64,000 nt of DNA from a virus. Made by a program: the position numbers and the translations under genes. Below, in pieces: positions 1-64,000 of the stretch (its first letter is position 1; every line of letters starts with the position of its first letter). The stretch covers positions 1-64,000 of the IMG/VR virus record IMGVR_UViG_3300037587_000358, one strand, 5' to 3'. Under the pieces are notes generated by a model. It did no database searches, was not told the origin of the DNA, and worked only from the letters and a program-made list of their open reading frames with translations.

Positions 1-2
1 TG

Positions 3-470
3 GGAATAGAATCTAACAACCATGGACTCACGACAATTACTGCTCTTAAGAAAAAGAACTATCCGAACCTGTACCAGCGCGAAAAACTTGATGCAAATGC
101 CGACGGAAAGAAGACGAAGACGGCTGGTTGGCTCACTACTAAGAAGTCAAAGTATAAAATTATAGACCAGTTGCGCGGTGCCCTTAGAGATGGAGAGAGC
201 GGTGTTTGTTGTAAAGAAACACTTAGCGAGATGGGAGATTACACAATACACGAAGGTGATAATGGCACAATGACTTATGGCGCAAAGCTTGGATGTTTTG
301 ACGATAGAGTTATGAGCCTTGCTATTGCCCTTGAAATGCTATACACTATCCCGAAGGCAATGCAGGAAAGAAGTAAGGCTATTAAGAAAAATACCAAAGA
401 TACGAAGCCTGCCTGGGCTACTCAGGCAGAAGTCGAAAACATTACACGCATGCAAAGGAGTAGTAACTAA
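3..470 (+). CDS. terL: Terminase large subunit, C-terminal part (5' end outside window)
   Basis: The frame is open from the first bases, so the gene starts left of the window. An ATG at 171 exists but is internal. The visible 155 residues match the end of the RNase H-like nuclease domain of large terminases: a YPNLY segment, a GW-TT turn, an E-ML/EM helix region and the GCFDDRVMSLAIALE segment, whose two aspartates belong to the metal-binding site in this family. The protein would cut and help translocate DNA at the portal. Its stop overlaps the portal start (TAATG), so the two genes are coupled. Recognition is good, though the ATPase half cannot be checked here. Confidence 0.85.
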   Translation, partial: GIESNNHGLTTITALKKKNYPNLYQREKLDANADGKKTKTAGWLTTKKSKYKIIDQLRGALRDGESGVCCKETLSEMGDYTIHEGDNGTMTYGAKLGCFDDRVMSLAIALEMLYTIPKAMQERSKAIKKNTKDTKPAWATQAEVENITRMQRSSN

Positions 471-2584
471 TGCCCCAACTTTCTACTACGGACAAAGACA
501 AGCAGAATAAAAAGCCGGAAGCTCCAAAGATCGACATTATAGACGAATCTGTGGCGTTTGCTTTGGGCGCGGATCTGTATAGCCAGTTCTGCAACTGGAG
601 AGATCGTAAGCGTAAGATTGAAGAGCAGTGGCTTTCTAACTTGAGAGCGTATAACTCGGTGTATGATTCCGCTATCAGGGCAACCTTTGACCCTAACGGC
701 TCCCAACAATACATAGGCATTACCAGGATGAAGACTACTGCGGCATATGCCCGGTTGTCAGATATCATTTTTCCAGCTACAGGCCATAAGTTTTGGGGCA
801 TCAAGCCAACTCCATTTCCGTCTCTCAGTACTGAAATATGGAATCAGGAAGAGCTTGTAAATCAGGAAGACGGACAGCCAATGTCAAAAGAAGAGGCATT
901 GGGCGAAGTTACAAAGAGGATGACGTCTCGTATACATGACCAGCTTGTAGAAAATAATGCCGACACGTTGATAAGATCAGCGATTAAAGATGCCTGTACT
1001 TTTGGATCCGGTATTATTAAAGCTGGCATGATAAGGGTAGAGCGTAAAAAGAGATGGATAGAAGGAGTGAGTGAGTGGGAGCAAGTCAAGGAAGAGCATA
1101 TAGTTCCTGGCATGTCACAGCCTTCGCCTTTTGATGTTTACTTTGATATAAACGCAAACTCGGTAGACTCTTCTATCGGTTCTTACGAAAGGCATGTCCT
1201 AAACAAGGAGGAAGTTCGAGACCTTAAAAATAGTGCTGGATTCGACGAAGAAGTAATTGATGCATTGGTAAGGGATTACCCTGGTGGAAACCACAATAGA
1301 GAGCACCATGAAATAGAGCGTCAAACGCTTGGGAATATTACCCACTTCGGCAATAGCGGGTACTATGAAGTTCTGGAATATTGGGGATATATTGACGGCC
1401 AAAAACTTAGAGATGCCGGAGTAAATGTATCCGAAGAAGGACTGAGCGCTGGCTATATGGCCAATGTCTGGACGTCAGGACACAAGGTTTTAAAGGTTCA
1501 AATAGATGAAAGCATTAACAAAGGCAAGAGGTACTTTGTGTTCCCGTATGAGCAGATTCCTAACCAGTTATGGGGTGTAGGGGTTCCTGAGATCATGATG
1601 GACTCTCAAGACGTACTAAATGCGGCCTTCCGAAGGTTACTTGATGATGTCGCCATGACCGGGAACCAGCTAGAAATAAATGTTGACAGGCTTGATGACA
1701 GATCAGTCAACAATGCGAATAAGATCAAACCGTGGAAGATATGGTATCGTAGCGGCGGAGACGATGCTTACAACGCAATACATGTGCATAAGGTTCCGTC
1801 TATTGGTGGCGAGCTTATACAGATTATAGAGATGGTAAGAAATTTCATTGACGATGAAACCAATCTTCCTTCTTTAATATCCGGCCAGCCATCGCAGGCT
1901 GGAACACCCGGAGCCGAGACGGCTTCTGGAATGTCGATGTTGCTGGGAGCCGCACAGGTAGTTATTAAGACCGTAGTAAAGAATATTGACGACTATCTCA
2001 TAAAGCCCTTGATACAGTCGTATTACAACTTCAATATGGAGTGGAGCGACGACGACGAAATCAAAGGCGATATGAATATAGAAGCTCTTGGCTCTGCAAT
2101 ATTGGTGGCCAGGGAGGTTCAGACCAGAAACATGACTGATTTCCTGGGTGTTACTGCTAATGAGTTCGACATGCCTTTAGTCAAAAGGCCTAATATACTC
2201 AGGAAGATCGCCAAGAACATGGGCCTCGACGAAGACGATATCAAGTCTGATAAGCAACTCAGAGAGGAAGCTGCAAGGCCTGATCCGATAAAAGAAAAAT
2301 TAGATCGGCTTGCAATAGAAAAAGCAGAGCTTGAAAATGCTGAAATACAAGGTAAGATAGACGTACTGGCCAGCGAAGAACGAAAGAATGACGCAGAGGT
2401 CAAGTATAAACTGGAATTCTTGAGGCAGCGAAGGATTAAGCTGGCAGAGGATATCAAAGAAACCAGAAGGGTGAATAAACAGAGTGCGATTGACGCAAAG
2501 GAAGGAGGGGGCACGTCGAAAAAGAAAAAGAAGAAGGTATCAGGTGCGGCAAAACCGGTTAAAATTTTAAACGAGGAGACATGA
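470..2584 (+). CDS. Portal protein
   Basis: The 704-residue product lies directly after terL and before the scaffold and coat genes, the standard portal position, and its length fits the large portals of podovirus-type phages. The N-terminal 100 residues carry the WRD-RK--EE-W--NLRAY type start and a conserved FPATGHKFWGIKP segment. The middle has the FVFPYEQIPNQLWGVGVPE and TNLPSL-SGQPSQAGTPGAETASGMSML segments common to such portals. The last 110 residues are a highly charged coiled coil ending in a lysine-rich stretch. It would form the dodecameric DNA gateway at one capsid vertex. I recognise it from pattern and context, without alignment. Confidence 0.85.
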   Translation: MPQLSTTDKDKQNKKPEAPKIDIIDESVAFALGADLYSQFCNWRDRKRKIEEQWLSNLRAYNSVYDSAIRATFDPNGSQQYIGITRMKTTAAYARLSDIIFPATGHKFWGIKPTPFPSLSTEIWNQEELVNQEDGQPMSKEEALGEVTKRMTSRIHDQLVENNADTLIRSAIKDACTFGSGIIKAGMIRVERKKRWIEGVSEWEQVKEEHIVPGMSQPSPFDVYFDINANSVDSSIGSYERHVLNKEEVRDLKNSAGFDEEVIDALVRDYPGGNHNREHHEIERQTLGNITHFGNSGYYEVLEYWGYIDGQKLRDAGVNVSEEGLSAGYMANVWTSGHKVLKVQIDESINKGKRYFVFPYEQIPNQLWGVGVPEIMMDSQDVLNAAFRRLLDDVAMTGNQLEINVDRLDDRSVNNANKIKPWKIWYRSGGDDAYNAIHVHKVPSIGGELIQIIEMVRNFIDDETNLPSLISGQPSQAGTPGAETASGMSMLLGAAQVVIKTVVKNIDDYLIKPLIQSYYNFNMEWSDDDEIKGDMNIEALGSAILVAREVQTRNMTDFLGVTANEFDMPLVKRPNILRKIAKNMGLDEDDIKSDKQLREEAARPDPIKEKLDRLAIEKAELENAEIQGKIDVLASEERKNDAEVKYKLEFLRQRRIKLAEDIKETRRVNKQSAIDAKEGGGTSKKKKKKVSGAAKPVKILNEET

Positions 2585-2811
2585 TGTTAGAAGGCAAGCT
2601 TACACCAGACGAAGCAATGGCAGTGCAGGTATTGGCTGCTGACCCGAATTGGCAAAAATTCAAAGAGTATGTAACTCGTATATATTTAAAGGCTTCGAAT
2701 GAATGTGAGACCCGTATGGATGATCACAGGCATTGGCAAGGCCGAGCATTGGAATTAAAGATGATGGTGAACATCGAATCCAAGGCGTACAACATTTTAA
2801 ATGGAACGTAA
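2581..2811 (+). CDS. Small hypothetical protein between portal and scaffold
   Basis: A 76-residue product whose start overlaps the portal stop (ATGATG at 2581), so it is probably translated by coupling. It is helical-looking and charged with no recognisable motif. Similar-sized proteins often sit between portal and scaffold in phages, but I do not recognise a family. The coding frame is supported by the overlap, the good spacing and the AAGGAGG site serving the next gene immediately downstream. Confidence 0.7.
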   Translation: MMLEGKLTPDEAMAVQVLAADPNWQKFKEYVTRIYLKASNECETRMDDHRHWQGRALELKMMVNIESKAYNILNGT

Positions 2812-2820
2812 GGAGGAATT

Positions 2821-3951
2821 ATGGCAGGAGCAAAAGCAGCATCAGAAGAAAAAGCAGAACAAGAATTGCCTCCGCACGCAGCCGGGCGTGAAGTGCTAAG
2901 CTACGTGCAGCGCTTAGAAAAAGAGGCAGACGAGGACTTCGCCGCAGTTCATGGCATTGACCCTGAAAAGGAAAAAATCGACGATGACAAGAAGGGCGTC
3001 GAAGGATCCGAGAAAAAGGCAGAGGGCGAAGAGCCAGAGAAAGTCGTCGATAAAGAGCCAGAGGATAAGCAGCCGGAAGGCAAGGATAAAGTTGCCGAAG
3101 GCGATGGTAAAGTTGCCGAAGGCGATGACGACTTAACCAAGGGCCTGAGTACTGAGAATGCCCAAAAGCGTATTAGCTCTGCTCAGAGCAAAATGCATGA
3201 TTCCAATGCCAGGGCAACCACGGCAGAGGGAGAGCGCGATAGATTAAAGGAGCAGAACGAGGCTCTTCAAAAGAAGCTGGACACCGTACCGGAAGCCCAG
3301 GCCGCTGCCGAGCCTGGCAAGGAACCGGAAAAGAAAGTAGCTTCAAAGGCGGACGAAGAAGACGACCTTAAAGCCAGCATGGAAGAGCTAAACCAGGAGT
3401 ATCCGGAAATTGCAAAGCCTATGCTTAAGATGATGGCCAGGCAAGAAATTGAGAACAAAAAGCTTTCAGACCAAGTGGCGACACTTGTGGAGAAGGAAGA
3501 AACCCGCACTGCGGAAGCCGTGACGGTGAAAGAGAATACTCACGTTAAGGCTATCTCGGATGCACATAAAGACTACAAAGAGATTTCAGAAGAGCCTTTG
3601 CTTGATGACTGGATTGAAAGCCTCCCGGCAATTGAAAGAGCCGGAGCACGGGCGATCAAAAAAGCCGGTTCATCTACGGAGGTAATTGAGTTGTTGACGT
3701 CGTTTAAGAAGGCTAATGGTTATGAACTTCCTGCTGATTCAAAGGAAGATATTCCTGCGAAAAAAAGCAATTCGAAGATCGAAAAAGCCAAGGCTAAAGC
3801 AAATCCGTCCTTTAATAAGTCTAAGGACGTGAATATTCAGGATGGACAGGTAGAGTTTACAAGGCAGGAGATTGATGCTATGTCGCCAGCCGAATTCGCA
3901 GAAAAGGAACCAGCTATTGATTTAGCTATGTCCAAAGGCTTAGTTCGCTAA
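2821..3951 (+). CDS. Scaffolding protein (probable)
   Basis: A 376-residue, very acidic, lysine/glutamate-rich protein placed between portal and coat genes. Residues 50-110 are low complexity with short repeats (KVAEGDGKVAEGDD), and residues 130-240 look like coiled coil. The C-terminus is basic and then helical (ARQEID--SPAEFAEKEPAIDLA), as in scaffolds that bind coat protein by a small basic helix domain. An AAGGAGG site precedes the start. The call rests on position and composition. Confidence 0.7.
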   Translation: MAGAKAASEEKAEQELPPHAAGREVLSYVQRLEKEADEDFAAVHGIDPEKEKIDDDKKGVEGSEKKAEGEEPEKVVDKEPEDKQPEGKDKVAEGDGKVAEGDDDLTKGLSTENAQKRISSAQSKMHDSNARATTAEGERDRLKEQNEALQKKLDTVPEAQAAAEPGKEPEKKVASKADEEDDLKASMEELNQEYPEIAKPMLKMMARQEIENKKLSDQVATLVEKEETRTAEAVTVKENTHVKAISDAHKDYKEISEEPLLDDWIESLPAIERAGARAIKKAGSSTEVIELLTSFKKANGYELPADSKEDIPAKKSNSKIEKAKAKANPSFNKSKDVNIQDGQVEFTRQEIDAMSPAEFAEKEPAIDLAMSKGLVR

Positions 3952-4080
3952 GCAAAGCAGTAGGTAGTAAATTAGAGATAAGAGGCCGTGATTTCCCTGT
4001 CTAGGCAGGCCATGATTCCCGACTTGATCTAAAGATAAAATTAACTTTTTTATAACTTTAATCAATAAGGAGGGCTTGCT

Positions 4081-6156
4081 ATGGGTAGACAAGTAGCAGT
4101 CGCGGCGGGTTATAATAACCTGCCAAATGGGCATTTCATTAAGATGGGGTGAAAGTAAAATTGGTTCTAAATAACGGGAAAGCGATGGCTAACCCGCTCT
4201 AATCGCTAAAACTTACAAAGCAGAGAGGAATTTCAATGGTAAGTGAGAAGTATATTGCTGGTTTTTTGGATGCAGATGGATGTATAAGTATAAGCTGGAA
4301 GAAGGGTATTTATAAGCCATTACTAGACATGAAGTTTAGTCAAAAAACCAGTAAAGATAAAGTGATTAAATTGATTTCAGAAAGCGTTGATGGCGGTATT
4401 ATTGTCAAGCAAGAGATTAACGGTGAGTCGTATTCTACTTTTGCTCTTCGTGGCAAGTTCGCTGAAATGCTTTTGAATAGAATAAAAAAACATTTAGTTA
4501 TAAAAAAGAGATATGCACAGGTTTGCCTGGATATAATAGAAACAAGGAGTCCGTATCCTGACTGGAAAGAGAAGGCCAAGTGGCTAAAAGAGCAAAGGAA
4601 AATAATGTCTTTGCCTTTAGCAAACTATCCTTCTAGGAAATGGATGGCAGGCTACCTTGACGGTGATGGTTGTTTTCATGCAAGAACCCCAGGCGGTAAG
4701 TGTAAAAGCACAAGAATTGATCTTTCTGTCGGGACTATTAATTATGACAGAGAAGGCATTGATTTGATGCATAAGGTTTTTGGTGGATGTGTTACCTCTC
4801 ACGGAACAAATGGCACAGGAATTAGATGGATACTGTGTTTGTCTCCAACAAAAGCAAAGCAGCTATATGACTATTGTGGAAATTATTTTATTACAAAGAA
4901 AGATCAATTTGATTTTATCTTTGGTTGTGCGAAAATGGGAAATTACCGAGATGGTAAGACCATTAAAGAGGCATTAAAACAACTAAAAGCGAGAGATCAC
5001 AGACTTAACGAACCGAGCGTTGAAATATCAAAATTATTAAATGGAGTAGAAAAATATGATAAGTTTAATAGTTTTGACAGGAAACAGCGTATGCGAAAGT
5101 CGGAACAAGCAATAGCTTGTTAAACGTCCAGAAGTATGGTCTAAGAAACTTCAAGTTGTATAACTGCTTGAAGCAAAACCGAATCTGAATAACTGGAAAG
5201 CGAAAGCCAACCAGATCGAAACGTGCCGAGTTTGAACAGTATTAAATACAATGAAACTTGGTGTTTAAGTTGGTACTGCCAACATTACGTGCGAGCACAG
5301 ACTAAGCGATTCGGAGTCAGCAAATCGCTGACTATGCGATAGTCGGAGGCTTAAACATAAGCCAGACGCAAAGTTTTATGCAACAACAGTATTTGGAGAA
5401 ATAAGTAACAACGATTGGGAAGGCGAGATCCAGGGCCAGGGCGCAAAGGTTATTATACGCAAAAGGCCTACCGTAATAGTTAGCGACTACCAGCATGGTG
5501 GCGTTATCAATTACCAGGATTTGGACGACCAGAAGCTTGAGTTGCTTATCGACAAAGCGAAGGTATATGCCTTTAAGCTTGACGATATCGACAGAGCACA
5601 GTCTGACATCAACATCATCAATGAAACAACTCTTGATGCTGCTGAGCAGACTAAAATCGTTATTGACACTGACCTCTTGGCGAATGTCTATACCGACGCC
5701 ACGAGTTCACTGGCCTCAACAGTCGTAACAAAGACAAATGTTCTGGAATGGATTGTAGATGCAGGTACCGAACTTGATCAGCTTAACATCCCAACCGAAG
5801 GCAGATGGCTGGTAATTCCGCCTTGGATTGCTGGAATGATCAAGAAGGGCGACCTTAAGGATGCGTCTCTTGCAGGCGACATGACTTCTGTTCTGCGTAA
5901 CGGTAGACTCGGAATGATTGACAGGTTTATGATCTATGTATCTAACAACATAGCTCTGACTGGCGTTGCCGCAACGGGTACTTTCCACTGCCTTGCTGGT
6001 ACGAGAGATTTTGTTTGCTTCGCTTCTCAGTTTGTAAAGACTGAAACGCTGAGATTGCAGGATACTTTCGGTGACGCTGTTCGTGGATTAAATGTGTATG
6101 GCTACAAGGTCACGCACCCGGATTCAGCGGTTTACATGCCAGCTAAAAAGGCGTAA
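4081..6156 (+). CDS. Major capsid protein, gene split by a group I intron
   Basis: Exon 1 is 4081-4140 (20 residues, MGRQVAVAAGYNNLPNGHFI) after an AAGGAGG site. Read straight on, it hits a stop after three codons. Exon 2 is most likely 5362-6156 in the same phase, giving a 284-residue protein that continues PDAKFYATTVFGEI. Exon 2 has the marks of P22-like/N4-gp56-like coat proteins: KFYATTVFGEI, GEI-GQG-KVIIRK-P, a DDIDRAQSD helix, RWLVIPPW and a conserved C-terminal RGLNVYGYKVTHP segment. The join is inferred from intron pairing and phase. It leaves the protein about eight residues shorter here than the pattern I remember for relatives (which continue P-I-SKKL-), so the junction deserves a cDNA check. 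Confidence 0.85.
4170..4196 (+). repeat. First copy of an intron core-like hairpin motif (second at 5188-5214)
   Basis: Twenty-seven bases starting AATAAC and ending CCG recur at 5188-5214 with five differences. Both contain the GGAAAGCGA box and fold as a short stem (CGGG/CCCG here, CTGG/CCAG there). Two of the differences are one compensating pair, G-C here and T-A there, so the pairing is conserved. The 5188 copy directly follows P3 and sits where P4-P5 belongs. This copy lies just before the endonuclease gene. Confidence 0.7.
4236..5123 (+). CDS. LAGLIDADG homing endonuclease (intron-encoded)
   Basis: The 295-residue protein has two LAGLIDADG helices: YIAGFLDADGCISI at residues 6-19 and WMAGYLDGDGCFHA at about 136-149. 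It is thus a monomeric two-motif enzyme with the catalytic aspartates (LDAD, LDGD) intact. Each motif is followed by the expected beta-rich DNA-binding half. It would cut intronless capsid alleles and spread the intron, and some relatives also help splicing. An AGAGAGGAATTTCA segment precedes the ATG. The gene is more AT-rich and uses more AAA/ATT codons than the capsid exons, fitting separate ancestry. Confidence 0.93.
   Translation: MVSEKYIAGFLDADGCISISWKKGIYKPLLDMKFSQKTSKDKVIKLISESVDGGIIVKQEINGESYSTFALRGKFAEMLLNRIKKHLVIKKRYAQVCLDIIETRSPYPDWKEKAKWLKEQRKIMSLPLANYPSRKWMAGYLDGDGCFHARTPGGKCKSTRIDLSVGTINYDREGIDLMHKVFGGCVTSHGTNGTGIRWILCLSPTKAKQLYDYCGNYFITKKDQFDFIFGCAKMGNYRDGKTIKEALKQLKARDHRLNEPSVEISKLLNGVEKYDKFNSFDRKQRMRKSEQAIAC
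5188..5214 (+). repeat. Second copy of the core-like hairpin motif (P4-P5 position)
   Basis: This copy sits two bases after the P3 strand and is probably the working P4-P5 element of the intron. It shares 22 of 27 bases with 4170-4196, including a compensating base pair. Confidence 0.65.
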
Positions 6157-6196
6157 ACTTAAGCTGGATTTATTTTATTTCAGACGATATAATCTA

Positions 6197-6226
6197 TGCT
6201 CGGCTCACTAAGCTGTGGGCCGAGCA
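6197..6226 (+). terminator. Hairpin after the major capsid gene
   Basis: TGCTCGGC (6197-6204) pairs perfectly with GCCGAGCA (6219-6226), and the stem can extend through TCAC/GTGG. A short T-rich stretch (AATTTTG) follows, so it is a weak terminator or attenuator. It would let capsid mRNA be more abundant than downstream mRNA. Confidence 0.6.
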
Positions 6227-6251
6227 GTAATTTTGAATTGGAGGTTTCATT

Positions 6252-6728
6252 ATGGCTAATTATGATCTGACGCGTGGAGGCACAATAGGCGTCTCCGAGC
6301 AGGATGCTAGAAAGCACGTACTGTTTGCAAATACAGTAAGCTTTGTTACTCAGAACGTATTGGCAACTGACATTGCTCAGTTGATCAATATTCCGGCTAC
6401 TTTCTGGATGACTATGTTTGGCGTCAGGCTTGACGTTGCGGAAGGCGCTACCGCCACTGGTGTATTCGGTGACGGTACTACTGCTGGTGGATGGCTTGGT
6501 ACGGCATTCGACCTTAACGGCGCAGTAAACACATTTAAGCAGTCTGGACTGGTACTTGCTGAGGCAACACCAAACACCTTTGTTGATGTGTACCACCCAG
6601 GGAAGTATTACGCTGCGGCTGATACGATTGACCTTGACCCAGGACATGACCTTGATGCATGTGTTATTACTGTATGGGCGTCTGGTTTTATATTAGACCC
6701 TACGTACATAATTCCAGCAGCAGCATAA
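6252..6728 (+). CDS. Minor capsid or decoration-like protein
   Basis: A 158-residue, glycine- and threonine-rich, beta-looking protein set directly after the coat gene and enclosed between two hairpins. That is typical of highly expressed head decoration or head-fibre proteins. It has an AATTGGAGG site. No enzyme motif is present. I do not recognise the exact family, so the role is inferred from position and composition. Confidence 0.6.
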   Translation: MANYDLTRGGTIGVSEQDARKHVLFANTVSFVTQNVLATDIAQLINIPATFWMTMFGVRLDVAEGATATGVFGDGTTAGGWLGTAFDLNGAVNTFKQSGLVLAEATPNTFVDVYHPGKYYAAADTIDLDPGHDLDACVITVWASGFILDPTYIIPAAA

Positions 6729-6749
6729 GTACACGTTTTCGGGGAACAA

Positions 6750-6781
6750 CAGGGGACGGACGCTTTTTTGCCCGTTCCCTG
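6750..6781 (+). terminator. Probable terminator after the decoration-like gene
   Basis: CAGGGGACGG (6750-6759) pairs with CCGTTCCCTG (6772-6781) with one G-T pair. TTTTTT lies in the loop, and a T-rich run (CTTGTTTTTAT) follows at 6785-6794. It closes the capsid transcription unit. Confidence 0.6.
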
Positions 6782-6816
6782 CCCCTTGTTTTTATAGTCT
6801 CTAAAAGGAGGTTGTT

Positions 6817-7323
6817 GTGGAAGGCGAAGAGGTAATCAAGGCAGATGAGGCAGGAAGCATGGAAGAAGTATTCGGCGAAAAAGATTCAATGTTTCGAGGG
6901 GAGCCTGACAAGCCAGTTAATTTGACAGGCTCCCAGGAAGCAGGTATGTTGCCTCCGGGGCAGGAGGATATACTCAAGGCACCTGATGACGAGCCAGTTG
7001 ATTTAACTGGAACTCAGGAAATAGGCGTTGAGCTTGATGGATCCGAGGCTATCGAGGTGGCTGAATATGCAGGCGAACAAATAACTTTCGACGAGCCAGA
7101 TGGCCCGCCAGCTACGGATGAACCGGATACGGAAGTGGTAGGTGGTGCAGTGAACACAGAAAGGCCGATAAAGGATATTCCAAAGGAAGAACCAATTACG
7201 CATCTCAAAAACCCGGAAAACAAGAACAAGGTTTTTCCGGCAACGCCAGCCCTTATGAAGCGTAAGGACTTGGTGCCATGTGATGAAAACGGCAAGACTG
7301 CCTATGATCACAGGCGATTTTAA
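6817..7323 (+). CDS. Hypothetical acidic virion-region protein with repeated motif
   Basis: Starts at GTG with a strong AAAAGGAGG site at 6804-6811. The 168-residue product is very acidic and has an internal near-repeat (PVNLTGSQE, then PVDLTGTQE). Its last 30 residues (KVFPATPALMKRKDLVPC) resemble the end of the next protein (RVFASSPQLLKRNDLIPC). The two may share a docking tail for the same partner, perhaps the head or connector. Function unknown. Confidence 0.65.
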   Translation: MEGEEVIKADEAGSMEEVFGEKDSMFRGEPDKPVNLTGSQEAGMLPPGQEDILKAPDDEPVDLTGTQEIGVELDGSEAIEVAEYAGEQITFDEPDGPPATDEPDTEVVGGAVNTERPIKDIPKEEPITHLKNPENKNKVFPATPALMKRKDLVPCDENGKTAYDHRRF

Positions 7324-7352
7324 TCTGATTTACACTTTTTATGGAGGGTTGC

Positions 7353-7847
7353 ATGGACGCACAATACACGGCAAATGGGCCTATTGGCATGGGCGAAGGA
7401 GTAAAGCCGGAACTGGAAAAAGTATTTCCAGAAGACGTAGACAAGGTTAATAGGATGAACAAGGACGCATTGAGAGTGTTTGCGGCTAAGAAGTTTGGGT
7501 TTAGCCTGGACTTATCAGGCCATATTGCTATGATAAAAGGCGATATTGTTAAGAAGTGCTTGATTGCCCTTGGCCAGATACTCCAAGACGACGACATTGA
7601 TGATTCAACACGAGAGGCAATCGAAAAGGTTATTCCTATGTTTGTGAAACATCCAGTAAACGGCAGAGTGTTTGCTTCCTCTCCCCAACTACTAAAAAGG
7701 AATGATCTAATCCCATGTACCAAAGAGGGCAGGCCATTAAAGGCAAATGAATATTATATCCCAGCACCTAAGCCACGGTTCAGGCCCGGTAGTCAGCACG
7801 AGATGGAACGGGTGTCTGCTGGAATGGAATCACAAATCACACAATGA
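7353..7847 (+). CDS. Hypothetical protein sharing a C-terminal tail with its upstream neighbour
   Basis: I prefer the ATG at 7353 (MDAQYTANG) because GGAGGG at 7343-7348 is well spaced for it. An ATG at 7341 overlaps that site. The product of 164 residues has a helical middle and a C-terminal motif shared with the 6817 gene product. The stop overlaps the next start (ATGA). It probably belongs to the head-completion set, but the family is unknown. Confidence 0.65.
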   Translation: MDAQYTANGPIGMGEGVKPELEKVFPEDVDKVNRMNKDALRVFAAKKFGFSLDLSGHIAMIKGDIVKKCLIALGQILQDDDIDDSTREAIEKVIPMFVKHPVNGRVFASSPQLLKRNDLIPCTKEGRPLKANEYYIPAPKPRFRPGSQHEMERVSAGMESQITQ

Positions 7848-8473
7848 CAAAAATAATTGATTGGCGACAAAAGGTATTGGCTGAGCTTCCTACAGAAGAA
7901 GACCTGTATGTAGAGAAGTATTTGATGGATGCAATTCAAGAACTGTGCAAGCGGACTGCTTGCCTTACAGAAGACATTGCAGACGTATCAACTCTTGATG
8001 TGCCCGAACACACGCTAGTACCCGTCACCGCCAACAGCAAGTTTGTCAGGTTCTTATATGGCAAGTATAAGGCCAGTATCCTTGATAATAAAACAATCGG
8101 GGAAATGCTGCATGAGTCCGGCAAGGAATGGCGAAAAACAACAGGTACTCCTTTATTCATCGTATACGAAGGCGGGAACACTATTCGATGGTCTAAGATT
8201 CCAGATACAACAGGGGATGCCGTAGAATTTACGGTATCCCTTATGCCTACAGATATCGAGGATAGCGATATACCGGAGAAGATCGAAGACCTTCATTTGG
8301 AGACTGTAAAGGATTACGTGAAGTGGAAGTTCTATTTACAGCCTTCTACGTTCCAAGAGAAGCTGGCTGCATATCACGAGAAGCGATTTGAACAAGGCAG
8401 GGGCAAGTTGAGGATATCTGTGCTGACCGGATTTTTAGGTAATGCCCAGGTTCAACAAGTCCGTTTTCTGTAA
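7844..8473 (+). CDS. Head-tail adaptor-like protein (first of a tandem pair)
   Basis: A 209-residue protein coupled to the preceding gene by ATGA. It begins with a helix bundle region (DLYVEKYLMDAIQELCKRT), then beta segments, then a long helical C-terminus (VKDYVKWKFYLQPSTFQEKLAAYHEKRFEQGRGK), the layout of phage adaptor/connector proteins that stack under the portal. The next gene product has exactly the same length and a similar layout. The call is by architecture and position. Confidence 0.55.
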   Translation: MTKIIDWRQKVLAELPTEEDLYVEKYLMDAIQELCKRTACLTEDIADVSTLDVPEHTLVPVTANSKFVRFLYGKYKASILDNKTIGEMLHESGKEWRKTTGTPLFIVYEGGNTIRWSKIPDTTGDAVEFTVSLMPTDIEDSDIPEKIEDLHLETVKDYVKWKFYLQPSTFQEKLAAYHEKRFEQGRGKLRISVLTGFLGNAQVQQVRFL

Positions 8474-8482
8474 GGAGAAGTT

Positions 8483-9112
8483 ATGAATTTAAATGAATTA
8501 ATTATTGCTGCCCAAAACCAGGCCGACGAAATAGTCGATAAACCCGACCTTTTATGGAGCTTGGCTGAGTGGGCTGAGCATGCAAACGACGCCGAGAACG
8601 AAGCATGCATCCGGGCGAACTTGATAATTGATAAGTCTTCATCCATGACAAGTATTCCTGTGTTGAGCGGAATAGCTACTTACTCTATAGATGAAAGAAT
8701 AATAAAAATCAAGAGGGTGAAGTTGCTGAGCGGCACTGAGCCATTAGTCAAGACCAGTAGAAGGGTTTTGGACGCTACTTATCCGAATTGGGAAGCCGAT
8801 ACGGGAGCCGTAAGAAGCTGGCTACCTGACGACACAAACAAGGTCACGCTGTATAAAAGCCCTATTACGGGTACGACAATGAATTTTATGGTGTCAAGGC
8901 TCCCGGAAAACCCTATGACGCTGGCAAATAAGCTCACAGAGTCGCCGGAAATAGATGCTATGTATCATCAAGGGCTGGTTGATTGGATGCTCCATAGAGC
9001 GTATTCTAAGCAGGATTCAGAGACATTGGACAAGGGCAAGGCAAAAGAACATTTGACAAGGTTTGTAAAGCGGTTCGGGGAAAGGCCCCCAGCCGGAGCA
9101 TTTAAAACATAG
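8483..9112 (+). CDS. Head-tail adaptor-like protein (second of a tandem pair)
   Basis: A 209-residue protein after a TAAGGAGAAG site. The N-terminal helices are followed by a beta-rich middle (ATYSIDERIIKIKRVKLL, TLYKSP--GTTMNFMVSRLP) and a helical end (MYHQGLVDWMLHRAYSKQD), the pattern of DUF6682-like phage adaptor proteins. It would sit in the neck between portal and tail. The TAG stop ends at 9112, and the tRNA begins at the next base. Confidence 0.6.
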   Translation: MNLNELIIAAQNQADEIVDKPDLLWSLAEWAEHANDAENEACIRANLIIDKSSSMTSIPVLSGIATYSIDERIIKIKRVKLLSGTEPLVKTSRRVLDATYPNWEADTGAVRSWLPDDTNKVTLYKSPITGTTMNFMVSRLPENPMTLANKLTESPEIDAMYHQGLVDWMLHRAYSKQDSETLDKGKAKEHLTRFVKRFGERPPAGAFKT

Positions 9113-9184
9113 CGCTGGGTGGACAAGCGGTAAGTCGTTGGACTCATAATCCAAAGAGCGGGGGTTCGATTCCCTCCCCAGCTA
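9113..9184 (+). tRNA. tRNA with CAT anticodon (Met, Ile2, or initiator-like)
   Basis: A full cloverleaf: acceptor CGCTGGG/CCCAGCT (first pair C-T mismatched), D stem GAC/GTC with the GG pair in its loop, anticodon stem TTGGA/TCCAA with loop CTCATAA (anticodon 9145-9147), and T arm GGGGG-TTCGATT-CCCTC. CCA is not encoded. The mismatched position 1-72 with C1, together with A11-T24, are features of bacterial initiator tRNAs. However, only two of the three G-C pairs typical of initiators are present in the anticodon stem. If its C34 were lysidine-modified it would read ATA, a codon used freely in these genes. Confidence 0.93.
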
Positions 9185-9206
9185 TTATTCACTATGGCTA
9201 TCTATT

Positions 9207-10124
9207 ATGACTAGAAACATAGAAGTGTCATCTCAGACGTTTGATGTAGGAACGGTTGCCGGAATAAATAATGTTGCCGATAAATCTCGGCTCCAGCCCG
9301 GAGAGCTTCTATATGCAATCAATGTCGACATATCAGACAAGGGAAGGCCTTCTCGAAGGAATGGAGTGGTTAAAAAGGTTGTGCCTTCCGGGCAAATCCA
9401 TAGCATGTGGGGTGACAATAAGAAGTGTTTTTATGTCGAAAACGGCGTCCTTAAGATGCTCAATACCGATTACACGTCTACTACGTTGCGCACAGGGGTT
9501 GCGAACTACCACATGTCCTTTACGGAAATGAATGATCAGTATTTCTATACAAACCCTTCTGTCATTGGATACATATACAATGACGAAAGCAAGGTCTTCG
9601 GCACGCCTACCAAAGAATTCAAGCACGCTCCTTTGCCTGGCCAACTCATAGAGTATTTTAACGGCAGGCTTTATGTTGCAAGGAATGAAACTATTTGGTA
9701 TAGTGACGTTAATTATTTCGGAGAAGTAGATCGAAGGTTTAATTTTCATAAATTCGAGAATGAAATAACCATGATGAAGGCAGTCGATGATGGCCTTTGG
9801 ATTTGCGTAGGTGACATAAACAGGCAAAGCGCTTATTTTATAGCAGGGAACACACGAGAAGAGCAGTCCCTGAGAAGGCTTGCTGGATACGGATGTATCG
9901 AAGGCTCAGACGTAAAGATTAAGGATGGCCAGAAAGTAGGAGAGGGACTATCAGGCACTGTCATTATGTGGACGTCAGATGAAGGTATTTGCATAGGCGC
10001 GAATAGTGGGCGTTTTATAAACATAACCGATGGTAAATACAATATACCGGATAAGCGATATGGAGCTGGGCTTTTCCGAGACGAAGGCGGACTGGCTCAA
10101 TACATTACAACTTTATGGAGCTAA
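9207..10124 (+). CDS. Tail tube or stabilisation protein, propeller-like (probable)
   Basis: A 305-residue beta-rich protein. The start (GINNVADKSRLQPGELLYAINVDISDKGRPSRRNG) is the signature opening of podovirus tail tubular/stabilisation proteins that build a beta-propeller under the adaptor. Repeats of the type GRLYVARNETIWYSD and WICVGDINRQSAYFIAG follow. It lies right after the adaptors and tRNA, matching gene order in such phages. It is a little short for tail tube B proteins. Recognition is by motif and position. Confidence 0.65.
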   Translation: MTRNIEVSSQTFDVGTVAGINNVADKSRLQPGELLYAINVDISDKGRPSRRNGVVKKVVPSGQIHSMWGDNKKCFYVENGVLKMLNTDYTSTTLRTGVANYHMSFTEMNDQYFYTNPSVIGYIYNDESKVFGTPTKEFKHAPLPGQLIEYFNGRLYVARNETIWYSDVNYFGEVDRRFNFHKFENEITMMKAVDDGLWICVGDINRQSAYFIAGNTREEQSLRRLAGYGCIEGSDVKIKDGQKVGEGLSGTVIMWTSDEGICIGANSGRFINITDGKYNIPDKRYGAGLFRDEGGLAQYITTLWS

Positions 10125-10133
10125 TGCAATGGG

Positions 10134-10334
10134 ATGCAAGAAAAAAGGCAGCAAACCAAAGAAGTAGTATCAGACGAGCCATTAAATTGGCCAGCAAAGA
10201 TAGTGGATGGCGTTCTTGTTATAGAGCCTATCTGCGAAGAGATTAAGAATACCGACGGTACTCAGGATGTAATAGTAAAGCTTCCGTCTCTCGCTCTTAT
10301 CAAGAAGTTCAAGGCTGCAAATAACATAAAGTAG
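10134..10334 (+). CDS. Small hypothetical protein
   Basis: A 66-residue product with a compact central segment (EPLNWPAKIVDGVLVIEPICEE) that looks folded. GGAG lies about 14 bases upstream of the ATG, so expression probably depends on reinitiation after the upstream stop at 10124. No family recognised. Confidence 0.5.
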   Translation: MQEKRQQTKEVVSDEPLNWPAKIVDGVLVIEPICEEIKNTDGTQDVIVKLPSLALIKKFKAANNIK

Positions 10335-10453
10335 CACATAGCTATTTGACTGCGATTCTTATTCCTCTGTATGAGGCGTAACCGCAAACTCTCAGATTGA
10401 TGCCATGTGAAGATGAACCTATTTTCTTTAACATTTAATCAGGGAGGGCTACA

Positions 10454-10861
10454 ATGGCCAGCGGAATATATGAGAGATTTAAAGCAAATTTAATGAACAA
10501 GATTGTCGATTTAGAGGCAGATACTATTCAGGTGGCCTTAATGGACAACGTACACGCCTTTTCCGCAACGGATAATGTTTGGACGGATGTATCAGCCAAT
10601 GAAATATCCGGTACCGGATACACAGCCAACGGAGTAGTATTAGCCAGCGCAACCGTAACTCAGGGCGCAACAACCAAGTTTGATGGTAACGATTCAGCCT
10701 GGACTACTGCAACATTCACAGCATATCACGCAGTTCTTTGGGACAACACCGTAGCTACAGATGACCTCATATGCTCGTTTGACTTTGGAGGGGCCAAGAC
10801 GGTGACGGCAGGTACCTTTACGGTGCAATGGCACGCAAACGGTATCATAACCTTGACTTAG
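10454..10861 (+). CDS. Virion-associated beta-sandwich-like protein
   Basis: A 135-residue protein with the pattern IQVALMDN, W-DVSANEISGTGY-A-G, then FDG-DSAWTTATFTAYHAVLWD and a final F-VQWHANGII. This is a common small structural protein of tailed phages, seen next to tail genes. A clear paralogue is encoded on the minus strand at 48329-48781. It has an AGGGAGGG site. The precise place in the particle is unknown. Confidence 0.65.
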   Translation: MASGIYERFKANLMNKIVDLEADTIQVALMDNVHAFSATDNVWTDVSANEISGTGYTANGVVLASATVTQGATTKFDGNDSAWTTATFTAYHAVLWDNTVATDDLICSFDFGGAKTVTAGTFTVQWHANGIITLT

Positions 10862-10962
10862 GACAATAGTGACTTACAGTGAGTCGCAAAGATGCTGAAG
10901 AAAAGTATATCGGAGAATTTGCTTTTAATAATTAATAAAACCCTATATGCAGGAGGTAGAGA

Positions 10963-11397
10963 ATGTCTTTAAAATTAAGTACAGGACTAAGGAATGGATT
11001 GCTTGATGCAAACCCGTTCAAGACCCTTTTAGATGCGAGTAGACTTAAGATATACTCTGGCTCCCCGCCTGCCGACGCCGATGCAGCAGAAGGCACCCTG
11101 CTTGTCAGTATTGGTTCGGCACATGCCGATACTCATTGTCACTTTTTAGCGTCTGCCGTTGGTGGAGTATTGAGCAAAGATGCTAATGTGTGGAGTGGAG
11201 TCGCCAGCGCAACCGGAACCTCTACTCATTTCCGTCTCGTAGTAAATACGGATACTGGCGTGCTAAGCACGACTGAAATCAGAATGCAGGGAACCATTGG
11301 AACGTCTGGTGCCGACTTGAACATGAGTAGTGTGGCCATTGTAAGTGCTGCAACTCAGACCGTGGATACATTTGCCTTGACTATGCCAGCCTCTTAA
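10963..11397 (+). CDS. Small virion structural protein
   Basis: A 144-residue, glycine/alanine/threonine-rich protein starting MSLKLSTGLRNGLLDANPFKTLL and continuing LKIYSGSPPADADAAEGTLLVSI, a widespread phage structural type usually near tail genes. AGGAGG lies upstream. The C-terminus is beta-rich with no catalytic motif. It is probably a tail or decoration component. Confidence 0.65.
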   Translation: MSLKLSTGLRNGLLDANPFKTLLDASRLKIYSGSPPADADAAEGTLLVSIGSAHADTHCHFLASAVGGVLSKDANVWSGVASATGTSTHFRLVVNTDTGVLSTTEIRMQGTIGTSGADLNMSSVAIVSAATQTVDTFALTMPAS

Positions 11398-11407
11398 GGA
11401 GTGGTAT

Positions 11408-12592
11408 ATGAATCTGATTATCCAGGGAGATGATAAACGGAAAGCCAAGAAATGGATACAGTTTGCAAAAAACAAGCTGCGTCAGATTAAAACCTTTACG
11501 CCTGGGCCGATGCTTATAAATGAGTATTACACTCCGGCTTCGGGTATCTTGGTGCATATCAAGGCTGTTAATGGCATTGATACTATAAGGATAGAGACTG
11601 AGGGAGGTAAATACATGTGTGACTTCCCTGTAGTTGACAGATATCCTATTCCTCACTCAGACTTCCAGTTAAGATGTCCGGTGCGGCCAAAAGGAGTAGA
11701 TGAATTCCTAAGAATAGGCTTTTTGTCAAGATCGAATAATATCAATGATCCTTCTATGGGCGGGGATTGGGATACTTATACCTGGGATTTCGGAGATGGT
11801 AATTTTGACACTGGTGCTTCTGTCTTCCATGAGTACGACGAACCCGGAGAGTACACAGTGAGTCTGACAGTCGCAAAAGACATTGTTGAGACTTTTATAT
11901 CTGGAAACAGTGCAGGCGGAGAGCGCAAAGAAGGCGGAGACGACACGATCTTATCCCCTTATCTTAAGGCCAACTCCGCTGTGGCGTATGCTAATTACCA
12001 AGCCAGTGCTCCTGGTATTTTCAACAATAGCTATGAATGGATAGGCAGGGCCTCAAACAAAGGCACATATGTAGGTATTAATTGGCTAGAGGATATTAGC
12101 TTTTCGTATACGTCTCAGAATGTATCATGGAACTTTGACTTAACATCTGTAGATGTAAATGCGATTGTAACCGTTTATATGAATTTGTTTTTACAAGATC
12201 AAGTATGCAATACTCCTGCCCATGGAGATGCTTGTTATACAAGTAATGCCGGACAAAGCGCAGTGGTTTCTTCTGCCGGAGGAAGTGGCACTCCTGGTAT
12301 AGATATAAATCCTATAAACATGGGAGATATATCAGGGAGCATAGGAGGAATGCAAAATGTAACCTTTACAGATACAGGCGGCAATTCTCACTTTGTCGTG
12401 CCTACGCCTGGCACATGGCCAGAGCCAAACAGGAACGCCCATTTTACTCAACTCGGAGTATATGGAAGCGATCCATGGGCAATAGCATCGGAGCCAACGT
12501 CGTCTCTAAAGACAACAAAAGTAATAAAAGTTTATACTGGCCGACGAGGACATAAAAGAAGTTTCCAAGTTGGAGACTCAGTGCATACATAA
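11408..12592 (+). CDS. PKD-domain structural protein
   Basis: A 394-residue protein. Residues about 115-157 are a classic PKD Ig-like domain: DTYTWDFGDGNFDTG, then FHEYDEPGEYTVSLTV. PKD domains on virions usually bind surface polysaccharide or protein. The N-terminal 100 residues include a small beta module. The C-terminal half is asparagine/glycine-rich and ends basic (KTTKVIKVYTGRRGHKRSF). It sits between small structural genes and the propeller-like proteins, suggesting a receptor-facing tail component. Confidence 0.75.
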   Translation: MNLIIQGDDKRKAKKWIQFAKNKLRQIKTFTPGPMLINEYYTPASGILVHIKAVNGIDTIRIETEGGKYMCDFPVVDRYPIPHSDFQLRCPVRPKGVDEFLRIGFLSRSNNINDPSMGGDWDTYTWDFGDGNFDTGASVFHEYDEPGEYTVSLTVAKDIVETFISGNSAGGERKEGGDDTILSPYLKANSAVAYANYQASAPGIFNNSYEWIGRASNKGTYVGINWLEDISFSYTSQNVSWNFDLTSVDVNAIVTVYMNLFLQDQVCNTPAHGDACYTSNAGQSAVVSSAGGSGTPGIDINPINMGDISGSIGGMQNVTFTDTGGNSHFVVPTPGTWPEPNRNAHFTQLGVYGSDPWAIASEPTSSLKTTKVIKVYTGRRGHKRSFQVGDSVHT

Positions 12593-12603
12593 AGGAGTAG
12601 TAA

Positions 12604-14187
12604 ATGGCGTTAACCGATACACCATGGTGTGGGACGGGTGATAGTAAGCTGTATTTACAGTCTGGAAAATTTACTTCCATTTTACTAACAAGTGAGACTG
12701 TCTCCGGGCCTGTTGGCATAACATTTGACGGAACCGATACATATTGGTGTGCCAGCGGCAATATTTTATATTTACAATCTGGGCAATTCACATCTACCGT
12801 CAAAGACAGTTTAGACGTATCTTCTGTAGATGCTACAACCCGCGATATATCATATGATGGAAATGACATACCATGGACGGGCGATGGAGGCGGTAAGTTA
12901 TATCTGCAATCCGGCGTTTTTAGCTCAACGTTAAAAACTAGCGAAGCCTCGCCTAATACTCAGCCATCTGGCATATCATTTGATTCAGTAGACACCCCTC
13001 ATTGTGGATTTTTTCCAGATACAGTATACCTTATGTCGGGGCAGTTTTCGTCTACCATAAAAGCCAATTTATCTGTATCTAATGACCCTAATGGTATATC
13101 ATTTGACGGAACCGATTCGTTATGGACTACATCTGGAGGCTCAAACGACAAGCTGTTCCTGGCTTCCGGGCAATTCACATCTACAATACTTGATAGTGAA
13201 GATGTGAACAGTATTGACGCTTCCCCTTCTGGTATTTGCACAAATGATTTTTCAGCAAGAACAGGCGTGTTCCTGGGAAGTGTATTATTGGACGAATTAC
13301 CAGCTACGCTTACAATGCCAGCACTAACTATTGACTTAATAAGCAATATAGTCATCACCCCAACTGCGCTCGCACTTGGCATAGCGGCTGAGGCAACCCC
13401 GCATGTCAATTCAAACGTAGCCCGTCCAGATGAAATAGCGATGGGCATAAATGCTGCCGACCCGGTAATAGAGTTCGGAAACGAGGCTTCGATAGGTGCA
13501 GAGCTTGCAATGTCAATGAACTTGTTTGCTCCGACCATTAATATTATCACTCAAACAATAGTAACGCCTACCACGCTAAATATAACAGCGGCTTTTGTAG
13601 AGGGAGTTGCGACACCGGATTATTCATGGCTAGATTCAAGCCTGCCAATGCTCACTCTTAATGCGGCAATACTAAACGGCTTTACCGGAACGACCTCGCT
13701 TCCAATGCTCACCTTATCTGCAAACTGCGTTGTTGGATTCCTGGCCTATGTAACGGTACCTCTTCCAATGCTTACACTGGACATAAGGATGGGTGTAAAA
13801 GTAGGGCTAACCATGCCAATGCTCACATTGGAAGCCTCTGGAACTACTACAAATGGCGGGGGCCTTGCAAAGCCGTTACCACTATTGACCTTAAATGCGG
13901 CTGGACGGAGCACGAATAAAGGCGTATTTACTCAATCACTGCCGATGTTCACGATAGATATCGTTATGGCACTTGGCGGAATTCATACATTTGCGTCAAG
14001 CTTGCCGATGTTTACATTGAGCAGCGAAGGTGTAAGCGGGAACCCCTCGGCGTTTCTTGCAGAGAATTTGCCGCTTGTAACACTAGATGCATCAGGGTAT
14101 AGTGACGGCAATGGAACGCTTGCAAAATCATTACCATTGTTGGTATTGGATGCGTTTGGAACCAGTTATTTGAATAGAATTATTTAA
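12604..14187 (+). CDS. Five-repeat propeller-like protein with LPMLTL repeats (paralogue of 16040 gene)
   Basis: The 527-residue product has two repeat regions. Residues 1-220 contain five copies of a unit of about 43 residues centred on LYLQSGQFTST and ending in a D-G turn followed by a W, which would suit a five-bladed propeller (tachylectin-2-like geometry, inferred). The C-terminal half has about eight units of the form LPMLTLNA separated by 12-20 residues, likely a beta fibre. The same N-terminal repeat begins the 16040 gene, with a methyltransferase-glycosyltransferase gene between them. Probably a receptor-binding tail protein. Confidence 0.7.
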   Translation: MALTDTPWCGTGDSKLYLQSGKFTSILLTSETVSGPVGITFDGTDTYWCASGNILYLQSGQFTSTVKDSLDVSSVDATTRDISYDGNDIPWTGDGGGKLYLQSGVFSSTLKTSEASPNTQPSGISFDSVDTPHCGFFPDTVYLMSGQFSSTIKANLSVSNDPNGISFDGTDSLWTTSGGSNDKLFLASGQFTSTILDSEDVNSIDASPSGICTNDFSARTGVFLGSVLLDELPATLTMPALTIDLISNIVITPTALALGIAAEATPHVNSNVARPDEIAMGINAADPVIEFGNEASIGAELAMSMNLFAPTINIITQTIVTPTTLNITAAFVEGVATPDYSWLDSSLPMLTLNAAILNGFTGTTSLPMLTLSANCVVGFLAYVTVPLPMLTLDIRMGVKVGLTMPMLTLEASGTTTNGGGLAKPLPLLTLNAAGRSTNKGVFTQSLPMFTIDIVMALGGIHTFASSLPMFTLSSEGVSGNPSAFLAENLPLVTLDASGYSDGNGTLAKSLPLLVLDAFGTSYLNRII

Positions 14188-14207
14188 TTTTTTAGAGGGA
14201 GATAGCT

Positions 14208-14777
14208 ATGAGGGAGTTAGTAGGGCTTAAAATTGATGTAGGGCTGGACGGAATTACGGGGCATGCAAAGTACCCGGATTTCAATAAGATCACACCAGCT
14301 ACAAGAAAAGGCATGGACTGGTCTAAGTATATAGACGTTCATGGAAGCGGAATGCATTATGATAAAACATGTGGACATCAGGATGATGGCGATACTCCAT
14401 ACGGACATCAGTGTTGCTGCATATGCGTTCCTGCGGACTTTGCAGCAGAAGCATTGGCTTTATTCCCTGATGTTGTTTCGCCATGCTCAGATGAGGAATT
14501 TGAAGTCTTCCACGATACCAAGGCACATGCACACGAGCCAGAGCAGAAGATTGATACCGATGTATTAAATGGCCTCGCTGCACAAAGAAGCTTGATGGTA
14601 GCGCTGGAGAAGACCCCGGAAGATGAGGCAGCAATAGCAGTACTTGATACCAAGATTGCCAAGGCGTTAGATCCGGAAGATGATACCGAATTGGGAGTTA
14701 GGACTAATGCCAACAAGACCTGGAAGCAGGTAAGCATGAAGAGGGGAATAACAGTTAAAAAGGCGGCGACTATATGA
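14208..14777 (+). CDS. Hypothetical protein with Cys/His-rich motif
   Basis: A 189-residue product after a GAGGGAGATAG site. Residues 45-75 carry H, C and H residues in the arrangement KTCGHQDDGDTPYGHQCCC and then C, suggesting bound metal. The C-terminal half is helical and charged. The stop overlaps the next start (ATGA), tying it to the glycan-modifying gene. I do not recognise a family. Confidence 0.6.
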   Translation: MRELVGLKIDVGLDGITGHAKYPDFNKITPATRKGMDWSKYIDVHGSGMHYDKTCGHQDDGDTPYGHQCCCICVPADFAAEALALFPDVVSPCSDEEFEVFHDTKAHAHEPEQKIDTDVLNGLAAQRSLMVALEKTPEDEAAIAVLDTKIAKALDPEDDTELGVRTNANKTWKQVSMKRGITVKKAATI

Positions 14778-16036
14778 ACTATGCCGATAATCAAGATTTT
14801 ATCAAACTCTGCGAACTACTCCGTGTGAAAGCTGAGTGGTTCCCGGAGTTTGACGATTACGCCGCCGCCCCTGATTTTCTTTTGAAAATTGCCAAAAACA
14901 TAAGGTCTTGCCCGAAAGAGATTAAGACCGTGGTAGAGTGCGGCAGTGGTATTTCTACATTGGTTATAGCCAGGTGCTTGGAGCTTCGTGGCTATAGCGG
15001 CGAAGTATTCAGCCTAGAACATGACCCAGCTTATTCTACTCGTACATATTCTTGGCTTAAGGACAGGAGCCTGGAGAATTTTGCCTATGTACATCTATGT
15101 CCTCTTGTAGGAGATCCGCCGTGGTATTCCACAGCAAGTATTGAAATTCCAGAGATCGACATTTTGATTATTGACGGCCCTCCAGGGCATATATATCCTG
15201 AGTCCAGATACGGAGCTATAAACTTATTCTTTCTCTTAAAGAAGGACGGCACGATCTTCGTCGATGATGCGATAAGAGACAAGCCTATTATCGCTCGATG
15301 GTCACAGGAATTTCCGTCTTTGGCGTGGCACCTTGAGCCAACTGAGAGGGGCATTGCTACAAGCTTCCCGTCTCCGGAAAAGTCTCCAGCAAAAAAAAGA
15401 GTTCTTATAGCGGTTCCGACTAGCGGCAAAATACACAAACACGTTTCTTTTGCTTTGTTGAAACTACAGATGGACACGAGATATGATATCAGGATTATAC
15501 AGCCAACTCATAGTCCGTCAGATAACAACAGGCATCATATTTTTAACGACTTCCTGGCAGGAAACGAAGACTACTTATTGATGATAGACAGCGACAATCC
15601 TCCAATTAATAATCCATTGGATTTGATTGAACTGAACAAAGATGTTATGGGGTGTCCGACACCTGTTTGGCATTTCACTGGCCAGGCCAAAGGCGAAAGG
15701 CCTATCTATGAAAATGCATATAAATATGTGCCGAAAGAAGATGCGTATACTGAATGGCCAGACAAAGTAGGTCTTCAAAAAGTAGACGCAGTTGGAACCG
15801 GATGCATATTGATTGCACGTAGAGTCCTTGAGCACCCAGGTATGAGGAAGGGTTCAAATCAAAGAACGCTCAATTCAGATGGAACCGTCAATAAAGGCGG
15901 AGACATTATGTTTTGTGAAACCGCACGGCAATGTGGTTTTGAAATATTTGTTCATTATAATTATAGATGCCTGCACTTTGCAGAGCTAGAATTACATGAA
16001 GTGGCAAGAGCTTTTGCTGAAATGAATCGAGGATAA
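14774..16036 (+). CDS. Methyltransferase-glycosyltransferase fusion
   Basis: A 420-residue two-domain enzyme. Residues about 45-200 form a class I SAM-binding fold: motif I VVECGSGIST (53-62), an acidic strand end SLEHDP, the IDILIIDGPPG strand (about 125-135) and GTIFVDDAIRD. Residues about 205-415 look like a GT-A glycosyltransferase: RVLIAVPTSGKIH, a DSD metal site in LLMIDSDNPP, and a GTGCILIARRVLE segment. Both halves have intact key residues. Standing between two propeller-like tail genes, it may modify their product or host surface glycans to change adsorption. Substrate unknown. Confidence 0.7.
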   Translation: MNYADNQDFIKLCELLRVKAEWFPEFDDYAAAPDFLLKIAKNIRSCPKEIKTVVECGSGISTLVIARCLELRGYSGEVFSLEHDPAYSTRTYSWLKDRSLENFAYVHLCPLVGDPPWYSTASIEIPEIDILIIDGPPGHIYPESRYGAINLFFLLKKDGTIFVDDAIRDKPIIARWSQEFPSLAWHLEPTERGIATSFPSPEKSPAKKRVLIAVPTSGKIHKHVSFALLKLQMDTRYDIRIIQPTHSPSDNNRHHIFNDFLAGNEDYLLMIDSDNPPINNPLDLIELNKDVMGCPTPVWHFTGQAKGERPIYENAYKYVPKEDAYTEWPDKVGLQKVDAVGTGCILIARRVLEHPGMRKGSNQRTLNSDGTVNKGGDIMFCETARQCGFEIFVHYNYRCLHFAELELHEVARAFAEMNRG

Positions 16037-16039
16037 TAT

Positions 16040-17920
16040 ATGGCTGATACTCCATGGTGTGGTGCTACAGGTGATAAACTATATTTAACCAGTGGACAAT
16101 TTACATCAACGTTAAAAGATAGTGAAGCAGTAGGCGTGGTTGATAATGTTCCTGTAGGCATATCTTATGATGGAACTAATTCTCCTTGGAACGGAAGCCA
16201 GGCCGACAAGCTTTATCTTACTTCGGGACAATTTACCTCAACGTTAAAAGATAGTGAAGCAGTAGGTGGAATTGAAACTAGTCTTAATGGCATGTCTTGG
16301 GACGGTACTAATACTCCTTGGAGTGGGTTTGCTGGCGGGAAACTCTATCTTCAAAGCGGTCAATTCACTTCAACTCTCAAGACAAGCCAATCTATAAGCG
16401 CAGTTGATATCGGAGTATCAAGTGTCTCTTATGATGGAACTAATTCTCCATGGAGCGGGAATAATGGCGACAAGCTTTATCTTACTTCGGGGCAATTTAC
16501 ATCAACCCTTATAACTAGTGAATCAATAGGTGGGATTCAAAGCGGCATTAATGGCATATCTTGGGACGGTACCAATACTCCATGGACTGGAAACGGCCCA
16601 CAAAGGCTCTATCTAACATCAGGTCAATTCACTTCAACGCTATTAACAAGCCAATCTATAAGCGCAGTTGATACTAATCCTACAGGTATAGATACGAATG
16701 ATGTTGACGCAAGGCTGGGCATAGCTCCTGATGCAGATATTGTAGCAACAGCACAGGCAATAACGCTTGTATTGCCTGCTCCTACTATTGATATTGCAGT
16801 CAATTCAACTATATCTCTATCCACACTTGCGATATCATCGGCATTGCCTGTTCCTGTAGTGACCCTGGACTTCACAGTTCTTATATCGTCTCCGCTGTCA
16901 CTTTCCATGGCTCACGCAGTATTGGCCTCAGTTCTCACAAGTCAGACTGTGATTATATCTGCACCGTTATCGCTTTTCATGGCACAGCAAAGCCCTTTGA
17001 CTGCCTGGGATACCAAGATAACCGCAAGTGCCCCGCTGGGACTGACCGGAGCCTTACCGATTCCATCTCAGCATGGCGATGCAAATATTGCCATCTCCGC
17101 TGCTTTGGCGTTGACAACACAGATATTCACTTTATCAATTTTAATTGATGCCGATCTTTTTATAATCATAGTCCCAGACGAAGCACTGGAATTAGGCAGC
17201 GCAAATCCATCGCCATTAATTACCATACATGCGGATGTAGAAGTTGTGCCGCTTTCTTTATCAATGGATATTTCCTTGCTCCCCCTTACATTTGTCATAG
17301 AAACAGATATATCTATTAGCCTTCCTGTATTACCTTTGTCTTTTGCGACAAATGCAGTAGTAGTAATTACCGATACGTTTATATTGCTGCCAGGAGTACC
17401 ATTGACACCCCTTCCGATGGTATTAAGTGCTCATGCGCCGGAAGTCAGCATTACAGATGATGTTAAAATTATCGTGACTAATGCCAGGACATTTGCTATA
17501 AGTGAATATGCTGCGATGGCCTTTAACAGCATGGCCAAATTTAACGGTAAGTATTTATATGCCAAGGCTGACGGGATCTATGAAGGTGGCGGAGATAACG
17601 ACAACGGAACCGATATCGAGGCAAGCTATAAAACAGGAGCATTTGATATCAATGCTACCGAAGTGCAAAAACTTAGAAATGCATTTCTGAATTTCCGAAG
17701 CAATGGAGATATCCAGCTCTTCTCAGTAGGAAACGAAATCAATGCGAGGCTGTATAATATAACCAACAGCACGGCCGATACCATGCATGAACGCAGGCAG
17801 AAGTTTGAGAGGGGCATTAGAGACAATCACTTTAGTTTCGGAATCTCGAATGTCGCTGGTTCGTCGTTTGAAATTAAAAGTGCAAAAATACTAACAGAGC
17901 CAATAAGGAAAAGGAGGTAA
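16040..17920 (+). CDS. Five-repeat propeller-like protein with long C-terminal beta region
   Basis: The 626-residue product opens with five tandem units of about 44 residues, each with a TN(S/T)PW(S)G turn and LYLTSGQFTSTL. They are more alike than the five units of the 12604 gene, and even the DNA repeats, suggesting recent duplication or gene conversion. Residues 220-480 are alternating hydrophobic/serine stretches (PLSLSM type). The last 140 residues are a compact domain (YLYAKADGIYEGGGDNDNGTDIEA, then a beta-rich end) typical of phage structural proteins that report on tail assembly. Probably a tail or receptor-binding protein. Confidence 0.7.
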   Translation: MADTPWCGATGDKLYLTSGQFTSTLKDSEAVGVVDNVPVGISYDGTNSPWNGSQADKLYLTSGQFTSTLKDSEAVGGIETSLNGMSWDGTNTPWSGFAGGKLYLQSGQFTSTLKTSQSISAVDIGVSSVSYDGTNSPWSGNNGDKLYLTSGQFTSTLITSESIGGIQSGINGISWDGTNTPWTGNGPQRLYLTSGQFTSTLLTSQSISAVDTNPTGIDTNDVDARLGIAPDADIVATAQAITLVLPAPTIDIAVNSTISLSTLAISSALPVPVVTLDFTVLISSPLSLSMAHAVLASVLTSQTVIISAPLSLFMAQQSPLTAWDTKITASAPLGLTGALPIPSQHGDANIAISAALALTTQIFTLSILIDADLFIIIVPDEALELGSANPSPLITIHADVEVVPLSLSMDISLLPLTFVIETDISISLPVLPLSFATNAVVVITDTFILLPGVPLTPLPMVLSAHAPEVSITDDVKIIVTNARTFAISEYAAMAFNSMAKFNGKYLYAKADGIYEGGGDNDNGTDIEASYKTGAFDINATEVQKLRNAFLNFRSNGDIQLFSVGNEINARLYNITNSTADTMHERRQKFERGIRDNHFSFGISNVAGSSFEIKSAKILTEPIRKRR

Positions 17921-17923
17921 ATC

Positions 17924-19783
17924 GTGGCAGTTAATCCCGGAATAAATGAAGTAAAATCAGAAGTTCAAACTCAAATAAGTGACGCAAAGGAGAGGGCGAA
18001 TACTGCCATCCAGGACACCAGTACGTTTATAGGTGCCCTTCGTGATGCCGCCATGATTAGTCCGCCTCATACAGGTCTAACCTTTCCAGGTGGCATGGGC
18101 ATTAGTATTCCAGGAATATCCGCAAATCCGCCAGGCAGGCCAACGAGCACTTTGAATTCAATTAAATCTCGCATTGGATTAATACCGCCTGCGGACTTTA
18201 GCACGACCCCAATAGCCACCAATTTTCCAACAGTTTCCGAAAAAGATATTCCGGCTCCTGCGGTTTCCCTTCCTGATGCGCCGACGTTTACTACAGAGCT
18301 TTCCGCTGAAAAGCCTTTCGTTGCAGATGTAACAAATATTACTGCGCCATCAGAAAGCGTGCCGGACAAACTAACCAGTATCGGGGGCTACAGTGTTCCG
18401 GCTCCACCTGCTATAACCATTGCAGGCTTCGGAGATGCAATACCTACGTACAATCTATCCGTGCCGGATATTCAATTTTCTTATGTAGAACCTGAGTACG
18501 CTTCGGCCTTGAAAAACGCATTGACATCCAAGTTATTAAGCGATGTCCAGAATGGCGGTACCGGGCTATCAGAGGAAGTAGAAAATGCTATATGGGAGAG
18601 GACAAGAGAAAGAGACAATAAAGACTATGAAGATGCCTCTACGAAGCTTGACAGTAAGTGGGGTGGTCAAGGGTTCAGCTTGCCTAACGGCGTGCTTACG
18701 GAGCTACAGCAAGACCTTATAGTAGATGATCGCAACCAAAGGATTGAAAGGTCGAGGGATATTCTTATCAAGCAGGCCGAACTAGCACAAGTCAATACTC
18801 ATTTTACTCTGACTAGTTCAATGAATTTGGAGCAATTGGAATTAAACCATGCCAATGAAATATATAACAGATCACTGGAATCGTCAAAGTCTGTTATGGA
18901 ATTCGGAATAGCCTTTCATAATTTAAAGATATCAGATTATAATATCCGGTTAGAGAGGTACAAGGCACAAGCCTTAGAGCAGTCTTCTAGACTCGAAGCA
19001 GAGAAGTTGAGGCTCGATGCATATAGAACAGAATTGCTTGAAATTGAGGCGAAGTCTAGTCTTGACAAAGATTTGTTGAGTGAGTATAATCTTGATCTCG
19101 AACGATACGATAAGCAGTTAAAATTATTTACTGCCGAACAAGGAATGGTAGCAGCAGCCCTTGGTATAGAAGGACTTAAGGTAGATTTATACAAGGCGCA
19201 CATTAACGACCACAAGGCAAGGACTGACGCTCAGGGCAAAGAAGCCCAACTTTACCTGGCGCAGGTACAAGGCGAGCTTGGAAAAGTGCAGGTGTATACC
19301 GCTGAGCTGGAAGCAGAGAGAACCAGGATTGCAACATTGAAGGTTCAAGCTGATATAGAAATTGCAAGGATACGAGAAAATGTGGAACTGCAAAACTTAT
19401 CCTTGAGAGAGTTTCTTGGCAATGTAGAGAAGTACAGGGCGGAAGTCAGTATTGCTACGGCAGAGATGGGAATAGAAGCAACGATGTACGGGCATGACAT
19501 TGATAAGTTTAGAGCGGAAGTTGGCAAGGATGCAGCACAGCTTAACTTAGGAGTTGAAACGCTTATCAAGAACCGTGCCCTTGATATCCAGAATACAAAT
19601 GTTAGGCTGGAAAATGCGAAAGCAAACCTACAGTCAGTTATATCAACAGCCGCTATAAGAGTAGAAGCGGCCAAGGGCATTGGACAAACCTATGCCGCAG
19701 TCGCAAGTGCAGTCGCAAGTGGATTTAACGCCATTGCCTCTATTGAATCCGGCGGACTGTCATCCGAAAACGAAGAATTTTAA
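17924..19783 (+). CDS. Large helical tail protein
   Basis: Starts at GTG behind a strong AAAAGGAGG site. The 619 residues split into a proline-rich N-terminal third (repeated PAPAVSLPDAPTF-like segments) and a mostly alpha-helical coiled-coil remainder (residues 190-600), ending in an alanine-rich hydrophobic stretch (TYAAVASAVASGFNAIAS). This is the layout of long tail or ejection-associated proteins encoded just before the internal giant protein. No enzyme motif. It may be an internal core or needle-type protein. Confidence 0.6.
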   Translation: MAVNPGINEVKSEVQTQISDAKERANTAIQDTSTFIGALRDAAMISPPHTGLTFPGGMGISIPGISANPPGRPTSTLNSIKSRIGLIPPADFSTTPIATNFPTVSEKDIPAPAVSLPDAPTFTTELSAEKPFVADVTNITAPSESVPDKLTSIGGYSVPAPPAITIAGFGDAIPTYNLSVPDIQFSYVEPEYASALKNALTSKLLSDVQNGGTGLSEEVENAIWERTRERDNKDYEDASTKLDSKWGGQGFSLPNGVLTELQQDLIVDDRNQRIERSRDILIKQAELAQVNTHFTLTSSMNLEQLELNHANEIYNRSLESSKSVMEFGIAFHNLKISDYNIRLERYKAQALEQSSRLEAEKLRLDAYRTELLEIEAKSSLDKDLLSEYNLDLERYDKQLKLFTAEQGMVAAALGIEGLKVDLYKAHINDHKARTDAQGKEAQLYLAQVQGELGKVQVYTAELEAERTRIATLKVQADIEIARIRENVELQNLSLREFLGNVEKYRAEVSIATAEMGIEATMYGHDIDKFRAEVGKDAAQLNLGVETLIKNRALDIQNTNVRLENAKANLQSVISTAAIRVEAAKGIGQTYAAVASAVASGFNAIASIESGGLSSENEEF

Positions 19784-19796
19784 AAGGAGGAAGGTT

Positions 19797-20477
19797 ATGG
19801 CGAATCGGTTACGAGACAATGATGTTGAAGATTCTTTTGTGTCTGAGTTAGTAGGCCTTCCAACAAGGAAGAAATCAGCACCGAAGAAAAGAATTAATAT
19901 CGACCCGACAGGCTTTGGTGAAGTCGCAGATGTGGGCTTCTTCTCTACGGAAAAAGAAAAGAAGGCAGCGGCAGAAGGAATCAAAGAACCTGGGGCTTCT
20001 CTTGCCAGGGAATTTTCTGGCCTGAGGCCAAAGCCAAAGAAGATAACCGGATTAAGCACGACAACCGAGGAAGTCAAGCCAGAGAGAGGCGGGTTTGTAT
20101 CGTTTGCGGAAGGGGCAAAGAAGCAATTACCACAAGCGGTGGCTAGTTTTGGACTGCCTACTGACAGGCTTCCCACTATTGAAGAATTGGGTGGTGCGTT
20201 GGGAGGCATTGCAAAGTATGTAAGCCAGCTAACAAAACGACAAAGGGCAAGGGGACTTACTCCGGGAACCAGGGTGACTAAAACCGTGGACAGGGGAGAG
20301 GTAGGTCTTCAAAAGGCAAATTTGGCCTCACTAACAAAGAGGCTTGAAATAGCGACGCTTTCAGGAGACAAAGAAAAAGCGGCGCAAATAGAAGCCAGAT
20401 TAGACGCAATCGTACAAGGAAGGGATGCTGGAGCATTTGACGAAGAGGCAGACTTAGAAGCTATTGCAGGCTTATAA
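19797..20477 (+). CDS. Hypothetical virion-associated protein
   Basis: I choose the ATG at 19797 because AAAAGGAGG precedes it at 19782-19790. The reading frame is open further back but overlaps the upstream gene. The product of 226 residues is basic and mostly disordered at the N-terminus with a helical C-terminus (LASLTKRLEIATLSGDKEKA). It lies between the helical tail protein and the giant injected protein, so it may be an ejection partner. Family unknown. Confidence 0.6.
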   Translation: MANRLRDNDVEDSFVSELVGLPTRKKSAPKKRINIDPTGFGEVADVGFFSTEKEKKAAAEGIKEPGASLAREFSGLRPKPKKITGLSTTTEEVKPERGGFVSFAEGAKKQLPQAVASFGLPTDRLPTIEELGGALGGIAKYVSQLTKRQRARGLTPGTRVTKTVDRGEVGLQKANLASLTKRLEIATLSGDKEKAAQIEARLDAIVQGRDAGAFDEEADLEAIAGL

Positions 20478-20497
20478 CTTAAGGAGACTACTTAACG

Positions 20498-23400
20498 ATG
20501 GGACGATTGCTCGATGAATTCAATAAGGAATTATCAACAAGACAGAACGAGCCAGGGTTTAACAAAGAAGCATTTAAAACAGAGTTCCTCACGTCGCGAG
20601 GACACACACCAAAACAACAGCCGGGAAGAGGATTGCCTGAGTCACGAGGCGTAGTAGCCGACATTGCATCATCAGTTGCAGGCGGTGTCACCGATGCCGC
20701 AGAGATGTGGGCAAGGGCTATCAGGGCGTTTGACCCAAAAGGCGGCAATGACGTAGTAAGGGATTTTGCCACCAAGGGAATAGATGCAATCCAAGGCTTT
20801 GTAGACAGACATCCATTCCTTAAGCCATCCAAAGAAGCTGAGTCTGGTTTCAGACGCGCGCTTACAGAAGGCACAAGATCATTCGTACAGTCAGCCAGTG
20901 CAGTCATTCCTGGATTAGTTGCCAGTGCCGCAGTTCCTATAGCAGCTCCATTCGTTGGTGCGGCAGGCGGAGCCGTGGTATTTGGGGCAGCAGAGAAAGA
21001 CAGGTTCCAGGAAGAGGTAGAAGACTTCATATCAAGTAATAATCTTACCGAGTCCCAGGCCGCAGACCTTCGAGAGAAGGGAGATTCGCAGGCAATTAAA
21101 TCAGCTCTTGTTGAAGGCGGCTTTGAACTTGCAGCCAATACCTTGCAGGTAATTACGCTGGGATTATTCAAGCCATTCAAAGGTGCTGCCAAAGGCGCGG
21201 TTAAAACAACATTCAAGAGCTTGTTTGACGCACCATCCGGAAGCGTAGCAGTCAGAGCAGCAAAGGCATACGGAAAGACAGCCGTTACGGAAGTGGCAAC
21301 GGAAACCGCACAGGAGGCATTGGAGACTAAATTCAGGAGAGACATAGGTATTACCGACATGTCTTCATTGGATGCCGCCGTAAGCGTCATAGCTCCTACA
21401 CTGGTCACGTCATTACTATTCCTTGGCTCAGCAAAGGGCGTTAATTCTTTAGATCGGAGAAGGATAAGGAAGGGACTGGAAGAAGCCGTTGATATTAGCG
21501 GTAAGCCAGCAAGTGCTAAGAAAAGGAAAAAGGCTGTTGATGCAGCCGTTGCAGTTTTTGGCAAGAAGAACAAGGAGCAGGCCGAGAAGATCAGAGAAAG
21601 CGCTTATGCCTTCATTGACTCCGGTGCAAGCATTGATCTTGAGACAGACTTCGGAGTCCTTACTTTTGCAGGACAAATGGCGAAGGACTTAAATAGCGGT
21701 GCCCTTAATGTCCACGACATGGAGAAGTTTGCACAGGGAATTCAAAGCGAAAACTCAGCAGTAAGCGCAGAGCTTTTAAAGATAGCCACTAGCTATAAAA
21801 TACAAAACAATATACCAGACCTTGGAGAGGTAGAGCAGTCCGGCGGAGAGCAAGACCTAGCCGACACAATGCTGAACCCAGCCAAGGATGTAGACCTTGA
21901 GGCCGTTGCCGCTGAGGAAGATGACATAGCGGATTCGGAGACCGTAGATGATCCAGCCGTAGCAGAGAAGGCCGTTGACGATGCGCTGGAAGGTAAGCAG
22001 CCCGGCCTTAATGAAGACATTCCGGTTTTATCAAATGCTGAGCTGGAAGCAGAATTGGTATCTCTCAGAGAAAACTTTCCATCACAAGAGCCTCTTTTGG
22101 GAGAAATACAGCAAGAGCGCATTGATACAATAAATGACGAGCTGGGAGAGCGTGAAGGCGAAGCGGCTGTAAAGGAAGAACGCGAAAGAGTCATGGCGGA
22201 GATATCAGAGCCAAAGGTACCAGAGGCGCTTGAACCAAGGGTTACCGAGTTTGTATCACCGGAGGCCGTAAAGGAACGCCAGAAAGCACAGAGAGAAGGC
22301 TTGATTGAGCCTGGCGTAAAGCTAAAGCCAGCAGAGAAGAAGAAGTTCCTGGAAGACCTTAAGGCGCTGCAAGAAGACGTAGCCAAAACACCAGAAGGCG
22401 AAACTATTGAAGTTGAACAAGTGGCACCTCAGGGTGTTGTCGACAAGATCAGACAGGAGATCGGGGAAGATGCTACTCCGGAACAATTCGAGGCATTAAT
22501 AGCTGGCCTTGAAGCGACGATTGCCGAGGAAGCAGCGAAGGAGATAGAGGGAATACCTACAGCAGAGGCCGTCGAGGCTGGCGAAGTGCCTGTTGTGACT
22601 ACAGGAGAGGCGGCCACTACTGCAAAGGCTAAGGTAGATGTTGCTGCCGAACAAACCGATCCGGCCCCAACAGAGGCCCAGATCGAGGCTGGCAATGCAA
22701 AGAAAGGCCACGCAAACGTACAAGGATTGGACATCTCTATTGAAACCGCAGAAGGCCAGGAAAGATCAGGTACGGATTTATCAGGTAAGCCATGGACTGT
22801 GACCATGAAGAGTCACTATGGCTATATCAAAGGTACTGAAGGCCGTGATAAAGAGCACTTAGATGCATTCATTGGCAAGAATCCAGGTAGTGAAAACGTA
22901 TTCGTAGTAAACCAAATCAATCCAGAATCCGGCGCATTCGACGAGCATAAGGTAATGCTTGGTTTCGACACAGAGGAAGCAGCGAGAGCCGGATATTTTG
23001 AGAACTATGCTAAGGGCTGGAAGGGATTAAAAAGTATTGTACCTATGTCTATGATTGAATTCAAAGCATGGATTAAAGGCGATACAACCAAAGAGCTTAA
23101 GGCAGTCGTCAAACCAGAGAGAGTGGAACCGGAAGTGGAAAAGGAATTCCCTCCGGTTCCCACCGAACCAACCGCAGTACAGAAGGAAGCCGACATTACT
23201 TCCGATGAAGAGCTTGATGTTTTACTGGCAGATATCCAGCCAGAGACTAAAAAGAAACGACCGGTTTCTGTTACTGAAAAGAAAGAAGGCAAGAAGCCAA
23301 AGGCCACAGTCTCGGAACTTAAAGAGAAGACCGCAGGAGACATCCTTTCAGAGGCTTCTAAGGCTGGAGTGAAGGGAATCGACAGCGCAATCAAAGGAGT

Positions 23401-26400
23401 ATTTGAGCTGTTCGGTGGCACTTCGATAAAGACATTTCCTCCTACTCTTGACAAAGAGACTTATGCAAAGGCTAAGCCTCATTTTGAGGCAGCCTTCACA
23501 GAGTTCGGCAATGCAGGCAAAAGCCTGAAAGAATTCCTACAGTTCATGGTGAATAACTTCGGCAATGGTATTAAGCCATACCTTAAATTATTCGTACAGG
23601 AACAGAGAGAGGTAGTAGAAGAAGAGCCAGAAGCCAAGGAAGTAGAAGAGGCTAAGCCTGTTGATGTTGGCGAGAAAAAAGAAAAGCCAGTTAAGAAGGA
23701 GAAGCCGAAAAAACAGAAGCCAGTAGAGGTGAAGAGAATAAGGCTCAAGGATGTTGGAGAGGAAGTTCCGGGCAAGAGATCACAGAAGGATAACTTCGAG
23801 AATATTCAGGAGCAGCATAAAGAACTTGAGACGGGCAATACAAATAAAGACCTTAATAAAATATTGAACCGTGCGGTAAGGTCTAAGCTTTGGAAGATCG
23901 AAAAAGAAGACAGGCTAAACGCTACACCTGGAACCACCAGATACTTAAAGGCCGTCAGGGGCGGTGCCATGGGAGTTAATTCCTATGTAGCGAGTAAGCT
24001 GGGCGGAGTCTTCGGAAATGCGAAAGACCGTATTGAAGAGTTTGCAGGCATAGAAGATTTGCCGGGCGACAAAAAAGGATACAATGAGATATCTAAATGG
24101 GTGGCTAAGTATGAAAACGCTCTCCAAATATTAAACTCAGCTACGGAATCAGCCAACACAGTACAAGAGGCACATGATAACATCGTCACGCTGGTAGCAA
24201 AAACAGTATCCGAGAATACCAAGAACACCCTATTTAACCTGAGCGAGGAAGGCGAAGCCATCATGGATATCTTTCCATGGGGAGAAGCAATGGCAGTGTT
24301 CAGGCCTCAGTCGTTCATAGAGGAAGAGCTAAAGGATAAGCCAGACCCGAAGGACTTGAGAAGGCAAAAGATAGCCTTATCGGAAATAGAAAGGTCTAAT
24401 CTCCCTAACCATAGGCAGGACAATCCAAATCCAACAGCACAGGACTTCATTGATCAGTTCGGTTTCAGGGGCGCAGAGTTCGGGGAGTATGTGGATTCAG
24501 TCTCAGGCCGCAGGCATGTCAATCATGCCTGGGATGCGTTTCATGACCTAACAAATCTGCTGGGCGTGCCGTTAAAAGCATCGGCCATGAAGGTAAGTCG
24601 CTCAGGTTTCCTGCATGGAACTGGCGAGAGTAAGGTAGGCGGCCAGGTAACACAGGGACAGACATTGGCTATGGCTTTTGGCAGCAGAGGCAGAGGAAGG
24701 CATTCTGCGCATTACGAGCCATTAAATCATCTTATCAATATGACCAAGAATAACGGAGACGGCTCGCTGTCTCATGAATGGGCACATAGCCTTGATAGCA
24801 CCTTGTCCTTATCCCCTAAAGGCCGGGATGCAATTAACGATGTCATCAGGGCTTTGAACACACGGTATGATATTGAGCGAGCCAGAGCAGAGGTTGAAGA
24901 AATTCTTACAGGCAACTCCAGGTGGACAAAACAACGTATTGGCCGGACTCCTATTGAGGTTGCGAAAGAGTTCTTGGAATTGAAATGGAAGGCTTACGTC
25001 GCCACGAGTACCAACTTTTCAAAGAAATCTGACCTCCTTGGAGATTATTGGGCTAGAAACGAAGAGAAGTTTGCAAGAGCTTTTGAGGCATTTGTTTATG
25101 ACTCCCTCGAAGGCTCAAGTCCTTACCTCGTGTCTGATTGGGTGAATGGAGACACTACCAAGGAAGAAAACGGATACAGGAGCAACCCGTATCCAGCCGG
25201 AGAAGAGAGGGAACAGTTCAACAGAATCTTTAAGCATTTCATGGATGGTATTGAATGGACAGAAGACGGCATTCCCTCCATGAAGGAAGGCTATGAACTT
25301 GTATCCGAGAAAGAAGAAAAGCTGGCACAGGAAGCCCTTGGTACTATTAAAGGCAAGCTGGAAGAGATGTTTGCTGCCATGCATCAAGGCAAGGCGTCTA
25401 AGGATGGATTGTGGTGGTATGAGTACACAGCGACTAAACGAGGGGCATTGATGCAACCAGACGATATCAACGCTCATGATGATAGCCTTGGAGAAAACGG
25501 GGCAGTGGCATATACAGAAGCGTTGCTGCCTGATATGATTTTATATTACAAGCTAAAAGCAGTTACCCACGACAAGGACGAAAATAAAGTTTATTTAAAG
25601 GAGGCCGGAGATGGCGGACAAATTGAATCGAGAGACCAGCTTGACACGGCTGGGCTTGATGGCGAAAGCTCATTGGAAGAAGTGGAGGCCGAAGATGGTG
25701 AAAGAGCTGATACGGGGACAGGTATTACACGCCGCCCTGTTGAACGCGCAGGAGAAGAGTCTGACGGCCTTGGTGAACGAGGCACGAGCGGGCCTGCCAG
25801 TGCATTTGGCGATGGAGAAAGTTCTTCCGATGTGGATACGGCTGCCGCCGGAATCGGAGGTAACGACATTAAGCCAGGACAGGATGCCGTTCTTGGAGGC
25901 GGAAACTACAGAATCACAGAATCCGATAGAGTCGGTCAGGGTACCCTCAACGAAAAGTTTTCCAATAATATCTCAGCAATAAGAACCTTGCAGCAGATTG
26001 AAAGAGAAGAGCGTCACGCAACCAGAGAAGAACAGGCAGTTCTTGTTAAGTATGTGGGATGGGGAGGCATGTCACAGGCCTTCAATGAGTTCGGAGATAA
26101 AGGCTGGACAGATAAGTTTGAGATACTTAAGCAAACGCTTAACGACGAAGAGTTTGCAGCGGCAAGGACATCTACGCTGAGCGCATTCTACACTTCGCCG
26201 GAAGTAGTTACAAAGATGTACGACGCTTTGCAGAAGTTTGGATTCAAAGGAGGCCGGGTATTAGAGCCTGCGGTAGGCACCGGAAACTTCTTTGGGCTAT
26301 TGCCAGAATCGATAGCAAGTGCCACGCAGCTTGCAGGCGTTGAAATGGACAATATATCTTCCAGGATAGCAAGGCAGTTATACCAAAGAGCCAATGTGTT

Positions 26401-29400
26401 TAATTCTCCTTATGAGAAGTCAACACTTCCAAGGAACTTCTACGATGTTGCAATATCAAATGTTCCATTTGAAGACGTTATTCCATTTGACAGAACATTC
26501 AACAAGAAAAGATTTAAGCTACATGACTATTACTTCAACAAAACGCTGGCCCTTGTCAGGCCGGGCGGTATCGTCGCATTCATTACCAGTGCTGGAACCA
26601 TGGACAAGGTTAGCGAAGAAGCCAGGAAAGAATTGTCTAAAAATGCTGACCTTATCGGGGCTATCAGGCTCCCGGATACAGCCTTTAAAGATGCTGGCAC
26701 CAGAGTAACGGCAGACATTATCTTCCTCAGAAGGAAGGGCGGTACTGGAAAAGAGATTAAGGCCCAGAAATGGACAGAGGTGACGAGCTGGACGCAAGAA
26801 AAGCCAGATGGCGGCTCATTTAATATAAATGAATACTTTGCCAAGAATCCAGAGATGATGCTGGGGCAAATGAGCAATACTGGAAGATGGGAAGACTCTC
26901 AAAACCTTATGTCAGATGGCAGGAATATAGAAGAAGCCTTGGCAGAGGCCGTTGGCAAGCTTCCTTCCGATATATATACAGAGCTTGAAAATGTAATAGA
27001 GATCGATATCGCCGACCTCATACCTGATGAAGGAGTATTCTCTGACGGCGACTTCTTTGAGGAAGGCGGGAAGGTATTCATATTTGTTGCAGGCGAAGAA
27101 GCCATACTTTACGAAGAAAAGACTCCGCACCAAAAGAGAAAAGGACAGGTCATACGAGGGTTTATTAAAATAAGAGCGGCGCGCCGGGCAATGCTTAAGG
27201 CCCAGGCAAAGGAAGCATCTGAAAAAATACAGAAGCCGTTAACTGCGAAGCTTAATAAGGAATACGATGCCTTTGTAAAGAAGTTCGGATTCCTTAATCT
27301 ACCAGAGAACTTACGAGCGTTTATAGATGACCCGGAAGCACCGAGGATACTTGCGCTTGAGAACTGGAGCGACGAAACCGGAGAGGCGACGAAGAGTGAT
27401 ATATTCTCCAAGAAATTCATAGAAAACCTGAGGCCTGTTACCAGTGTGAAAAAGCCGCAAGACGGCATACCTCATTCATTAAATGCGTTGGGAAGGATAG
27501 ATATACCTTTCATCGCCAAACTTGCAGGGATCTCAGAAGACGAGGTCATTGCAGAGCTACAAGGTGAGATATGGAATGACCCGGAGAAGGGCTGGGTAGT
27601 ATCGGATGAATATTTATCCGGTAATATCAAAGAAAAGATCGCATTGGCCGAGCAGGCTGCAAAATCCGATGGCACGTTTGCGAAGAATGTGGACGCGCTG
27701 ACTCCGTTAATACCAGAAGACTTGCCCCCGTCAGCCATCAGGGCCAACCTTGGTGCGCCCTGGATAGAGCCAGGAGACGTTCAGCACTTCATAAGAGACT
27801 TGGTGCCACAGGGACATAGCATTCACGTAGACTATGTTGCCGAGCTTGGATTATGGAAGCTCGCTTCAAGGGGTGGCGGTAGCGAGACCGGAGCAAAGAG
27901 GCTTTTTAAGAATGCTAAAGAATCCGTGGCAGCTACTGCGACATGGGGCACGAGCAGAAAGAATTTCTTTGAGTTACTTGAGAGATACATTCTTAATGGG
28001 AGCGCCCAAGGTCTGACCGTATTTGATAAAATCCCTGGAACTGACCAGAAAATACTTAACACAAAAGAGACCGAAGCGGCACAGGCGAAGTTAGAAGCTA
28101 TCAAGGAAAAGTTTTCCAAGTGGCTATGGGAAGACGATGACAGGCTTAGTAAATATGTCCGTAAATATAATGACGTATACAACGGTACAGTCGAAAGAAA
28201 ATTTGATGGAAGTCATCTTACATTCCCTGGACAAGTACCGAATGATATTATTGAACTAACAAGCCATCAGAAGAATGCGGTATGGAGAGCTATAAGCACT
28301 GGATTCAATACTTACTTTGCCCATGAAGTCGGTACGGGTAAGACGTTTGCCATGGCAGCTACTATCATGGAAGCAAAGAGGCTGGGCCTGAAAAAGAAAC
28401 CTCTTATGCTGGGCATCAAGGCAAATGTAGACGCACTGGCCGAAGACTTTGCAAAGCTGTACCCAACTGCAAGAATACTTAGGATGGATGTATCTGCCAA
28501 TGCATTGAAGAGGAAGATACAACTTAACAGAATCGCCAATAATGAATGGGATGCAGTTATAATAAGCCATGATTCCTTTAAGAACATACAGCTCAGCGCA
28601 GAAGGACAGACCGAGGCAGTTGAGGAAGAGCTTGGCAACTTAAGGCTTTCGTTAGCACTGGCACAGGAGTCAGGAGCGGCGGCGTTTACAGTCAAGGCAA
28701 TTGAGCTAAGGATGAAGAGTCTTAAGTCCGACCTGGACAAGCGTATCGGCGCACTGGAAGTGTCTAAGATCGACCTGGATTTTGAAGAGCTGGGAGTCGA
28801 TTTAGTCGTAGTTGACGAAGCCCATATATTCAAAAACATTCCTTATGCTACAAAGCTTGACGGTATTGTTGGGGTGAGTGGAGATGGCTCCGGCAAGGCC
28901 TTCGATTTACATATGAAGACACGTTGGATAAACGAGAAGTTTGGAGGCGGTATTATACTTGCTTCCGGTACTCCTATTACTAACAGCGTGTCGGAGATAT
29001 ACAATATCGGAAGATATTTAAATCCTCAGACATTGAGAGACAAAGGCATCCATACATTCGACGCATGGGCGTCAGCGTTTGGAAACATCACACAGACAGC
29101 GGAGTTCGCGCCAGAGGGCGGCGGATACAGAATGGTCAGGAAATTCAAAGAGTTCTTTAATATTCCTGAGCTAAGATCAATTGTCCGAGAAGTTGTGGAC
29201 GTCATCGCTGCCAAGGACTTAGGTCTTAAAGTACCGGAAATACTTTCCGGAAAACCTGTTCCTGTTGTTATTCCTCAAAACGAAATGGTAGAGGCTCTTA
29301 GCCAGGAAATGCTGATAAGGGCAAAGGATATCAGGAGCGGCGGTATAAATAAACAGCCAAGGCATCCAGATAAAACAGATATCATGTTCTCTATTATAAG

Positions 29401-32400
29401 CGATGGCCGTAACGGTGCTATTGATATGAGGTTGGTAGACCCGGAATTGCCAGATCATCCGGACACAAAGGCCAATCATTCAGTAAGGAATGTATTCCAG
29501 CTATGGAAAGCTTCAGAGAATATCAAAGGCACCCAGCTTGTATTTGCAGACAGGGGAGTTCCCAAGCTGGTTCCTAAGTTAGATATCAATGGCAGCGTCA
29601 TACAGAAGCTAGACAAAGACGGTAATCCTAGATTTTCGACAAGGACGATAATAGACAAGGAAACAGGGGCGGAAGAAAAAATCACAAAGCCTCTCCTTGA
29701 AATGAGGCCAGCGTTTAATGTTTATGATGACGTCAAGAATAAGCTTATTGCTATGGGTATTCCTGAGAAAGAAATTGCTTTTCCAAGGGACGTTAAAGGG
29801 AACAAGATAAAGAAGAAGAAATTATTCAATCAAGTAAACGCCGGGGATGTCAGGATATTGATTGGCTCTACGGCTGATATGGGCACTGGCGTGAACGTGC
29901 AGGAGCGTGGAGTCGGAATACACAACCTGGATACTGAGTGGACATTTGAGAGACTTGAACAGCGAAGGGGCCGATTTGTAAGGCAGGGCAACATATTATA
30001 TGATATCAAGTTTCCAGTGGCGGTCTTTAACTACATGACCGAAGGCACCGTGGACGCTTTCATGTGGGATAAGGTAGCAAACAAAAAGATAACTACCGAG
30101 GTCGTACTACAAAGCAATAGCCAGCAAAGGGAAATTGAAGACGTCAGCCAGGAAAGTGCAAGTGCCCAGGAAATGATGGCATTTGCCAGCGGAGATCCGA
30201 GGTTCCTGCACAAGATAGAGCTGGAAGCCGAAGTTCGTAAGCTCAATGCCATAAGGGGTAACTGGATAGATGAACAGTACAGACTCAAGAGAGAGCTGGG
30301 AGCTATCCCTGGTGTTATCGAGGCCATGAATACTTCTATTGCCAATAAGAAGAAAGCACAGGATTGGTTTGAGAATATCAATGCTGTTAAAATCGGCGAT
30401 GTACTTTATGATCTTAAGCGCCATTCCAGTGAATTGATCAAAAGAATGTCCGAGGTTCTCAGTCCTAAAAACGCAAAAATGGCAAGGAAGAGCGTGAACA
30501 GAATTCCTATTGCTACCTTTGGCCATGCCCGTACGGAAGAGGTTGAGACCGTGGAAGAAGTAACTACGGTTAAAACCGTTAAGGATAAATCAATAGAGGT
30601 AAAAGAGAAGAAGAAAAAAATCAATAAGGTATTGCGCTGGGAAGGTGACAACGACATTCCTGTCTACGTAAGAAATCCTTTCACGCTGACAGCGGAAAAG
30701 ATAGGCATTAAAGACGTTGACATACTGAAGCTAGGCACCAAGAGCAAGTATGGTGAATGGGAAATAACTGCGAGTGCTGGCCTTGCAAGATTGCTATCTA
30801 ATACGAAAGCCTCTATCGAAAGGGAGATGAAGAGCAGTCAGGAGCTTATAGAGAAAAAAGAGAAGCAGCGCAATGATATCAATGAGGAAATTGCTAAACC
30901 ATTCGAGCAGGAAGAAGAGCATACATCTAAGACCGAAGAGTTAGCACAACTCACAGCAGAGCTGGGACAAATACTCCAACAGCAGCAAGAAGAACAAGGG
31001 CGAATAGATCCAGACCTGGAAAGGTTCAAGTCTCAGGCCGTAGATGTTGGAGAAATGGACATACCAGAGGAAGATGTATCCTTGTCCGTCGAGAAGAAGT
31101 CTGACATCAAAGCTAAAGAAAGTGAGTATTGGGCGGTTACCGGCCAGATAGCACAGGCTATTGTTGATAAGGATGACGTGGCGAAAGAGAAGCTTGAAAA
31201 GGTTCGTTCCAAAATAGAAAGACAGCTCTCAAAGGCGCAGGACGTCAAGGCAAAGGTTCCCGTCACAAAGAAGGCTGTTCCTGCTGGAGTATTGGCCGAC
31301 ATATACACTGACCTCTTTAGAGAGGCAGAGAAGATACTTGGATACGGCAAGGTCAAGCTAGAAGTGGTGACACAGGAAGCCCTCAAGAAAGATCCCGATG
31401 TTATCAAGGCAGCGGAAGAGCGAGGAATCTCCAAAGAGGAATTAATAGAAGAGTACAACGTAAAAGGTGCTTATCTGGGTGTGACTGTTGATGGAGTTGC
31501 GACCAAGGGAGTTATTAAAGTAGCTGCCGATGGTTTCAGGAGCATCATTGACATGGACGCAACTGTCAGGCATGAAATATTCCACGGAGTATTTAAAAGG
31601 CTTCTTAATAATAAGGACAGGAACATAATTCTTTCAAGGTATAAGACAGAAGAGAAGGCGGCGGATATGTTTGCCTCTCATATTGCGCAGGAAGGAAAGT
31701 TAATCTCTACTTCTATTAAGTCCATATTCAACAGGATGGCAGATTTCTTTGAAAGCCTTGGAAATCTACTCAAGGGCAGGGGTTTTAAGAATGCCGGGGA
31801 TGTATTCGGAGCCGCAGCAGCCGGAGAGCTGGCCGACAAAGCCACTACCATGGCAGCGGTGGGAGCCAATGTAAGCCTCTCAATAGAAAAGGGAGTCCCG
31901 GAGGAAGACCTTAACGCCGAGCATGATGCCAGTAAGGAGCAGTTCGAGAAAGTCCTTAAGAGTTCAAACCCATTGCTTCGTCAATACGCAGCAGGACTGC
32001 AAAACGTCGTGTCGATGAATCCGGCCAATGTCCAGATGAACAAGTCTCATACCAAAGTGGTAGATGAAATATATACTGGCACTCGAAATTCTGATATCAA
32101 ATTCACTGAAAGAGTCTTCGGCCTTCCATGGTTCCTGGCTAAGAAGTTTGTGGAGTGGAAGCAGGCACTTGGTATCGAGCTTAAGAGAAGTGAAGATAGA
32201 AACCTTATTATGAGTGAGTTCAATAAAAAGGTGGGCGAGGTCAGGAAAGGCGAGAAAGATTTACATGAGATCATGGCCCTTAAACCCAACGAGGAAGAGA
32301 ATGTATTGCTGGTAATTTATGAAGGCGATGCCCTCAATAAAGAGTTCACTAATGACGAGTTAAACCACTCTATTGCAATCACAGAACTGAACAAATTAGA

Positions 32401-34753
32401 CCCGGGAAAATTTTCCAAGAAAAACATAAAGCTAAGTCCTTCTCAGATAAACGCTTACAAGGCGTGGCAGGCGTCCACGAAAAAAATGAGAGAAAGAGTG
32501 GTCGAGGCCATAGACAAGTTGACCTATCTTCCATTTGAGAATAAGCCCTGGGCAGGGAAGCTAAAAGCTACTGTCAAACGCCATGAGGTACAGAGGGCAA
32601 GGCAGAGAGAAGTCGAGATCGAGCAGGGCAAACGTACTGATTTCTCAGAGCTGCAAGAAAGCGAGATACCAGAGCGCATGAAGGATGCAGACAAAAAGGA
32701 ATTCGTAGATGCCTTTAATAAGGTACTGCCAAAACAGATAAGGATATCGACGCTGAGACGTCAAATGGGGGAGATAAAAGGATATGCACCGAGAGTCAGA
32801 GAAGGTAAGTATGTAGTCAAGGCATATGACTCACAAGGCAACACGCTGTGGCACGAACGTACTGAGAAGGAAAAAGAAACTAAGGGCATGATATCATCAA
32901 TGATCAAGCGCCTTGAAGCTGAGGGGCTTGATCATGGCCAGGATTTCACCGTCAGGAAAGAGATTAGCGACAAGATATCTGAGTTCATCTTCGATCAGGT
33001 ACAGGCGGTGTCCGTGGAAAGGTTTGTCAATAAAGCTATTAACCAAGCTAAGACCAACGATAAGATTTCAGAAGCCGACGTGGCAGCAGTCAGTGAGGAA
33101 ATGATCACCCTGCTTACTAACGAGTTCAAGCAGAGAGGCTTTGCTTCTGCCATGATGAAGAGACGTAGAGGATTCCCTATCGGTGGCTACAAGATTGAGA
33201 ACATTAAGAGGCGATATGCTGGGTACGTCAGCGGGGCCAGCGGATACATGACTAAGCAGATTGCGGCCTTCGAGTATGCTTCTGTGCTCAGGACTATAGA
33301 CATCAATACTAAGCCAGACCTATACGAAGACATTGCCAGATATTCCGGCGACATGTTGCGCAACTCAACAAGGCTTGACAGGATATCCGGCAGAGTCAGA
33401 ACCGCAGCATTCGTGTGGTACCTTGCTGGCCAGCTCAAGAGTCCGATTGTAAACTTTACTCAGAATTGGATACTCGGTATTCCGTTACTGGAAAAGGCAA
33501 CTGGTAAAGGTGCCAAAGGTATCTATCATACAGCCATGGCCGACGTGGCGAGAAGAAAATACACTGACCTGGACAGAAGGTTCTTGAAGGAAATGCAGGA
33601 AAGAGGCATTACCGGAGACCAGCTTACGCAAGAGATTACTGGCTCAACAGTGGCGGAAGCAGGGAAGGCATACGAGACAGTCATCAAAGTCTTAGCGACC
33701 CCGTTCAGCTTGTCAGAAATATTTAACCGAAAGGTTTCAGGACTGGCAAGGTTTAGGGCGGCTGTAGCAGCCGGAGACGACTATCGTACTGCCTTCGATA
33801 AATCCCGGGACTTTATCATCGACGTCCATTTCCTCTATGGAAAGCTTAATGCTCCGAGTGGGGCCAGAGGCGGTACGCCAGGTGCAGCGATTCTTAGAAC
33901 ATCATTGACGTTCAGGAACTATACCTTTAACTTCATACACGCTATGAAGGGAATGCTTAGCGAAGGCGACTTTAAAACAGTAGCCAAGGCCATGACGTAT
34001 ATGGCATTACTTGGTGGAGCCAGCGCTCTTCCATTCTTAGACGGGTTCTTGGACATGCTGGAAAGGATTACCGGGACACCATTCAGGAAGAATGCGAAGA
34101 AAGACCTTGAAAGCGTTGGCGGAGAGATACTGGCAAATGTTGGAGTGCAGGGGTTGCCAGCTCTTTTAGGTGTGGATATCGGCGGTTCTTTGAGAATCCA
34201 CTTTCCGGATGTTACAGATCCAGGAAAGCTAATAGAAGAGTCTGTATTCGGAGTGTATGAAGGATTGGCAATGAAAGGAGTCAACTCGATCAAGGCAGCG
34301 AGCACAGGACAATACGCCAGGGCCTTTGAATTGTTATCGCCTACGTTCATCGAGAGGCCGCTCAAGGCTATTCGTCAGCGTGAGGCAGGTCTTACCACGA
34401 CAAGAGGCAAGATCATCAAGGAAAGCAGCGGTGAGCCGATTATACCGACTATACCAGAGACCATTGCTACGGCATTGTCGTTCAGGCCGTCACGAATTGC
34501 AAGATTGTCGGATAACTACCGTCAATTTGGAAACGTGGCAAGGTTCTATTCTGATTGGAGAGGCGATATCTATACTGCGTTCAGGCTCGGCAAGACATTT
34601 GAAGCCAGACAGAAAGTGCTACAGGAGGTCGTGGAATACAACAGAGCAGCCATCGACCAAGGCGGAGCAGTATCTTTAATAAGGGCGGCACAGCTCAAGG
34701 GAGCCTTGAGAGACAGGCCTGATAAGAGGTTCCGAGCATTTGGCGGGCTATGA
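20498..34753 (+). CDS. Giant polyvalent protein: zincins, DNA methyltransferase, SF2 helicase (DarB-like)
   Basis: One uninterrupted frame of 4751 residues. In order: an N-terminal region with hydrophobic Ala/Val-rich segments (about 130-165); a pyrophosphatase-like 'InPase' domain (about 735-865, GYIKGTEGRDKEHLDAFIG); an LPD1-like module with zincin motif HEWAHSLD (about 1427); an acidic linker (about 1700-1805); an N6-adenine methyltransferase (EPAVGTGNFFG about 1923; SNVPF about 1987); an SF2 helicase (HEVGTGKT about 2609, DEAH about 2773, QRRGRFVRQGN about 3154); a second zincin (HEIFH about 3692); and a long helical, partly hydrophobic C-terminus. Polyvalent and DarB proteins are packaged and injected to block restriction, which fits its place after the tail genes. 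Confidence 0.88.
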   Translation: MGRLLDEFNKELSTRQNEPGFNKEAFKTEFLTSRGHTPKQQPGRGLPESRGVVADIASSVAGGVTDAAEMWARAIRAFDPKGGNDVVRDFATKGIDAIQGFVDRHPFLKPSKEAESGFRRALTEGTRSFVQSASAVIPGLVASAAVPIAAPFVGAAGGAVVFGAAEKDRFQEEVEDFISSNNLTESQAADLREKGDSQAIKSALVEGGFELAANTLQVITLGLFKPFKGAAKGAVKTTFKSLFDAPSGSVAVRAAKAYGKTAVTEVATETAQEALETKFRRDIGITDMSSLDAAVSVIAPTLVTSLLFLGSAKGVNSLDRRRIRKGLEEAVDISGKPASAKKRKKAVDAAVAVFGKKNKEQAEKIRESAYAFIDSGASIDLETDFGVLTFAGQMAKDLNSGALNVHDMEKFAQGIQSENSAVSAELLKIATSYKIQNNIPDLGEVEQSGGEQDLADTMLNPAKDVDLEAVAAEEDDIADSETVDDPAVAEKAVDDALEGKQPGLNEDIPVLSNAELEAELVSLRENFPSQEPLLGEIQQERIDTINDELGEREGEAAVKEERERVMAEISEPKVPEALEPRVTEFVSPEAVKERQKAQREGLIEPGVKLKPAEKKKFLEDLKALQEDVAKTPEGETIEVEQVAPQGVVDKIRQEIGEDATPEQFEALIAGLEATIAEEAAKEIEGIPTAEAVEAGEVPVVTTGEAATTAKAKVDVAAEQTDPAPTEAQIEAGNAKKGHANVQGLDISIETAEGQERSGTDLSGKPWTVTMKSHYGYIKGTEGRDKEHLDAFIGKNPGSENVFVVNQINPESGAFDEHKVMLGFDTEEAARAGYFENYAKGWKGLKSIVPMSMIEFKAWIKGDTTKELKAVVKPERVEPEVEKEFPPVPTEPTAVQKEADITSDEELDVLLADIQPETKKKRPVSVTEKKEGKKPKATVSELKEKTAGDILSEASKAGVKGIDSAIKGVFELFGGTSIKTFPPTLDKETYAKAKPHFEAAFTEFGNAGKSLKEFLQFMVNNFGNGIKPYLKLFVQEQREVVEEEPEAKEVEEAKPVDVGEKKEKPVKKEKPKKQKPVEVKRIRLKDVGEEVPGKRSQKDNFENIQEQHKELETGNTNKDLNKILNRAVRSKLWKIEKEDRLNATPGTTRYLKAVRGGAMGVNSYVASKLGGVFGNAKDRIEEFAGIEDLPGDKKGYNEISKWVAKYENALQILNSATESANTVQEAHDNIVTLVAKTVSENTKNTLFNLSEEGEAIMDIFPWGEAMAVFRPQSFIEEELKDKPDPKDLRRQKIALSEIERSNLPNHRQDNPNPTAQDFIDQFGFRGAEFGEYVDSVSGRRHVNHAWDAFHDLTNLLGVPLKASAMKVSRSGFLHGTGESKVGGQVTQGQTLAMAFGSRGRGRHSAHYEPLNHLINMTKNNGDGSLSHEWAHSLDSTLSLSPKGRDAINDVIRALNTRYDIERARAEVEEILTGNSRWTKQRIGRTPIEVAKEFLELKWKAYVATSTNFSKKSDLLGDYWARNEEKFARAFEAFVYDSLEGSSPYLVSDWVNGDTTKEENGYRSNPYPAGEEREQFNRIFKHFMDGIEWTEDGIPSMKEGYELVSEKEEKLAQEALGTIKGKLEEMFAAMHQGKASKDGLWWYEYTATKRGALMQPDDINAHDDSLGENGAVAYTEALLPDMILYYKLKAVTHDKDENKVYLKEAGDGGQIESRDQLDTAGLDGESSLEEVEAEDGERADTGTGITRRPVERAGEESDGLGERGTSGPASAFGDGESSSDVDTAAAGIGGNDIKPGQDAVLGGGNYRITESDRVGQGTLNEKFSNNISAIRTLQQIEREERHATREEQAVLVKYVGWGGMSQAFNEFGDKGWTDKFEILKQTLNDEEFAAARTSTLSAFYTSPEVVTKMYDALQKFGFKGGRVLEPAVGTGNFFGLLPESIASATQLAGVEMDNISSRIARQLYQRANVFNSPYEKSTLPRNFYDVAISNVPFEDVIPFDRTFNKKRFKLHDYYFNKTLALVRPGGIVAFITSAGTMDKVSEEARKELSKNADLIGAIRLPDTAFKDAGTRVTADIIFLRRKGGTGKEIKAQKWTEVTSWTQEKPDGGSFNINEYFAKNPEMMLGQMSNTGRWEDSQNLMSDGRNIEEALAEAVGKLPSDIYTELENVIEIDIADLIPDEGVFSDGDFFEEGGKVFIFVAGEEAILYEEKTPHQKRKGQVIRGFIKIRAARRAMLKAQAKEASEKIQKPLTAKLNKEYDAFVKKFGFLNLPENLRAFIDDPEAPRILALENWSDETGEATKSDIFSKKFIENLRPVTSVKKPQDGIPHSLNALGRIDIPFIAKLAGISEDEVIAELQGEIWNDPEKGWVVSDEYLSGNIKEKIALAEQAAKSDGTFAKNVDALTPLIPEDLPPSAIRANLGAPWIEPGDVQHFIRDLVPQGHSIHVDYVAELGLWKLASRGGGSETGAKRLFKNAKESVAATATWGTSRKNFFELLERYILNGSAQGLTVFDKIPGTDQKILNTKETEAAQAKLEAIKEKFSKWLWEDDDRLSKYVRKYNDVYNGTVERKFDGSHLTFPGQVPNDIIELTSHQKNAVWRAISTGFNTYFAHEVGTGKTFAMAATIMEAKRLGLKKKPLMLGIKANVDALAEDFAKLYPTARILRMDVSANALKRKIQLNRIANNEWDAVIISHDSFKNIQLSAEGQTEAVEEELGNLRLSLALAQESGAAAFTVKAIELRMKSLKSDLDKRIGALEVSKIDLDFEELGVDLVVVDEAHIFKNIPYATKLDGIVGVSGDGSGKAFDLHMKTRWINEKFGGGIILASGTPITNSVSEIYNIGRYLNPQTLRDKGIHTFDAWASAFGNITQTAEFAPEGGGYRMVRKFKEFFNIPELRSIVREVVDVIAAKDLGLKVPEILSGKPVPVVIPQNEMVEALSQEMLIRAKDIRSGGINKQPRHPDKTDIMFSIISDGRNGAIDMRLVDPELPDHPDTKANHSVRNVFQLWKASENIKGTQLVFADRGVPKLVPKLDINGSVIQKLDKDGNPRFSTRTIIDKETGAEEKITKPLLEMRPAFNVYDDVKNKLIAMGIPEKEIAFPRDVKGNKIKKKKLFNQVNAGDVRILIGSTADMGTGVNVQERGVGIHNLDTEWTFERLEQRRGRFVRQGNILYDIKFPVAVFNYMTEGTVDAFMWDKVANKKITTEVVLQSNSQQREIEDVSQESASAQEMMAFASGDPRFLHKIELEAEVRKLNAIRGNWIDEQYRLKRELGAIPGVIEAMNTSIANKKKAQDWFENINAVKIGDVLYDLKRHSSELIKRMSEVLSPKNAKMARKSVNRIPIATFGHARTEEVETVEEVTTVKTVKDKSIEVKEKKKKINKVLRWEGDNDIPVYVRNPFTLTAEKIGIKDVDILKLGTKSKYGEWEITASAGLARLLSNTKASIEREMKSSQELIEKKEKQRNDINEEIAKPFEQEEEHTSKTEELAQLTAELGQILQQQQEEQGRIDPDLERFKSQAVDVGEMDIPEEDVSLSVEKKSDIKAKESEYWAVTGQIAQAIVDKDDVAKEKLEKVRSKIERQLSKAQDVKAKVPVTKKAVPAGVLADIYTDLFREAEKILGYGKVKLEVVTQEALKKDPDVIKAAEERGISKEELIEEYNVKGAYLGVTVDGVATKGVIKVAADGFRSIIDMDATVRHEIFHGVFKRLLNNKDRNIILSRYKTEEKAADMFASHIAQEGKLISTSIKSIFNRMADFFESLGNLLKGRGFKNAGDVFGAAAAGELADKATTMAAVGANVSLSIEKGVPEEDLNAEHDASKEQFEKVLKSSNPLLRQYAAGLQNVVSMNPANVQMNKSHTKVVDEIYTGTRNSDIKFTERVFGLPWFLAKKFVEWKQALGIELKRSEDRNLIMSEFNKKVGEVRKGEKDLHEIMALKPNEEENVLLVIYEGDALNKEFTNDELNHSIAITELNKLDPGKFSKKNIKLSPSQINAYKAWQASTKKMRERVVEAIDKLTYLPFENKPWAGKLKATVKRHEVQRARQREVEIEQGKRTDFSELQESEIPERMKDADKKEFVDAFNKVLPKQIRISTLRRQMGEIKGYAPRVREGKYVVKAYDSQGNTLWHERTEKEKETKGMISSMIKRLEAEGLDHGQDFTVRKEISDKISEFIFDQVQAVSVERFVNKAINQAKTNDKISEADVAAVSEEMITLLTNEFKQRGFASAMMKRRRGFPIGGYKIENIKRRYAGYVSGASGYMTKQIAAFEYASVLRTIDINTKPDLYEDIARYSGDMLRNSTRLDRISGRVRTAAFVWYLAGQLKSPIVNFTQNWILGIPLLEKATGKGAKGIYHTAMADVARRKYTDLDRRFLKEMQERGITGDQLTQEITGSTVAEAGKAYETVIKVLATPFSLSEIFNRKVSGLARFRAAVAAGDDYRTAFDKSRDFIIDVHFLYGKLNAPSGARGGTPGAAILRTSLTFRNYTFNFIHAMKGMLSEGDFKTVAKAMTYMALLGGASALPFLDGFLDMLERITGTPFRKNAKKDLESVGGEILANVGVQGLPALLGVDIGGSLRIHFPDVTDPGKLIEESVFGVYEGLAMKGVNSIKAASTGQYARAFELLSPTFIERPLKAIRQREAGLTTTRGKIIKESSGEPIIPTIPETIATALSFRPSRIARLSDNYRQFGNVARFYSDWRGDIYTAFRLGKTFEARQKVLQEVVEYNRAAIDQGGAVSLIRAAQLKGALRDRPDKRFRAFGGL
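25611..25982 (+). CDS. Nested small gene in another frame inside the giant ORF
   Basis: A 123-residue frame starts at an ATG six bases after a perfect AAAGGAGG site, inside the giant gene. Its first 85 residues (HWKKWRPKMVKELIRG, then ALLNAQEKS, then LPMWIRLPPE) look like a folded, widespread small phage/mobile-element protein, with a pattern I remember as W--PKM--EL---G-L--AL--A. In the giant frame the same bases encode only an acidic, low-complexity linker (DGGQIESRD, EEVEAEDGERADTG). The nested frame therefore carries the protein-like signal here. The last 35 residues after LPPESE may be run-out. Function unknown. Confidence 0.6.
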   Translation: MADKLNRETSLTRLGLMAKAHWKKWRPKMVKELIRGQVLHAALLNAQEKSLTALVNEARAGLPVHLAMEKVLPMWIRLPPESEVTTLSQDRMPFLEAETTESQNPIESVRVPSTKSFPIISQQ

Positions 34754-34900
34754 CATTTCGATGCAAACTGCTTCTTGCCATGCATAATACATTCCTGCTA
34801 TTTTGGCAGTCCACCAGCCCTCTTTGTCATCATAATACCATTCATTATGTTCTAATTGGGCTGCTACCTTTTCAGGACAGCCATCTTTTCTATTTTCCAT
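34748..34900 (-). CDS. Micro-protein, last gene of a four-gene minus operon
   Basis: Fifty residues, starting MENRKDGCPEKVAAQLEHNE and rich in Trp/Tyr (WYYDDKEGWW). The ATG overlaps the stop of the upstream gene (TAATG), and its TAG overlaps the stop of the giant gene on the other strand, so the two units converge tail to tail. The composition is that of a folded small protein. No family recognised. Confidence 0.65.
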   Translation of the reverse strand: MENRKDGCPEKVAAQLEHNEWYYDDKEGWWTAKIAGMYYAWQEAVCIEMS

Positions 34901-35124
34901 TAATGATGGCTTTCTATTGGGCGATCAAATGTTGCCCTTGCAAAGGCTATTGCTTGCTTCCTTGATGTAACTATTACGCCATTGCCAGTTAGTAAATACA
35001 TAAATGGAGTAGCTTTTAAGCATTCATTTGCAGCGTCAATAAAGATTTTTCCTTGTTCTATTTTTAATTTCCCAAAAGCGGGTAGTAGTATTTCTAAGTG
35101 CGTACACAAGCCTTTATTATTCAT
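34900..35124 (-). CDS. Small hypothetical protein, minus operon
   Basis: A 74-residue product coupled by ATGA to the gene before it and by TAATG to the one after. It has an alternating hydrophobic pattern (IFIDAANECLKATPFMYLLTGNG) and no known motif. The four-gene overlap chain is the main evidence that it is real. Confidence 0.65.
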   Translation of the reverse strand: MNNKGLCTHLEILLPAFGKLKIEQGKIFIDAANECLKATPFMYLLTGNGVIVTSRKQAIAFARATFDRPIESHH

Positions 35125-35462
35125 TCTGAATATTCTCCATTTTTAATTCTAAGTAAAACAACTTCTATTAAGTCCTCAAAATCTTTTCTTCCAAACTCTT
35201 TCATATCAACTTTTACAGAGAATACATATACTTTTCCATTATGATCAACAAGACCTCTTATCCAGTATAGTGTTGGTATTAATACCTCTACATGATGAAT
35301 GATATGCCCTCTGTCTTTAAACTTTTCGAGGTATCTATGGAATTGATAATCTTCGTCTGTCATATTACATATATCTCTTTTCAAAGAACCCTTAAGCAGT
35401 TGATCTGGATATTCAATTTTTTTGTTCATAAAATGCTCTTTAATAATAATCAAGTCACTCAT
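35121..35462 (-). CDS. Hypothetical protein, minus operon
   Basis: A 113-residue product in the same coupled chain, basic at the N-terminus and mixed alpha/beta (HHVEVLIPTLYWIRGLVDHNGKVYVFSVKVDM), with an acidic end. Possibly a small nuclease- or inhibitor-like fold, but this is not supported by catalytic residues. Probably early-expressed. Confidence 0.65.
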   Translation of the reverse strand: MSDLIIIKEHFMNKKIEYPDQLLKGSLKRDICNMTDEDYQFHRYLEKFKDRGHIIHHVEVLIPTLYWIRGLVDHNGKVYVFSVKVDMKEFGRKDFEDLIEVVLLRIKNGEYSE

Positions 35463-35653
35463 TTATCGCTCTCCTTTTGTTTTTCATTTAGATGTGCTCC
35501 CATTTCAGCATAACCCTCACATTCTAAACAAAAGTGACCGAAGCGATACTTGCCATCGGCACATAGGCCATTAACATACCGCTGGTCTATAAAGGGCTTG
35601 CCGTTTAATTCTTTTTTGCATTGACCACAGAATATTTTCTTTTTTTCTTTCAT
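35459..35653 (-). CDS. Zinc-ribbon micro-protein, first gene of minus operon
   Basis: Sixty-four residues with two cysteine pairs, CGQC near the start and CLEC in the second half, separated by about 30 residues, a zinc-ribbon layout. It leads the four-gene operon and overlaps the next gene by four bases (ATGA). No Shine-Dalgarno sequence is evident in the bases just upstream of the ATG. A structured leader lies upstream. May bind nucleic acid or a host protein. Confidence 0.65.
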   Translation of the reverse strand: MKEKKKIFCGQCKKELNGKPFIDQRYVNGLCADGKYRFGHFCLECEGYAEMGAHLNEKQKESDK

Positions 35654-35770
35654 AATAGATAGGAGGGGTTCAGGGTAGACACGCAGTGATGCATTTCACC
35701 CGTCTGGCCTTAAGGGCCTCCCGGAGGTTGCCCATGGGAACAACAGGAAGTCCGACGGCACTCCCCTCTC
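35654..35770 (-). other. GC-rich palindromic leader of the minus operon
   Basis: About 115 bases, clearly more GC-rich than the surroundings, with several palindromes in a row: GGCCTTAAGGGCC (35706-35718), CCTCCCGGAGG (35717-35727) and CCCATGGG (35731-35738), plus a GTGA/TCAC stem nearby. On the minus strand it also holds a 21-codon frame (35735 to 35670). It could be an operator cluster, an attenuator or a structured RNA. Confidence 0.45.
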
Positions 35771-35777
35771 GCCTATA

Positions 35778-35805
35778 CAATAACATCATATTTATTAGTG
35801 TCAAT
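35778..35805 (-). promoter_or_regulatory. Minus-strand sigma70-like promoter for the four-gene operon
   Basis: TTGACA (complement of 35800-35805) is a perfect -35 box. A -10 can be TATTGT (35778-35783, spacer 16) or TTGTAT (spacer 18). It is back to back with the plus promoter at 35838. Confidence 0.55.
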
Positions 35806-35837
35806 AATAATCCTAAAAAAATATTATAATTTTGTGC

Positions 35838-35866
35838 TTGCAATACTTCAATAAATGTTATATACT
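35838..35866 (+). promoter_or_regulatory. Plus-strand sigma70-like promoter, apparently leaderless
   Basis: TTGCAA (35838-35843), 17 bases, TATACT (35861-35866), then TCCACC and the ATG at 35873. The expected start of transcription coincides with the ATG. Confidence 0.65.
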
Positions 35867-35872
35867 TCCACC

Positions 35873-36115
35873 ATGAATATTGACAAAGGCGTACCAATTC
35901 CTGAGAAAAGAAGAGGCCGTAAGCCTAAATACAATTTTGCTGAAATGGAAATAGGTGATTCCTTTTTCGCTGTAGGAGACGGCTCCATACAAGTGAGCGT
36001 CCTTACATGTGCAAGAAGGCATTTGCCAAAGAAATTCATAACGCAGAAGGGAACACAGATGTTGCCTGGTAATAGTGGGCTTGAAAATGGGTTTAGGTGC
36101 TGGAGAACTGAATAA
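35873..36115 (+). CDS. DUF7303-like small phage protein
   Basis: Eighty residues if started at the ATG at 35873, which lies where transcription should begin. An upstream in-frame ATG at 35855 falls inside the promoter. The segment RRGRKPKYNFAEMEIGDSFFAV is a typical opening of a widespread small phage protein (GRP-KYP---ME-GDSF), and the C-terminus has a basic AARRHLPKKF-like stretch. First gene of the rightward early unit. Molecular role unknown. Confidence 0.7.
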   Translation: MNIDKGVPIPEKRRGRKPKYNFAEMEIGDSFFAVGDGSIQVSVLTCARRHLPKKFITQKGTQMLPGNSGLENGFRCWRTE

Positions 36116-36129
36116 GAAAGGAGGGTCGA

Positions 36130-36396
36130 GTGAAAATATCATGGAAAGACGCTAATCGCTCAGTATTTATTACCGCAGAAGGTGATTCAGACAAGTTGCT
36201 TTTATCTGTAATTGCTAAAATGGCAGAAGAGCTGTCCGTTGTCACTGAGATGGCTGATGGAAGAATAAAGGCAGCTCAGAACAAAATGCATGAAGCCACT
36301 ACCGCTCTCGCCGAATACCAAAAAGACACAGCCTTGTCCAGTCGAATAGCTGCATGGTTCGGGCGAATCATTGCAAAGTTAAAAGGAGGCAAGTAA
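36130..36396 (+). CDS. Hypothetical helical protein
   Basis: Starts at GTG after an AAAGGAGGGTCGA site. The 88 residues are mostly helical with a basic amphipathic C-terminus (SRIAAWFGRIIAKLKGGK) that could touch membrane or nucleic acid. It overlaps the next gene by one base (TAATG). Family unknown. Confidence 0.6.
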   Translation: MKISWKDANRSVFITAEGDSDKLLLSVIAKMAEELSVVTEMADGRIKAAQNKMHEATTALAEYQKDTALSSRIAAWFGRIIAKLKGGK

Positions 36397-36656
36397 TGAC
36401 AGAAGAACCAGCAGTAAAAGAAGAGCCGATTAAGTTTTTAGCAAAGGCGAACTGTAAGCATTGTCGTGGCAGGGGGTTTGTTACCAGGACACATCCGATT
36501 GGCAAAGACGGTCAGAAGAAAATGAGTAAGCGTAAAACATTATGTTCATGCGTTACTGAGATAAAGACTCCAGAACCAGACGAATGTATTGTGCCGAAAG
36601 TAGCGAAGGACGGGCCGAAGAAGATTTACGCCTGCGCAGCACAGCCACTACATTAA
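36396..36656 (+). CDS. Zinc-ribbon hypothetical protein
   Basis: Eighty-six residues from the ATG at 36396, preceded by AAAAGGAGG. A DnaJ-like cysteine motif (CKHCRGRGF) and a second CSC pair 30 residues later suggest a small zinc site. Position in the early unit suggests a regulator or adaptor, but nothing more can be shown. Confidence 0.6.
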   Translation: MTEEPAVKEEPIKFLAKANCKHCRGRGFVTRTHPIGKDGQKKMSKRKTLCSCVTEIKTPEPDECIVPKVAKDGPKKIYACAAQPLH

Positions 36657-36727
36657 ATATGTTTTTCTTCACAACAACGCCAATGGGTTGTAATTATTTT
36701 TATAAATTATATGAGAGAGAGGCAAAT

Positions 36728-37072
36728 ATGTCTAAAAAAGGCAAGCATGTATCGTTCCCGAATCAAAGGGAACAGTGCAGGCTAAATAAGTACACGTATA
36801 CAGAGAAGTGTGCGTGTGGTATACTTACGTTGATGTGTAATTATCCGTTTGAAGACCCGAAGCATAAGAAGGGCATTTGTCGTGCCAATACGTGTACTGA
36901 TATGAGAAAGACTTTGGCTGGGGACGTCGATGCAATAGAAGAAACAATGGCTCCGTCAACAGAAGAGAAGCTTGGAGACGATGCACTGATTGATGCCAAG
37001 GATAACATCGCATCGGATACTGAGCCGGAAAAATATTTATCTGATCCGGAAGATATTGCAAAGTCAGCATAA
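36728..37072 (+). CDS. Hypothetical Cys-containing protein with acidic tail
   Basis: I start at the ATG at 36728 (MSKKGKHVSFPN), after an AGAGAGAGG stretch. The 114 residues have cysteines in the first half (CACGILTLMC, later ANTC) and an acidic disordered end. Earlier ATGs in the frame lack a ribosome site. Function unknown. Confidence 0.55.
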   Translation: MSKKGKHVSFPNQREQCRLNKYTYTEKCACGILTLMCNYPFEDPKHKKGICRANTCTDMRKTLAGDVDAIEETMAPSTEEKLGDDALIDAKDNIASDTEPEKYLSDPEDIAKSA

Positions 37073-37149
37073 AGGAGTCTTGTAGGGGTTTATTGTATTT
37101 TAAAAATACAACTGTTGAAGGTGAGCGCCTGGGCGGAAAGAGAGGGGAT

Positions 37150-37374
37150 ATGGAAAGCGAGCAGAATGGCCAAAAACCGCAAGTGATGGCCAGTCAAGTG
37201 GAGCGGTTGTTAACATCTAGGGAAGTAGAACTAATAAACGGCATGATAGAAGTGCAATTACGCCATGCAAATATATGTGATGGGCTGATAAACAGAACTA
37301 TGGCATCTAAGCAAAAGGCATGGGATATGGAAAGAGTTGCATTGCTAAAGAGGGTTTTATTGGTAATGGGATGA
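37150..37374 (+). CDS. Small helical protein
   Basis: The ATG at 37150 follows AGAGAGGGG. A TTG start at 37093 would add an unlikely leader. The 74 residues are helical (QVERLLTSREVELINGMIEVQLRHA). It is followed after 14 bases by the RDF-like gene. No known family. Confidence 0.55.
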   Translation: MESEQNGQKPQVMASQVERLLTSREVELINGMIEVQLRHANICDGLINRTMASKQKAWDMERVALLKRVLLVMG

Positions 37375-37388
37375 CAGCAAGGAAATAA

Positions 37389-38888
37389 ATGAACTTCAAC
37401 GGATTCGCAGTATCAATAGACGGATTTTATCACGACTCGCCCGTAATACTTGGGGCGAAGACATTAGAAAGAGAGGACAGTAAATTGCCTATCAACGGTT
37501 TGACGGAAATCGACAGGCCCCCACGGCAAGGCATGATACGGCTGGGGGTTAAAAAGAAGAAGCAGGGAACCAATACGGAGTATCCCTCCGAAGTAGACTT
37601 TTTTATTCTTGACCCGGAGACACCAGAGCCGGAAGAGAAGAAGAGGCTTATTGATTTATTCCATAAAGAGTTCGGGAGTGAGCCAAAGGCTATAAGCTGC
37701 TTAATCCGCTCTAGTGATATTAATGAGGCATTTCCGCAAAACTATAAAAGGTATGGCCGGAACACTGCTCTTAAATGTATTGGAGATGGCGAAACAGCTT
37801 TATGTACTGACCCGCAGTTCGTTGAAGGCCTCAAGGCATTGACTGATAAAGAGCTTCAAGAGAAGGAGCTAAAGAAAAACCCTACGAGGCCTATCGTTTG
37901 GTGTGCTGGACGGGACTGTATGTACTCTATCGTCAATGATGCATCGAAGAACAAGGAGTGCAAGGCAACAGCTACCCTGTCTATAGAGATTCCTGTTTTG
38001 GGCGGCATCGGTTGCTGGCAGATAACCACAGGCTCGTTTAACTCTATCTTAAATATAAATGGATTTATTAGGGATATGGTTCTTAGATTTGGTAGGGCGC
38101 ATATGCTACCTCTCACCCTGGAAAGGCGAGAGATTGAAACTATCTTCAGAGGTAAGAAGGCGAAGCATTATCCTTTATACCTTAACACGCATCACAGTAT
38201 GGGTGAAATGCTCAAGCAGCTAAAGATTGCACCTGAGAGAGTCCTTATTGAGACTTATGCAGAGCAGTCAGGAGAGCTACCGCCACCAGCAGAGATCATG
38301 GATGCAGAAGGAGTCGAGGTTCCAGTCGAAGAGAAGATGCCCGTTGAAGAAGAATGTGTACAGGGCCATCCAAATGTTGTAAGGAAATACGAAGAGAGCC
38401 TCAAGGAGGATATCGCAGAGGCAAGCCCAATGACGGTAGACCCGGAAGACGCCGAGATTAACAGGATGGCAGCGCAGGATGAAGTCAAGGAAACCGTTGG
38501 CAAGGCAGTAGATCAGCAGTCCAAAGAGTTTCTTGATGGTCTCAAAGAAGACGGTAAGGTATTGGACAAGCCTTATAATGCAGAAGTAGAAGGAGAGGGC
38601 TACAAGAAAAGACCAGTGGATGCATTGCCTCCAGAAACAGAGAAAAAAGAGAAGCCAGCACCTATCCAGAGTCCGCAGAACAAGCTTATAGACATGCCGG
38701 AAAACTTCTTTGAGTTTATGAATAAGGCGAAGTCTATGCTTAAGAAAGCAGAGAAGGAGGACATGTATATCGACGCATTGCATACATATAGTGTTAAAGG
38801 TTTATCCGAAGTAAAGGATGATAAAAAGAAGCAAGAAGACATTAGGGTATATGTCGAGGCTCTGCTTGAAGAAGAAGGAGTGATATGA
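37389..38888 (+). CDS. Recombination-directionality-factor-like (Gp3-like) protein
   Basis: A 499-residue protein. Residues about 55-280 match the pattern I know from phiC31 Gp3-like proteins: [27 protein letters not shown], a cysteine pair (CAGRDC), [12 protein letters not shown], then [16 protein letters not shown]. The family switches serine integrases to excision or, in virulent relatives, has other roles. Residues 290-430 are an acidic linker and the end is helical. No integrase is seen in the window, so a directionality role is unproved. Confidence 0.55.
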
Positions 38889-38889
38889 T

Positions 38890-39399
38890 ATGAGGCTTAT
38901 GGCCGATAGGACTGGTGAGAGATTTGGAAAGCTATTGGTTATTGGGTTTAGTCATAAGTCCGAAAAATATCATTATTATTGGCATGTTAAATGCAATTGC
39001 GGCAGGGTTAAAATTATTGCCATGAGGCATTTGACGACAGGGGCTATTAGGTCATGCGGGTGCCTGAGAAGGGGGCCTGATAGTAAGACTGGCAAGACTT
39101 TTTTTACACACGGAATGTACCGCACAGGAGCTTATAATTCATGGCAAGGCATGAAGTCTAGATGTCTAAACAGCGCTTATCATGGTTATCATTATTATGG
39201 CGGAAGGGGCATTAAGATATGCAAAAGATGGTTGGAATTTGAAAACTTCTTTGAAGATATGGGCAATAGGCCTCCTGGCCTAACTTTAGAAAGGAAGGAT
39301 AATAATGGTAATTATGAGCTGAGTAATTGTAAATGGGCGACTCGCAAAGAACAAGCCAATAATAGAAGAAATTCAAAAAGAAAGGTTGGGCAAAAATGA
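38890..39399 (+). CDS. Free-standing HNH/His-Me finger type endonuclease
   Basis: A 169-residue protein of a common phage type: [12 protein letters not shown] start, zinc cysteines (CNCG, CGCL), then [25 protein letters not shown] and a final [22 protein letters not shown]. The conserved R-D-N-G-Y--NC-WAT block is the mobile endonuclease signature. It overlaps the ssb start by four bases (ATGA). The neighbours are not split, so it acts as a free-standing homing gene. Confidence 0.75.
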
Positions 39400-39821
39400 G
39401 CAAAATCAATTTAGTTGTATTAGAAGGAAACCTTGTTCGGGACGTAGAACTGAAATATACTTCGAACGGTACCGCCCTTGCCGAGTTCACCATTGCGAAT
39501 AGCAAGAAGTATAAGGACAATAGCGGCGAGTGGCAGGAAAGACCGGGATTTTACAATTGCCAGTGCTGGGGTAAACGAGGCGAGACCATTGCAGAGTATT
39601 TCACCAAGGGTAAGCCTATTCAGATTCAGGGAGAGCTTGTATTTCAGCAATGGGAAACCAAAGACGGACAGAAGAGAAGCGCTGTCAAGATTGGCGTCGA
39701 GAAGTTCTTTTTTGTAGGCACCAAAGATGGTGCAGCCAGCGGCGGCGGTAATAGCGAAGGCCCATCATTCCCTGAAGGCAATGTGCCTAACGATGTCAAC
39801 GAGGAAAATATTCCGTTCTAA
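39396..39821 (+). CDS. ssb: Single-stranded DNA-binding protein
   Basis: A 141-residue OB-fold [25 protein letters not shown], then [15 protein letters not shown], then [30 protein letters not shown]. The glycine/serine-rich linker ends in the acidic tip ENIPF, like DDIPF of bacterial SSB, which recruits host replication proteins. It coats single-stranded DNA at the fork. Length and motifs are normal. It overlaps the next gene by one base. Confidence 0.95.
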
Positions 39822-40204
39822 TGGAAGAAAAATGCAAATGGGCATGGATGATGGAATGGTGCAAGCAGAGGTACTATCCTCCGGCTGGATCATGGGCATG
39901 GAAGTATGCAGGAGAAGCCTGGCAGCAAAGACAGGACGAACTTGCCGAGGCCTATGCGATATCTTCATGCTGGTACTGTCAGTTAGGAATAGACTCAGGA
40001 CGTCTCTCTTTAAGGAGTGTTCCTGAGCCCCCTAACTGGAAAGAAACTCTGTGTGAGCACCACCTGGACAGCCCTGCTCCGGTACACAACGACGGAGAAG
40101 ATGTTACTTGTGAGATATGCGATGACAGGCTTGACGAAGAAGAGCCGGGAGAGCTTGATCATCTAACCAACCTTGAGAAGGCTTTCGGAGTACGGGACTA
40201 CTAA
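39821..40204 (+). CDS. Hypothetical Cys/Trp-rich protein
   Basis: A 127-residue product coupled to ssb (TAATG). It has a tryptophan-rich start (KWAWMMEWCKQRYYPPAGSWAWKY) and cysteine pairs (CWYC, CEICDDRLDEEEPGELDH) that could bind zinc. The position between ssb and the helicase suggests a replication accessory role, but I recognise no family. Confidence 0.6.
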   Translation: MEEKCKWAWMMEWCKQRYYPPAGSWAWKYAGEAWQQRQDELAEAYAISSCWYCQLGIDSGRLSLRSVPEPPNWKETLCEHHLDSPAPVHNDGEDVTCEICDDRLDEEEPGELDHLTNLEKAFGVRDY

Positions 40205-40225
40205 AGAAAGGGCATTAACAACGAA

Positions 40226-42910
40226 ATGACAGCAGTGATAAAAAGAACTACCTGCCCAAAATGCTCAGCTACCAGAAAGAATAAAACAGAAAAGTGTTGT
40301 ACGGTATTTTCTAATGGCAATGAATTCTGCCATCATTGTGCTTGGGATTCGAGTAGAGAAGGAAGACCTAAAGTCGAATATAAGAAGCCTTCTCAGAAGC
40401 TACCGCAAGGGAAACCAGATGAGTTCAGGGCATTCCTCAAGGCCCGTGGTATCACTGAAGAGGTTGCGGCAAGGAATAAAATAAGCTGGAATGGTAAAGA
40501 AATCTTATTCCCGTACTTACTTGGCGATCAGATCGTAAATATCAAATACAGAACAAAGGACAAAAAGTTCCGTCAGGAAGCTGGCGCTATGAAAATCTTC
40601 TACGGCCTTAATGACATCGTTGGCGAAAAAGATGTCTATGTGGTCGAAGGTGAACTTGATAAGCTTTCCTGTGAAGTAGCTGGCTATGAAAATGTGGTTT
40701 CAACTCCTGACGGCGCCCCTTCATTAGAGGCAAAGACGTACACTACAAAGTTTAAGTTCATAGATGACTGCGAGCATTTGTTCGCAGCAGCAGAGCGAGT
40801 CATTATCGCAGTAGATAACGACCTGCCAGGCAAGAAGTTAGAATCGGAGCTGGTAAGAAGGTTCGGCCCAGAGCGGTGCTGGCTGGTTAAGTGGCCTCTT
40901 GACTGCAAGGATGCCAACGAAGTATTGCTCAAGCACGGCATGGTAAAACTCATGGAATGCCTTGAGAATCCTCGGCAGGGACCCATTGACGGTGTGTTTA
41001 CATCGGGAGACTTCTTTGATGCCTTGGACTCATTGTATGAAGAAGGTCTTCAAGGTGGCGTAAGTACGGGCTGGTTAGAAATAGATAAATACTATACCAT
41101 AAGACCTGGAGAGATGACGATTATTACAGGAATTCCGAGCCACGGTAAAGCATTAAGTATATACGAATACATACCATCTGAAAATGGATGGTTGGTTATG
41201 GGTGATATAAAGACAGGAGACAGGGTTTTTGACGAAAAAGGAAAGCTTTGCAATGTTGTTGGCGTTACCGAGACTATGATTGGTCGCCCGTGTTATAAAA
41301 TTACCTTTGATGACGGTACTGAGGTTGTGTGTGATAAAAACCATGAGTGGTTGACAATATCAGAAGCGGCCAGAAGAAGCGCTTTACAGCAGAAAGCCAA
41401 AAGAAATGGAAGGGATAAGGCATTGCCCAGAGGAACAGACCAGAGATATAAAAGAACTTTTCCTTCGATAGTTACAACTGGGTACATAAACAAGACAATA
41501 AAATCTCAGGGTAAAAACAACCATCAAGTGTCTTTATGTAAACCTATTCAACGGAAAGAAAAAAACCTCTTAATAGAACCGTATACTCTTGGCGCTTGGC
41601 TTGGAGACGGAACTAGTGCAAATGGGAATATTACGTGCGCAGATATAGATATTATTAAGCGAATTAATTTAGACGGATTTAAAACAACAAAAAATAAAGC
41701 TCCTTTGAGATTTAATATTGTAGGTTTAAAGGTTTTGCTTAGAAAATATGACCTGATAAACAGTAAGCAAATACCGACTATTTACATGAGAGGCTCTGTT
41801 GCGCAAAGATTCGAATTACTAAAAGGATTAATGGATACAGACGGCAGTTGTTCTAAATTAGACAGCCGCTGCGAGTTTGTCAGCACTAATAAACAGCTAG
41901 CTCTCGCTGTCTTAGAATTGGTTTTAGGCTTGGGAATTAAAGCAACCATAATTCCGGGCAAATCAATGTTAAACGGTAAATGCCATGGAGATAAATACAG
42001 GATTTGTTTTAATACAGAAGTGTCTGTATTTCATCTTAAAAGAAAACTTAGCAGGCAGGTACACAAAGGCGATAGAAAGACCAGAAGCCATGCAAGGACA
42101 ATTATTAGCTGTCAACGTGTTTCGTCTGTACCTGTGAAGTGTATACAGGTAGATAGTCCATCAAGGTTGTATTTAGCGACTACAAGCTTTATTCCTACTC
42201 ATAATAGTACGTGGCTGACCGCCTTGATGGTGAACCTAACGCATCAGTTCGGCTGGAAGCATAGCATATTCAGCCCTGAGAATCAGCCATTGCAACGGTA
42301 CATGGGTATTATCGCTGCAATGTATATTGGCAAGCCGTTTGGCAAAGGTTATACCGAGCGCATAAATAGAGACGAACTGGAAAATGCAAAGAAATGGCTG
42401 GACGAGCACTTCTATTTTACCCAGCCAAATGATGACGATTTATGTATCGACAGCTTGCTTGATAAGGCAAGGGAAACAGTGAAGAGATACGGTGTCAACG
42501 CGGTTATTATTGACCCGTGGAACGAGATCGATAGCAAGCGTTCCACGGGAGTAAGTGAAACCGAGCATATCAACCAAAGCCTTGCCAAGGTCAGGAGATT
42601 CGGAAGGCTATACAATGTACATATGTTTATTGTTGCGCATCCTCAGAAGCTACAGAAGGATAAAGACGACAAGTATCCGGCGCCAACAGCTTACGAGATA
42701 AGCGGTAGTGCTCATTGGTATAACAAAGGAGACGGTATAATAGCTGTGTGGAGAGACCCAAAAGACGAAACGAAGCAAGTAGTAATCTATGTGCAGAAGG
42801 TCAGGTTCAGAGAAGTAGGAAAAGTGGGAGAAATTAAACTGGACCATGATGTTGTTACCGGACGCTATTCAGATACCGGATATTTCCAGTCTCACTATAA
42901 AGGGATATAG
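40226..42910 (+). CDS. Primase-helicase (T7 gp4-like) interrupted by an intein
   Basis: 894 residues as encoded and 542 after removing the intein (residues 309-660). Extein order: zinc-binding domain with C10, C13, C35, C38; TOPRIM primase (VVEGELDKL about 139-147; AVDND about 195-199); then a RecA-like helicase whose Walker A (GIPSHGK-ST) is split by the intein. After it come SPENQP, the Walker B-like VIIDPWNEID and the FIVAHPQK motif. It would unwind DNA and prime lagging-strand synthesis. Spliced length is close to T7 gp4. No phage DNA polymerase gene is visible, so host polymerase may be used. Confidence 0.9.
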   Translation: MTAVIKRTTCPKCSATRKNKTEKCCTVFSNGNEFCHHCAWDSSREGRPKVEYKKPSQKLPQGKPDEFRAFLKARGITEEVAARNKISWNGKEILFPYLLGDQIVNIKYRTKDKKFRQEAGAMKIFYGLNDIVGEKDVYVVEGELDKLSCEVAGYENVVSTPDGAPSLEAKTYTTKFKFIDDCEHLFAAAERVIIAVDNDLPGKKLESELVRRFGPERCWLVKWPLDCKDANEVLLKHGMVKLMECLENPRQGPIDGVFTSGDFFDALDSLYEEGLQGGVSTGWLEIDKYYTIRPGEMTIITGIPSHGKALSIYEYIPSENGWLVMGDIKTGDRVFDEKGKLCNVVGVTETMIGRPCYKITFDDGTEVVCDKNHEWLTISEAARRSALQQKAKRNGRDKALPRGTDQRYKRTFPSIVTTGYINKTIKSQGKNNHQVSLCKPIQRKEKNLLIEPYTLGAWLGDGTSANGNITCADIDIIKRINLDGFKTTKNKAPLRFNIVGLKVLLRKYDLINSKQIPTIYMRGSVAQRFELLKGLMDTDGSCSKLDSRCEFVSTNKQLALAVLELVLGLGIKATIIPGKSMLNGKCHGDKYRICFNTEVSVFHLKRKLSRQVHKGDRKTRSHARTIISCQRVSSVPVKCIQVDSPSRLYLATTSFIPTHNSTWLTALMVNLTHQFGWKHSIFSPENQPLQRYMGIIAAMYIGKPFGKGYTERINRDELENAKKWLDEHFYFTQPNDDDLCIDSLLDKARETVKRYGVNAVIIDPWNEIDSKRSTGVSETEHINQSLAKVRRFGRLYNVHMFIVAHPQKLQKDKDDKYPAPTAYEISGSAHWYNKGDGIIAVWRDPKDETKQVVIYVQKVRFREVGKVGEIKLDHDVVTGRYSDTGYFQSHYKGI
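41150..42205 (+). mobile_element. Class 3 intein with LAGLIDADG endonuclease in the helicase Walker A
   Basis: The 352-residue intein begins with Ala309 (ALSIYEYIP) instead of Cys/Ser and ends in His659-Asn660 before Ser661. It has the three marks of class 3 inteins: Trp375 in block B (NHEW), Cys639 in block F (VKCIQVD) and Thr658 before the final HN. In that class the block F Cys is the first nucleophile. Two endonuclease motifs, LGAWLGDG (about 454-461) and LLKGLMDTDG (about 531-540), suggest active homing. Insertion is between Lys and Ser of the P-loop. Confidence 0.88.
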
Positions 42911-42912
42911 CT

Positions 42913-43239
42913 ATGGTCAAAAAGCACAAATTCAACGCAGTCTCTACCGTGGTAGATGGCTACCGCTTCGACAGTAAGAAGGAAGCAGCGAGGTATATAC
43001 GTAACAAGCTTTTAATACGTAGCGGTGAGATGGTGATGCAACTCAGACAGGTACCATTCCACCTGCCAGGCGGCGTAGTCTACCGTATAGACTTTATAGA
43101 ATATTATGCTAATGGCGATCAGCTATTTGTTGACGTGAAAGGAAAAGATACAAGCCAGAGCAAGCAGAAGAGAGTGCAGGTTGAAGGATGGTCAGAGAAT
43201 GGTAAATTAGTTTATCCGATTAAAATAACCTTAGTATAG
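42913..43239 (+). CDS. DUF1064 nuclease-like protein
   Basis: A 108-residue protein with the DUF1064 pattern: KKHKFNAVSTVVDGYRFDSKKEAARYI, then DFIEYYANGDQLFVDVKGKDT. The D-(x)n-D/E-V-K arrangement is that of the PD-(D/E)XK fold, so it may act as a Holliday junction or flap nuclease. It lies three bases after the helicase gene, with replication genes. The family link is from memory of the pattern. Confidence 0.75.
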   Translation: MVKKHKFNAVSTVVDGYRFDSKKEAARYIRNKLLIRSGEMVMQLRQVPFHLPGGVVYRIDFIEYYANGDQLFVDVKGKDTSQSKQKRVQVEGWSENGKLVYPIKITLV

Positions 43240-43248
43240 GAGGTCGTA

Positions 43249-43617
43249 ATGGATGATTTGTATAAATACAAGAAATATGTGGCTACGACAGACTCTCTTT
43301 ATCAGAGCAAACGAGCGAAGCTTACGAAACAGGTAACACACTGGATGGGCAAGTTTGCAATCGTAAAGGGTGAAAATAACAGGCTCCGACAGATGATGAA
43401 GACCATTACGGCGTCCAATATAAGGATGGTCGCAATGGCAGGGGAGCTGGACAAGGAAGTGGCTGAGCTTAAAGACTGTCTAGCTGAAGCCCGTCTCAGA
43501 TTCAACGAGCAAGAGAAGGCATTAGATCATCATCGAAGCGAAGAAGCAAAGAATGGTATCTTGGTCTCCAAGCTAGAGAAACAAGTACAGGAGCTTGAAG
43601 CCGGAGCCTTGGTATGA
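43249..43617 (+). CDS. Coiled-coil hypothetical protein
   Basis: A 122-residue, nearly all-helical product with a basic N-terminal half and a long heptad-like C-terminal half (LDKEVAELKDCLAEARLRFNEQ). AGGAGG precedes the ATG. It overlaps the next gene by four bases (ATGA). Role unknown. Confidence 0.6.
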   Translation: MDDLYKYKKYVATTDSLYQSKRAKLTKQVTHWMGKFAIVKGENNRLRQMMKTITASNIRMVAMAGELDKEVAELKDCLAEARLRFNEQEKALDHHRSEEAKNGILVSKLEKQVQELEAGALV

Positions 43618-43838
43618 CCTTCCAGTTCGGAAACGTAGTAGTGGTTGACGGTGGCCAAATAGGAGTCATCGTCAAGTCCTGGGATAAGGACGAATCAGTC
43701 TTTACTGATAATGGCAAGACCTATGATGTCTATGTCCGTAACCTTAACGGCTTCAGGGAATACAGGGAAGAAGATATCCGGCGCTTTATATACAGTAAAG
43801 ACCTAACAGATGAAGAAAAGGAATTCTATGAAGCCTAA
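43614..43838 (+). CDS. Small beta-rich hypothetical protein
   Basis: Seventy-four residues, starting with a KOW/SH3-like pattern (FQFGNVVVVDGGQIGVIVKSW) and ending in charged helix. Coupled to both neighbours by overlap. Such small barrel proteins are common in early phage regions. No function assigned. Confidence 0.6.
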   Translation: MTFQFGNVVVVDGGQIGVIVKSWDKDESVFTDNGKTYDVYVRNLNGFREYREEDIRRFIYSKDLTDEEKEFYEA

Positions 43839-43953
43839 AACACCGGACATTGCAAGCGACGCATATGATATGTGGCTTGGCGATGACCCAGAGAACCAAA
43901 CACCGGAAGACATGGCGGATGAAGAAGCAGGCGAAGTGCGGAGGTCAGGATAA
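43828..43953 (+). CDS. Micro-protein (41 residues)
   Basis: An acidic 41-residue frame (MKPKTPDIASDAYDMWLGDD start) overlapping the previous gene by 11 bases and sharing one base with the next start (TAATG at 43951-43955). The overlap chain and composition support it. Function unknown. Confidence 0.55.
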   Translation: MKPKTPDIASDAYDMWLGDDPENQTPEDMADEEAGEVRRSG

Positions 43954-44141
43954 TGGACTTACAAGGGGTAGGGGAACTGGCACAAAAGATTGATAAACTG
44001 GAAAAGAATTTTGCAAAAGCAGATTATATTTTATCAGAGGTAATGATTGCGCTGGCCTTAGTTCCAGGAGTCAATGACATGGGACATGCATGGGCTGTGA
44101 GGAATTACCAAGAATATTTGAAAGATACAGAGAGGGGGTGA
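43953..44141 (+). CDS. Small helical protein
   Basis: Sixty-two residues, helical (LAQKIDKLEKNFAKADYILSE), coupled to the micro-protein before it. It ends in ERG just before a weak site for the next gene. No family recognised. Confidence 0.55.
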   Translation: MDLQGVGELAQKIDKLEKNFAKADYILSEVMIALALVPGVNDMGHAWAVRNYQEYLKDTERG

Positions 44142-44146
44142 TTATA

Positions 44147-44347
44147 TTGGCAAAGATAAAAAAGAAAGCAGTGCTCTATCATAAGCTGTTGAAGGGGTTC
44201 GGTGTAACCACTGAATGTGGTATCGCAAGCGACAACACCAAGTCAACATGGGCTGGCGTAAAATGCAAAAGATGTCTCAAGGTTAAAGAGGCAGAGGTAA
44301 AAGCAAAAGCAGCAAAGAAGGCTGCAAAGAAAGGTGGCAAAAAGTAA
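44147..44347 (+). CDS. Very basic small protein, TTG start
   Basis: I favour a TTG start at 44147 after AGAGGGGG. The frame is open upstream but overlaps the previous gene without a ribosome site. The 66 residues are lysine-rich with three cysteines (TECG, CKRC) and an alanine/lysine tail (KAAKKAAKKGGKK), like nucleic-acid-binding basic proteins. It ends just before a structured intergenic element. Confidence 0.55.
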   Translation: MAKIKKKAVLYHKLLKGFGVTTECGIASDNTKSTWAGVKCKRCLKVKEAEVKAKAAKKAAKKGGKK

Positions 44348-44352
44348 TAACG

Positions 44353-44441
44353 AGCTGGGAGCGTAGGGCTAGTAATACTTTTAATAAGTACGGAACCTCC
44401 TACTTTCCCAGCTTACTTTAATACGTGATTCGCAATACAAG
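44353..44441 (+). promoter_or_regulatory. Structured element A with 30-bp repeat (copy 1)
   Basis: AGCTGGGA (44353-44360) pairs with TCCCAGCT (44406-44413), enclosing inner stems GTAGG/CCTAC and TACTT/AAGTA. A 30-base segment follows at 44412-44441 that is identical to 45690-45719, containing TTTAATACGTGATTCGC. The ribosome site of the next gene comes right after. Likely a phage promoter or RNA processing site. Confidence 0.6.
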
Positions 44442-44459
44442 AAAGAGAGGGATTTTGGC

Positions 44460-44888
44460 GTGACAAATGAATTATGGTGCTTGGTAGGATTGCCGCGATC
44501 AGGAAAGACTACGTGGGCTACTGACAAGGGAGGCGATGATTTTGATCCAATAGTAAGCAAGGATGCCATCAGGCTTGCTTTGCACGGAGAACGGTTCTTG
44601 AAAGAACGAGAGGATGAAGTCCATAGTATATCAAGGATAATGATACATGCCTTGTTCCTTGCAGGCCACAAAGTCGTGGTTCTGGATGAAACTAATACTA
44701 CAGTCAAGCGAAGGAATGAATGTAGGTCTGAGCACTGGAGCGTAAGATTCAAGGTGTTTGACACTCCAGTAGGAGAATGCCTAAGAAGGGCCGCGCTCAC
44801 GGACGACACCGTTATAGTTCCGATAATAAGAAAGATGGCCGCGCAGTTTGAGCCATTAACCCCAGCAGAAAAAATGTTAGAATTATAA
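44460..44888 (+). CDS. P-loop kinase (polynucleotide-kinase-like)
   Basis: A 142-residue AAA_33/PNK-type P-loop protein: Walker A GLPRSGKTTW near the start, then SKDAIRLALHG, a helical region, VVVLDETNTTVKRRNE (the typical D-TN--R motif) and a C-terminal P--R lid. It starts at GTG, after an AGAAAGAGAGG site. It may phosphorylate nucleic acid 5' ends or a small molecule. The short length means the kinase domain stands alone without a phosphatase. Confidence 0.75.
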   Translation: MTNELWCLVGLPRSGKTTWATDKGGDDFDPIVSKDAIRLALHGERFLKEREDEVHSISRIMIHALFLAGHKVVVLDETNTTVKRRNECRSEHWSVRFKVFDTPVGECLRRAALTDDTVIVPIIRKMAAQFEPLTPAEKMLEL

Positions 44889-44919
44889 CCTAAAGAAAGA
44901 GAGGTGCATTATCAAGGTA

Positions 44920-45612
44920 ATGAACATAGGGATTATCATACGCAATGACCACGATGATACTTTTCCAGTAGCATTGACACCACAGATGGTATCGATAATA
45001 CAAAACCTTTTGACACAACTACCAGCAGCGCAGTCTAAGTTGGTGGATTCATCAGGCAAGAAGGTAGCATCCAACGCATCAATACCTATTATTCCAAGGC
45101 TCATGGAGTTTGATTGGGATACAGCGTATGCTCCAATAATGCCAGAAGAAGAGCAGAAGATGATGAAGGCATTGCAGGATAAGTACGCAGAAGACGAAAA
45201 GAACTGTTATTTGCAAAGAACAGAGGCGTCAGATGCAGCCAAGACTGGCGGTATCATTGTTCCAGAGGGTATGAACAAAGACGAAGACGACCCTGATGGC
45301 AAGGTGACTAAGCTTAAAAAGCCTGCGATGTTCACAGACAAGGACAACCCGTTCAATCTGTCGCTTGATGCAAAGGGTAGGGCCAATGTTGACTTGGAAA
45401 AGACGGGTTCGGATACCGAGCCTGACCCGAATGTCGACGATAAAGTAAGCATTGGCTCCGACAAGGAAGAGGAAATCCGTGCCGACGAAGCGGAGACGGC
45501 GGGTGCAGAGCCTCCCGCAGACCAAGCGAAGGCGGCGGAGGGAGAAAGCAGCGAAGATTGCACAGTAACGCCAGAGTCGCTTAATCTTAGCGGCGAGCAG
45601 AAAAATATATAG
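44920..45612 (+). CDS. Hypothetical protein with acidic disordered C-terminus
   Basis: A 230-residue product. The first 100 residues look folded (GIIIRNDHDDTFPVALTPQMVSIIQNLL). The rest is acidic low-complexity sequence (EEEIRADEAETAGAEPPADQ). An AGAGAGG stretch lies about 20 bases upstream. No known family. The gene is enclosed between the two copies of the 30-bp repeat, together with the kinase. Confidence 0.6.
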   Translation: MNIGIIIRNDHDDTFPVALTPQMVSIIQNLLTQLPAAQSKLVDSSGKKVASNASIPIIPRLMEFDWDTAYAPIMPEEEQKMMKALQDKYAEDEKNCYLQRTEASDAAKTGGIIVPEGMNKDEDDPDGKVTKLKKPAMFTDKDNPFNLSLDAKGRANVDLEKTGSDTEPDPNVDDKVSIGSDKEEEIRADEAETAGAEPPADQAKAAEGESSEDCTVTPESLNLSGEQKNI

Positions 45613-45719
45613 GCGATAAGTCGCCTTGGTGGGCAGGGGTAACAAGGGCAATCTCTGAAAGGGACAGCGCAGGTAAACTCTGCCTACCACTTACTTTAAT
45701 ACGTGATTCGCAATACAAG
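45611..45719 (+). promoter_or_regulatory. Structured element B with 30-bp repeat (copy 2)
   Basis: A tight hairpin AGGCGA/TCGCCT (45611-45626) is followed by a long stem TGGTGGGCAG (45627-45636) with CTGCCTACCA (45680-45689), then the exact 30-base repeat at 45690-45719. The ribosome site GGGAGG follows at once. Same layout as element A. Confidence 0.6.
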
Positions 45720-45732
45720 GGAGGCATGAAAA

Positions 45733-46044
45733 ATGGATACAAAAGTACATGAGCTAAAGACAGACCCATATGAATTTAACAGCACCGCCGCAGGCATTAA
45801 GCTATCCGAGGTAAGGTTTGATGATAGAGGATATCAGCAAGGACACTATTTATTATTGAGAGAGACTAAATATACTGGTATTGCTATGAGGGATGACCCA
45901 TCGCAATACCCCCTGACATACACAGGCTACCATATCATGGCACAGGTAACGCATATTCACGAAAGACAAGGCATGCAAGATAGCTGGAAAGTCATGTCCA
46001 TTAAAGTTTTAAGCAAAGCAACAAGGAGAACGCATGGCTGCTAA
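45733..46044 (+). CDS. DUF3850 (ASCH/PUA-like) protein
   Basis: A 103-residue protein with the family pattern VHELKTDPYEFN, then GIKLSEVRFDDRGYQQGHYLLLRE. DUF3850 proteins have an ASCH/PUA-like RNA-binding fold and are common in phages and mobile elements. The middle is longer and the end more basic than usual. It overlaps the next gene by 11 bases. Probably binds modified RNA or nucleotides, inferred from fold only. Confidence 0.8.
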   Translation: MDTKVHELKTDPYEFNSTAAGIKLSEVRFDDRGYQQGHYLLLRETKYTGIAMRDDPSQYPLTYTGYHIMAQVTHIHERQGMQDSWKVMSIKVLSKATRRTHGC

Positions 46045-46381
46045 AAACAAGGAGCAGGTATTCGTCATCTGTGATGTCTGCCAGAAGGAGATAGAGCAGG
46101 AGCATGCATCACAATTGCGCTGTGTGTCTGGCGTCGAGGGAGAGTTGTCTCCGTGTCAGGTTATAGCGAAGAATAGAATAGCGAGGAAGCATCACGAAGA
46201 CAATAAAGGCAAACTGGAAGAGCGGAAGAAGGTTTGTTTGAAATGCGGAGAAAAATTCAAGAGCAAGGGAGACTATAACAGAATATGCGACCCGTGCTCA
46301 GCGGTAAATGGCAGAGTGACGAGGACAATGCATAAAACAGGGCTGACTCCCAGTGGGGAGAGGGTTATTAGCTATGCCTAA
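46034..46381 (+). CDS. Zinc-finger hypothetical protein
   Basis: A 115-residue protein with two likely zinc sites: CDVCQKEI with a later C-(x)9-C, and CLKCGEKFKSKGDYNRICDPC. Last gene of the rightward early unit, ending just before a strong convergent hairpin. Similar double zinc-ribbon proteins in phages often bind DNA or RNA polymerase, but no such role is shown here. Confidence 0.65.
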   Translation: MAAKNKEQVFVICDVCQKEIEQEHASQLRCVSGVEGELSPCQVIAKNRIARKHHEDNKGKLEERKKVCLKCGEKFKSKGDYNRICDPCSAVNGRVTRTMHKTGLTPSGERVISYA

Positions 46382-46385
46382 CTAC

Positions 46386-46427
46386 CTTCCGTACAATCCA
46401 AGCGCCTTAGAATGGATTGTACGGAAG
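46386..46427. terminator. Convergent hairpin, likely bidirectional terminator
   Basis: A perfect 15-base inverted repeat, CTTCCGTACAATCCA (46386-46400) and its complement (46413-46427), with a 12-base loop. It separates two operons that run toward each other. Neither side has a good T-run, so it may act as an RNA-end-protecting stem as much as a terminator. Confidence 0.7.
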
Positions 46428-46431
46428 CGGT

Positions 46432-46590
46432 TTATAGCGTACCTCCTTTCCGTGTAATATATTTGTCGGCGCAAGTCTTACACAGCGACCGCTTGCCTTT
46501 GGTACTCCATAGGATAGAGTCTCCCACGTCTATTACAGCATTACATTGAATGCATTCGACTCGGAATTTTGTCTTTATCCATTTAATCAA
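46432..46590 (-). CDS. Zinc-finger micro-protein, TTG start
   Basis: Fifty-two residues (FRVECIQCNAVIDVG, then SLCKTCADKYI): two CxxC pairs spaced for a treble-clef/zinc ribbon. The TTG at 46590 overlaps the upstream stop (TTGA) with GGGAGGG before it, and no earlier start is possible because of an in-frame stop. Last gene of the leftward operon. Confidence 0.65.
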   Translation of the reverse strand: MIKWIKTKFRVECIQCNAVIDVGDSILWSTKGKRSLCKTCADKYITRKGGTL

Positions 46591-47264
46591 GCCTCGTCCC
46601 TCCCATGCTTTTTACTGTACGCAGCACTGATTTTATCTGCAAGCATTGCATCAATATCCGTTCCTCCTGTTATTTTGCCTAGCTGGTTATGTGCTTTGAT
46701 TAGATCGACAAGCCAGCCCCTGTCATGCTTCTTCGGCACATAGTTTTTAGCCATGCTGTCAATATCAATATCGGCTACATGGTAAGACTCTTCTCCCTCT
46801 GGCGCCTCCCTGATATCCATTACATAATCTTTCTGCGTATACCTCCTTGTCTTCCACTCCTTACGGCAATCAATAGCCGATACACTCCTGAATACGCTCT
46901 CGTATTCATACTTCGGAGCATTCACCACAGACCTATCTATCACCACTTTCTTATTGATCTCAAATAACACCTTTGGCGTTTTTTCCTTACCTGTTGACAT
47001 GTCGATATCTGCTATTGGCTCTTCATTCTGCCATACGTCTATACGGAAACCTTCTTCCTGTTTCATTCCCGATGAATGCCACATCTCCAGCACCTTTAAC
47101 ATGTCTTTCGAGGCATACTGCAAAGTTGATTTACCGTCTTTGTATAGCCCTATCTCAAAGTGGATACTTGGTGCCTCTTCCAGTCTATGGAGAAGGACAA
47201 GCATGCCAGCGGTATGCGCCTTAATACTCGCCATCTTATCAAACAACTCGTTCTTGATACTCAT
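46587..47264 (-). CDS. Hypothetical protein, leftward operon
   Basis: I take the ATG at 47264 (MSIKNELFDKM), preceded on its strand by AGGAGG. The frame continues upstream without a site. The 225 residues begin helical, become beta-rich (SIHFEIGLYKDGKSTLQY) and end helical and basic. It is the largest protein of this operon. No motif I can name. A possible anti-defence protein by position only. Confidence 0.65.
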   Translation of the reverse strand: MSIKNELFDKMASIKAHTAGMLVLLHRLEEAPSIHFEIGLYKDGKSTLQYASKDMLKVLEMWHSSGMKQEEGFRIDVWQNEEPIADIDMSTGKEKTPKVLFEINKKVVIDRSVVNAPKYEYESVFRSVSAIDCRKEWKTRRYTQKDYVMDIREAPEGEESYHVADIDIDSMAKNYVPKKHDRGWLVDLIKAHNQLGKITGGTDIDAMLADKISAAYSKKHGRDEA

Positions 47265-47266
47265 AA

Positions 47267-47506
47267 CTACTTCCCTCCTGTATTGGTTAAATGTTGGCCC
47301 GATGCTATATCGCACATGTAATCTTGCTTCTTCATCTGGCTCTCTAGATCCTTAACGGCATCAGTATAATATGCAGCCTGTGCTTCAGAATATTTCGGGA
47401 GGAACTTTTTTGTGTGCTTATATTCCTCTGCTTGCTCTTTGAAACTACGAATGATTTCCATTAAGGCTTTGTCTTTTATCGTGACAACATACATCTTATC
47501 CGGCAT
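47267..47506 (-). CDS. Small helical hypothetical protein
   Basis: Seventy-nine residues (MYVVTIKDKALMEIIRSFKEQAEEYKHT), starting with a beta strand followed by helices, preceded by AAAGGAG. No family recognised. It lies after a strong hairpin that separates it from the upstream genes. Confidence 0.6.
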   Translation of the reverse strand: MPDKMYVVTIKDKALMEIIRSFKEQAEEYKHTKKFLPKYSEAQAAYYTDAVKDLESQMKKQDYMCDIASGQHLTNTGGK

Positions 47507-47564
47507 CTATTTTCTCCTTTGTTATTAATAAAACTTGTGATATAATAAAGCCTCATGTCTCCTT

Positions 47565-47616
47565 TAGACGGATAGAGTAGCGGCCTGACCCTCCGCGACA
47601 ACGCTCTATCCGTCTA
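47565..47616. repeat. Long inverted repeat between minus-strand genes
   Basis: TAGACGGATAGAG (47565-47577) pairs with CTCTATCCGTCTA (47604-47616), 13 perfect pairs, enclosing an inner GCGG/CCGC hairpin. On the minus strand the site for a 26-codon frame begins right after. On the plus strand a TTGTTA-16-TATAAT promoter-like sequence (47519-47546) points into it. Confidence 0.55.
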
Positions 47617-47618
47617 TC

Positions 47619-47927
47619 TTATTGCATGTTCCTTTCTCGTCCACAATCATCACAGACAGCTTCGCCTTTGTCCGTCTCAAACGGAAACGGCTCGGCTAAT
47701 GAATGCTGGCAATGAGCACAAGGCATCATTGCCCTGAGACTTTCAATCGCACACTCTTCGTCGGTAGCATCTAAAATGCACACGGCGATGAAATTGGTTA
47801 TATAAGCAGCGCACGTAACAAACGCCTCAAACTCTTTGCCGTTATCCCTGACCAATACCTTTTGTCCTCGCTCATACTTAAGGTTCCATTCGTCCATCAA
47901 GTCTTTTTGTATCTCTTCTTCTGTCAT
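47619..47927 (-). CDS. Hypothetical protein with C-terminal zinc site
   Basis: A 102-residue product whose C-terminal third holds CAHCQHS and CDDCGRERN, a zinc ribbon. The first half is helical then beta-rich (QKVLVRDNGKEFEAFVTCAAYI). Its ATG overlaps the stop of the gene before it (ATGA). It ends just before the long hairpin at 47565-47616. Confidence 0.6.
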   Translation of the reverse strand: MTEEEIQKDLMDEWNLKYERGQKVLVRDNGKEFEAFVTCAAYITNFIAVCILDATDEECAIESLRAMMPCAHCQHSLAEPFPFETDKGEAVCDDCGRERNMQ

Positions 47928-48091
47928 AACGTTATCCTTACCTCCTTCGCTTTTGCCAGTAACTTGAGCAACCCTGTTATGCCTTTGGCACCCTTGGCCT
48001 TGGCTAATGCGATCAACGCCAACTTCTCTGGTAATGTAATTCTGGCATTGATCTGTGTATCTGTATTAAAAGGCACTACCTCAATTGTCAT
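47924..48091 (-). CDS. Micro-protein, ribbon-helix-helix-like
   Basis: Fifty-five residues: a strand-like start (INARITLPEKL) followed by two helices (ALIALAKAKGAKGITGLLKLLAK), which resembles ribbon-helix-helix DNA-binding proteins. It overlaps both neighbours and has GGAGGG upstream. The call is by pattern and uncertain. Confidence 0.55.
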   Translation of the reverse strand: MTIEVVPFNTDTQINARITLPEKLALIALAKAKGAKGITGLLKLLAKAKEVRITL

Positions 48092-48332
48092 CCCTGTCAC
48101 TCCCTCCTTGCTTACGCATTATATCCCTTATTTTTCTAGCGCTATCACCTTCGGCACATACACTGCGGGACGAGCCATCTGACATGGTTTTGATCATAGC
48201 CGTTACCTTCTGCTCTATCCGACTATAGGTAATGGCCTCTTTTATTGTCATGTCTTCCTTTGCCTCATTCTCTGTAAACAAACACATCATGCCATTGGCC
48301 AGCTCTTCGATATTGATTGTTAAGATAATCAA
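48081..48332 (-). CDS. Small hypothetical protein
   Basis: Eighty-three residues, helical in the middle (IKEAITYSRIEQKVTAMIKTM) with a charged end. Coupled by overlap to both neighbours. No known family. Confidence 0.6.
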   Translation of the reverse strand: MIILTINIEELANGMMCLFTENEAKEDMTIKEAITYSRIEQKVTAMIKTMSDGSSRSVCAEGDSARKIRDIMRKQGGSDRDDN

Positions 48333-48781
48333 TGTATCCCCCCTTCAAGGTAGCTTGTTAAATACTGTGGCGGTTCATCTGGATTTGGTTCGTAGATAAC
48401 GCCTTTGTCGTTCCACTCTATGATGAACTTGCGGTTACAAGTCAATCCATGGTCAAAGATAAACGACCCGACGAGCCTATGGGTATAGGAAGCGTACATC
48501 ACTATTGCATGTGCAGTAATATACGCATTGTCCCATACAATGTCATCACCATCTATATGAATCCCGCCTTTGTTTTTACTAATGGACATGTTTAGTAACG
48601 GCTTTCCGTATGCCTCATATCCGCTTCCATGGATTTCGTTACGGCTTATGTGACCCCATATAAGGTCGTCGTCATGGTGCTTGTACTTCTTGCCCATCAA
48701 CGCCACATGTATGCCTTCGCTAAAACAAAAGTCCTTGCTTAATAGGTCGTCCTTGAATGCTCCATATACCTTACATTTCAC
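48329..48781 (-). CDS. Paralogue of the virion protein at 10454, in the early leftward operon
   Basis: A GTG at 48781 overlaps the upstream stop (GTGA) with a GGGAG site, giving 150 residues. The pattern follows the 10454 gene product along its whole length: F--L, IHVALM, a later W--IS-NEI-G-GY-A-G, DGDDIVWDNAYITAHAIVMY, G-F-FDHG and F-IEWNDKGVI. It has extra C-terminal residues rich in proline. A copy of a structural protein in a non-structural operon is unexpected. It may be a decoy, regulator or second virion component. Confidence 0.65.
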   Translation of the reverse strand: MKCKVYGAFKDDLLSKDFCFSEGIHVALMGKKYKHHDDDLIWGHISRNEIHGSGYEAYGKPLLNMSISKNKGGIHIDGDDIVWDNAYITAHAIVMYASYTHRLVGSFIFDHGLTCNRKFIIEWNDKGVIYEPNPDEPPQYLTSYLEGGIH

Positions 48782-48969
48782 GGCATCGCTCCCTTCTCTA
48801 TCATTTGTATCTGGCTCGGCGGTATCCATACATGGCAGTCATCGCCCTTGGTAAGTTTCATTTTGCCGTTTATCCAGAATCCGTCCTTGAATCTATCAAT
48901 GCCTCCCTCGTCTACTACCACTGCGGTAGTATCTTTCCAATTAAACCAGCATCTATATACTGTTTTCAC
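48778..48969 (-). CDS. Small hypothetical protein
   Basis: Sixty-three residues, beta-rich with many Trp/Gly (MKTVYRCWFNWKDTTAVVVDE). It overlaps the genes on both sides. The composition is that of a folded small protein. Family unknown. Confidence 0.6.
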   Translation of the reverse strand: MKTVYRCWFNWKDTTAVVVDEGGIDRFKDGFWINGKMKLTKGDDCHVWIPPSQIQMIEKGAMP

Positions 48970-49240
48970 GCTTCACCCCACTTCCGCAAATGCCTGACCC
49001 GTCAATGCCTATTATTGCCATCAACGCCTTGGTGATTTGGTAAGGCGTAAGATATGGATACAGCTTAGTTGATACAAACTTCAATGTATCGCCTTCCACC
49101 TTAGCCGCTATGAACACTTCCCAGTTAAAATAAGTAGCAGCACATACAATGGTTTTCGTCTTTATATCTAATGACCCCGACTTCTTACTAATCCATTCCT
49201 CTATGGCCTTTTTTATAATGAGGCCGTGTCTGATCTTCAT
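48953..49240 (-). CDS. Hypothetical protein
   Basis: Started at the ATG at 49240 (MKIRHGLIIKKAIEEWISKK), with GAAAGGAC upstream. An earlier in-frame ATG lacks a site. The 95 residues are alpha/beta with a glycine-rich C-terminal loop (IIGIDGSGICGSG). No family recognised. Confidence 0.55.
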   Translation of the reverse strand: MKIRHGLIIKKAIEEWISKKSGSLDIKTKTIVCAATYFNWEVFIAAKVEGDTLKFVSTKLYPYLTPYQITKALMAIIGIDGSGICGSGVKRENSI

Positions 49241-49242
49241 GT

Positions 49243-49536
49243 CTATGTCCTTTCGCAAAGTTCCCAAAATTGCTTGAGCATCTTGCCATACTCTTCGTCT
49301 TTCTCTGCCTGTTCCATCTCGTCTTCCATTTCTTCCTTAGCTTCCCTCGCCTCGATCAATGAGTCTTCCAGTTCGTCAACTTGTATTTCCAACATTGATA
49401 CACGCTGAGACGTCTTGGCTCGATATGCTTCAAACTCTTCCTTTAACGCCTTGGCACATGCTTCCCTGTTTTCGCCTGGAGCAGCATAGCAATACTTCAA
49501 GAGAATATTATCTACTACGCTGGGTTCAATTGGCAT
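49243..49536 (-). CDS. Coiled-coil hypothetical protein
   Basis: The ATG at 49536 follows GGAGGGG. The 97 residues are strongly helical with a long acidic coiled coil (LEIQVDELEDSLIEAREAKE). It probably dimerises. No further clue. Confidence 0.6.
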   Translation of the reverse strand: MPIEPSVVDNILLKYCYAAPGENREACAKALKEEFEAYRAKTSQRVSMLEIQVDELEDSLIEAREAKEEMEDEMEQAEKDEEYGKMLKQFWELCERT

Positions 49537-49723
49537 CTCTACCCCTCCATGTCTTTTTAAAGCTTTTAAAGATTTGCGGCATCGCCTCTTTGTAATATAT
49601 GCAAGAACCAATAATTACGAAAAGGATTGATGCACAGATAAATGCAATTGGCACGGCAACAACCATGACCAGTCTTCTTAGTAGATCGTCTTTAATATCA
49701 ATTATTGGAGGTATCTTTATCAT
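49526..49723 (-). CDS. Small membrane protein
   Basis: Sixty-five residues with one long hydrophobic helix (LVMVVAVPIAFICASILFVIIG) flanked by an acidic N-terminus and a basic C-terminus, so an inner-membrane protein with its C-terminus inside is likely. It may be a superinfection-exclusion or early membrane protein (guess). It overlaps both neighbours. Confidence 0.6.
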   Translation of the reverse strand: MIKIPPIIDIKDDLLRRLVMVVAVPIAFICASILFVIIGSCIYYKEAMPQIFKSFKKTWRGRDAN

Positions 49724-49905
49724 ACTGGCAACCCCAGCTTCCCCGCTATGCCTTTACACTCAAAGCACGGCTCATGCACCATTGACTTCCTGCTCTTAGC
49801 CTGAGTCTTGACCGTTCTCTCTATCCAATACATACTAACCATGCCATTGTCTTTTAAATGCTTCAGCTCCTTCTTCGTCAGCTTATGCTTGTATGGCTTT
49901 GTCAT
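49720..49905 (-). CDS. Small basic hypothetical protein
   Basis: Started at the ATG at 49905 (MTKPYKHKLTKKELKHLKDNG) with GGAG before it and ATGA overlap with the micro-gene upstream. Sixty-one residues, basic, ending with a CFEC pair. Unknown function. Confidence 0.6.
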   Translation of the reverse strand: MTKPYKHKLTKKELKHLKDNGMVSMYWIERTVKTQAKSRKSMVHEPCFECKGIAGKLGLPV

Positions 49906-50015
49906 GACACTACTCCTTTGAAAAAGTAAAAATAAGTATCTGCCAGCCCCTTGCATGCTGTTATAATCACAATAGCTTTGTAAGTTTTCGGAAATTGCTT
50001 CCACCACTTACGCAT
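49902..50015 (-). CDS. Hydrophobic micro-protein (37 residues)
   Basis: A 37-residue frame starting MRKWWKQFPKTYKAIVIITA with a strong AAGGAGG site inside the end of the gene before it and an ATGA overlap with the gene after. A basic start followed by a hydrophobic middle suggests membrane association. Confidence 0.55.
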   Translation of the reverse strand: MRKWWKQFPKTYKAIVIITACKGLADTYFYFFKGVVS

Positions 50016-50448
50016 CGATGAACCTCCTTGTCAAATCTGTGATGGCTGCATCGTCCAGCCCCATGTTAAACCTGCGACACGCCTTCAATACATTACCCAG
50101 CGTGAAAGCCCTTGCCTTGCATTCGAAAAATATCTGATCGACTTCAAGGTTACAAAACAACTCGCAATCTCTCAGTATTGCGCTAAAGACATCTCTCTTC
50201 AATGGTTCCTCCTTTATCCCTAACATTTTATTGGTAACTCTGGCCATACTCCATCCAATGCGGAAAGCCTCATTAACCTTGCCTCCGAAATATTCTTCGT
50301 ATTCGTCTACGCTCTCGTATGCATAATCGTTATGCTTTACACCAGCCAAGAACACTTCCTTTGCAAACTTTACTGGCCTTAACACTATCAATGCATTGTC
50401 ATACCTAACCAACCACCATCTATAGAATGCTACTACCGCTTTCTCCAT
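50008..50448 (-). CDS. Hypothetical protein
   Basis: The ATG at 50448 follows AAGGGAG and shares bases with the stop of the gene before it (TAATG). The 146 residues are mostly helical (MEKAVVAFYRWWLVRYDNALIV). It ends with a helical hairpin. No family recognised. Confidence 0.6.
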   Translation of the reverse strand: MEKAVVAFYRWWLVRYDNALIVLRPVKFAKEVFLAGVKHNDYAYESVDEYEEYFGGKVNEAFRIGWSMARVTNKMLGIKEEPLKRDVFSAILRDCELFCNLEVDQIFFECKARAFTLGNVLKACRRFNMGLDDAAITDLTRRFIDA

Positions 50449-50618
50449 TACTCCCTTCCCTTCCATGCTTCTACGAGTGCTGGTGGCAAGTCTGTTAATA
50501 TTTCCTTTATATGCTCCACTACCGCTATGCATACTGAGGCAACGATTGATGGTATTACCAGCACAACCAGCACTGCCCTTCTCTTGTACTTATTATTGAT
50601 ATTAATAATAGCCTTCAT
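50448..50618 (-). CDS. Small membrane protein
   Basis: Fifty-six residues: a basic start (NNKYKRRA) followed by one hydrophobic helix (VLVVLVIPSIVASVCIAVV) and a short amphipathic tail. An AGGAG site precedes the ATG. Likely a single-pass inner-membrane micro-protein. Confidence 0.6.
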   Translation of the reverse strand: MKAIININNKYKRRAVLVVLVIPSIVASVCIAVVEHIKEILTDLPPALVEAWKGRE

Positions 50619-50626
50619 GTCATCTC

Positions 50627-50947
50627 CTATCCAAAAACCTGTTCACCGAATAAAGCAAACTGTAGTACCTCGTCTGCATCTCCTGCGTCTGTCGTGCAAA
50701 ACTCAAAGTCAAACTCCTTCTTGTTCTGCTCTTCATACAGCCTGATACCTTCAATCACCTTGGCTTTGGTGATTGTTTGCGACGGGTAATCGTCGATTAA
50801 TACCTTGAACTCCCCGCCATCTGCGATTGCATCAGAATAATACCTATGCTCTCCCTTGTCGCCTTCCAGGCTGTCAACCCAATGATTACTTCCACCTTCA
50901 AATGCTGTCGTAAGTACGCCTGATATCTGTTCGTCTGTTGCTGTCAT
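50627..50947 (-). CDS. Hypothetical acidic protein
   Basis: A 106-residue acidic product with an AAGGAG site, helical N-terminus and mixed fold (FKVLIDDYPSQTITKAKVIEGI). DNA-mimic-like acidity (many Asp/Glu) is compatible with an anti-restriction or inhibitor role, but that is only an inference from composition. Confidence 0.6.
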   Translation of the reverse strand: MTATDEQISGVLTTAFEGGSNHWVDSLEGDKGEHRYYSDAIADGGEFKVLIDDYPSQTITKAKVIEGIRLYEEQNKKEFDFEFCTTDAGDADEVLQFALFGEQVFG

Positions 50948-50967
50948 GATGTCTCCTTATCAATCTA

Positions 50968-51258
50968 TTAAAATAAAACCTTGCGCAAGGTCTCCTGCTT
51001 CAGTTCCTTTGGTAGCTGCATATACTCACAGCGTCCGTCTACTCCGTCGCAGGGGAATAATTTATTTCCTATAAGATATCGTCACATACTTTCGTTAACA
51101 TATCTAATGCCTGTTGGACATATGATACAGCGTCAAGGCAGTCCTTCTCTAAGCCATCTCTGATTATCTGCTTTGTGAAAAAAACTAACGCCGGGAGACT
51201 CCATGATCTGATTAACTGCATCCTTTGTTTCCTTTGATACATACTTTAAGTTTTCCAT
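50968..51258 (-). pseudogene. First gene of leftward operon, broken by two frameshifts
   Basis: From the ATG at 51258 the frame encodes 41 residues and stops at 51133. A one-base shift at a run of seven T (minus strand, near 51178-51184) opens a frame reading TKQIIRDGLEKDCLDAVSYV to a stop at 51069. A second shift there continues as a plausible protein (FPCDGVDGRCEYMQLPKEL) to 50968. Read together this gives about 100 residues resembling a common small phage protein. It is either decayed, a sequencing error in the homopolymer, or programmed frameshifting. Confidence 0.5.
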
Positions 51259-51298
51259 ATTGACCCCTTTCTGACCTTGTTATAAAAGATAAACATGC

Positions 51299-51347
51299 CG
51301 TTGGTCTTCTACCCGCTCAATCTCTATTGGCACGGGGAAGACCAACG
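51299..51347 (-). promoter_or_regulatory. Leader hairpin of the leftward operon
   Basis: CGTTGGTCTTC (51299-51309) pairs with GAAGACCAACG (51337-51347), 11 perfect pairs with an inner CCCG/CGGG stem. It lies in the leader between two minigenes and the first gene. Without a T-run it looks like a regulatory or stabilising stem. Confidence 0.6.
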
Positions 51348-51352
51348 ACTGA

Positions 51353-51364
51353 TTACCTTATCAT
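51353..51364 (-). CDS. Leader minigene Met-Ile-Arg-stop
   Basis: ATG-ATA-AGG-TAA with a well-placed TTAGGAG site six bases upstream, inside the operon leader. It resembles the phage lambda bar minigenes (ATG-ATA-stop), whose translation ties up peptidyl-tRNA. Too short to be a normal gene. Confidence 0.4.
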   Translation of the reverse strand: MIR

Positions 51365-51401
51365 AGCCACTCCTAATTGAATGTTATCGGCTGACGGTTA
51401 T

Positions 51402-51413
51402 TTAATACAGCAT
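51402..51413 (-). CDS. Leader minigene Met-Leu-Tyr-stop
   Basis: ATG-CTG-TAT-TAA preceded by GAAAGGAG at normal spacing. It is the first translatable unit after the promoter at 51454-51481. Together with the second minigene it makes the leader translated but not protein-coding in the usual sense. Confidence 0.4.
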   Translation of the reverse strand: MLY

Positions 51414-51453
51414 GGTTCTGCGCTCCTTTCTTTATTACTTATGAAGTAAAAGG

Positions 51454-51481
51454 ATTATAACATCAAATAAAACTAAAACAA
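51454..51481 (-). promoter_or_regulatory. Strong promoter of the leftward operon
   Basis: On the minus strand TTGTTT (51476-51481), 16 bases, then a perfect TATAAT (51454-51459). It probably drives the whole 51.3-46.4 kb unit. Confidence 0.65.
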
Positions 51482-51798
51482 GACTAAAATAAAGAATACT
51501 GCTATAACCACGCTTTGTTAAGAGGATAGCAGCATTATATAATAAAAAATAAATATTAAGACAGCGATATTTCGCGACCAAGATCAAGCGAAATGAAAAT
51601 GTAAGTGACTGACAGCACGTATGTTACGACAAGCGGCGCAGCGTCCATGGCCTGTCAAGTTTTACACAGAAAAGGCTGTAGCCCTTGTGGGTACTGGCTT
51701 GCAGCGATGGTAGGTCAGGGATGGATTTTCAACGCATTTTTCCTCCATCGGTTAAGACATGATGACGCCAGCACTTGCAACATGTTTGAATTATTCAA
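51482..51798. other. Intergenic control region between divergent operons
   Basis: No convincing gene. It holds an AT-rich block (about 51530-51560), an inverted repeat ATTTCGC (51569-51575) with GCGAAAT (51588-51594), and about 200 bases of mixed sequence. The 10-mer TGTGGGTACT near 51690 recurs in the promoter at 51816. It may contain operators, a small RNA or part of an origin. Confidence 0.5.
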
Positions 51799-51827
51799 TT
51801 GACATTATAATGTTATGTGGGTACTAT
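51799..51827 (+). promoter_or_regulatory. Plus-strand promoter with palindromic operator, apparently leaderless
   Basis: TTGACA (51799-51804), 17 bases, TACTAT (51822-51827), then seven bases and an ATG at 51835. The spacer contains the perfect 12-base palindrome ACATTATAATGT (51802-51813), a likely repressor site. Confidence 0.7.
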
Positions 51828-51834
51828 GATGGCT

Positions 51835-52002
51835 ATGAAATCAAGACACGAGTTGGATCAACGCAGCAAGCGCAGGAGAGTTAACTATGCGCTTGCAAAG
51901 GAGTTAGGGTTTACGTCTAAGGAAGCACGGCTTGTCTGTAAGTGGTCACAGAAGAGAATCAAAGGCCGAGCGCACGACAGAAAAACTTATTACGGCAAAT
52001 AA
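51835..52002 (+). CDS. Small basic protein, leaderless start
   Basis: Fifty-five residues from the ATG at 51835 (MKSRHELDQRSKRRRVNYAL), where transcription from the upstream promoter should begin. In-frame starts at 51817, 51826 and 51829 overlap the promoter itself. Very basic, with two helices and KWSQKRIKGR. Probably binds nucleic acid, possibly as an early regulator. No family recognised. Confidence 0.6.
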   Translation: MKSRHELDQRSKRRRVNYALAKELGFTSKEARLVCKWSQKRIKGRAHDRKTYYGK

Positions 52003-52018
52003 TTGAAAGGAGACAAGA

Positions 52019-52411
52019 ATGTGTGACGATGGAATGACATGGGGAGAAGGAGTAGCTTATATTGAAGTTCCTCGTGCAATGGCAAAAAACATCTCAGACT
52101 TATGCGACAAGGATCAGGTAATAATTACTTGCTGGGACGCTGGCTGGAACAGAACACACGTGACTACGTATGGTAGAGGTTTCATTAATAGCGAGCAAGC
52201 TGCCATTGGCGGCAACAGGGTTAAAAAGGCACTGAACTGGCCCGACAGCCTTTGCCATGCCGAACCAGAACGAGTTGTTATTCTCAAGCAGGCATTGAAG
52301 AGATTCAAGGCCGTCGTAAACTCTTTAGATTGCCAATGCGACGAAGACTATGTCTGTACCACACACAGCGATTTAGCACTGGCAGACGAAGCAATAAGGG
52401 CGATGCTATGA
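52019..52411 (+). CDS. Hypothetical protein
   Basis: A 130-residue product after AAAGGAGAC. The first half is alpha/beta (YIEVPRAMAKNISDL, then QVIITCWDAGWNRTHVTTYG). The second has CQCDEDYVC. Part of a chain of small coupled genes leading to the replication initiator. No known family. Confidence 0.6.
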   Translation: MCDDGMTWGEGVAYIEVPRAMAKNISDLCDKDQVIITCWDAGWNRTHVTTYGRGFINSEQAAIGGNRVKKALNWPDSLCHAEPERVVILKQALKRFKAVVNSLDCQCDEDYVCTTHSDLALADEAIRAML

Positions 52412-52692
52412 GTAAAAAATGTGATGGATGCCAACACATACGCAATGCCGATGACTTTGTTGGGTTCTGCTACATGTTCGATGAAGAACCGGAGACACTG
52501 CCATGCGGTCAGCACGACAAGTACAAAGAGGTCAGGAAGGCTACGGCGAAGAGGATCCGGAAAAACCCACTCATACTGCATTTACTGGCAATGGAAATAC
52601 AATCAACAATAACAATGCCTACGTGTACAGCAGTATTTAATGAAGCACGTTATCCAATGAACAGTACTACAATTAAACGAAAGGAGACATGA
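52408..52692 (+). CDS. Small Cys-rich hypothetical protein
   Basis: I start at the ATG at 52408, overlapping the upstream stop (ATGA). Ninety-four residues with a zinc-like start (KKCDGCQHIRNADDFVGFCYM, then PCGQH). The N-terminal type is common in phages as a short stand-alone protein. The longer helical C-terminus is unusual. Confidence 0.6.
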   Translation: MSKKCDGCQHIRNADDFVGFCYMFDEEPETLPCGQHDKYKEVRKATAKRIRKNPLILHLLAMEIQSTITMPTCTAVFNEARYPMNSTTIKRKET

Positions 52693-52693
52693 G

Positions 52694-52948
52694 GTGATTG
52701 ATGGGTTTGTAGTGGTAAGAGTGGAAAAGCATATTGACGATAAGTTCTGGGTATTCAAACGCTATTTCAAGGCACTGAAAGTAGCTGAAGACGTAGTGGC
52801 TTATTGGAACAAGGAGTATGGAGTCGGGGAAGACGGCGATACAACAGAGGTAGATAACGACTTATACGGAGACCATTTGTTTAATCACGTCGTAGAAGAC
52901 GGGTTTCATGTCTGTATACAGCCGCAGCAAATTGACATAGAAGACTAA
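52694..52948 (+). CDS. Small hypothetical protein
   Basis: Eighty-four residues from a GTG at 52694, just after GAAAGGAGACATGAG. Alpha/beta start (FVVVRVEKHIDDKFWVFKRYF) and acidic remainder. It overlaps the next start by one base. Function unknown. Confidence 0.55.
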   Translation: MIDGFVVVRVEKHIDDKFWVFKRYFKALKVAEDVVAYWNKEYGVGEDGDTTEVDNDLYGDHLFNHVVEDGFHVCIQPQQIDIED

Positions 52949-53151
52949 TGCCAACGATAAAGATAAGTAAGCGAAAGCTTGAATCTTACAAAAGAGCTGA
53001 GAAGGTGGCTATGGAATGCAGGTACCAATTTTGTGATGCCAGACGTAATAATTTATCAGCCATCGTCGACATGGTCATCTATTGGATGAATAGCACGGGC
53101 GATATTAAATACAAACGACCAAAGCAACCGAGAATGACAAGGGGACTATAA
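52948..53151 (+). CDS. Small basic hypothetical protein
   Basis: Sixty-seven residues, basic and helical (KRKLESYKRAEKVAMECRYQF), overlapping both neighbours by a single base. Possibly nucleic-acid binding. No family. Confidence 0.55.
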   Translation: MPTIKISKRKLESYKRAEKVAMECRYQFCDARRNNLSAIVDMVIYWMNSTGDIKYKRPKQPRMTRGL

Positions 53152-53339
53152 TGTATAGAGTACTGAGCTATGACAACACCAGAGACTTAGATGAAGCCAT
53201 CAGTAAGAAGCAGTTGGAAGGCTGGAAATGCCAAGGAGGGATATGCGGCCTGGCGATAGAGCAGAGCAGGAACAGTATATTCATTAATTACGGCACGGGT
53301 TATTTATTCATGCAAGCCATCGTCAAGGAGGACAGTTGA
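53151..53339 (+). CDS. DUF1737-like small protein
   Basis: Sixty-two residues with the pattern YRVLSYDNTRDLDEAISKKQ, then GWKCQGGI and a final YLFMQAIVKE, which matches small DUF1737-type proteins (Y-V--------L---V---L--GW---GG, ending Y-QA). Such proteins are widespread with no known function. It sits three bases before the initiator gene. Confidence 0.65.
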   Translation: MYRVLSYDNTRDLDEAISKKQLEGWKCQGGICGLAIEQSRNSIFINYGTGYLFMQAIVKEDS

Positions 53340-53342
53340 TAC

Positions 53343-54104
53343 ATGGCTGGCTGGATAAAACTTCATAGAAAGATAACTAAATGGGAATGGTATGACGACG
53401 GCAACACGTTTAGATTGTTCATGCATTTACTGTTAATGGCCAATCACCAAGACGGCAGTTGGCATGGAATATCTATCAAGCGAGGGCAACATTTGACTGG
53501 TAGAAAGAAGCTCGCGAAGGCATTAAAGCTGGGAGAAAGGTCAATTCGAACTTCGCTAAATAACCTAAAATCGACCAACGAAGTGACCATCCAAACGACC
53601 AACAGGTATAGTATCATAACTGTTGTTAACTACAACGCTTACAACGATAAGGATATCGATGATGACCAGCCAAGCGACCAACCAGCCGCCAACAACCGAC
53701 CAACAACCGACCAACAACCGACCACTAACAAGAATGAAAAGAATGAAAAGAATGAAAAAGAAGTAAAAGCTATGCAGGATTTTGAGGAGTTCTGGAAAGC
53801 TTATCCTGCGAGAAATGGGAAGAAGGTTGAGAAGGCATCTTCTTTCGTGAGATACAAGGCAATGCCACTAAAAGACCGGCCAGCGATTATGACGGCAGTC
53901 AAGAACTATACAAACTCTGAGATGGTCAAGAAAGGCATTGGTATTAAAGACCCAAAGAGATTCTTGAGTAATTGGAAGGATTGGCAAGAAGGAGAGAAAG
54001 GGAGCAACGGCTCCGTTATTATGACAGCCGAGAACAGCGAAGAGTATGACAAGCAGCTCGATGCTGTATTTGCTAAAATAAAGGAGGACGCAAGTGGCAA
54101 ATAA
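53343..54104 (+). CDS. Replication initiator (phage replisome organiser/DnaD-like)
   Basis: The 253-residue protein starts with the familiar replisome-organiser domain: GWIKLHRKITKWEWYDD, NTFRLFMHLLLMANH, RGQHLTGRKKLAKALKL, SIRTSLNNLKSTNEVTI and YSIITVVNYNAY, a winged-helix module. A repetitive Asn/Pro/Thr/Lys linker (residues 105-140) follows, then FWKAYPARNGKKVEKA and a second small domain. Such proteins bind origin repeats lying inside their own gene and load the helicase. The linker DNA holds matching direct repeats. Confidence 0.8.
   Translation: MAGWIKLHRKITKWEWYDDGNTFRLFMHLLLMANHQDGSWHGISIKRGQHLTGRKKLAKALKLGERSIRTSLNNLKSTNEVTIQTTNRYSIITVVNYNAYNDKDIDDDQPSDQPAANNRPTTDQQPTTNKNEKNEKNEKEVKAMQDFEEFWKAYPARNGKKVEKASSFVRYKAMPLKDRPAIMTAVKNYTNSEMVKKGIGIKDPKRFLSNWKDWQEGEKGSNGSVIMTAENSEEYDKQLDAVFAKIKEDASGK
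53691..53757 (+). repeat. Iteron-like direct repeats inside the initiator gene
   Basis: Three tandem 11-mers AACAACCGACC (53691-53723) followed closely by three tandem 9-mers AGAATGAAA (53731-53757) in an A-rich run. This arrangement, iterons then an AT-rich unwinding region within the initiator gene, is like the lambda O/ori layout. Confidence 0.65.
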
Positions 54105-54510
54105 CGAAATAGCATCAAAGGCATTGAAGGGATTAGTCAGTGAGGAAGAGTTTGCTACATTGACACCCAAGCAGCAGATGAAATACAACATAGACAGCAG
54201 TATGTGGGAGTTAGACCGACAGCGAGGCAAGAGAAAGAAGGCAGACCTCGGTGACGTTCAAGACAGCATCACGGAATTATCTAAAGCCATGACTGAAATG
54301 CCAGACATGGCAAAGGTGCCCTTCTTCGCTGAAGTATTGATTAAGAACGGGATAACGAAGTGGCAGCTTCTTGTCGCCACGGCTGAGATACTACGATCAA
54401 AGACCAAGTTCACAGCAGTTTGCGAGTATTTCTTGGCTATCGACAGGATCAAGATAAGGATGAGAGCGTCCAGCCTTGACATTTGGCACGATAAAGCCCT
54501 TGACTTTTAG
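54094..54510 (+). CDS. Hypothetical protein following the initiator
   Basis: Starts at GTG with a perfect AAAGGAGG site, inside the end of the initiator gene. The 138 residues are helical and basic (FATLTPKQQMKYNIDSSMWELDRQRGKRK), ending with FTAVCEYFLAIDRIKIRMRASSL. By position it could be a helicase loader or terminase-associated factor. There is no ATPase motif, so the first is unlikely to be DnaC-like. Confidence 0.55.
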   Translation: MANNEIASKALKGLVSEEEFATLTPKQQMKYNIDSSMWELDRQRGKRKKADLGDVQDSITELSKAMTEMPDMAKVPFFAEVLIKNGITKWQLLVATAEILRSKTKFTAVCEYFLAIDRIKIRMRASSLDIWHDKALDF

Positions 54511-54631
54511 GCATATTTGAGGTATGTCTATACACGTTGAACATTAATTGAAGAGCTTAGAATGGCTCTCACGCTCAAACAATCTTCAGTAATCACTAAA
54601 ACACGACGACAACACGGGAGGAACACGAGAA

Positions 54632-55069
54632 ATGCCACCATTTACGAAGGGCAATAAGGCTGCTTTAGGGAATAAGAGAGGCAAGAATCGGATCACAAAT
54701 GACGTAAGGCAAGTGTTTCACAAGGTTTACGACGAAATGGGAGCAGATAAAGAGATCGCTGACCCTGAAACAGGGGAGATGCGCAAGCAAACAGGCCATG
54801 AAGCCATGCTGGCGTGGGCGAGAGAGAATCAGACCGAATACTACCGCTTGTACGGCAAGATGATACCAGCGACGGCTGAGATGCCAGAGGACATGCATGA
54901 AGACTTTGTCGCGTCTTTGATCTTTGAAGACGAGGAAGCTGAGCTTATTGAGGCCAATGTCGTAGATGTGGGGAATGAAGGCCAATTACAGCTACCAAGT
55001 GGGGAGACTGTCCCTGATCTGGCCCCACATGTAGGCGAATCCCCTGATGATGACACCACTGCCACCTAA
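54632..55069 (+). CDS. Terminase small subunit-like protein
   Basis: A 145-residue protein with a basic KGNKAALGNKRGKNRI start, then a helical region (DVRQVFHKVYDEMGADKE) and EYYRLYGKMIPATAEMPED, a pattern I know from DUF5681/terminase small subunit-type proteins. It would bind the packaging site and recruit the large subunit. It is far from terL on this cut of the map, but the next gene block leads round to terL if the genome is circularly permuted. Confidence 0.6.
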   Translation: MPPFTKGNKAALGNKRGKNRITNDVRQVFHKVYDEMGADKEIADPETGEMRKQTGHEAMLAWARENQTEYYRLYGKMIPATAEMPEDMHEDFVASLIFEDEEAELIEANVVDVGNEGQLQLPSGETVPDLAPHVGESPDDDTTAT

Positions 55070-55539
55070 GTCCTTATTGACAAACGACTTAGCAGCCAAC
55101 GTCCTATAACGGTCATTATGTCATGTTCAAAGCAGAATGCTATCATTGCCTCAAATCTGCTATGAGATCAGGCCGTGGTGTATGAATCACCACCACGGGA
55201 AAGAAAGGAGTCCCATTTGTTTGAGGCCGGGAAAGGGGGCGGGGGGCCTGTCAGCAGAAGGTACGACAAACGATGCGCTGACTACTTTCCGGGCGACACA
55301 GGACAGATTTCTCTTTTTTGAAGTGGGTACTGCTTTAAACACAATATTTCATATTTTTTTGATTTTCCTGCTGAATACCGAGCTTCCCATAAAATATTTT
55401 TCTCAATTTTCATTTTCGGTATTTGAGCCTGTTCGTCCTGGTTCGAACCCAGGTACCTCTTTTTACTTGCCTTTTTTGGTTTTCTGTGATAGAAGCAGTG
55501 GTTAATAAAAATTTTCTCACTTTTCAGGAGGTAGTGGTT
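55070..55539. other. 470-base gene-free region (packaging/attachment candidate)
   Basis: No supported gene. It holds a perfect hairpin CCGTGGTG (55173-55180) with CACCACGG (55191-55198), a G-rich stretch (55229-55246) that could form a quadruplex, T-rich segments, and a tRNA 3'-end fragment at 55437. Its place right after the terminase small subunit candidate makes a packaging site possible. Confidence 0.5.
55437..55460 (+). other. tRNA 3'-end fragment (T arm plus acceptor strand), att-site candidate
   Basis: CCTGG-TTCGAAC-CCAGG is a perfect T arm, followed by TACCTCT as an acceptor 3' strand and a T-run. There is no D or anticodon arm upstream, so it is not a complete tRNA gene. Temperate phages carry such host tRNA ends as attachment cores. 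Confidence 0.5.
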
Positions 55540-55959
55540 ATGAACTACAGGATGTTTAAGATAGCCGCAGTTGTCGTAATATCGTTAGTTTTTGCTTTTG
55601 CCTCGGAAACGTCGGCCCAGCATGGAAGTGGTGGTAGTTATAGCAAGTGTTTTGTCACGCACGAATACGAAGAAGTATCCAGTACAACCGGGGTAGTAGG
55701 AGTTATTGAGCCGCTAAAGATCAACACCACGGGATTGCAAAAAACCCGAAGGGCTTATATTACATTCACTGGCCAAAACGTACGATTCATCTGTAGCGGA
55801 ACCACGCCTTCTACAAACCTTGGCATTCCAGTTGGAGCAGGAGGCTCGATAGAAATTGTCAGCCTTCTCGACATTCAAAACTTTAAATTCATAAACGACG
55901 ATGATGCTGGTAGCGCAGTAGCTCATATCTCGTTGCAATATGAAGTGGAGATGAACTAA
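55540..55959 (+). CDS. Exported small beta-rich protein (Sec signal peptide)
   Basis: The ATG at 55540 follows AGGAGG. The 139 residues begin with a textbook signal peptide (NYRMFKIAAVVVISLVFAFA, cleavage after TSA). The mature part is beta-rich (YITFTGQNVRFICSGTTPS, then GIPVGAGGSIEIVSL), like a small trimer or collar protein. It is coupled to the fibre-like gene (TAATG). Function unknown. Export of such a protein by a phage is unusual. Confidence 0.7.
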   Translation: MNYRMFKIAAVVVISLVFAFASETSAQHGSGGSYSKCFVTHEYEEVSSTTGVVGVIEPLKINTTGLQKTRRAYITFTGQNVRFICSGTTPSTNLGIPVGAGGSIEIVSLLDIQNFKFINDDDAGSAVAHISLQYEVEMN

Positions 55960-58307
55960 TGAAAAAATATATATTGTCATTGGTAATAATTCTCTTTCTA
56001 ACCTCTCCATCTTTTGCTAATAGCACAGGTGTTATGCCCGGACATGGCGGATACCAGCCCGGCAGTAGTCCTTCCTTCGATTCTGTCAGTGGCCTTATGG
56101 CTTTAATTAATAACGATTACACCGGAACTGGCAGTATAGTCCTTGACACCGACCCGGAGTTTCAAAACACAGTCACAGTCAATGGCGTTCTTAAAAGCCA
56201 CTCACCTTTGCATATCGTCGATGGCCTTAACTTCCTGACAGGTGTAGGCGGAGCCGAGCTGTTTCATATCTTTGTCAGTGGTGTTATGACGGAAGACACT
56301 GGCCTTAATGCTGCCTTTGATAATTGCCTTGTCCAGGAAACCAACGGAGGCAATGCCAATGATATGGAAATGATGTTCTTTGATGACAGTGCTAATCGGC
56401 CATTGCTCACGCTTAGTATTGGAGGTATTGGTAATGCCAGTTTTATAGAGCGTAGCTTGGTCATTGGTGACGGAAAAGGAGACAAGACGCTTGATGCCAA
56501 CTACATAGACTTTTCAACGTCATACCCGAACCTCAGCTTTGATACGACTGGCCTAGGCGCTGATCTCGGAGTAGAGCACGACCTTGAAGTTCTTAATAAA
56601 ATCTGGACGTCTACAATGGAAGTTTCTGGCACTGCCCAAGCGGCTAAAGGCTACATCGTTGCAGACGTAGAAGTATTGCTTCATGTTCTCCGGAACAGCG
56701 ACACTCAGGATGGCACAACAAGTGCAGGTATTTTATTTGGAGTACGAGATAAAGCAGTAGGAATAACACAGCAAAACAAAGGCGCTATACTGTTTAACCG
56801 GACAGGAGGTTGGGGCACTGGCGATATGATATTTGCAGTTGATTCCACCCTGGATAATGGAAACGCTACAAAAGAAGATGCCGCAATGGTGATAAGAAGT
56901 ACGGGAGCTGTTGGTATTGGCGTTGCTGTTCCGGTTGAAAAACTGGAAGTCAATGGAAATATCAAGATAAAGGCCGGAGGGGAATTGTTTACAGAAATGG
57001 TAACAGCCAGGGACGAGGCTGGGTTATTACTTACAGAAGACGGCGGTGAAGGAATATTTATTGAAGACGCTACCGGGGATATTGGTATTGGCATAGTAAC
57101 TCCAAGCAAAAAGCTACACGTTAAGGGCGATACTAATAGCGGTGTTCTTGTTAAACAAGGTTCACAGGTAGACCCGGACGATTTGGCCAATACTTTTTGG
57201 AGCGGCCTGGCTTTTCAAAACTGGAACACCACGCACAGTTATAGCATGGGGTATTCAACTGGCGGTGATTTTGGTATATTCCGTTTTGATGGAACTGATA
57301 CATATATGACTATGTTTACAATTTTACAAGAAGGACAGGTAGGTATTGGAACAGCAACGCCATCTACGCCTCTTGACGTGCATTCATCCGGTAATAATCA
57401 AATATCTTGCATCGACACCGACGCCCAGGCAGCAGGAACCGGAGGCGGCATAATATTTGGAGGTAAGCATACCGATGCCGGAGACATTGCGCTGGGGGGA
57501 CGTATAGAGATAGAGAAAGAAACATCTGTATCAGGCGAGTATGGCTTTGACATGGTTTTTGATACGCAGGAAGACGGAGGAACTCTTACCGAAAGATTGA
57601 GGCTTACAGGAGATAATGAGGCTATATTTCCCGGCAAACTCGGCATTGGAATTGTCTCACCTACTGAATTATTACACGTACAAGACGGCAATGTTCTTTT
57701 TCAGGAATCTACCGTCGGCACACCTATCAGCCTTCTTATTCATCACAGCGATGGAACCAATGGTGCCAGTCATGCGACTCTGCAATTAAAAACCGAGGAA
57801 GCTGCCGGGGGCGACCCATTAATCCGATGGACTATTGGTAATCAATCAGGCGATTGGGTTATGGGAATTGACAATGGTGATACCGATGCCTTGAAAATTG
57901 CAAGCTCGTCTCAGCTTGACTCAGAGACAAGGGTAACAATTCATCAAACGACTGGTAATGTTGGAATAGGAAATATATCCGCCACTGTAAAATTAGAGGT
58001 TGACGGAGCAGTAGCTTTTAAAAGAGTGGGCACATCAGGGAGTAGTAATACTGCGGCAATGGGAGAAGCCCATATATACGCCATTTTGAGCACGTCTACA
58101 GCAAGGACGATGACGATATCTTCGGCAGACATAACCCTGGGAAGACAGTTTATTATCAAGGATGAAAGCGGTGGAGCCGGAACTAATAATATTACAATAG
58201 CAACAGAAGGCTCCCAGCTCATAAACGGTAATTCGACTTTGACAATAACGGTCAATTATGGTAATTATAGACTTTATTCAGACGGAACCAATTTGTTTAC
58301 TTTTTAA
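55959..58307 (+). CDS. Exported fibre-like protein with GIG repeats
   Basis: 782 residues. The start (MKKYILSLVIILFLTSPSFA) is a Sec signal peptide. The body is beta-rich with at least five fibre repeats of the type VGIGVAVPVEKLEVNG, IGIGIVTPSKKLHVKG, VGIGTATPSTPLDVHS, typical of trimeric tail fibres and bacterial surface fibres. The end (LINGNSTLTITVNYGNYRLYSDGTN) is a common fibre C-terminus. A signal peptide is not expected on a tail fibre, so it may act at the cell surface or be added to particles outside the cytoplasm. Confidence 0.75.
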   Translation: MKKYILSLVIILFLTSPSFANSTGVMPGHGGYQPGSSPSFDSVSGLMALINNDYTGTGSIVLDTDPEFQNTVTVNGVLKSHSPLHIVDGLNFLTGVGGAELFHIFVSGVMTEDTGLNAAFDNCLVQETNGGNANDMEMMFFDDSANRPLLTLSIGGIGNASFIERSLVIGDGKGDKTLDANYIDFSTSYPNLSFDTTGLGADLGVEHDLEVLNKIWTSTMEVSGTAQAAKGYIVADVEVLLHVLRNSDTQDGTTSAGILFGVRDKAVGITQQNKGAILFNRTGGWGTGDMIFAVDSTLDNGNATKEDAAMVIRSTGAVGIGVAVPVEKLEVNGNIKIKAGGELFTEMVTARDEAGLLLTEDGGEGIFIEDATGDIGIGIVTPSKKLHVKGDTNSGVLVKQGSQVDPDDLANTFWSGLAFQNWNTTHSYSMGYSTGGDFGIFRFDGTDTYMTMFTILQEGQVGIGTATPSTPLDVHSSGNNQISCIDTDAQAAGTGGGIIFGGKHTDAGDIALGGRIEIEKETSVSGEYGFDMVFDTQEDGGTLTERLRLTGDNEAIFPGKLGIGIVSPTELLHVQDGNVLFQESTVGTPISLLIHHSDGTNGASHATLQLKTEEAAGGDPLIRWTIGNQSGDWVMGIDNGDTDALKIASSSQLDSETRVTIHQTTGNVGIGNISATVKLEVDGAVAFKRVGTSGSSNTAAMGEAHIYAILSTSTARTMTISSADITLGRQFIIKDESGGAGTNNITIATEGSQLINGNSTLTITVNYGNYRLYSDGTNLFTF

Positions 58308-58317
58308 GGAGTTCGTT

Positions 58318-59187
58318 ATGTTTAGCCGCAAGTCGTTTCTCGCAGTTTTTGCAATGCTGCTTGTCTTAATAGCCTTTATGCCAAATGCTTCTGCTCTCCG
58401 TGGTTGGCAAGGCACATCAGGCAGTCCAGAACAGTTCTTGATTGAAGTGGAAAAAGGCAATATCCCAGGCCATAGCATTGTCCATGTCCATGGTCATGCC
58501 ACTGTTGCAACTACACTGGTTCCAATCACAAACGCTCTTGTTTATCAAACCCCAACTGCTGCCGTGTCTTTGGAGGTCGTCAGTGCCGACGCCGATGACA
58601 CCAGTGCTGGAGCAGGAGCCAGGACGGTGTGGATTGAAGGCCTTGCACTAGACGGTTCGGTAGTCACGCAAACAGTGTCGATGAATGGCTTGACTGCGGT
58701 GCCTATACCAACAGATTTATGGCGGCTCATACATTGGGAGGTAGCTACATCGGGAGTCTATGCCACAACTACAACTGGTAGTCACGAAGGAGTATTGACG
58801 ATCAGGGTAGCAGGTGCGGGAGCGACGTGGAGCACGATACCCGTGGTAGCATATCCTCATTCACATGCAGAAGACGGCTGGTACACAATTCCAAATGGTT
58901 ATCGTGGTTATATTCTCTCTATGTCCGCAACTGCTGATAGCACGAAGTCTATAGACGTAGTTATTCTGAAGAGAGAAGAGGCAGACATCGTAGTCGCTCC
59001 ATTTAGCACAATGAAAGTAGTGGCAGACGCTACTGGAGTAGCAGGAGAAGTGCGCATCAGTGAAACAAGATCGGTTATGAACGCACTCGGAGAAATGACC
59101 GATCTTGGATTCATGGGAAAAGTCGGGTCGTCTACCGGGGATATCACAGTACACATGGAATTGCTTTTAATCAAAGATGGTTATTAA
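58318..59187 (+). CDS. Exported structural-like protein (paralogue of next gene)
   Basis: The ATG at 58318 follows TAAGGAG. 289 residues with a Sec signal peptide (FLAVFAMLLVLIAFMPNASA), then a beta-rich body: GNIPGHSIVHVHGHATV, GARTVWIEGLALDGS, and an end GFMGKVGSSTGDITVHMELL. The following gene product shares these blocks in order. Probably a surface or fibre-tip protein. No enzyme motif. Confidence 0.7.
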   Translation: MFSRKSFLAVFAMLLVLIAFMPNASALRGWQGTSGSPEQFLIEVEKGNIPGHSIVHVHGHATVATTLVPITNALVYQTPTAAVSLEVVSADADDTSAGAGARTVWIEGLALDGSVVTQTVSMNGLTAVPIPTDLWRLIHWEVATSGVYATTTTGSHEGVLTIRVAGAGATWSTIPVVAYPHSHAEDGWYTIPNGYRGYILSMSATADSTKSIDVVILKREEADIVVAPFSTMKVVADATGVAGEVRISETRSVMNALGEMTDLGFMGKVGSSTGDITVHMELLLIKDGY

Positions 59188-59205
59188 TCTTTTTGGAGAA
59201 ACATT

Positions 59206-60069
59206 ATGAAGAGGAATCTATTTTTACTTTGCATTATCAACATGCTCTTGTTGCTCGGATTGCAGGGACAAGCGTTTTCTATTCCTGGCTGGCTGGGTTC
59301 GTCAGCATTGCCAGCAGATGTTTATCTTGAAATAGCAAAAGGCAATGTTCCAGGCCATAGTATTTTGCATAAATTTGGCCAAGGACAAGTAACTACCTCT
59401 CTTGCTCCCATTACGGTTAGTAATCAATACATGACTCCAACCACTGCCGTCGCCCTTGAAATAGTCTCAGACGATGTAAATGATACCGCAGCCGGGACGG
59501 GGGCCAGAGAAGTCACTATCATTGGCATTGACGCAAATTATGATGAAGTGATCCAGATAATAGCAACTAACGGTTTGGCCGCAGTAGCTATCCCTATCGA
59601 TCTCTTAAGGGTTTATAGATGGGGAGTCAGCGCAAGTGGCACATATCCCAACATAACCACTGGAAGTCATGTTGGGATTCTGACCATACGGGTTGCCGCT
59701 GCTGGTGCTACATGGTCTCAGATAACAGACTCACCTTACCCAGCAGGCCAGTCTCAAATAGGAGCCTTTACTGTGCCTGATGGTTTTCGAGCATATCTCC
59801 TTGCCCAAGACATAGATGTTGACAGCACTAAATCAATAGATGTTATTATTTTCAAAAGAGAAGGTATTGACATAGTTTCTGCTCCGTTCACGCCAATAAA
59901 AACCCTAGTACATTATATAGGATTGACTGGTTCTAAAGTTACCAGTCTGGAAATACCGTCTAATGTCTTTCCTGCTCGTACTGATCTTGGATACATGGGA
60001 AAGGTTGCTTCCGGGACAGCAGACGTATCAGTTCATTTTGAAATATTATTAATCAAAGACGGATATTGA
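59206..60069 (+). CDS. Exported structural-like protein (paralogue of previous gene)
   Basis: 287 residues with a Sec signal peptide (LFLLCIINMLLLLGLQGQAFS). The mature part follows the previous gene product: GNVPGHSILHKFGQGQV, AREVTIIGIDANYDEV, TGSHVGILTIRVAAAGATW, and an end GYMGKVASGTADVSVHFEILL. A tandem duplication that has diverged, but with signal peptides kept in both, so export matters. Site GGAG before the ATG. Confidence 0.7.
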   Translation: MKRNLFLLCIINMLLLLGLQGQAFSIPGWLGSSALPADVYLEIAKGNVPGHSILHKFGQGQVTTSLAPITVSNQYMTPTTAVALEIVSDDVNDTAAGTGAREVTIIGIDANYDEVIQIIATNGLAAVAIPIDLLRVYRWGVSASGTYPNITTGSHVGILTIRVAAAGATWSQITDSPYPAGQSQIGAFTVPDGFRAYLLAQDIDVDSTKSIDVIIFKREGIDIVSAPFTPIKTLVHYIGLTGSKVTSLEIPSNVFPARTDLGYMGKVASGTADVSVHFEILLIKDGY

Positions 60070-60092
60070 TAGCCTTAACGAAGGAGGTCATT

Positions 60093-60233
60093 GTGAAGTT
60101 TCTTACATTTAATTTTATAAAGGCGTTGGCAGCTTGCCTGGCAGTGACAGTGATTGTCGTTGCCAGTGCCACCCCAGCAGTTCAGTGTTGCTGCCGATGC
60201 GTAGTCTGTGTCTGCGCTTGGTGCAGATGTTAA
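60093..60233 (+). CDS. Exported cysteine-rich micro-peptide
   Basis: Starts at GTG with a strong AAGGAGG site. 46 residues: a Sec signal peptide (KALAACLAVTVIVVASATPA) and a 15-residue tail with eight cysteines (QCCCRCVVCVCAWCRC). The tail could form disulfides in the periplasm or bind metal. It is too short for the usual gene callers. It lies between the exported paralogue pair and a membrane micro-protein. Confidence 0.65.
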   Translation: MKFLTFNFIKALAACLAVTVIVVASATPAVQCCCRCVVCVCAWCRC

Positions 60234-60245
60234 AGGAGACATGAG

Positions 60246-60428
60246 ATGAAGTATGAAGAGTATTTAAAAAGCGATCAGAAGAAAAGCGAAGATCGGATAT
60301 TTTTGGAGTTCAACAGAAGACATGGCCTTGACGACGGCCGAGATCACATACGTGCTACCCAGGGCGTGATTAATTCAATATTAATCGTAGTGGCCATTGG
60401 AGTGCTTGTATGGGCGTGGTTCTTTTAA
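60246..60428 (+). CDS. Small membrane protein (tail-anchored)
   Basis: Sixty residues: charged N-terminal half (DQKKSEDRIFLEFNRRHGLDD) and one C-terminal membrane helix (INSILIVVAIGVLVWAWFF), so the bulk faces the cytoplasm or periplasm. TAAAGGAG precedes. It could be a holin or antiholin partner, though a single C-terminal helix is not decisive. Confidence 0.6.
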   Translation: MKYEEYLKSDQKKSEDRIFLEFNRRHGLDDGRDHIRATQGVINSILIVVAIGVLVWAWFF

Positions 60429-60730
60429 TGGGAGATACAATGCTACGGCCTAAGACCGAACGCTATCCATGGAAATGCTTTTGTTGTGAAGGCATTTTTG
60501 ATAGCATGGACGAGCCAGCAGTTATTTGGGTTACGCCAGAAGCAGAAGTCATGTTTGCCTGTGAAAGCTGCGAAGACCAAACCCATGTCGAAGACATTAC
60601 GTGTGAGGCCTGCTTTAATATATTCACAGCAGTTTATCACGACGATCACGAAGAAGTAGTTTGTACCTGCGGTCACATCCATATTTTATGGGACGACGAA
60701 GATTGTAATTGCGATGGAGAATGCCCATGA
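60428..60730 (+). CDS. Cysteine-rich zinc-binding protein
   Basis: Starts at the ATG overlapping the upstream stop (TAATG at 60426-60430). 100 residues with several CxxC pairs (CFCC, CESCEDQ, CEACFN, CTCGH, CNCDGEC), so at least two zinc sites. No signal peptide. May be a nucleic-acid or protein adaptor. Family unknown. Confidence 0.65.
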   Translation: MGDTMLRPKTERYPWKCFCCEGIFDSMDEPAVIWVTPEAEVMFACESCEDQTHVEDITCEACFNIFTAVYHDDHEEVVCTCGHIHILWDDEDCNCDGECP

Positions 60731-60739
60731 CACAAACGC

Positions 60740-60768
60740 TTGACATTTCCTGTGGGAATTGATATGGT
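60740..60768 (+). promoter_or_regulatory. Plus-strand promoter, apparently leaderless
   Basis: TTGACA (60740-60745), 17 bases, TATGGT (60763-60768), AAACAA, then ATG at 60775. The spacer contains TTCCTGTGGGAA, an imperfect operator-like palindrome. Same geometry as the promoters at 35838 and 51799. Confidence 0.7.
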
Positions 60769-60774
60769 AAACAA

Positions 60775-61032
60775 ATGATTGACGAAAACGACATTGCGAT
60801 AGCCAGTACAGATGTTTTGATTCAGGCGTTAAAGGATCGGCATCCAGAAGGCTGCATCATCGCCATTCAACATCCTCAGCATGAAATCAGGTCGAGCGGG
60901 AATGACTGGCGTATCTGCTTCAAAGGCGATAAACTTGTCACGTTGAAGCTTGCAAGCTTAGCTGTTTGGATGCATCAACAAGAATTTATGAAGGGCATGG
61001 AAGGAGACCAACATGAAGATATCGAGACGTAG
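60775..61032 (+). CDS. Hypothetical protein, leaderless start
   Basis: 85 residues from the ATG at 60775, which sits at the predicted transcription start with no ribosome site. Mixed alpha/beta (IDENDIAIASTDVLIQALKD, then GCIIAIQHPQHEIR). It overlaps the Tat-signal gene by 20 bases. An own promoter suggests expression at a different time from neighbours, for example in a lysogen. No family recognised. Confidence 0.6.
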   Translation: MIDENDIAIASTDVLIQALKDRHPEGCIIAIQHPQHEIRSSGNDWRICFKGDKLVTLKLASLAVWMHQQEFMKGMEGDQHEDIET

Positions 61033-61411
61033 TTTTTTAGGCAAATCATTAAAGACAATGGCAGTAGCCGCATTGGCTCCAGTCATTGTCCCTCTTATCA
61101 AAACAAAATCAATTACAGCAAATCCCGTGCCACCAGTGCAGGATAAAGGCGAGGTCATTAAAGTCCGCAAATGGAAAGGCATTGAATGCAATGACTATTC
61201 TCCGCAAATCACTATCCAGGACTACAGGCCTGGGGAAACCATTGAGTATCAAGGCCTTGGCAGATACCCGTCGTGCAAGTCATGCATGTACAATGCTAAG
61301 TGTACATGCAATAGTAAGGAGTTTCAAAGCGCACTGGAATACTGGTCACGCAATTTACAGGAAAGGCTTTGCAAAGAAACTTTTCTCTCTTCAAAATCTT
61401 TTATAGGATGA
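61013..61411 (+). CDS. Tat-exported Cys-containing protein
   Basis: 132 residues beginning with a twin-arginine signal: SRRSFLGKSLKTMAVAALAP, with the RR followed by a hydrophobic stretch, the standard Tat form. The mature part has a CKSCMYNAKCTC cluster. Export folded by Tat suggests a metal or cofactor is bound before export. Preceded by AGGAGAC. Tat signals on phage genes are rare. Function unknown. Confidence 0.75.
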   Translation: MKISRRSFLGKSLKTMAVAALAPVIVPLIKTKSITANPVPPVQDKGEVIKVRKWKGIECNDYSPQITIQDYRPGETIEYQGLGRYPSCKSCMYNAKCTCNSKEFQSALEYWSRNLQERLCKETFLSSKSFIG

Positions 61412-61415
61412 TACC

Positions 61416-62036
61416 ATGGCAAAGACAATAGTAGTAACGATTCATGGTCAGGCAAGCGTCGGCTTAAACATGTTCGCTCTTTCGAAGAAGCTTGATGCGG
61501 AAGACTTCATGGACGACTGCGAATTCATTAACATCAGATACACAAGGCTTCCAACCATAGTCAATACCCTGCCCTGGGCAAGGACTATGACCGCCAAGTA
61601 TGTTGCTGCAAGGCTGGATGCTATTTGCGCCAAATACCCGGGAGCACGTATTATCGTTATTGCTCACAGCAACGGTACCCGTGCTACACGCATAGCAATG
61701 GACATGCGATATCATCTAAAGAAGAAATGGCCGCTGTTCTGGATAGACGACCTTATATTGCTTGGGTGTCCGATCAAACGCAATTACAAGTGGAGCCAGC
61801 ATCCAACAACTAGTGTAACCAATTTTGTTTCGGAAAACGACCTCGTTGTATGGGCGGCGAAATTCTACGGCATGGGAACTGCCGGAAGGAATCGCTTTAA
61901 GTACCCGGCTGACAATCTTAAGCAAATACAGGTCAGGTGGGGGCATTCCGGCTTTATGGAGCAGTACCCAATTATAGCAGATGTCATGCGATCAATTGTA
62001 GGAAAGGAGTCGCTTCGCAATGGTACAAGAAATTAA
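61416..62036 (+). CDS. Alpha/beta hydrolase (lysis esterase candidate)
   Basis: 206-residue alpha/beta-hydrolase: VTIHGQ near the start (oxyanion HG), the nucleophile elbow AHSNGTR (Ser in G/A-H-S-N-G), an acid in FVSENDLVVW and the histidine in WGHSGFME. The triad Ser-Asp/Glu-His is complete. No signal peptide. Placed before a holin-like gene, it could be an esterase acting on outer layers or lipids at lysis, like LysB of mycobacteriophages, though the host is probably Gram-negative. Confidence 0.7.
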   Translation: MAKTIVVTIHGQASVGLNMFALSKKLDAEDFMDDCEFINIRYTRLPTIVNTLPWARTMTAKYVAARLDAICAKYPGARIIVIAHSNGTRATRIAMDMRYHLKKKWPLFWIDDLILLGCPIKRNYKWSQHPTTSVTNFVSENDLVVWAAKFYGMGTAGRNRFKYPADNLKQIQVRWGHSGFMEQYPIIADVMRSIVGKESLRNGTRN

Positions 62037-62220
62037 AAATACCGCAATAGGTGTTAAGCGAATGGGGGTAATCCTCTGGTGCGTGGCAGCTATTTGTGTT
62101 ATTGTCTGGATGGCAAAGCCAGCTACAGGGGCGGTGCCTACTCCGATTGTACTCGCCGCTTTGACGATTGTTGGCACATTAGGCGGCATTGATAGATGGA
62201 GGCAGATAAAGGATGTCTGA
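62020..62220 (+). CDS. Holin-like two-helix membrane protein
   Basis: 66 residues with two hydrophobic helices (MGVILWCVAAICVIVWMAK and TPIVLAALTIVGTLGGI) joined by a short loop and a charged C-terminus, as in class II holins. It overlaps the hydrolase gene by 17 bases and the next gene by eight. It would form the hole or disrupt the inner membrane at lysis. Good fit, though unproved. Confidence 0.65.
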   Translation: MVQEIKNTAIGVKRMGVILWCVAAICVIVWMAKPATGAVPTPIVLAALTIVGTLGGIDRWRQIKDV

Positions 62221-62428
62221 AAAAATAGACCTCATAGTAAATAAACTTGCAGAAACATGTTACGTAGATCAACTGCGTAGCGATGTAGCATACCATAAGA
62301 AGCGTGAGATTAAAAATATTCTTATGGCATTTCAGGGTATAATCATTGACGAGCAAAGAACCAAGACAAGAGACCTTGAGCGGAGGCTTTATATCGCCGA
62401 GAAGGCGGTGGCCGATAGTAAGTTATAA
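62213..62428 (+). CDS. Small helical protein
   Basis: 71 residues, helical and charged (AYHKKREIKNILMAFQGIIID, then KTRDLERRLYIAEKAV), overlapping the holin-like gene. May regulate or accompany lysis. No family recognised. Confidence 0.55.
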   Translation: MSEKIDLIVNKLAETCYVDQLRSDVAYHKKREIKNILMAFQGIIIDEQRTKTRDLERRLYIAEKAVADSKL

Positions 62429-62451
62429 CCCTTAGTTGGAAGGAGTTGTGT

Positions 62452-62883
62452 ATGAGCAATGACCCGATAGGTAACGAAATGTACAAGAGCCTTGAGTTGT
62501 TCGTAGAGCATGTCGAAGCCCATGAAAACTTAACGATGGTTGGAGAATTTGAAAATGGTAGCGGGGAGACTATTCTTGTAGTTGAGGATTCAAGTCTTGC
62601 GAAAGATGCAGAAGGCCATCAGTCTGAAATTGACCTGGCGGAAATCTTTTCAGCCATCAAAGATAAAAAGACGTCGGAGCGATTCGTAGCAGTAGTCGCC
62701 CGTGAGGAAAATCCGATCAAGCTCAATGGTATTACCAGGATTGTTGGCTATTACAGTCGTACTAATAACTGGAACAAGAGCAAGATCGGCGAGCTTCGAG
62801 ATCGTGCAAATGGCCAGTACGGTACAGGTAAGTTCAGTGAGCAGTATGCAGAAGAGCGCATGGGCGTAATAAATAGCCACTAA
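62452..62883 (+). CDS. Small protein with NrdD-like glycyl-radical C-terminal motif
   Basis: Started at the ATG at 62452 after AAGGAG. 143 residues. The last 55 contain ITRIVGYYSR-TNNWNKSKIGELRDR, closely like the C-terminal glycyl-radical segment of class III (anaerobic) ribonucleotide reductase as I remember it (R-VGYY--V-NWN-GK--E--DR). The rest of the reductase is absent, and the N-terminal 80 residues are unrelated. It might replace or mimic the radical domain of a host enzyme, as GrcA/Y06I do for pyruvate formate-lyase. Speculative but specific. Confidence 0.6.
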   Translation: MSNDPIGNEMYKSLELFVEHVEAHENLTMVGEFENGSGETILVVEDSSLAKDAEGHQSEIDLAEIFSAIKDKKTSERFVAVVAREENPIKLNGITRIVGYYSRTNNWNKSKIGELRDRANGQYGTGKFSEQYAEERMGVINSH

Positions 62884-62938
62884 GACTTTAATTTCTATCT
62901 AACCTTATAAATAAAACTTTAATCAAGGGAGTTGAGTT

Positions 62939-63310
62939 GTGACTAACTACTATTTTAATAAAAATATTGCCTGTGTTTTTGTGTTAATGTTGACAGTCAG
63001 TCTCTTCTCCTTTGGTTGTAGTTCTACGAAATCATGGCAGAAGCGTACCATGGTTTCGTATCAAGCCGCTGGGGAAATACTTAATACTTCTAAGCCGATA
63101 TTGATGGCGATGTGCGCAGACGGCACTTTGGGTGATGCTGATTGTAAAGAGGCACGCCATGCCTACAACGAGGCAGTAAGTCTTTATAAACTTTTAGGCA
63201 CTACAGCAGTCATGGCTATTGATATTGATGATCCAGGCTCATATGAAACCATGCAAGCCCAGCTCAGGGATCTACTGACCCTGTTGGCCGACTACACTGG
63301 AAGGAGATAG
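62939..63310 (+). CDS. Lipoprotein (spanin-like candidate)
   Basis: Starts at GTG, with GGGAG upstream. 123 residues. The N-terminus is a lipoprotein signal (ACVFVLMLTVSLFSFGCSS, lipobox SFGC), so the mature protein would be acylated. The rest is helical with several cysteines. In a lysis cluster it could be an outer-membrane spanin partner, but it is longer than Rz1-type lipoproteins. Confidence 0.65.
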   Translation: MTNYYFNKNIACVFVLMLTVSLFSFGCSSTKSWQKRTMVSYQAAGEILNTSKPILMAMCADGTLGDADCKEARHAYNEAVSLYKLLGTTAVMAIDIDDPGSYETMQAQLRDLLTLLADYTGRR

Positions 63311-63312
63311 CA

Positions 63313-63474
63313 ATGGAAGTAAAAATGATGATACCACTCATAGGAGAGCTCTTGGCCCTTGGATTCAAGCTCACTGATTTAATAGCAAAGTCAGAGAGCA
63401 TTAGCGATGACGACAAGGAAGCAATGAGGGCCGAAATATTGAAAGCAAAAGACGGCGTTACCTTTTGGGAATAA
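63313..63474 (+). CDS. Small protein of the lysis region
   Basis: Fifty-three residues after AAGGAG (MEVKMMIPLIGELLALGFKL), helical with a hydrophobic amphipathic half and acidic tail. Common type of small protein among phage lysis genes. No specific function. Confidence 0.55.
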   Translation: MEVKMMIPLIGELLALGFKLTDLIAKSESISDDDKEAMRAEILKAKDGVTFWE

Positions 63475-63484
63475 CCTATCGGGG

Positions 63485-64000
63485 ATGGCAATTAAGATGT
63501 TGTTTAGAAAAACCAGAGACATAATAGTAGAAACTGCTACGATAGTTAAAGGCCTCAAAGAGGCATTTGCTGGACATGTTAACGACAACAGGACAGATAT
63601 TGACGGCCTCTATAAGGTTATCAAAGAATGCCATGAAACCTGCCCGGAGTCAGACCGGTTTAATGATTATATCAAAGATGCCAATGGCACACTGAAGCGC
63701 ATAGAAGAGAAGTATGACGACTACCATAAAGCTGCAAAGGAAGCCAAAAAGGCAGTGGAGAAACGGCAGGATGATTACTTGGCTAAGCTGCAAACCATCA
63801 AAGATGAAGTCAAGGGAATGACGCAGGCAAAGAAAACTTTCCGGCAAACCATGGGAGACATAGGCAAGTTCGCAGGATACATTATTCTTATTGCTGGCTT
63901 CGTATTTGGTATTGTAAGATATTGCGAAGTAAAGAAAATAAAGGAGGACGTGAAAATTGAGAAACTACTTAAAGAGCTTATTAAAGAGAGAAGGGTTGAA
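63485..64000 (+). CDS. Coiled-coil membrane protein (runs off the window)
   Basis: An open frame from 63485 or 63497 to the end of the window with no stop. 172 residues seen: charged coiled coil (KAAKEAKKAVEKRQDDYLAKL), a membrane helix (YIILIAGFVFGIVRY) and a charged tail. Could be a spanin-type inner membrane partner of the lipoprotein or a tail-measure-like protein. The start is uncertain. Confidence 0.6.
   Translation, partial: MAIKMLFRKTRDIIVETATIVKGLKEAFAGHVNDNRTDIDGLYKVIKECHETCPESDRFNDYIKDANGTLKRIEEKYDDYHKAAKEAKKAVEKRQDDYLAKLQTIKDEVKGMTQAKKTFRQTMGDIGKFAGYIILIAGFVFGIVRYCEVKKIKEDVKIEKLLKELIKERRVE

Follow-up and report, generated by a model that had tools for sequence, protein, structure and literature searches.

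Several kinds of described system come close to the locus considered here. In phage lysis, Rz and Rz1 work together, each of them functional. The embedding of Rz1 in Rz, noted for phage JC1 (PMC9144972), places a complete small gene within a larger one, in another frame and with its own start. Another kind comprises the DarB-like polyvalent proteins, whose 2017 survey (Iyer et al. 2017, PMC5512222) mentions neither overlapping genes nor TnpV. Giants of the DarB type are virion proteins: in JC1, 51 unique peptides identified gp69 in virions (PMC9144972), and packaging of P1 DarB involves helpers that include the small Ulx, which aids DarB localisation (PMC9024508). Being small and associated with a DarB protein, Ulx is a possible functional analogue of the protein considered below, but its coding sequence does not overlap darB; Ulx was also considered as a homologue and set aside, there being no sequence match. 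Papers on Atu_ph08 and POI1126 mention no overlapping, nested or embedded genes, and no report of the nested gene was found in the full-text papers searched, a set that covers a minority of subscription papers.

The stretch of viral DNA analysed here (the window; 64,000 nucleotides) comes from a virus record of 65.7 kb. It holds one such giant gene and, within it, a small ORF in the +1 frame. The features that matter to the argument are as follows.

20498–34753, plus strand: gene for a DarB-like polyvalent protein of 4751 residues (phrog_10089, DarB-like antirestriction, 1651 bits)
25560–25903, plus strand: linker of the giant protein, rich in Gly, Glu, Asp and Ser and predicted to be disordered (composition; AlphaFold pLDDT ~25–32; giant-frame omega 1.1–1.5)
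25597–25604, plus strand: Shine-Dalgarno (SD) sequence AAAGGAGG, with a spacer of six bases to the nested ATG
25611–25982, plus strand: predicted nested gene of 123 codons, in frame +1 relative to the giant (+1 homologues, inverted codon-position divergence, omega 0.31)
25611–25862, plus strand: conserved core of the nested protein, ~84 residues (alignments; AlphaFold pLDDT 88.2, pTM 0.73)
25904–26548, plus strand: first part of the methyltransferase domain (NYRITESDRVGQG...), which is the constant 3′ neighbor of the nested gene and served as the anchor of the denominator search described below

The giant is typical of the DarB-like polyvalent proteins surveyed in 2017 in that a methyltransferase, a helicase and further effector domains share one polypeptide. 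Its InPase (residues 726–860), CLCA_X-like zincin region (1303–1435) and LPD1 (1515–1584) are followed by an N6-methyltransferase from residue ~1803, an SNF2/ResIII helicase (~2585–3164) and a C-terminal PLxRFG domain (4095–4718), with family matches to PF18823, PF18796, PF04851, PF00271, NF032893 and phrog_10089. P1 DarB, in contrast, starts at the methyltransferase and has neither linker nor nested ORF. Elsewhere in the window, positions 40226–42910 encode an 894-residue protein with an odd mixture of profile matches, to a primase/helicase at the N terminus, to a terminase large subunit in the middle and to another primase/DnaB-like helicase towards the end.

The best explanation of the nested ORF overall, with a probability of about 0.9, is that a genuine overlapping gene resides in the mRNA of the giant anti-restriction gene. 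The initial annotation, made from the sequence of the window, had noticed a 123-codon ORF inside the giant and an SD sequence six bases before its ATG, and both are borne out: the ATG lies at 25611 and the stop ends at 25982, the frame is +1, and the residues that had been quoted are present. It had also described the giant frame as acidic linker throughout the ORF. This description holds for the ~84-residue core, which overlaps giant residues ~1705–1788 between LPD1 and the methyltransferase, but not for the final ~26 codons (25904–25982), which overlie the start of the methyltransferase domain, so that pure linker lies opposite the core only. The giant's linker is mostly an out-of-frame reading of the nested gene. 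Over the shared bases, order-promoting residues account for 10.9% of the giant frame versus 26.0% of the nested frame, and the giant frame is not folded by AlphaFold. The arrangement resembles Rz1 within Rz but differs in that constraint falls on the nested gene, for which standalone homologues exist, while the host frame encodes a near-neutral linker.

The same nested arrangement recurs in most of the related giant genes examined. A tblastn search of the phage collection with the window's protein gave weak matches (E 0.3–6) to Pavtok, PEp14 and POI1126, each of which falls within a DarB-like giant, shifted +1 from the annotated coding sequence. The Pavtok homologue as query retrieved 21 phage records (E 2e-9 to 2e-54, excluding Pavtok itself) from phages of Erwinia, Klebsiella, Pseudomonas, Agrobacterium, Vibrio, Sinorhizobium, Ochrobactrum and Microcystis. 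The +1 placement inside giants is identical in phages of Erwinia, Klebsiella, Agrobacterium, Vibrio, Ochrobactrum and Microcystis, and the small gene is annotated in no phage record inspected. Alignment-based scans yielded 70 viral and 22 genomic loci of the nested family. At 86 of these 92 loci, stepping back one base from the nested frame gives an open giant frame longer than 1,100 codons, and the third frame is broken by stops. Further scans added more divergent members, all in the +1 frame and directly 5′ of the methyltransferase.

To avoid selection bias, a denominator of 80 loci was picked by the giant's methyltransferase instead of by the nested gene. A match to the nested HMM (E ~1e-3 or better) was found at 61 of the 80, although the training set of the HMM included some of the anchored contigs and this denominator is thus not fully independent. 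All 61 matches have the same strand, lie within the giant in relative frame +1 and precede the methyltransferase anchor by 197–905 nt, and divergent new loci (e.g. L185, L191, L195 and L217) fit the same pattern. At least 10 of the other 19 loci carry divergent +1 ORFs at the nested site; six have a divergent TnpV-like +1 ORF (profile–profile probability of 93.9% for the six as a group), and five have another kind of +1 ORF. For this second kind, comparison of L247 with L200 and with L209 gives the nested codon-position signature in both cases; in L214/L232, a more distant pair, the signature is not clear-cut. Seven of the 80 loci are without a nested ORF, indicating that the methyltransferase-helicase can do without the nested gene, and L210 is ambiguous. 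In Bacteroides phage BKO1-TP3 (L260, ~2660–2990), an apparently unrelated +1 ORF (MDEYTKKVLRLQGHSEKSIAKMELEERIDAACYRHKAETLEAPYTWSEEEWTEIYKEAGM...) occupies the same spot before the methyltransferase.

AlphaFold (nine sequences) models the core of the window's nested protein as five helices. The core, for which the initial annotation had proposed an HMM search as a check, belongs to a conserved family that is remotely TnpV-like, with the core motif HWK..RP...EL...G.L..AL...E in the family alignments; the window's protein itself matches no family model. Searched alone against Pfam, NCBIfam and PHROGs, it gave noise-level matches only (Spc7, 0.0088; phrog_938, 0.11), and it is joined to the family through L136/L143, L142 and profile searches, being 42% identical to the nested protein of L143 and 37% identical to that of L142. 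TnpV (PF14198) of Tn4451-type mobile elements is the closest named family to the nested proteins, which are likewise small and helical and have the same core motif. The PF14198 cut-off of 27 bits is passed by the nested members L108 (35.5 bits) and L137 (30.6 bits), most nested members tested score under it, and the window's protein does not match PF14198 at all. A TnpV gene would be expected beside the mobilisation genes of a transposon or IME; the standalone TnpV gene of L173 adjoins relaxase and MobC genes, whereas the window's gene is nested in a phage giant. On these comparisons, the nested family and TnpV are relatives, although the window's own protein is not classed as TnpV.

Foldseek found nothing significant for the nested protein in the PDB. 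Its best viral fold match is Q8W6J4_2 (probability 1.00, TM 0.83), which we suspect to be PBC5 orf33, with the nested domain fused in frame. No relative was present in the plasmid collection, and a fecal phage match (L006/H7) proved to be an unrelated long ORF. A strongly basic DNA-binding role is disfavored by the net charge of the core, which ranges from −11 to +7 with a median of −5.

The initial annotation had proposed that three once-separate genes were joined and had suggested a search for relatives in which they are apart. Nested-family homologues without a giant are found in L096 (Corticibacter), L097, L104, L105 and L107, in addition to TnpV in L173, and some standalone copies sit in bacterial chromosomes. 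In Pseudidiomarina sediminum (L105, 6974–7762), a nested-type domain forms the N terminus of a 262-residue protein with apparent membrane helices. The methyltransferase-helicase, for its part, occurs without N-terminal fusion in L108, L199 and L230, where its frame opens just 80–370 nt 5′ of the nested gene. The proposal thus stands insofar as the small gene is separate in origin and the giant reads through it as linker; the union was not a one-off, however, as the pairing of the small gene with the 5′ end of the methyltransferase-helicase is widespread and occurs without the zincin too. Because the overlap is also present without any N-terminal module (L108, L199 and L230), it appears to predate the zincin fusion and not to depend on it. 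Many different N-terminal modules are found upstream of the pair; hence the overlap seems tied to the 5′ end of the methyltransferase-helicase, with modules such as the zincin added or lost independently. The nested frame is probably the older of the two, since it is constrained and has standalone relatives.

What the small protein might do can be considered in light of this association. It could be a partner of the methyltransferase-helicase, made from the same mRNA and serving as a folding or packaging chaperone or as a regulator. The small gene accompanies the methyltransferase-helicase irrespective of which N-terminal modules precede it, and on this genomic association a partner role would be the most likely one, although we hold it tentatively and would sooner expect it to fail than to hold. 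A second role, to which we assign the same, less than even, likelihood, is that the small protein is made but acts as a free-standing anti-restriction or host-takeover factor, or as a TnpV-like mobile-element accessory, the giant being a parking place with no binding between the two. TnpV proper adjoins mobilisation genes (L173), and standalone copies without a giant in bacterial chromosomes are consistent with such a factor, whereas the position of the small gene, directly 5′ of the methyltransferase-helicase at most loci and across many N-terminal architectures, argues against it.

Both of these roles presuppose that the small protein is made, and the start signals bear on this point. An SD match of at least four bases precedes 83 of 87 distinct nested starts (95%) compared with 18.6% of 6,720 control ATGs, providing the translation start signals of its own that mark a functional overlapping gene. 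The start codon is ATG at 97 of 105 nested starts. Synthesis of the small protein by internal initiation is predicted from these signals, and we consider it very likely; taken with the purifying selection described below, the conserved SD sequence and start suggest that the nested gene is probably still made. It is improbable that ribosomes instead shift frame from the giant to give an N-terminal-half product ending in the small domain, with no separate protein. The annotation of Sinorhizobium phage PBC5 (L013 and L027) takes the N-terminal half straight on into the nested frame, and phrog_938 ends in the nested domain. However, an ATG or GTG with a well-spaced SD sequence is found at 95% of nested starts, standalone copies begin near the same methionine, and an in-frame stop lies within six codons 5′ of the nested start in 23 of 87 cases (four codons before it in the window), which leaves almost no room to shift. 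PBC5 is, moreover, one old sequence that may contain a frameshift error. The frameshifting of the giant's N-terminal half into the nested frame in PBC5 (L013/L027/L256) could reflect a sequencing error or a real fission, and it accounts for the presence of the nested domain in the final ~100 positions of the PHROG phrog_938, labeled ‘endolysin’.

The third codon position is the most variable in a coding frame. Over 21 pairs, not all of them independent, divergence at giant-frame positions 1, 2 and 3 is 0.25, 0.23 and 0.41 upstream of the nested ORF and 0.08, 0.05 and 0.30 downstream, compared with 0.19, 0.09 and 0.09 inside it. For the window and L002, the corresponding values are 0.15, 0.15 and 0.51 upstream, 0.18, 0.11 and 0.51 downstream, and 0.25, 0.11 and 0.14 inside; in a sliding scan of this pair (2,278 aligned codons, 74 windows), the nested windows alone were flagged. 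The dN/dS comparison in both frames that the initial annotation had put forward agrees. From a simple count of substitution classes rather than a likelihood fit, omega is ~0.31 in the nested frame versus 1.1–1.5 in the giant frame (24 independent pairs), and 0.29 in the nested frame for the window and L002. The nested frame is therefore under purifying selection, as expected of a functional overlapping gene, and the giant frame is near neutral over the nested ORF, indicating that the giant is kept open there while its residues are hardly constrained.

A decaying relic, inserted when the giant was assembled and now out of use, is very improbable. The giant does tolerate the nested sequence as a linker, and a few giants lack the nested ORF, but purifying selection is seen in close pairs, and frame, start, SD sequence and fold have been kept long-term over very divergent giants. 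The inverted codon-position pattern rules out the least probable reading of all, in which the ORF and its SD sequence both arose by chance and are conserved merely because the giant protein is: the giant's +1 frames are often open elsewhere (134, 112 and 105 codons), but inside the nested ORF the giant's wobble position is the least variable and position 1 the most, the flanks showing the reverse, and the difference in omega, the excess of SD sequences over controls (95% versus 19%), the standalone homologues and a nested protein that folds where the linker does not all count against it. Shuffling the giant's synonymous codons kept a +1 run of 123 codons in only 40 of 20,000 trials, a test that is modest on its own given how often the +1 frames are open (longest runs 134, 127, 112 and 105). 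The decisive evidence that the nested ORF is not due to chance is comparative: a frame kept in dozens of relatives, the SD sequence and a pattern of codon-position divergence typical of coding frames. On this evidence, we regard it as close to certain that the nested ORF is a real, conserved overlapping gene selected for its protein.

Other giants show similar patterns at other places. In the same giants of rhizobial phages, a second +1 ORF (L011, 14498–14860; MAQQAAPIRGFHGDPPATFDTLQKWKDWHASVSQW...) shows the inverted codon-position pattern, and its sequence is conserved at the corresponding place in L017–L021, L023, L024 and L087; it is probably another nested gene. In the giant of Erwinia phage Pavtok (L003), positions 3432–3791 and 11937–12161 show the inverted pattern and contain +1 ORFs (e.g. 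...SRLLKYLLQNRMITNQQYVEAWKVVSALKRNPQTPLPDELMEVWEKMH).

With a genuine overlapping gene as the preferred reading, the giant mRNA would hold a +1 gene with its own SD sequence and start, just 5′ of the methyltransferase-helicase part. Ribosomes initiating at the nested start would produce a small, five-helix, remotely TnpV-like protein, whereas those coming from the giant's own ATG would read the same bases in the other frame, yielding a linker that is flexible and under little constraint. That linker was probably overprinted on the small gene as the methyltransferase-helicase frame extended through it. A broader version, which we find plausible at somewhat less than even odds, is that the overlap is ancient and built into most phage methyltransferase-helicase polyvalent genes, that the TnpV-like protein is an obligate partner of an injected giant, that the linker arose de novo by overprinting, and that more small genes may lie in other linkers.

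Overall, the giants have been catalogued domain by domain, and a conserved family seems to have escaped notice through its position inside them in another frame. If made, its members would join the anti-restriction systems of phages as a new candidate component. The locus would also represent an unusually clean case of overprinting, in the less expected direction, the disordered linker having been recruited from the other frame of an old, folded gene. The locus also serves as a warning that the low-complexity linkers of other giant phage proteins may hide genes.
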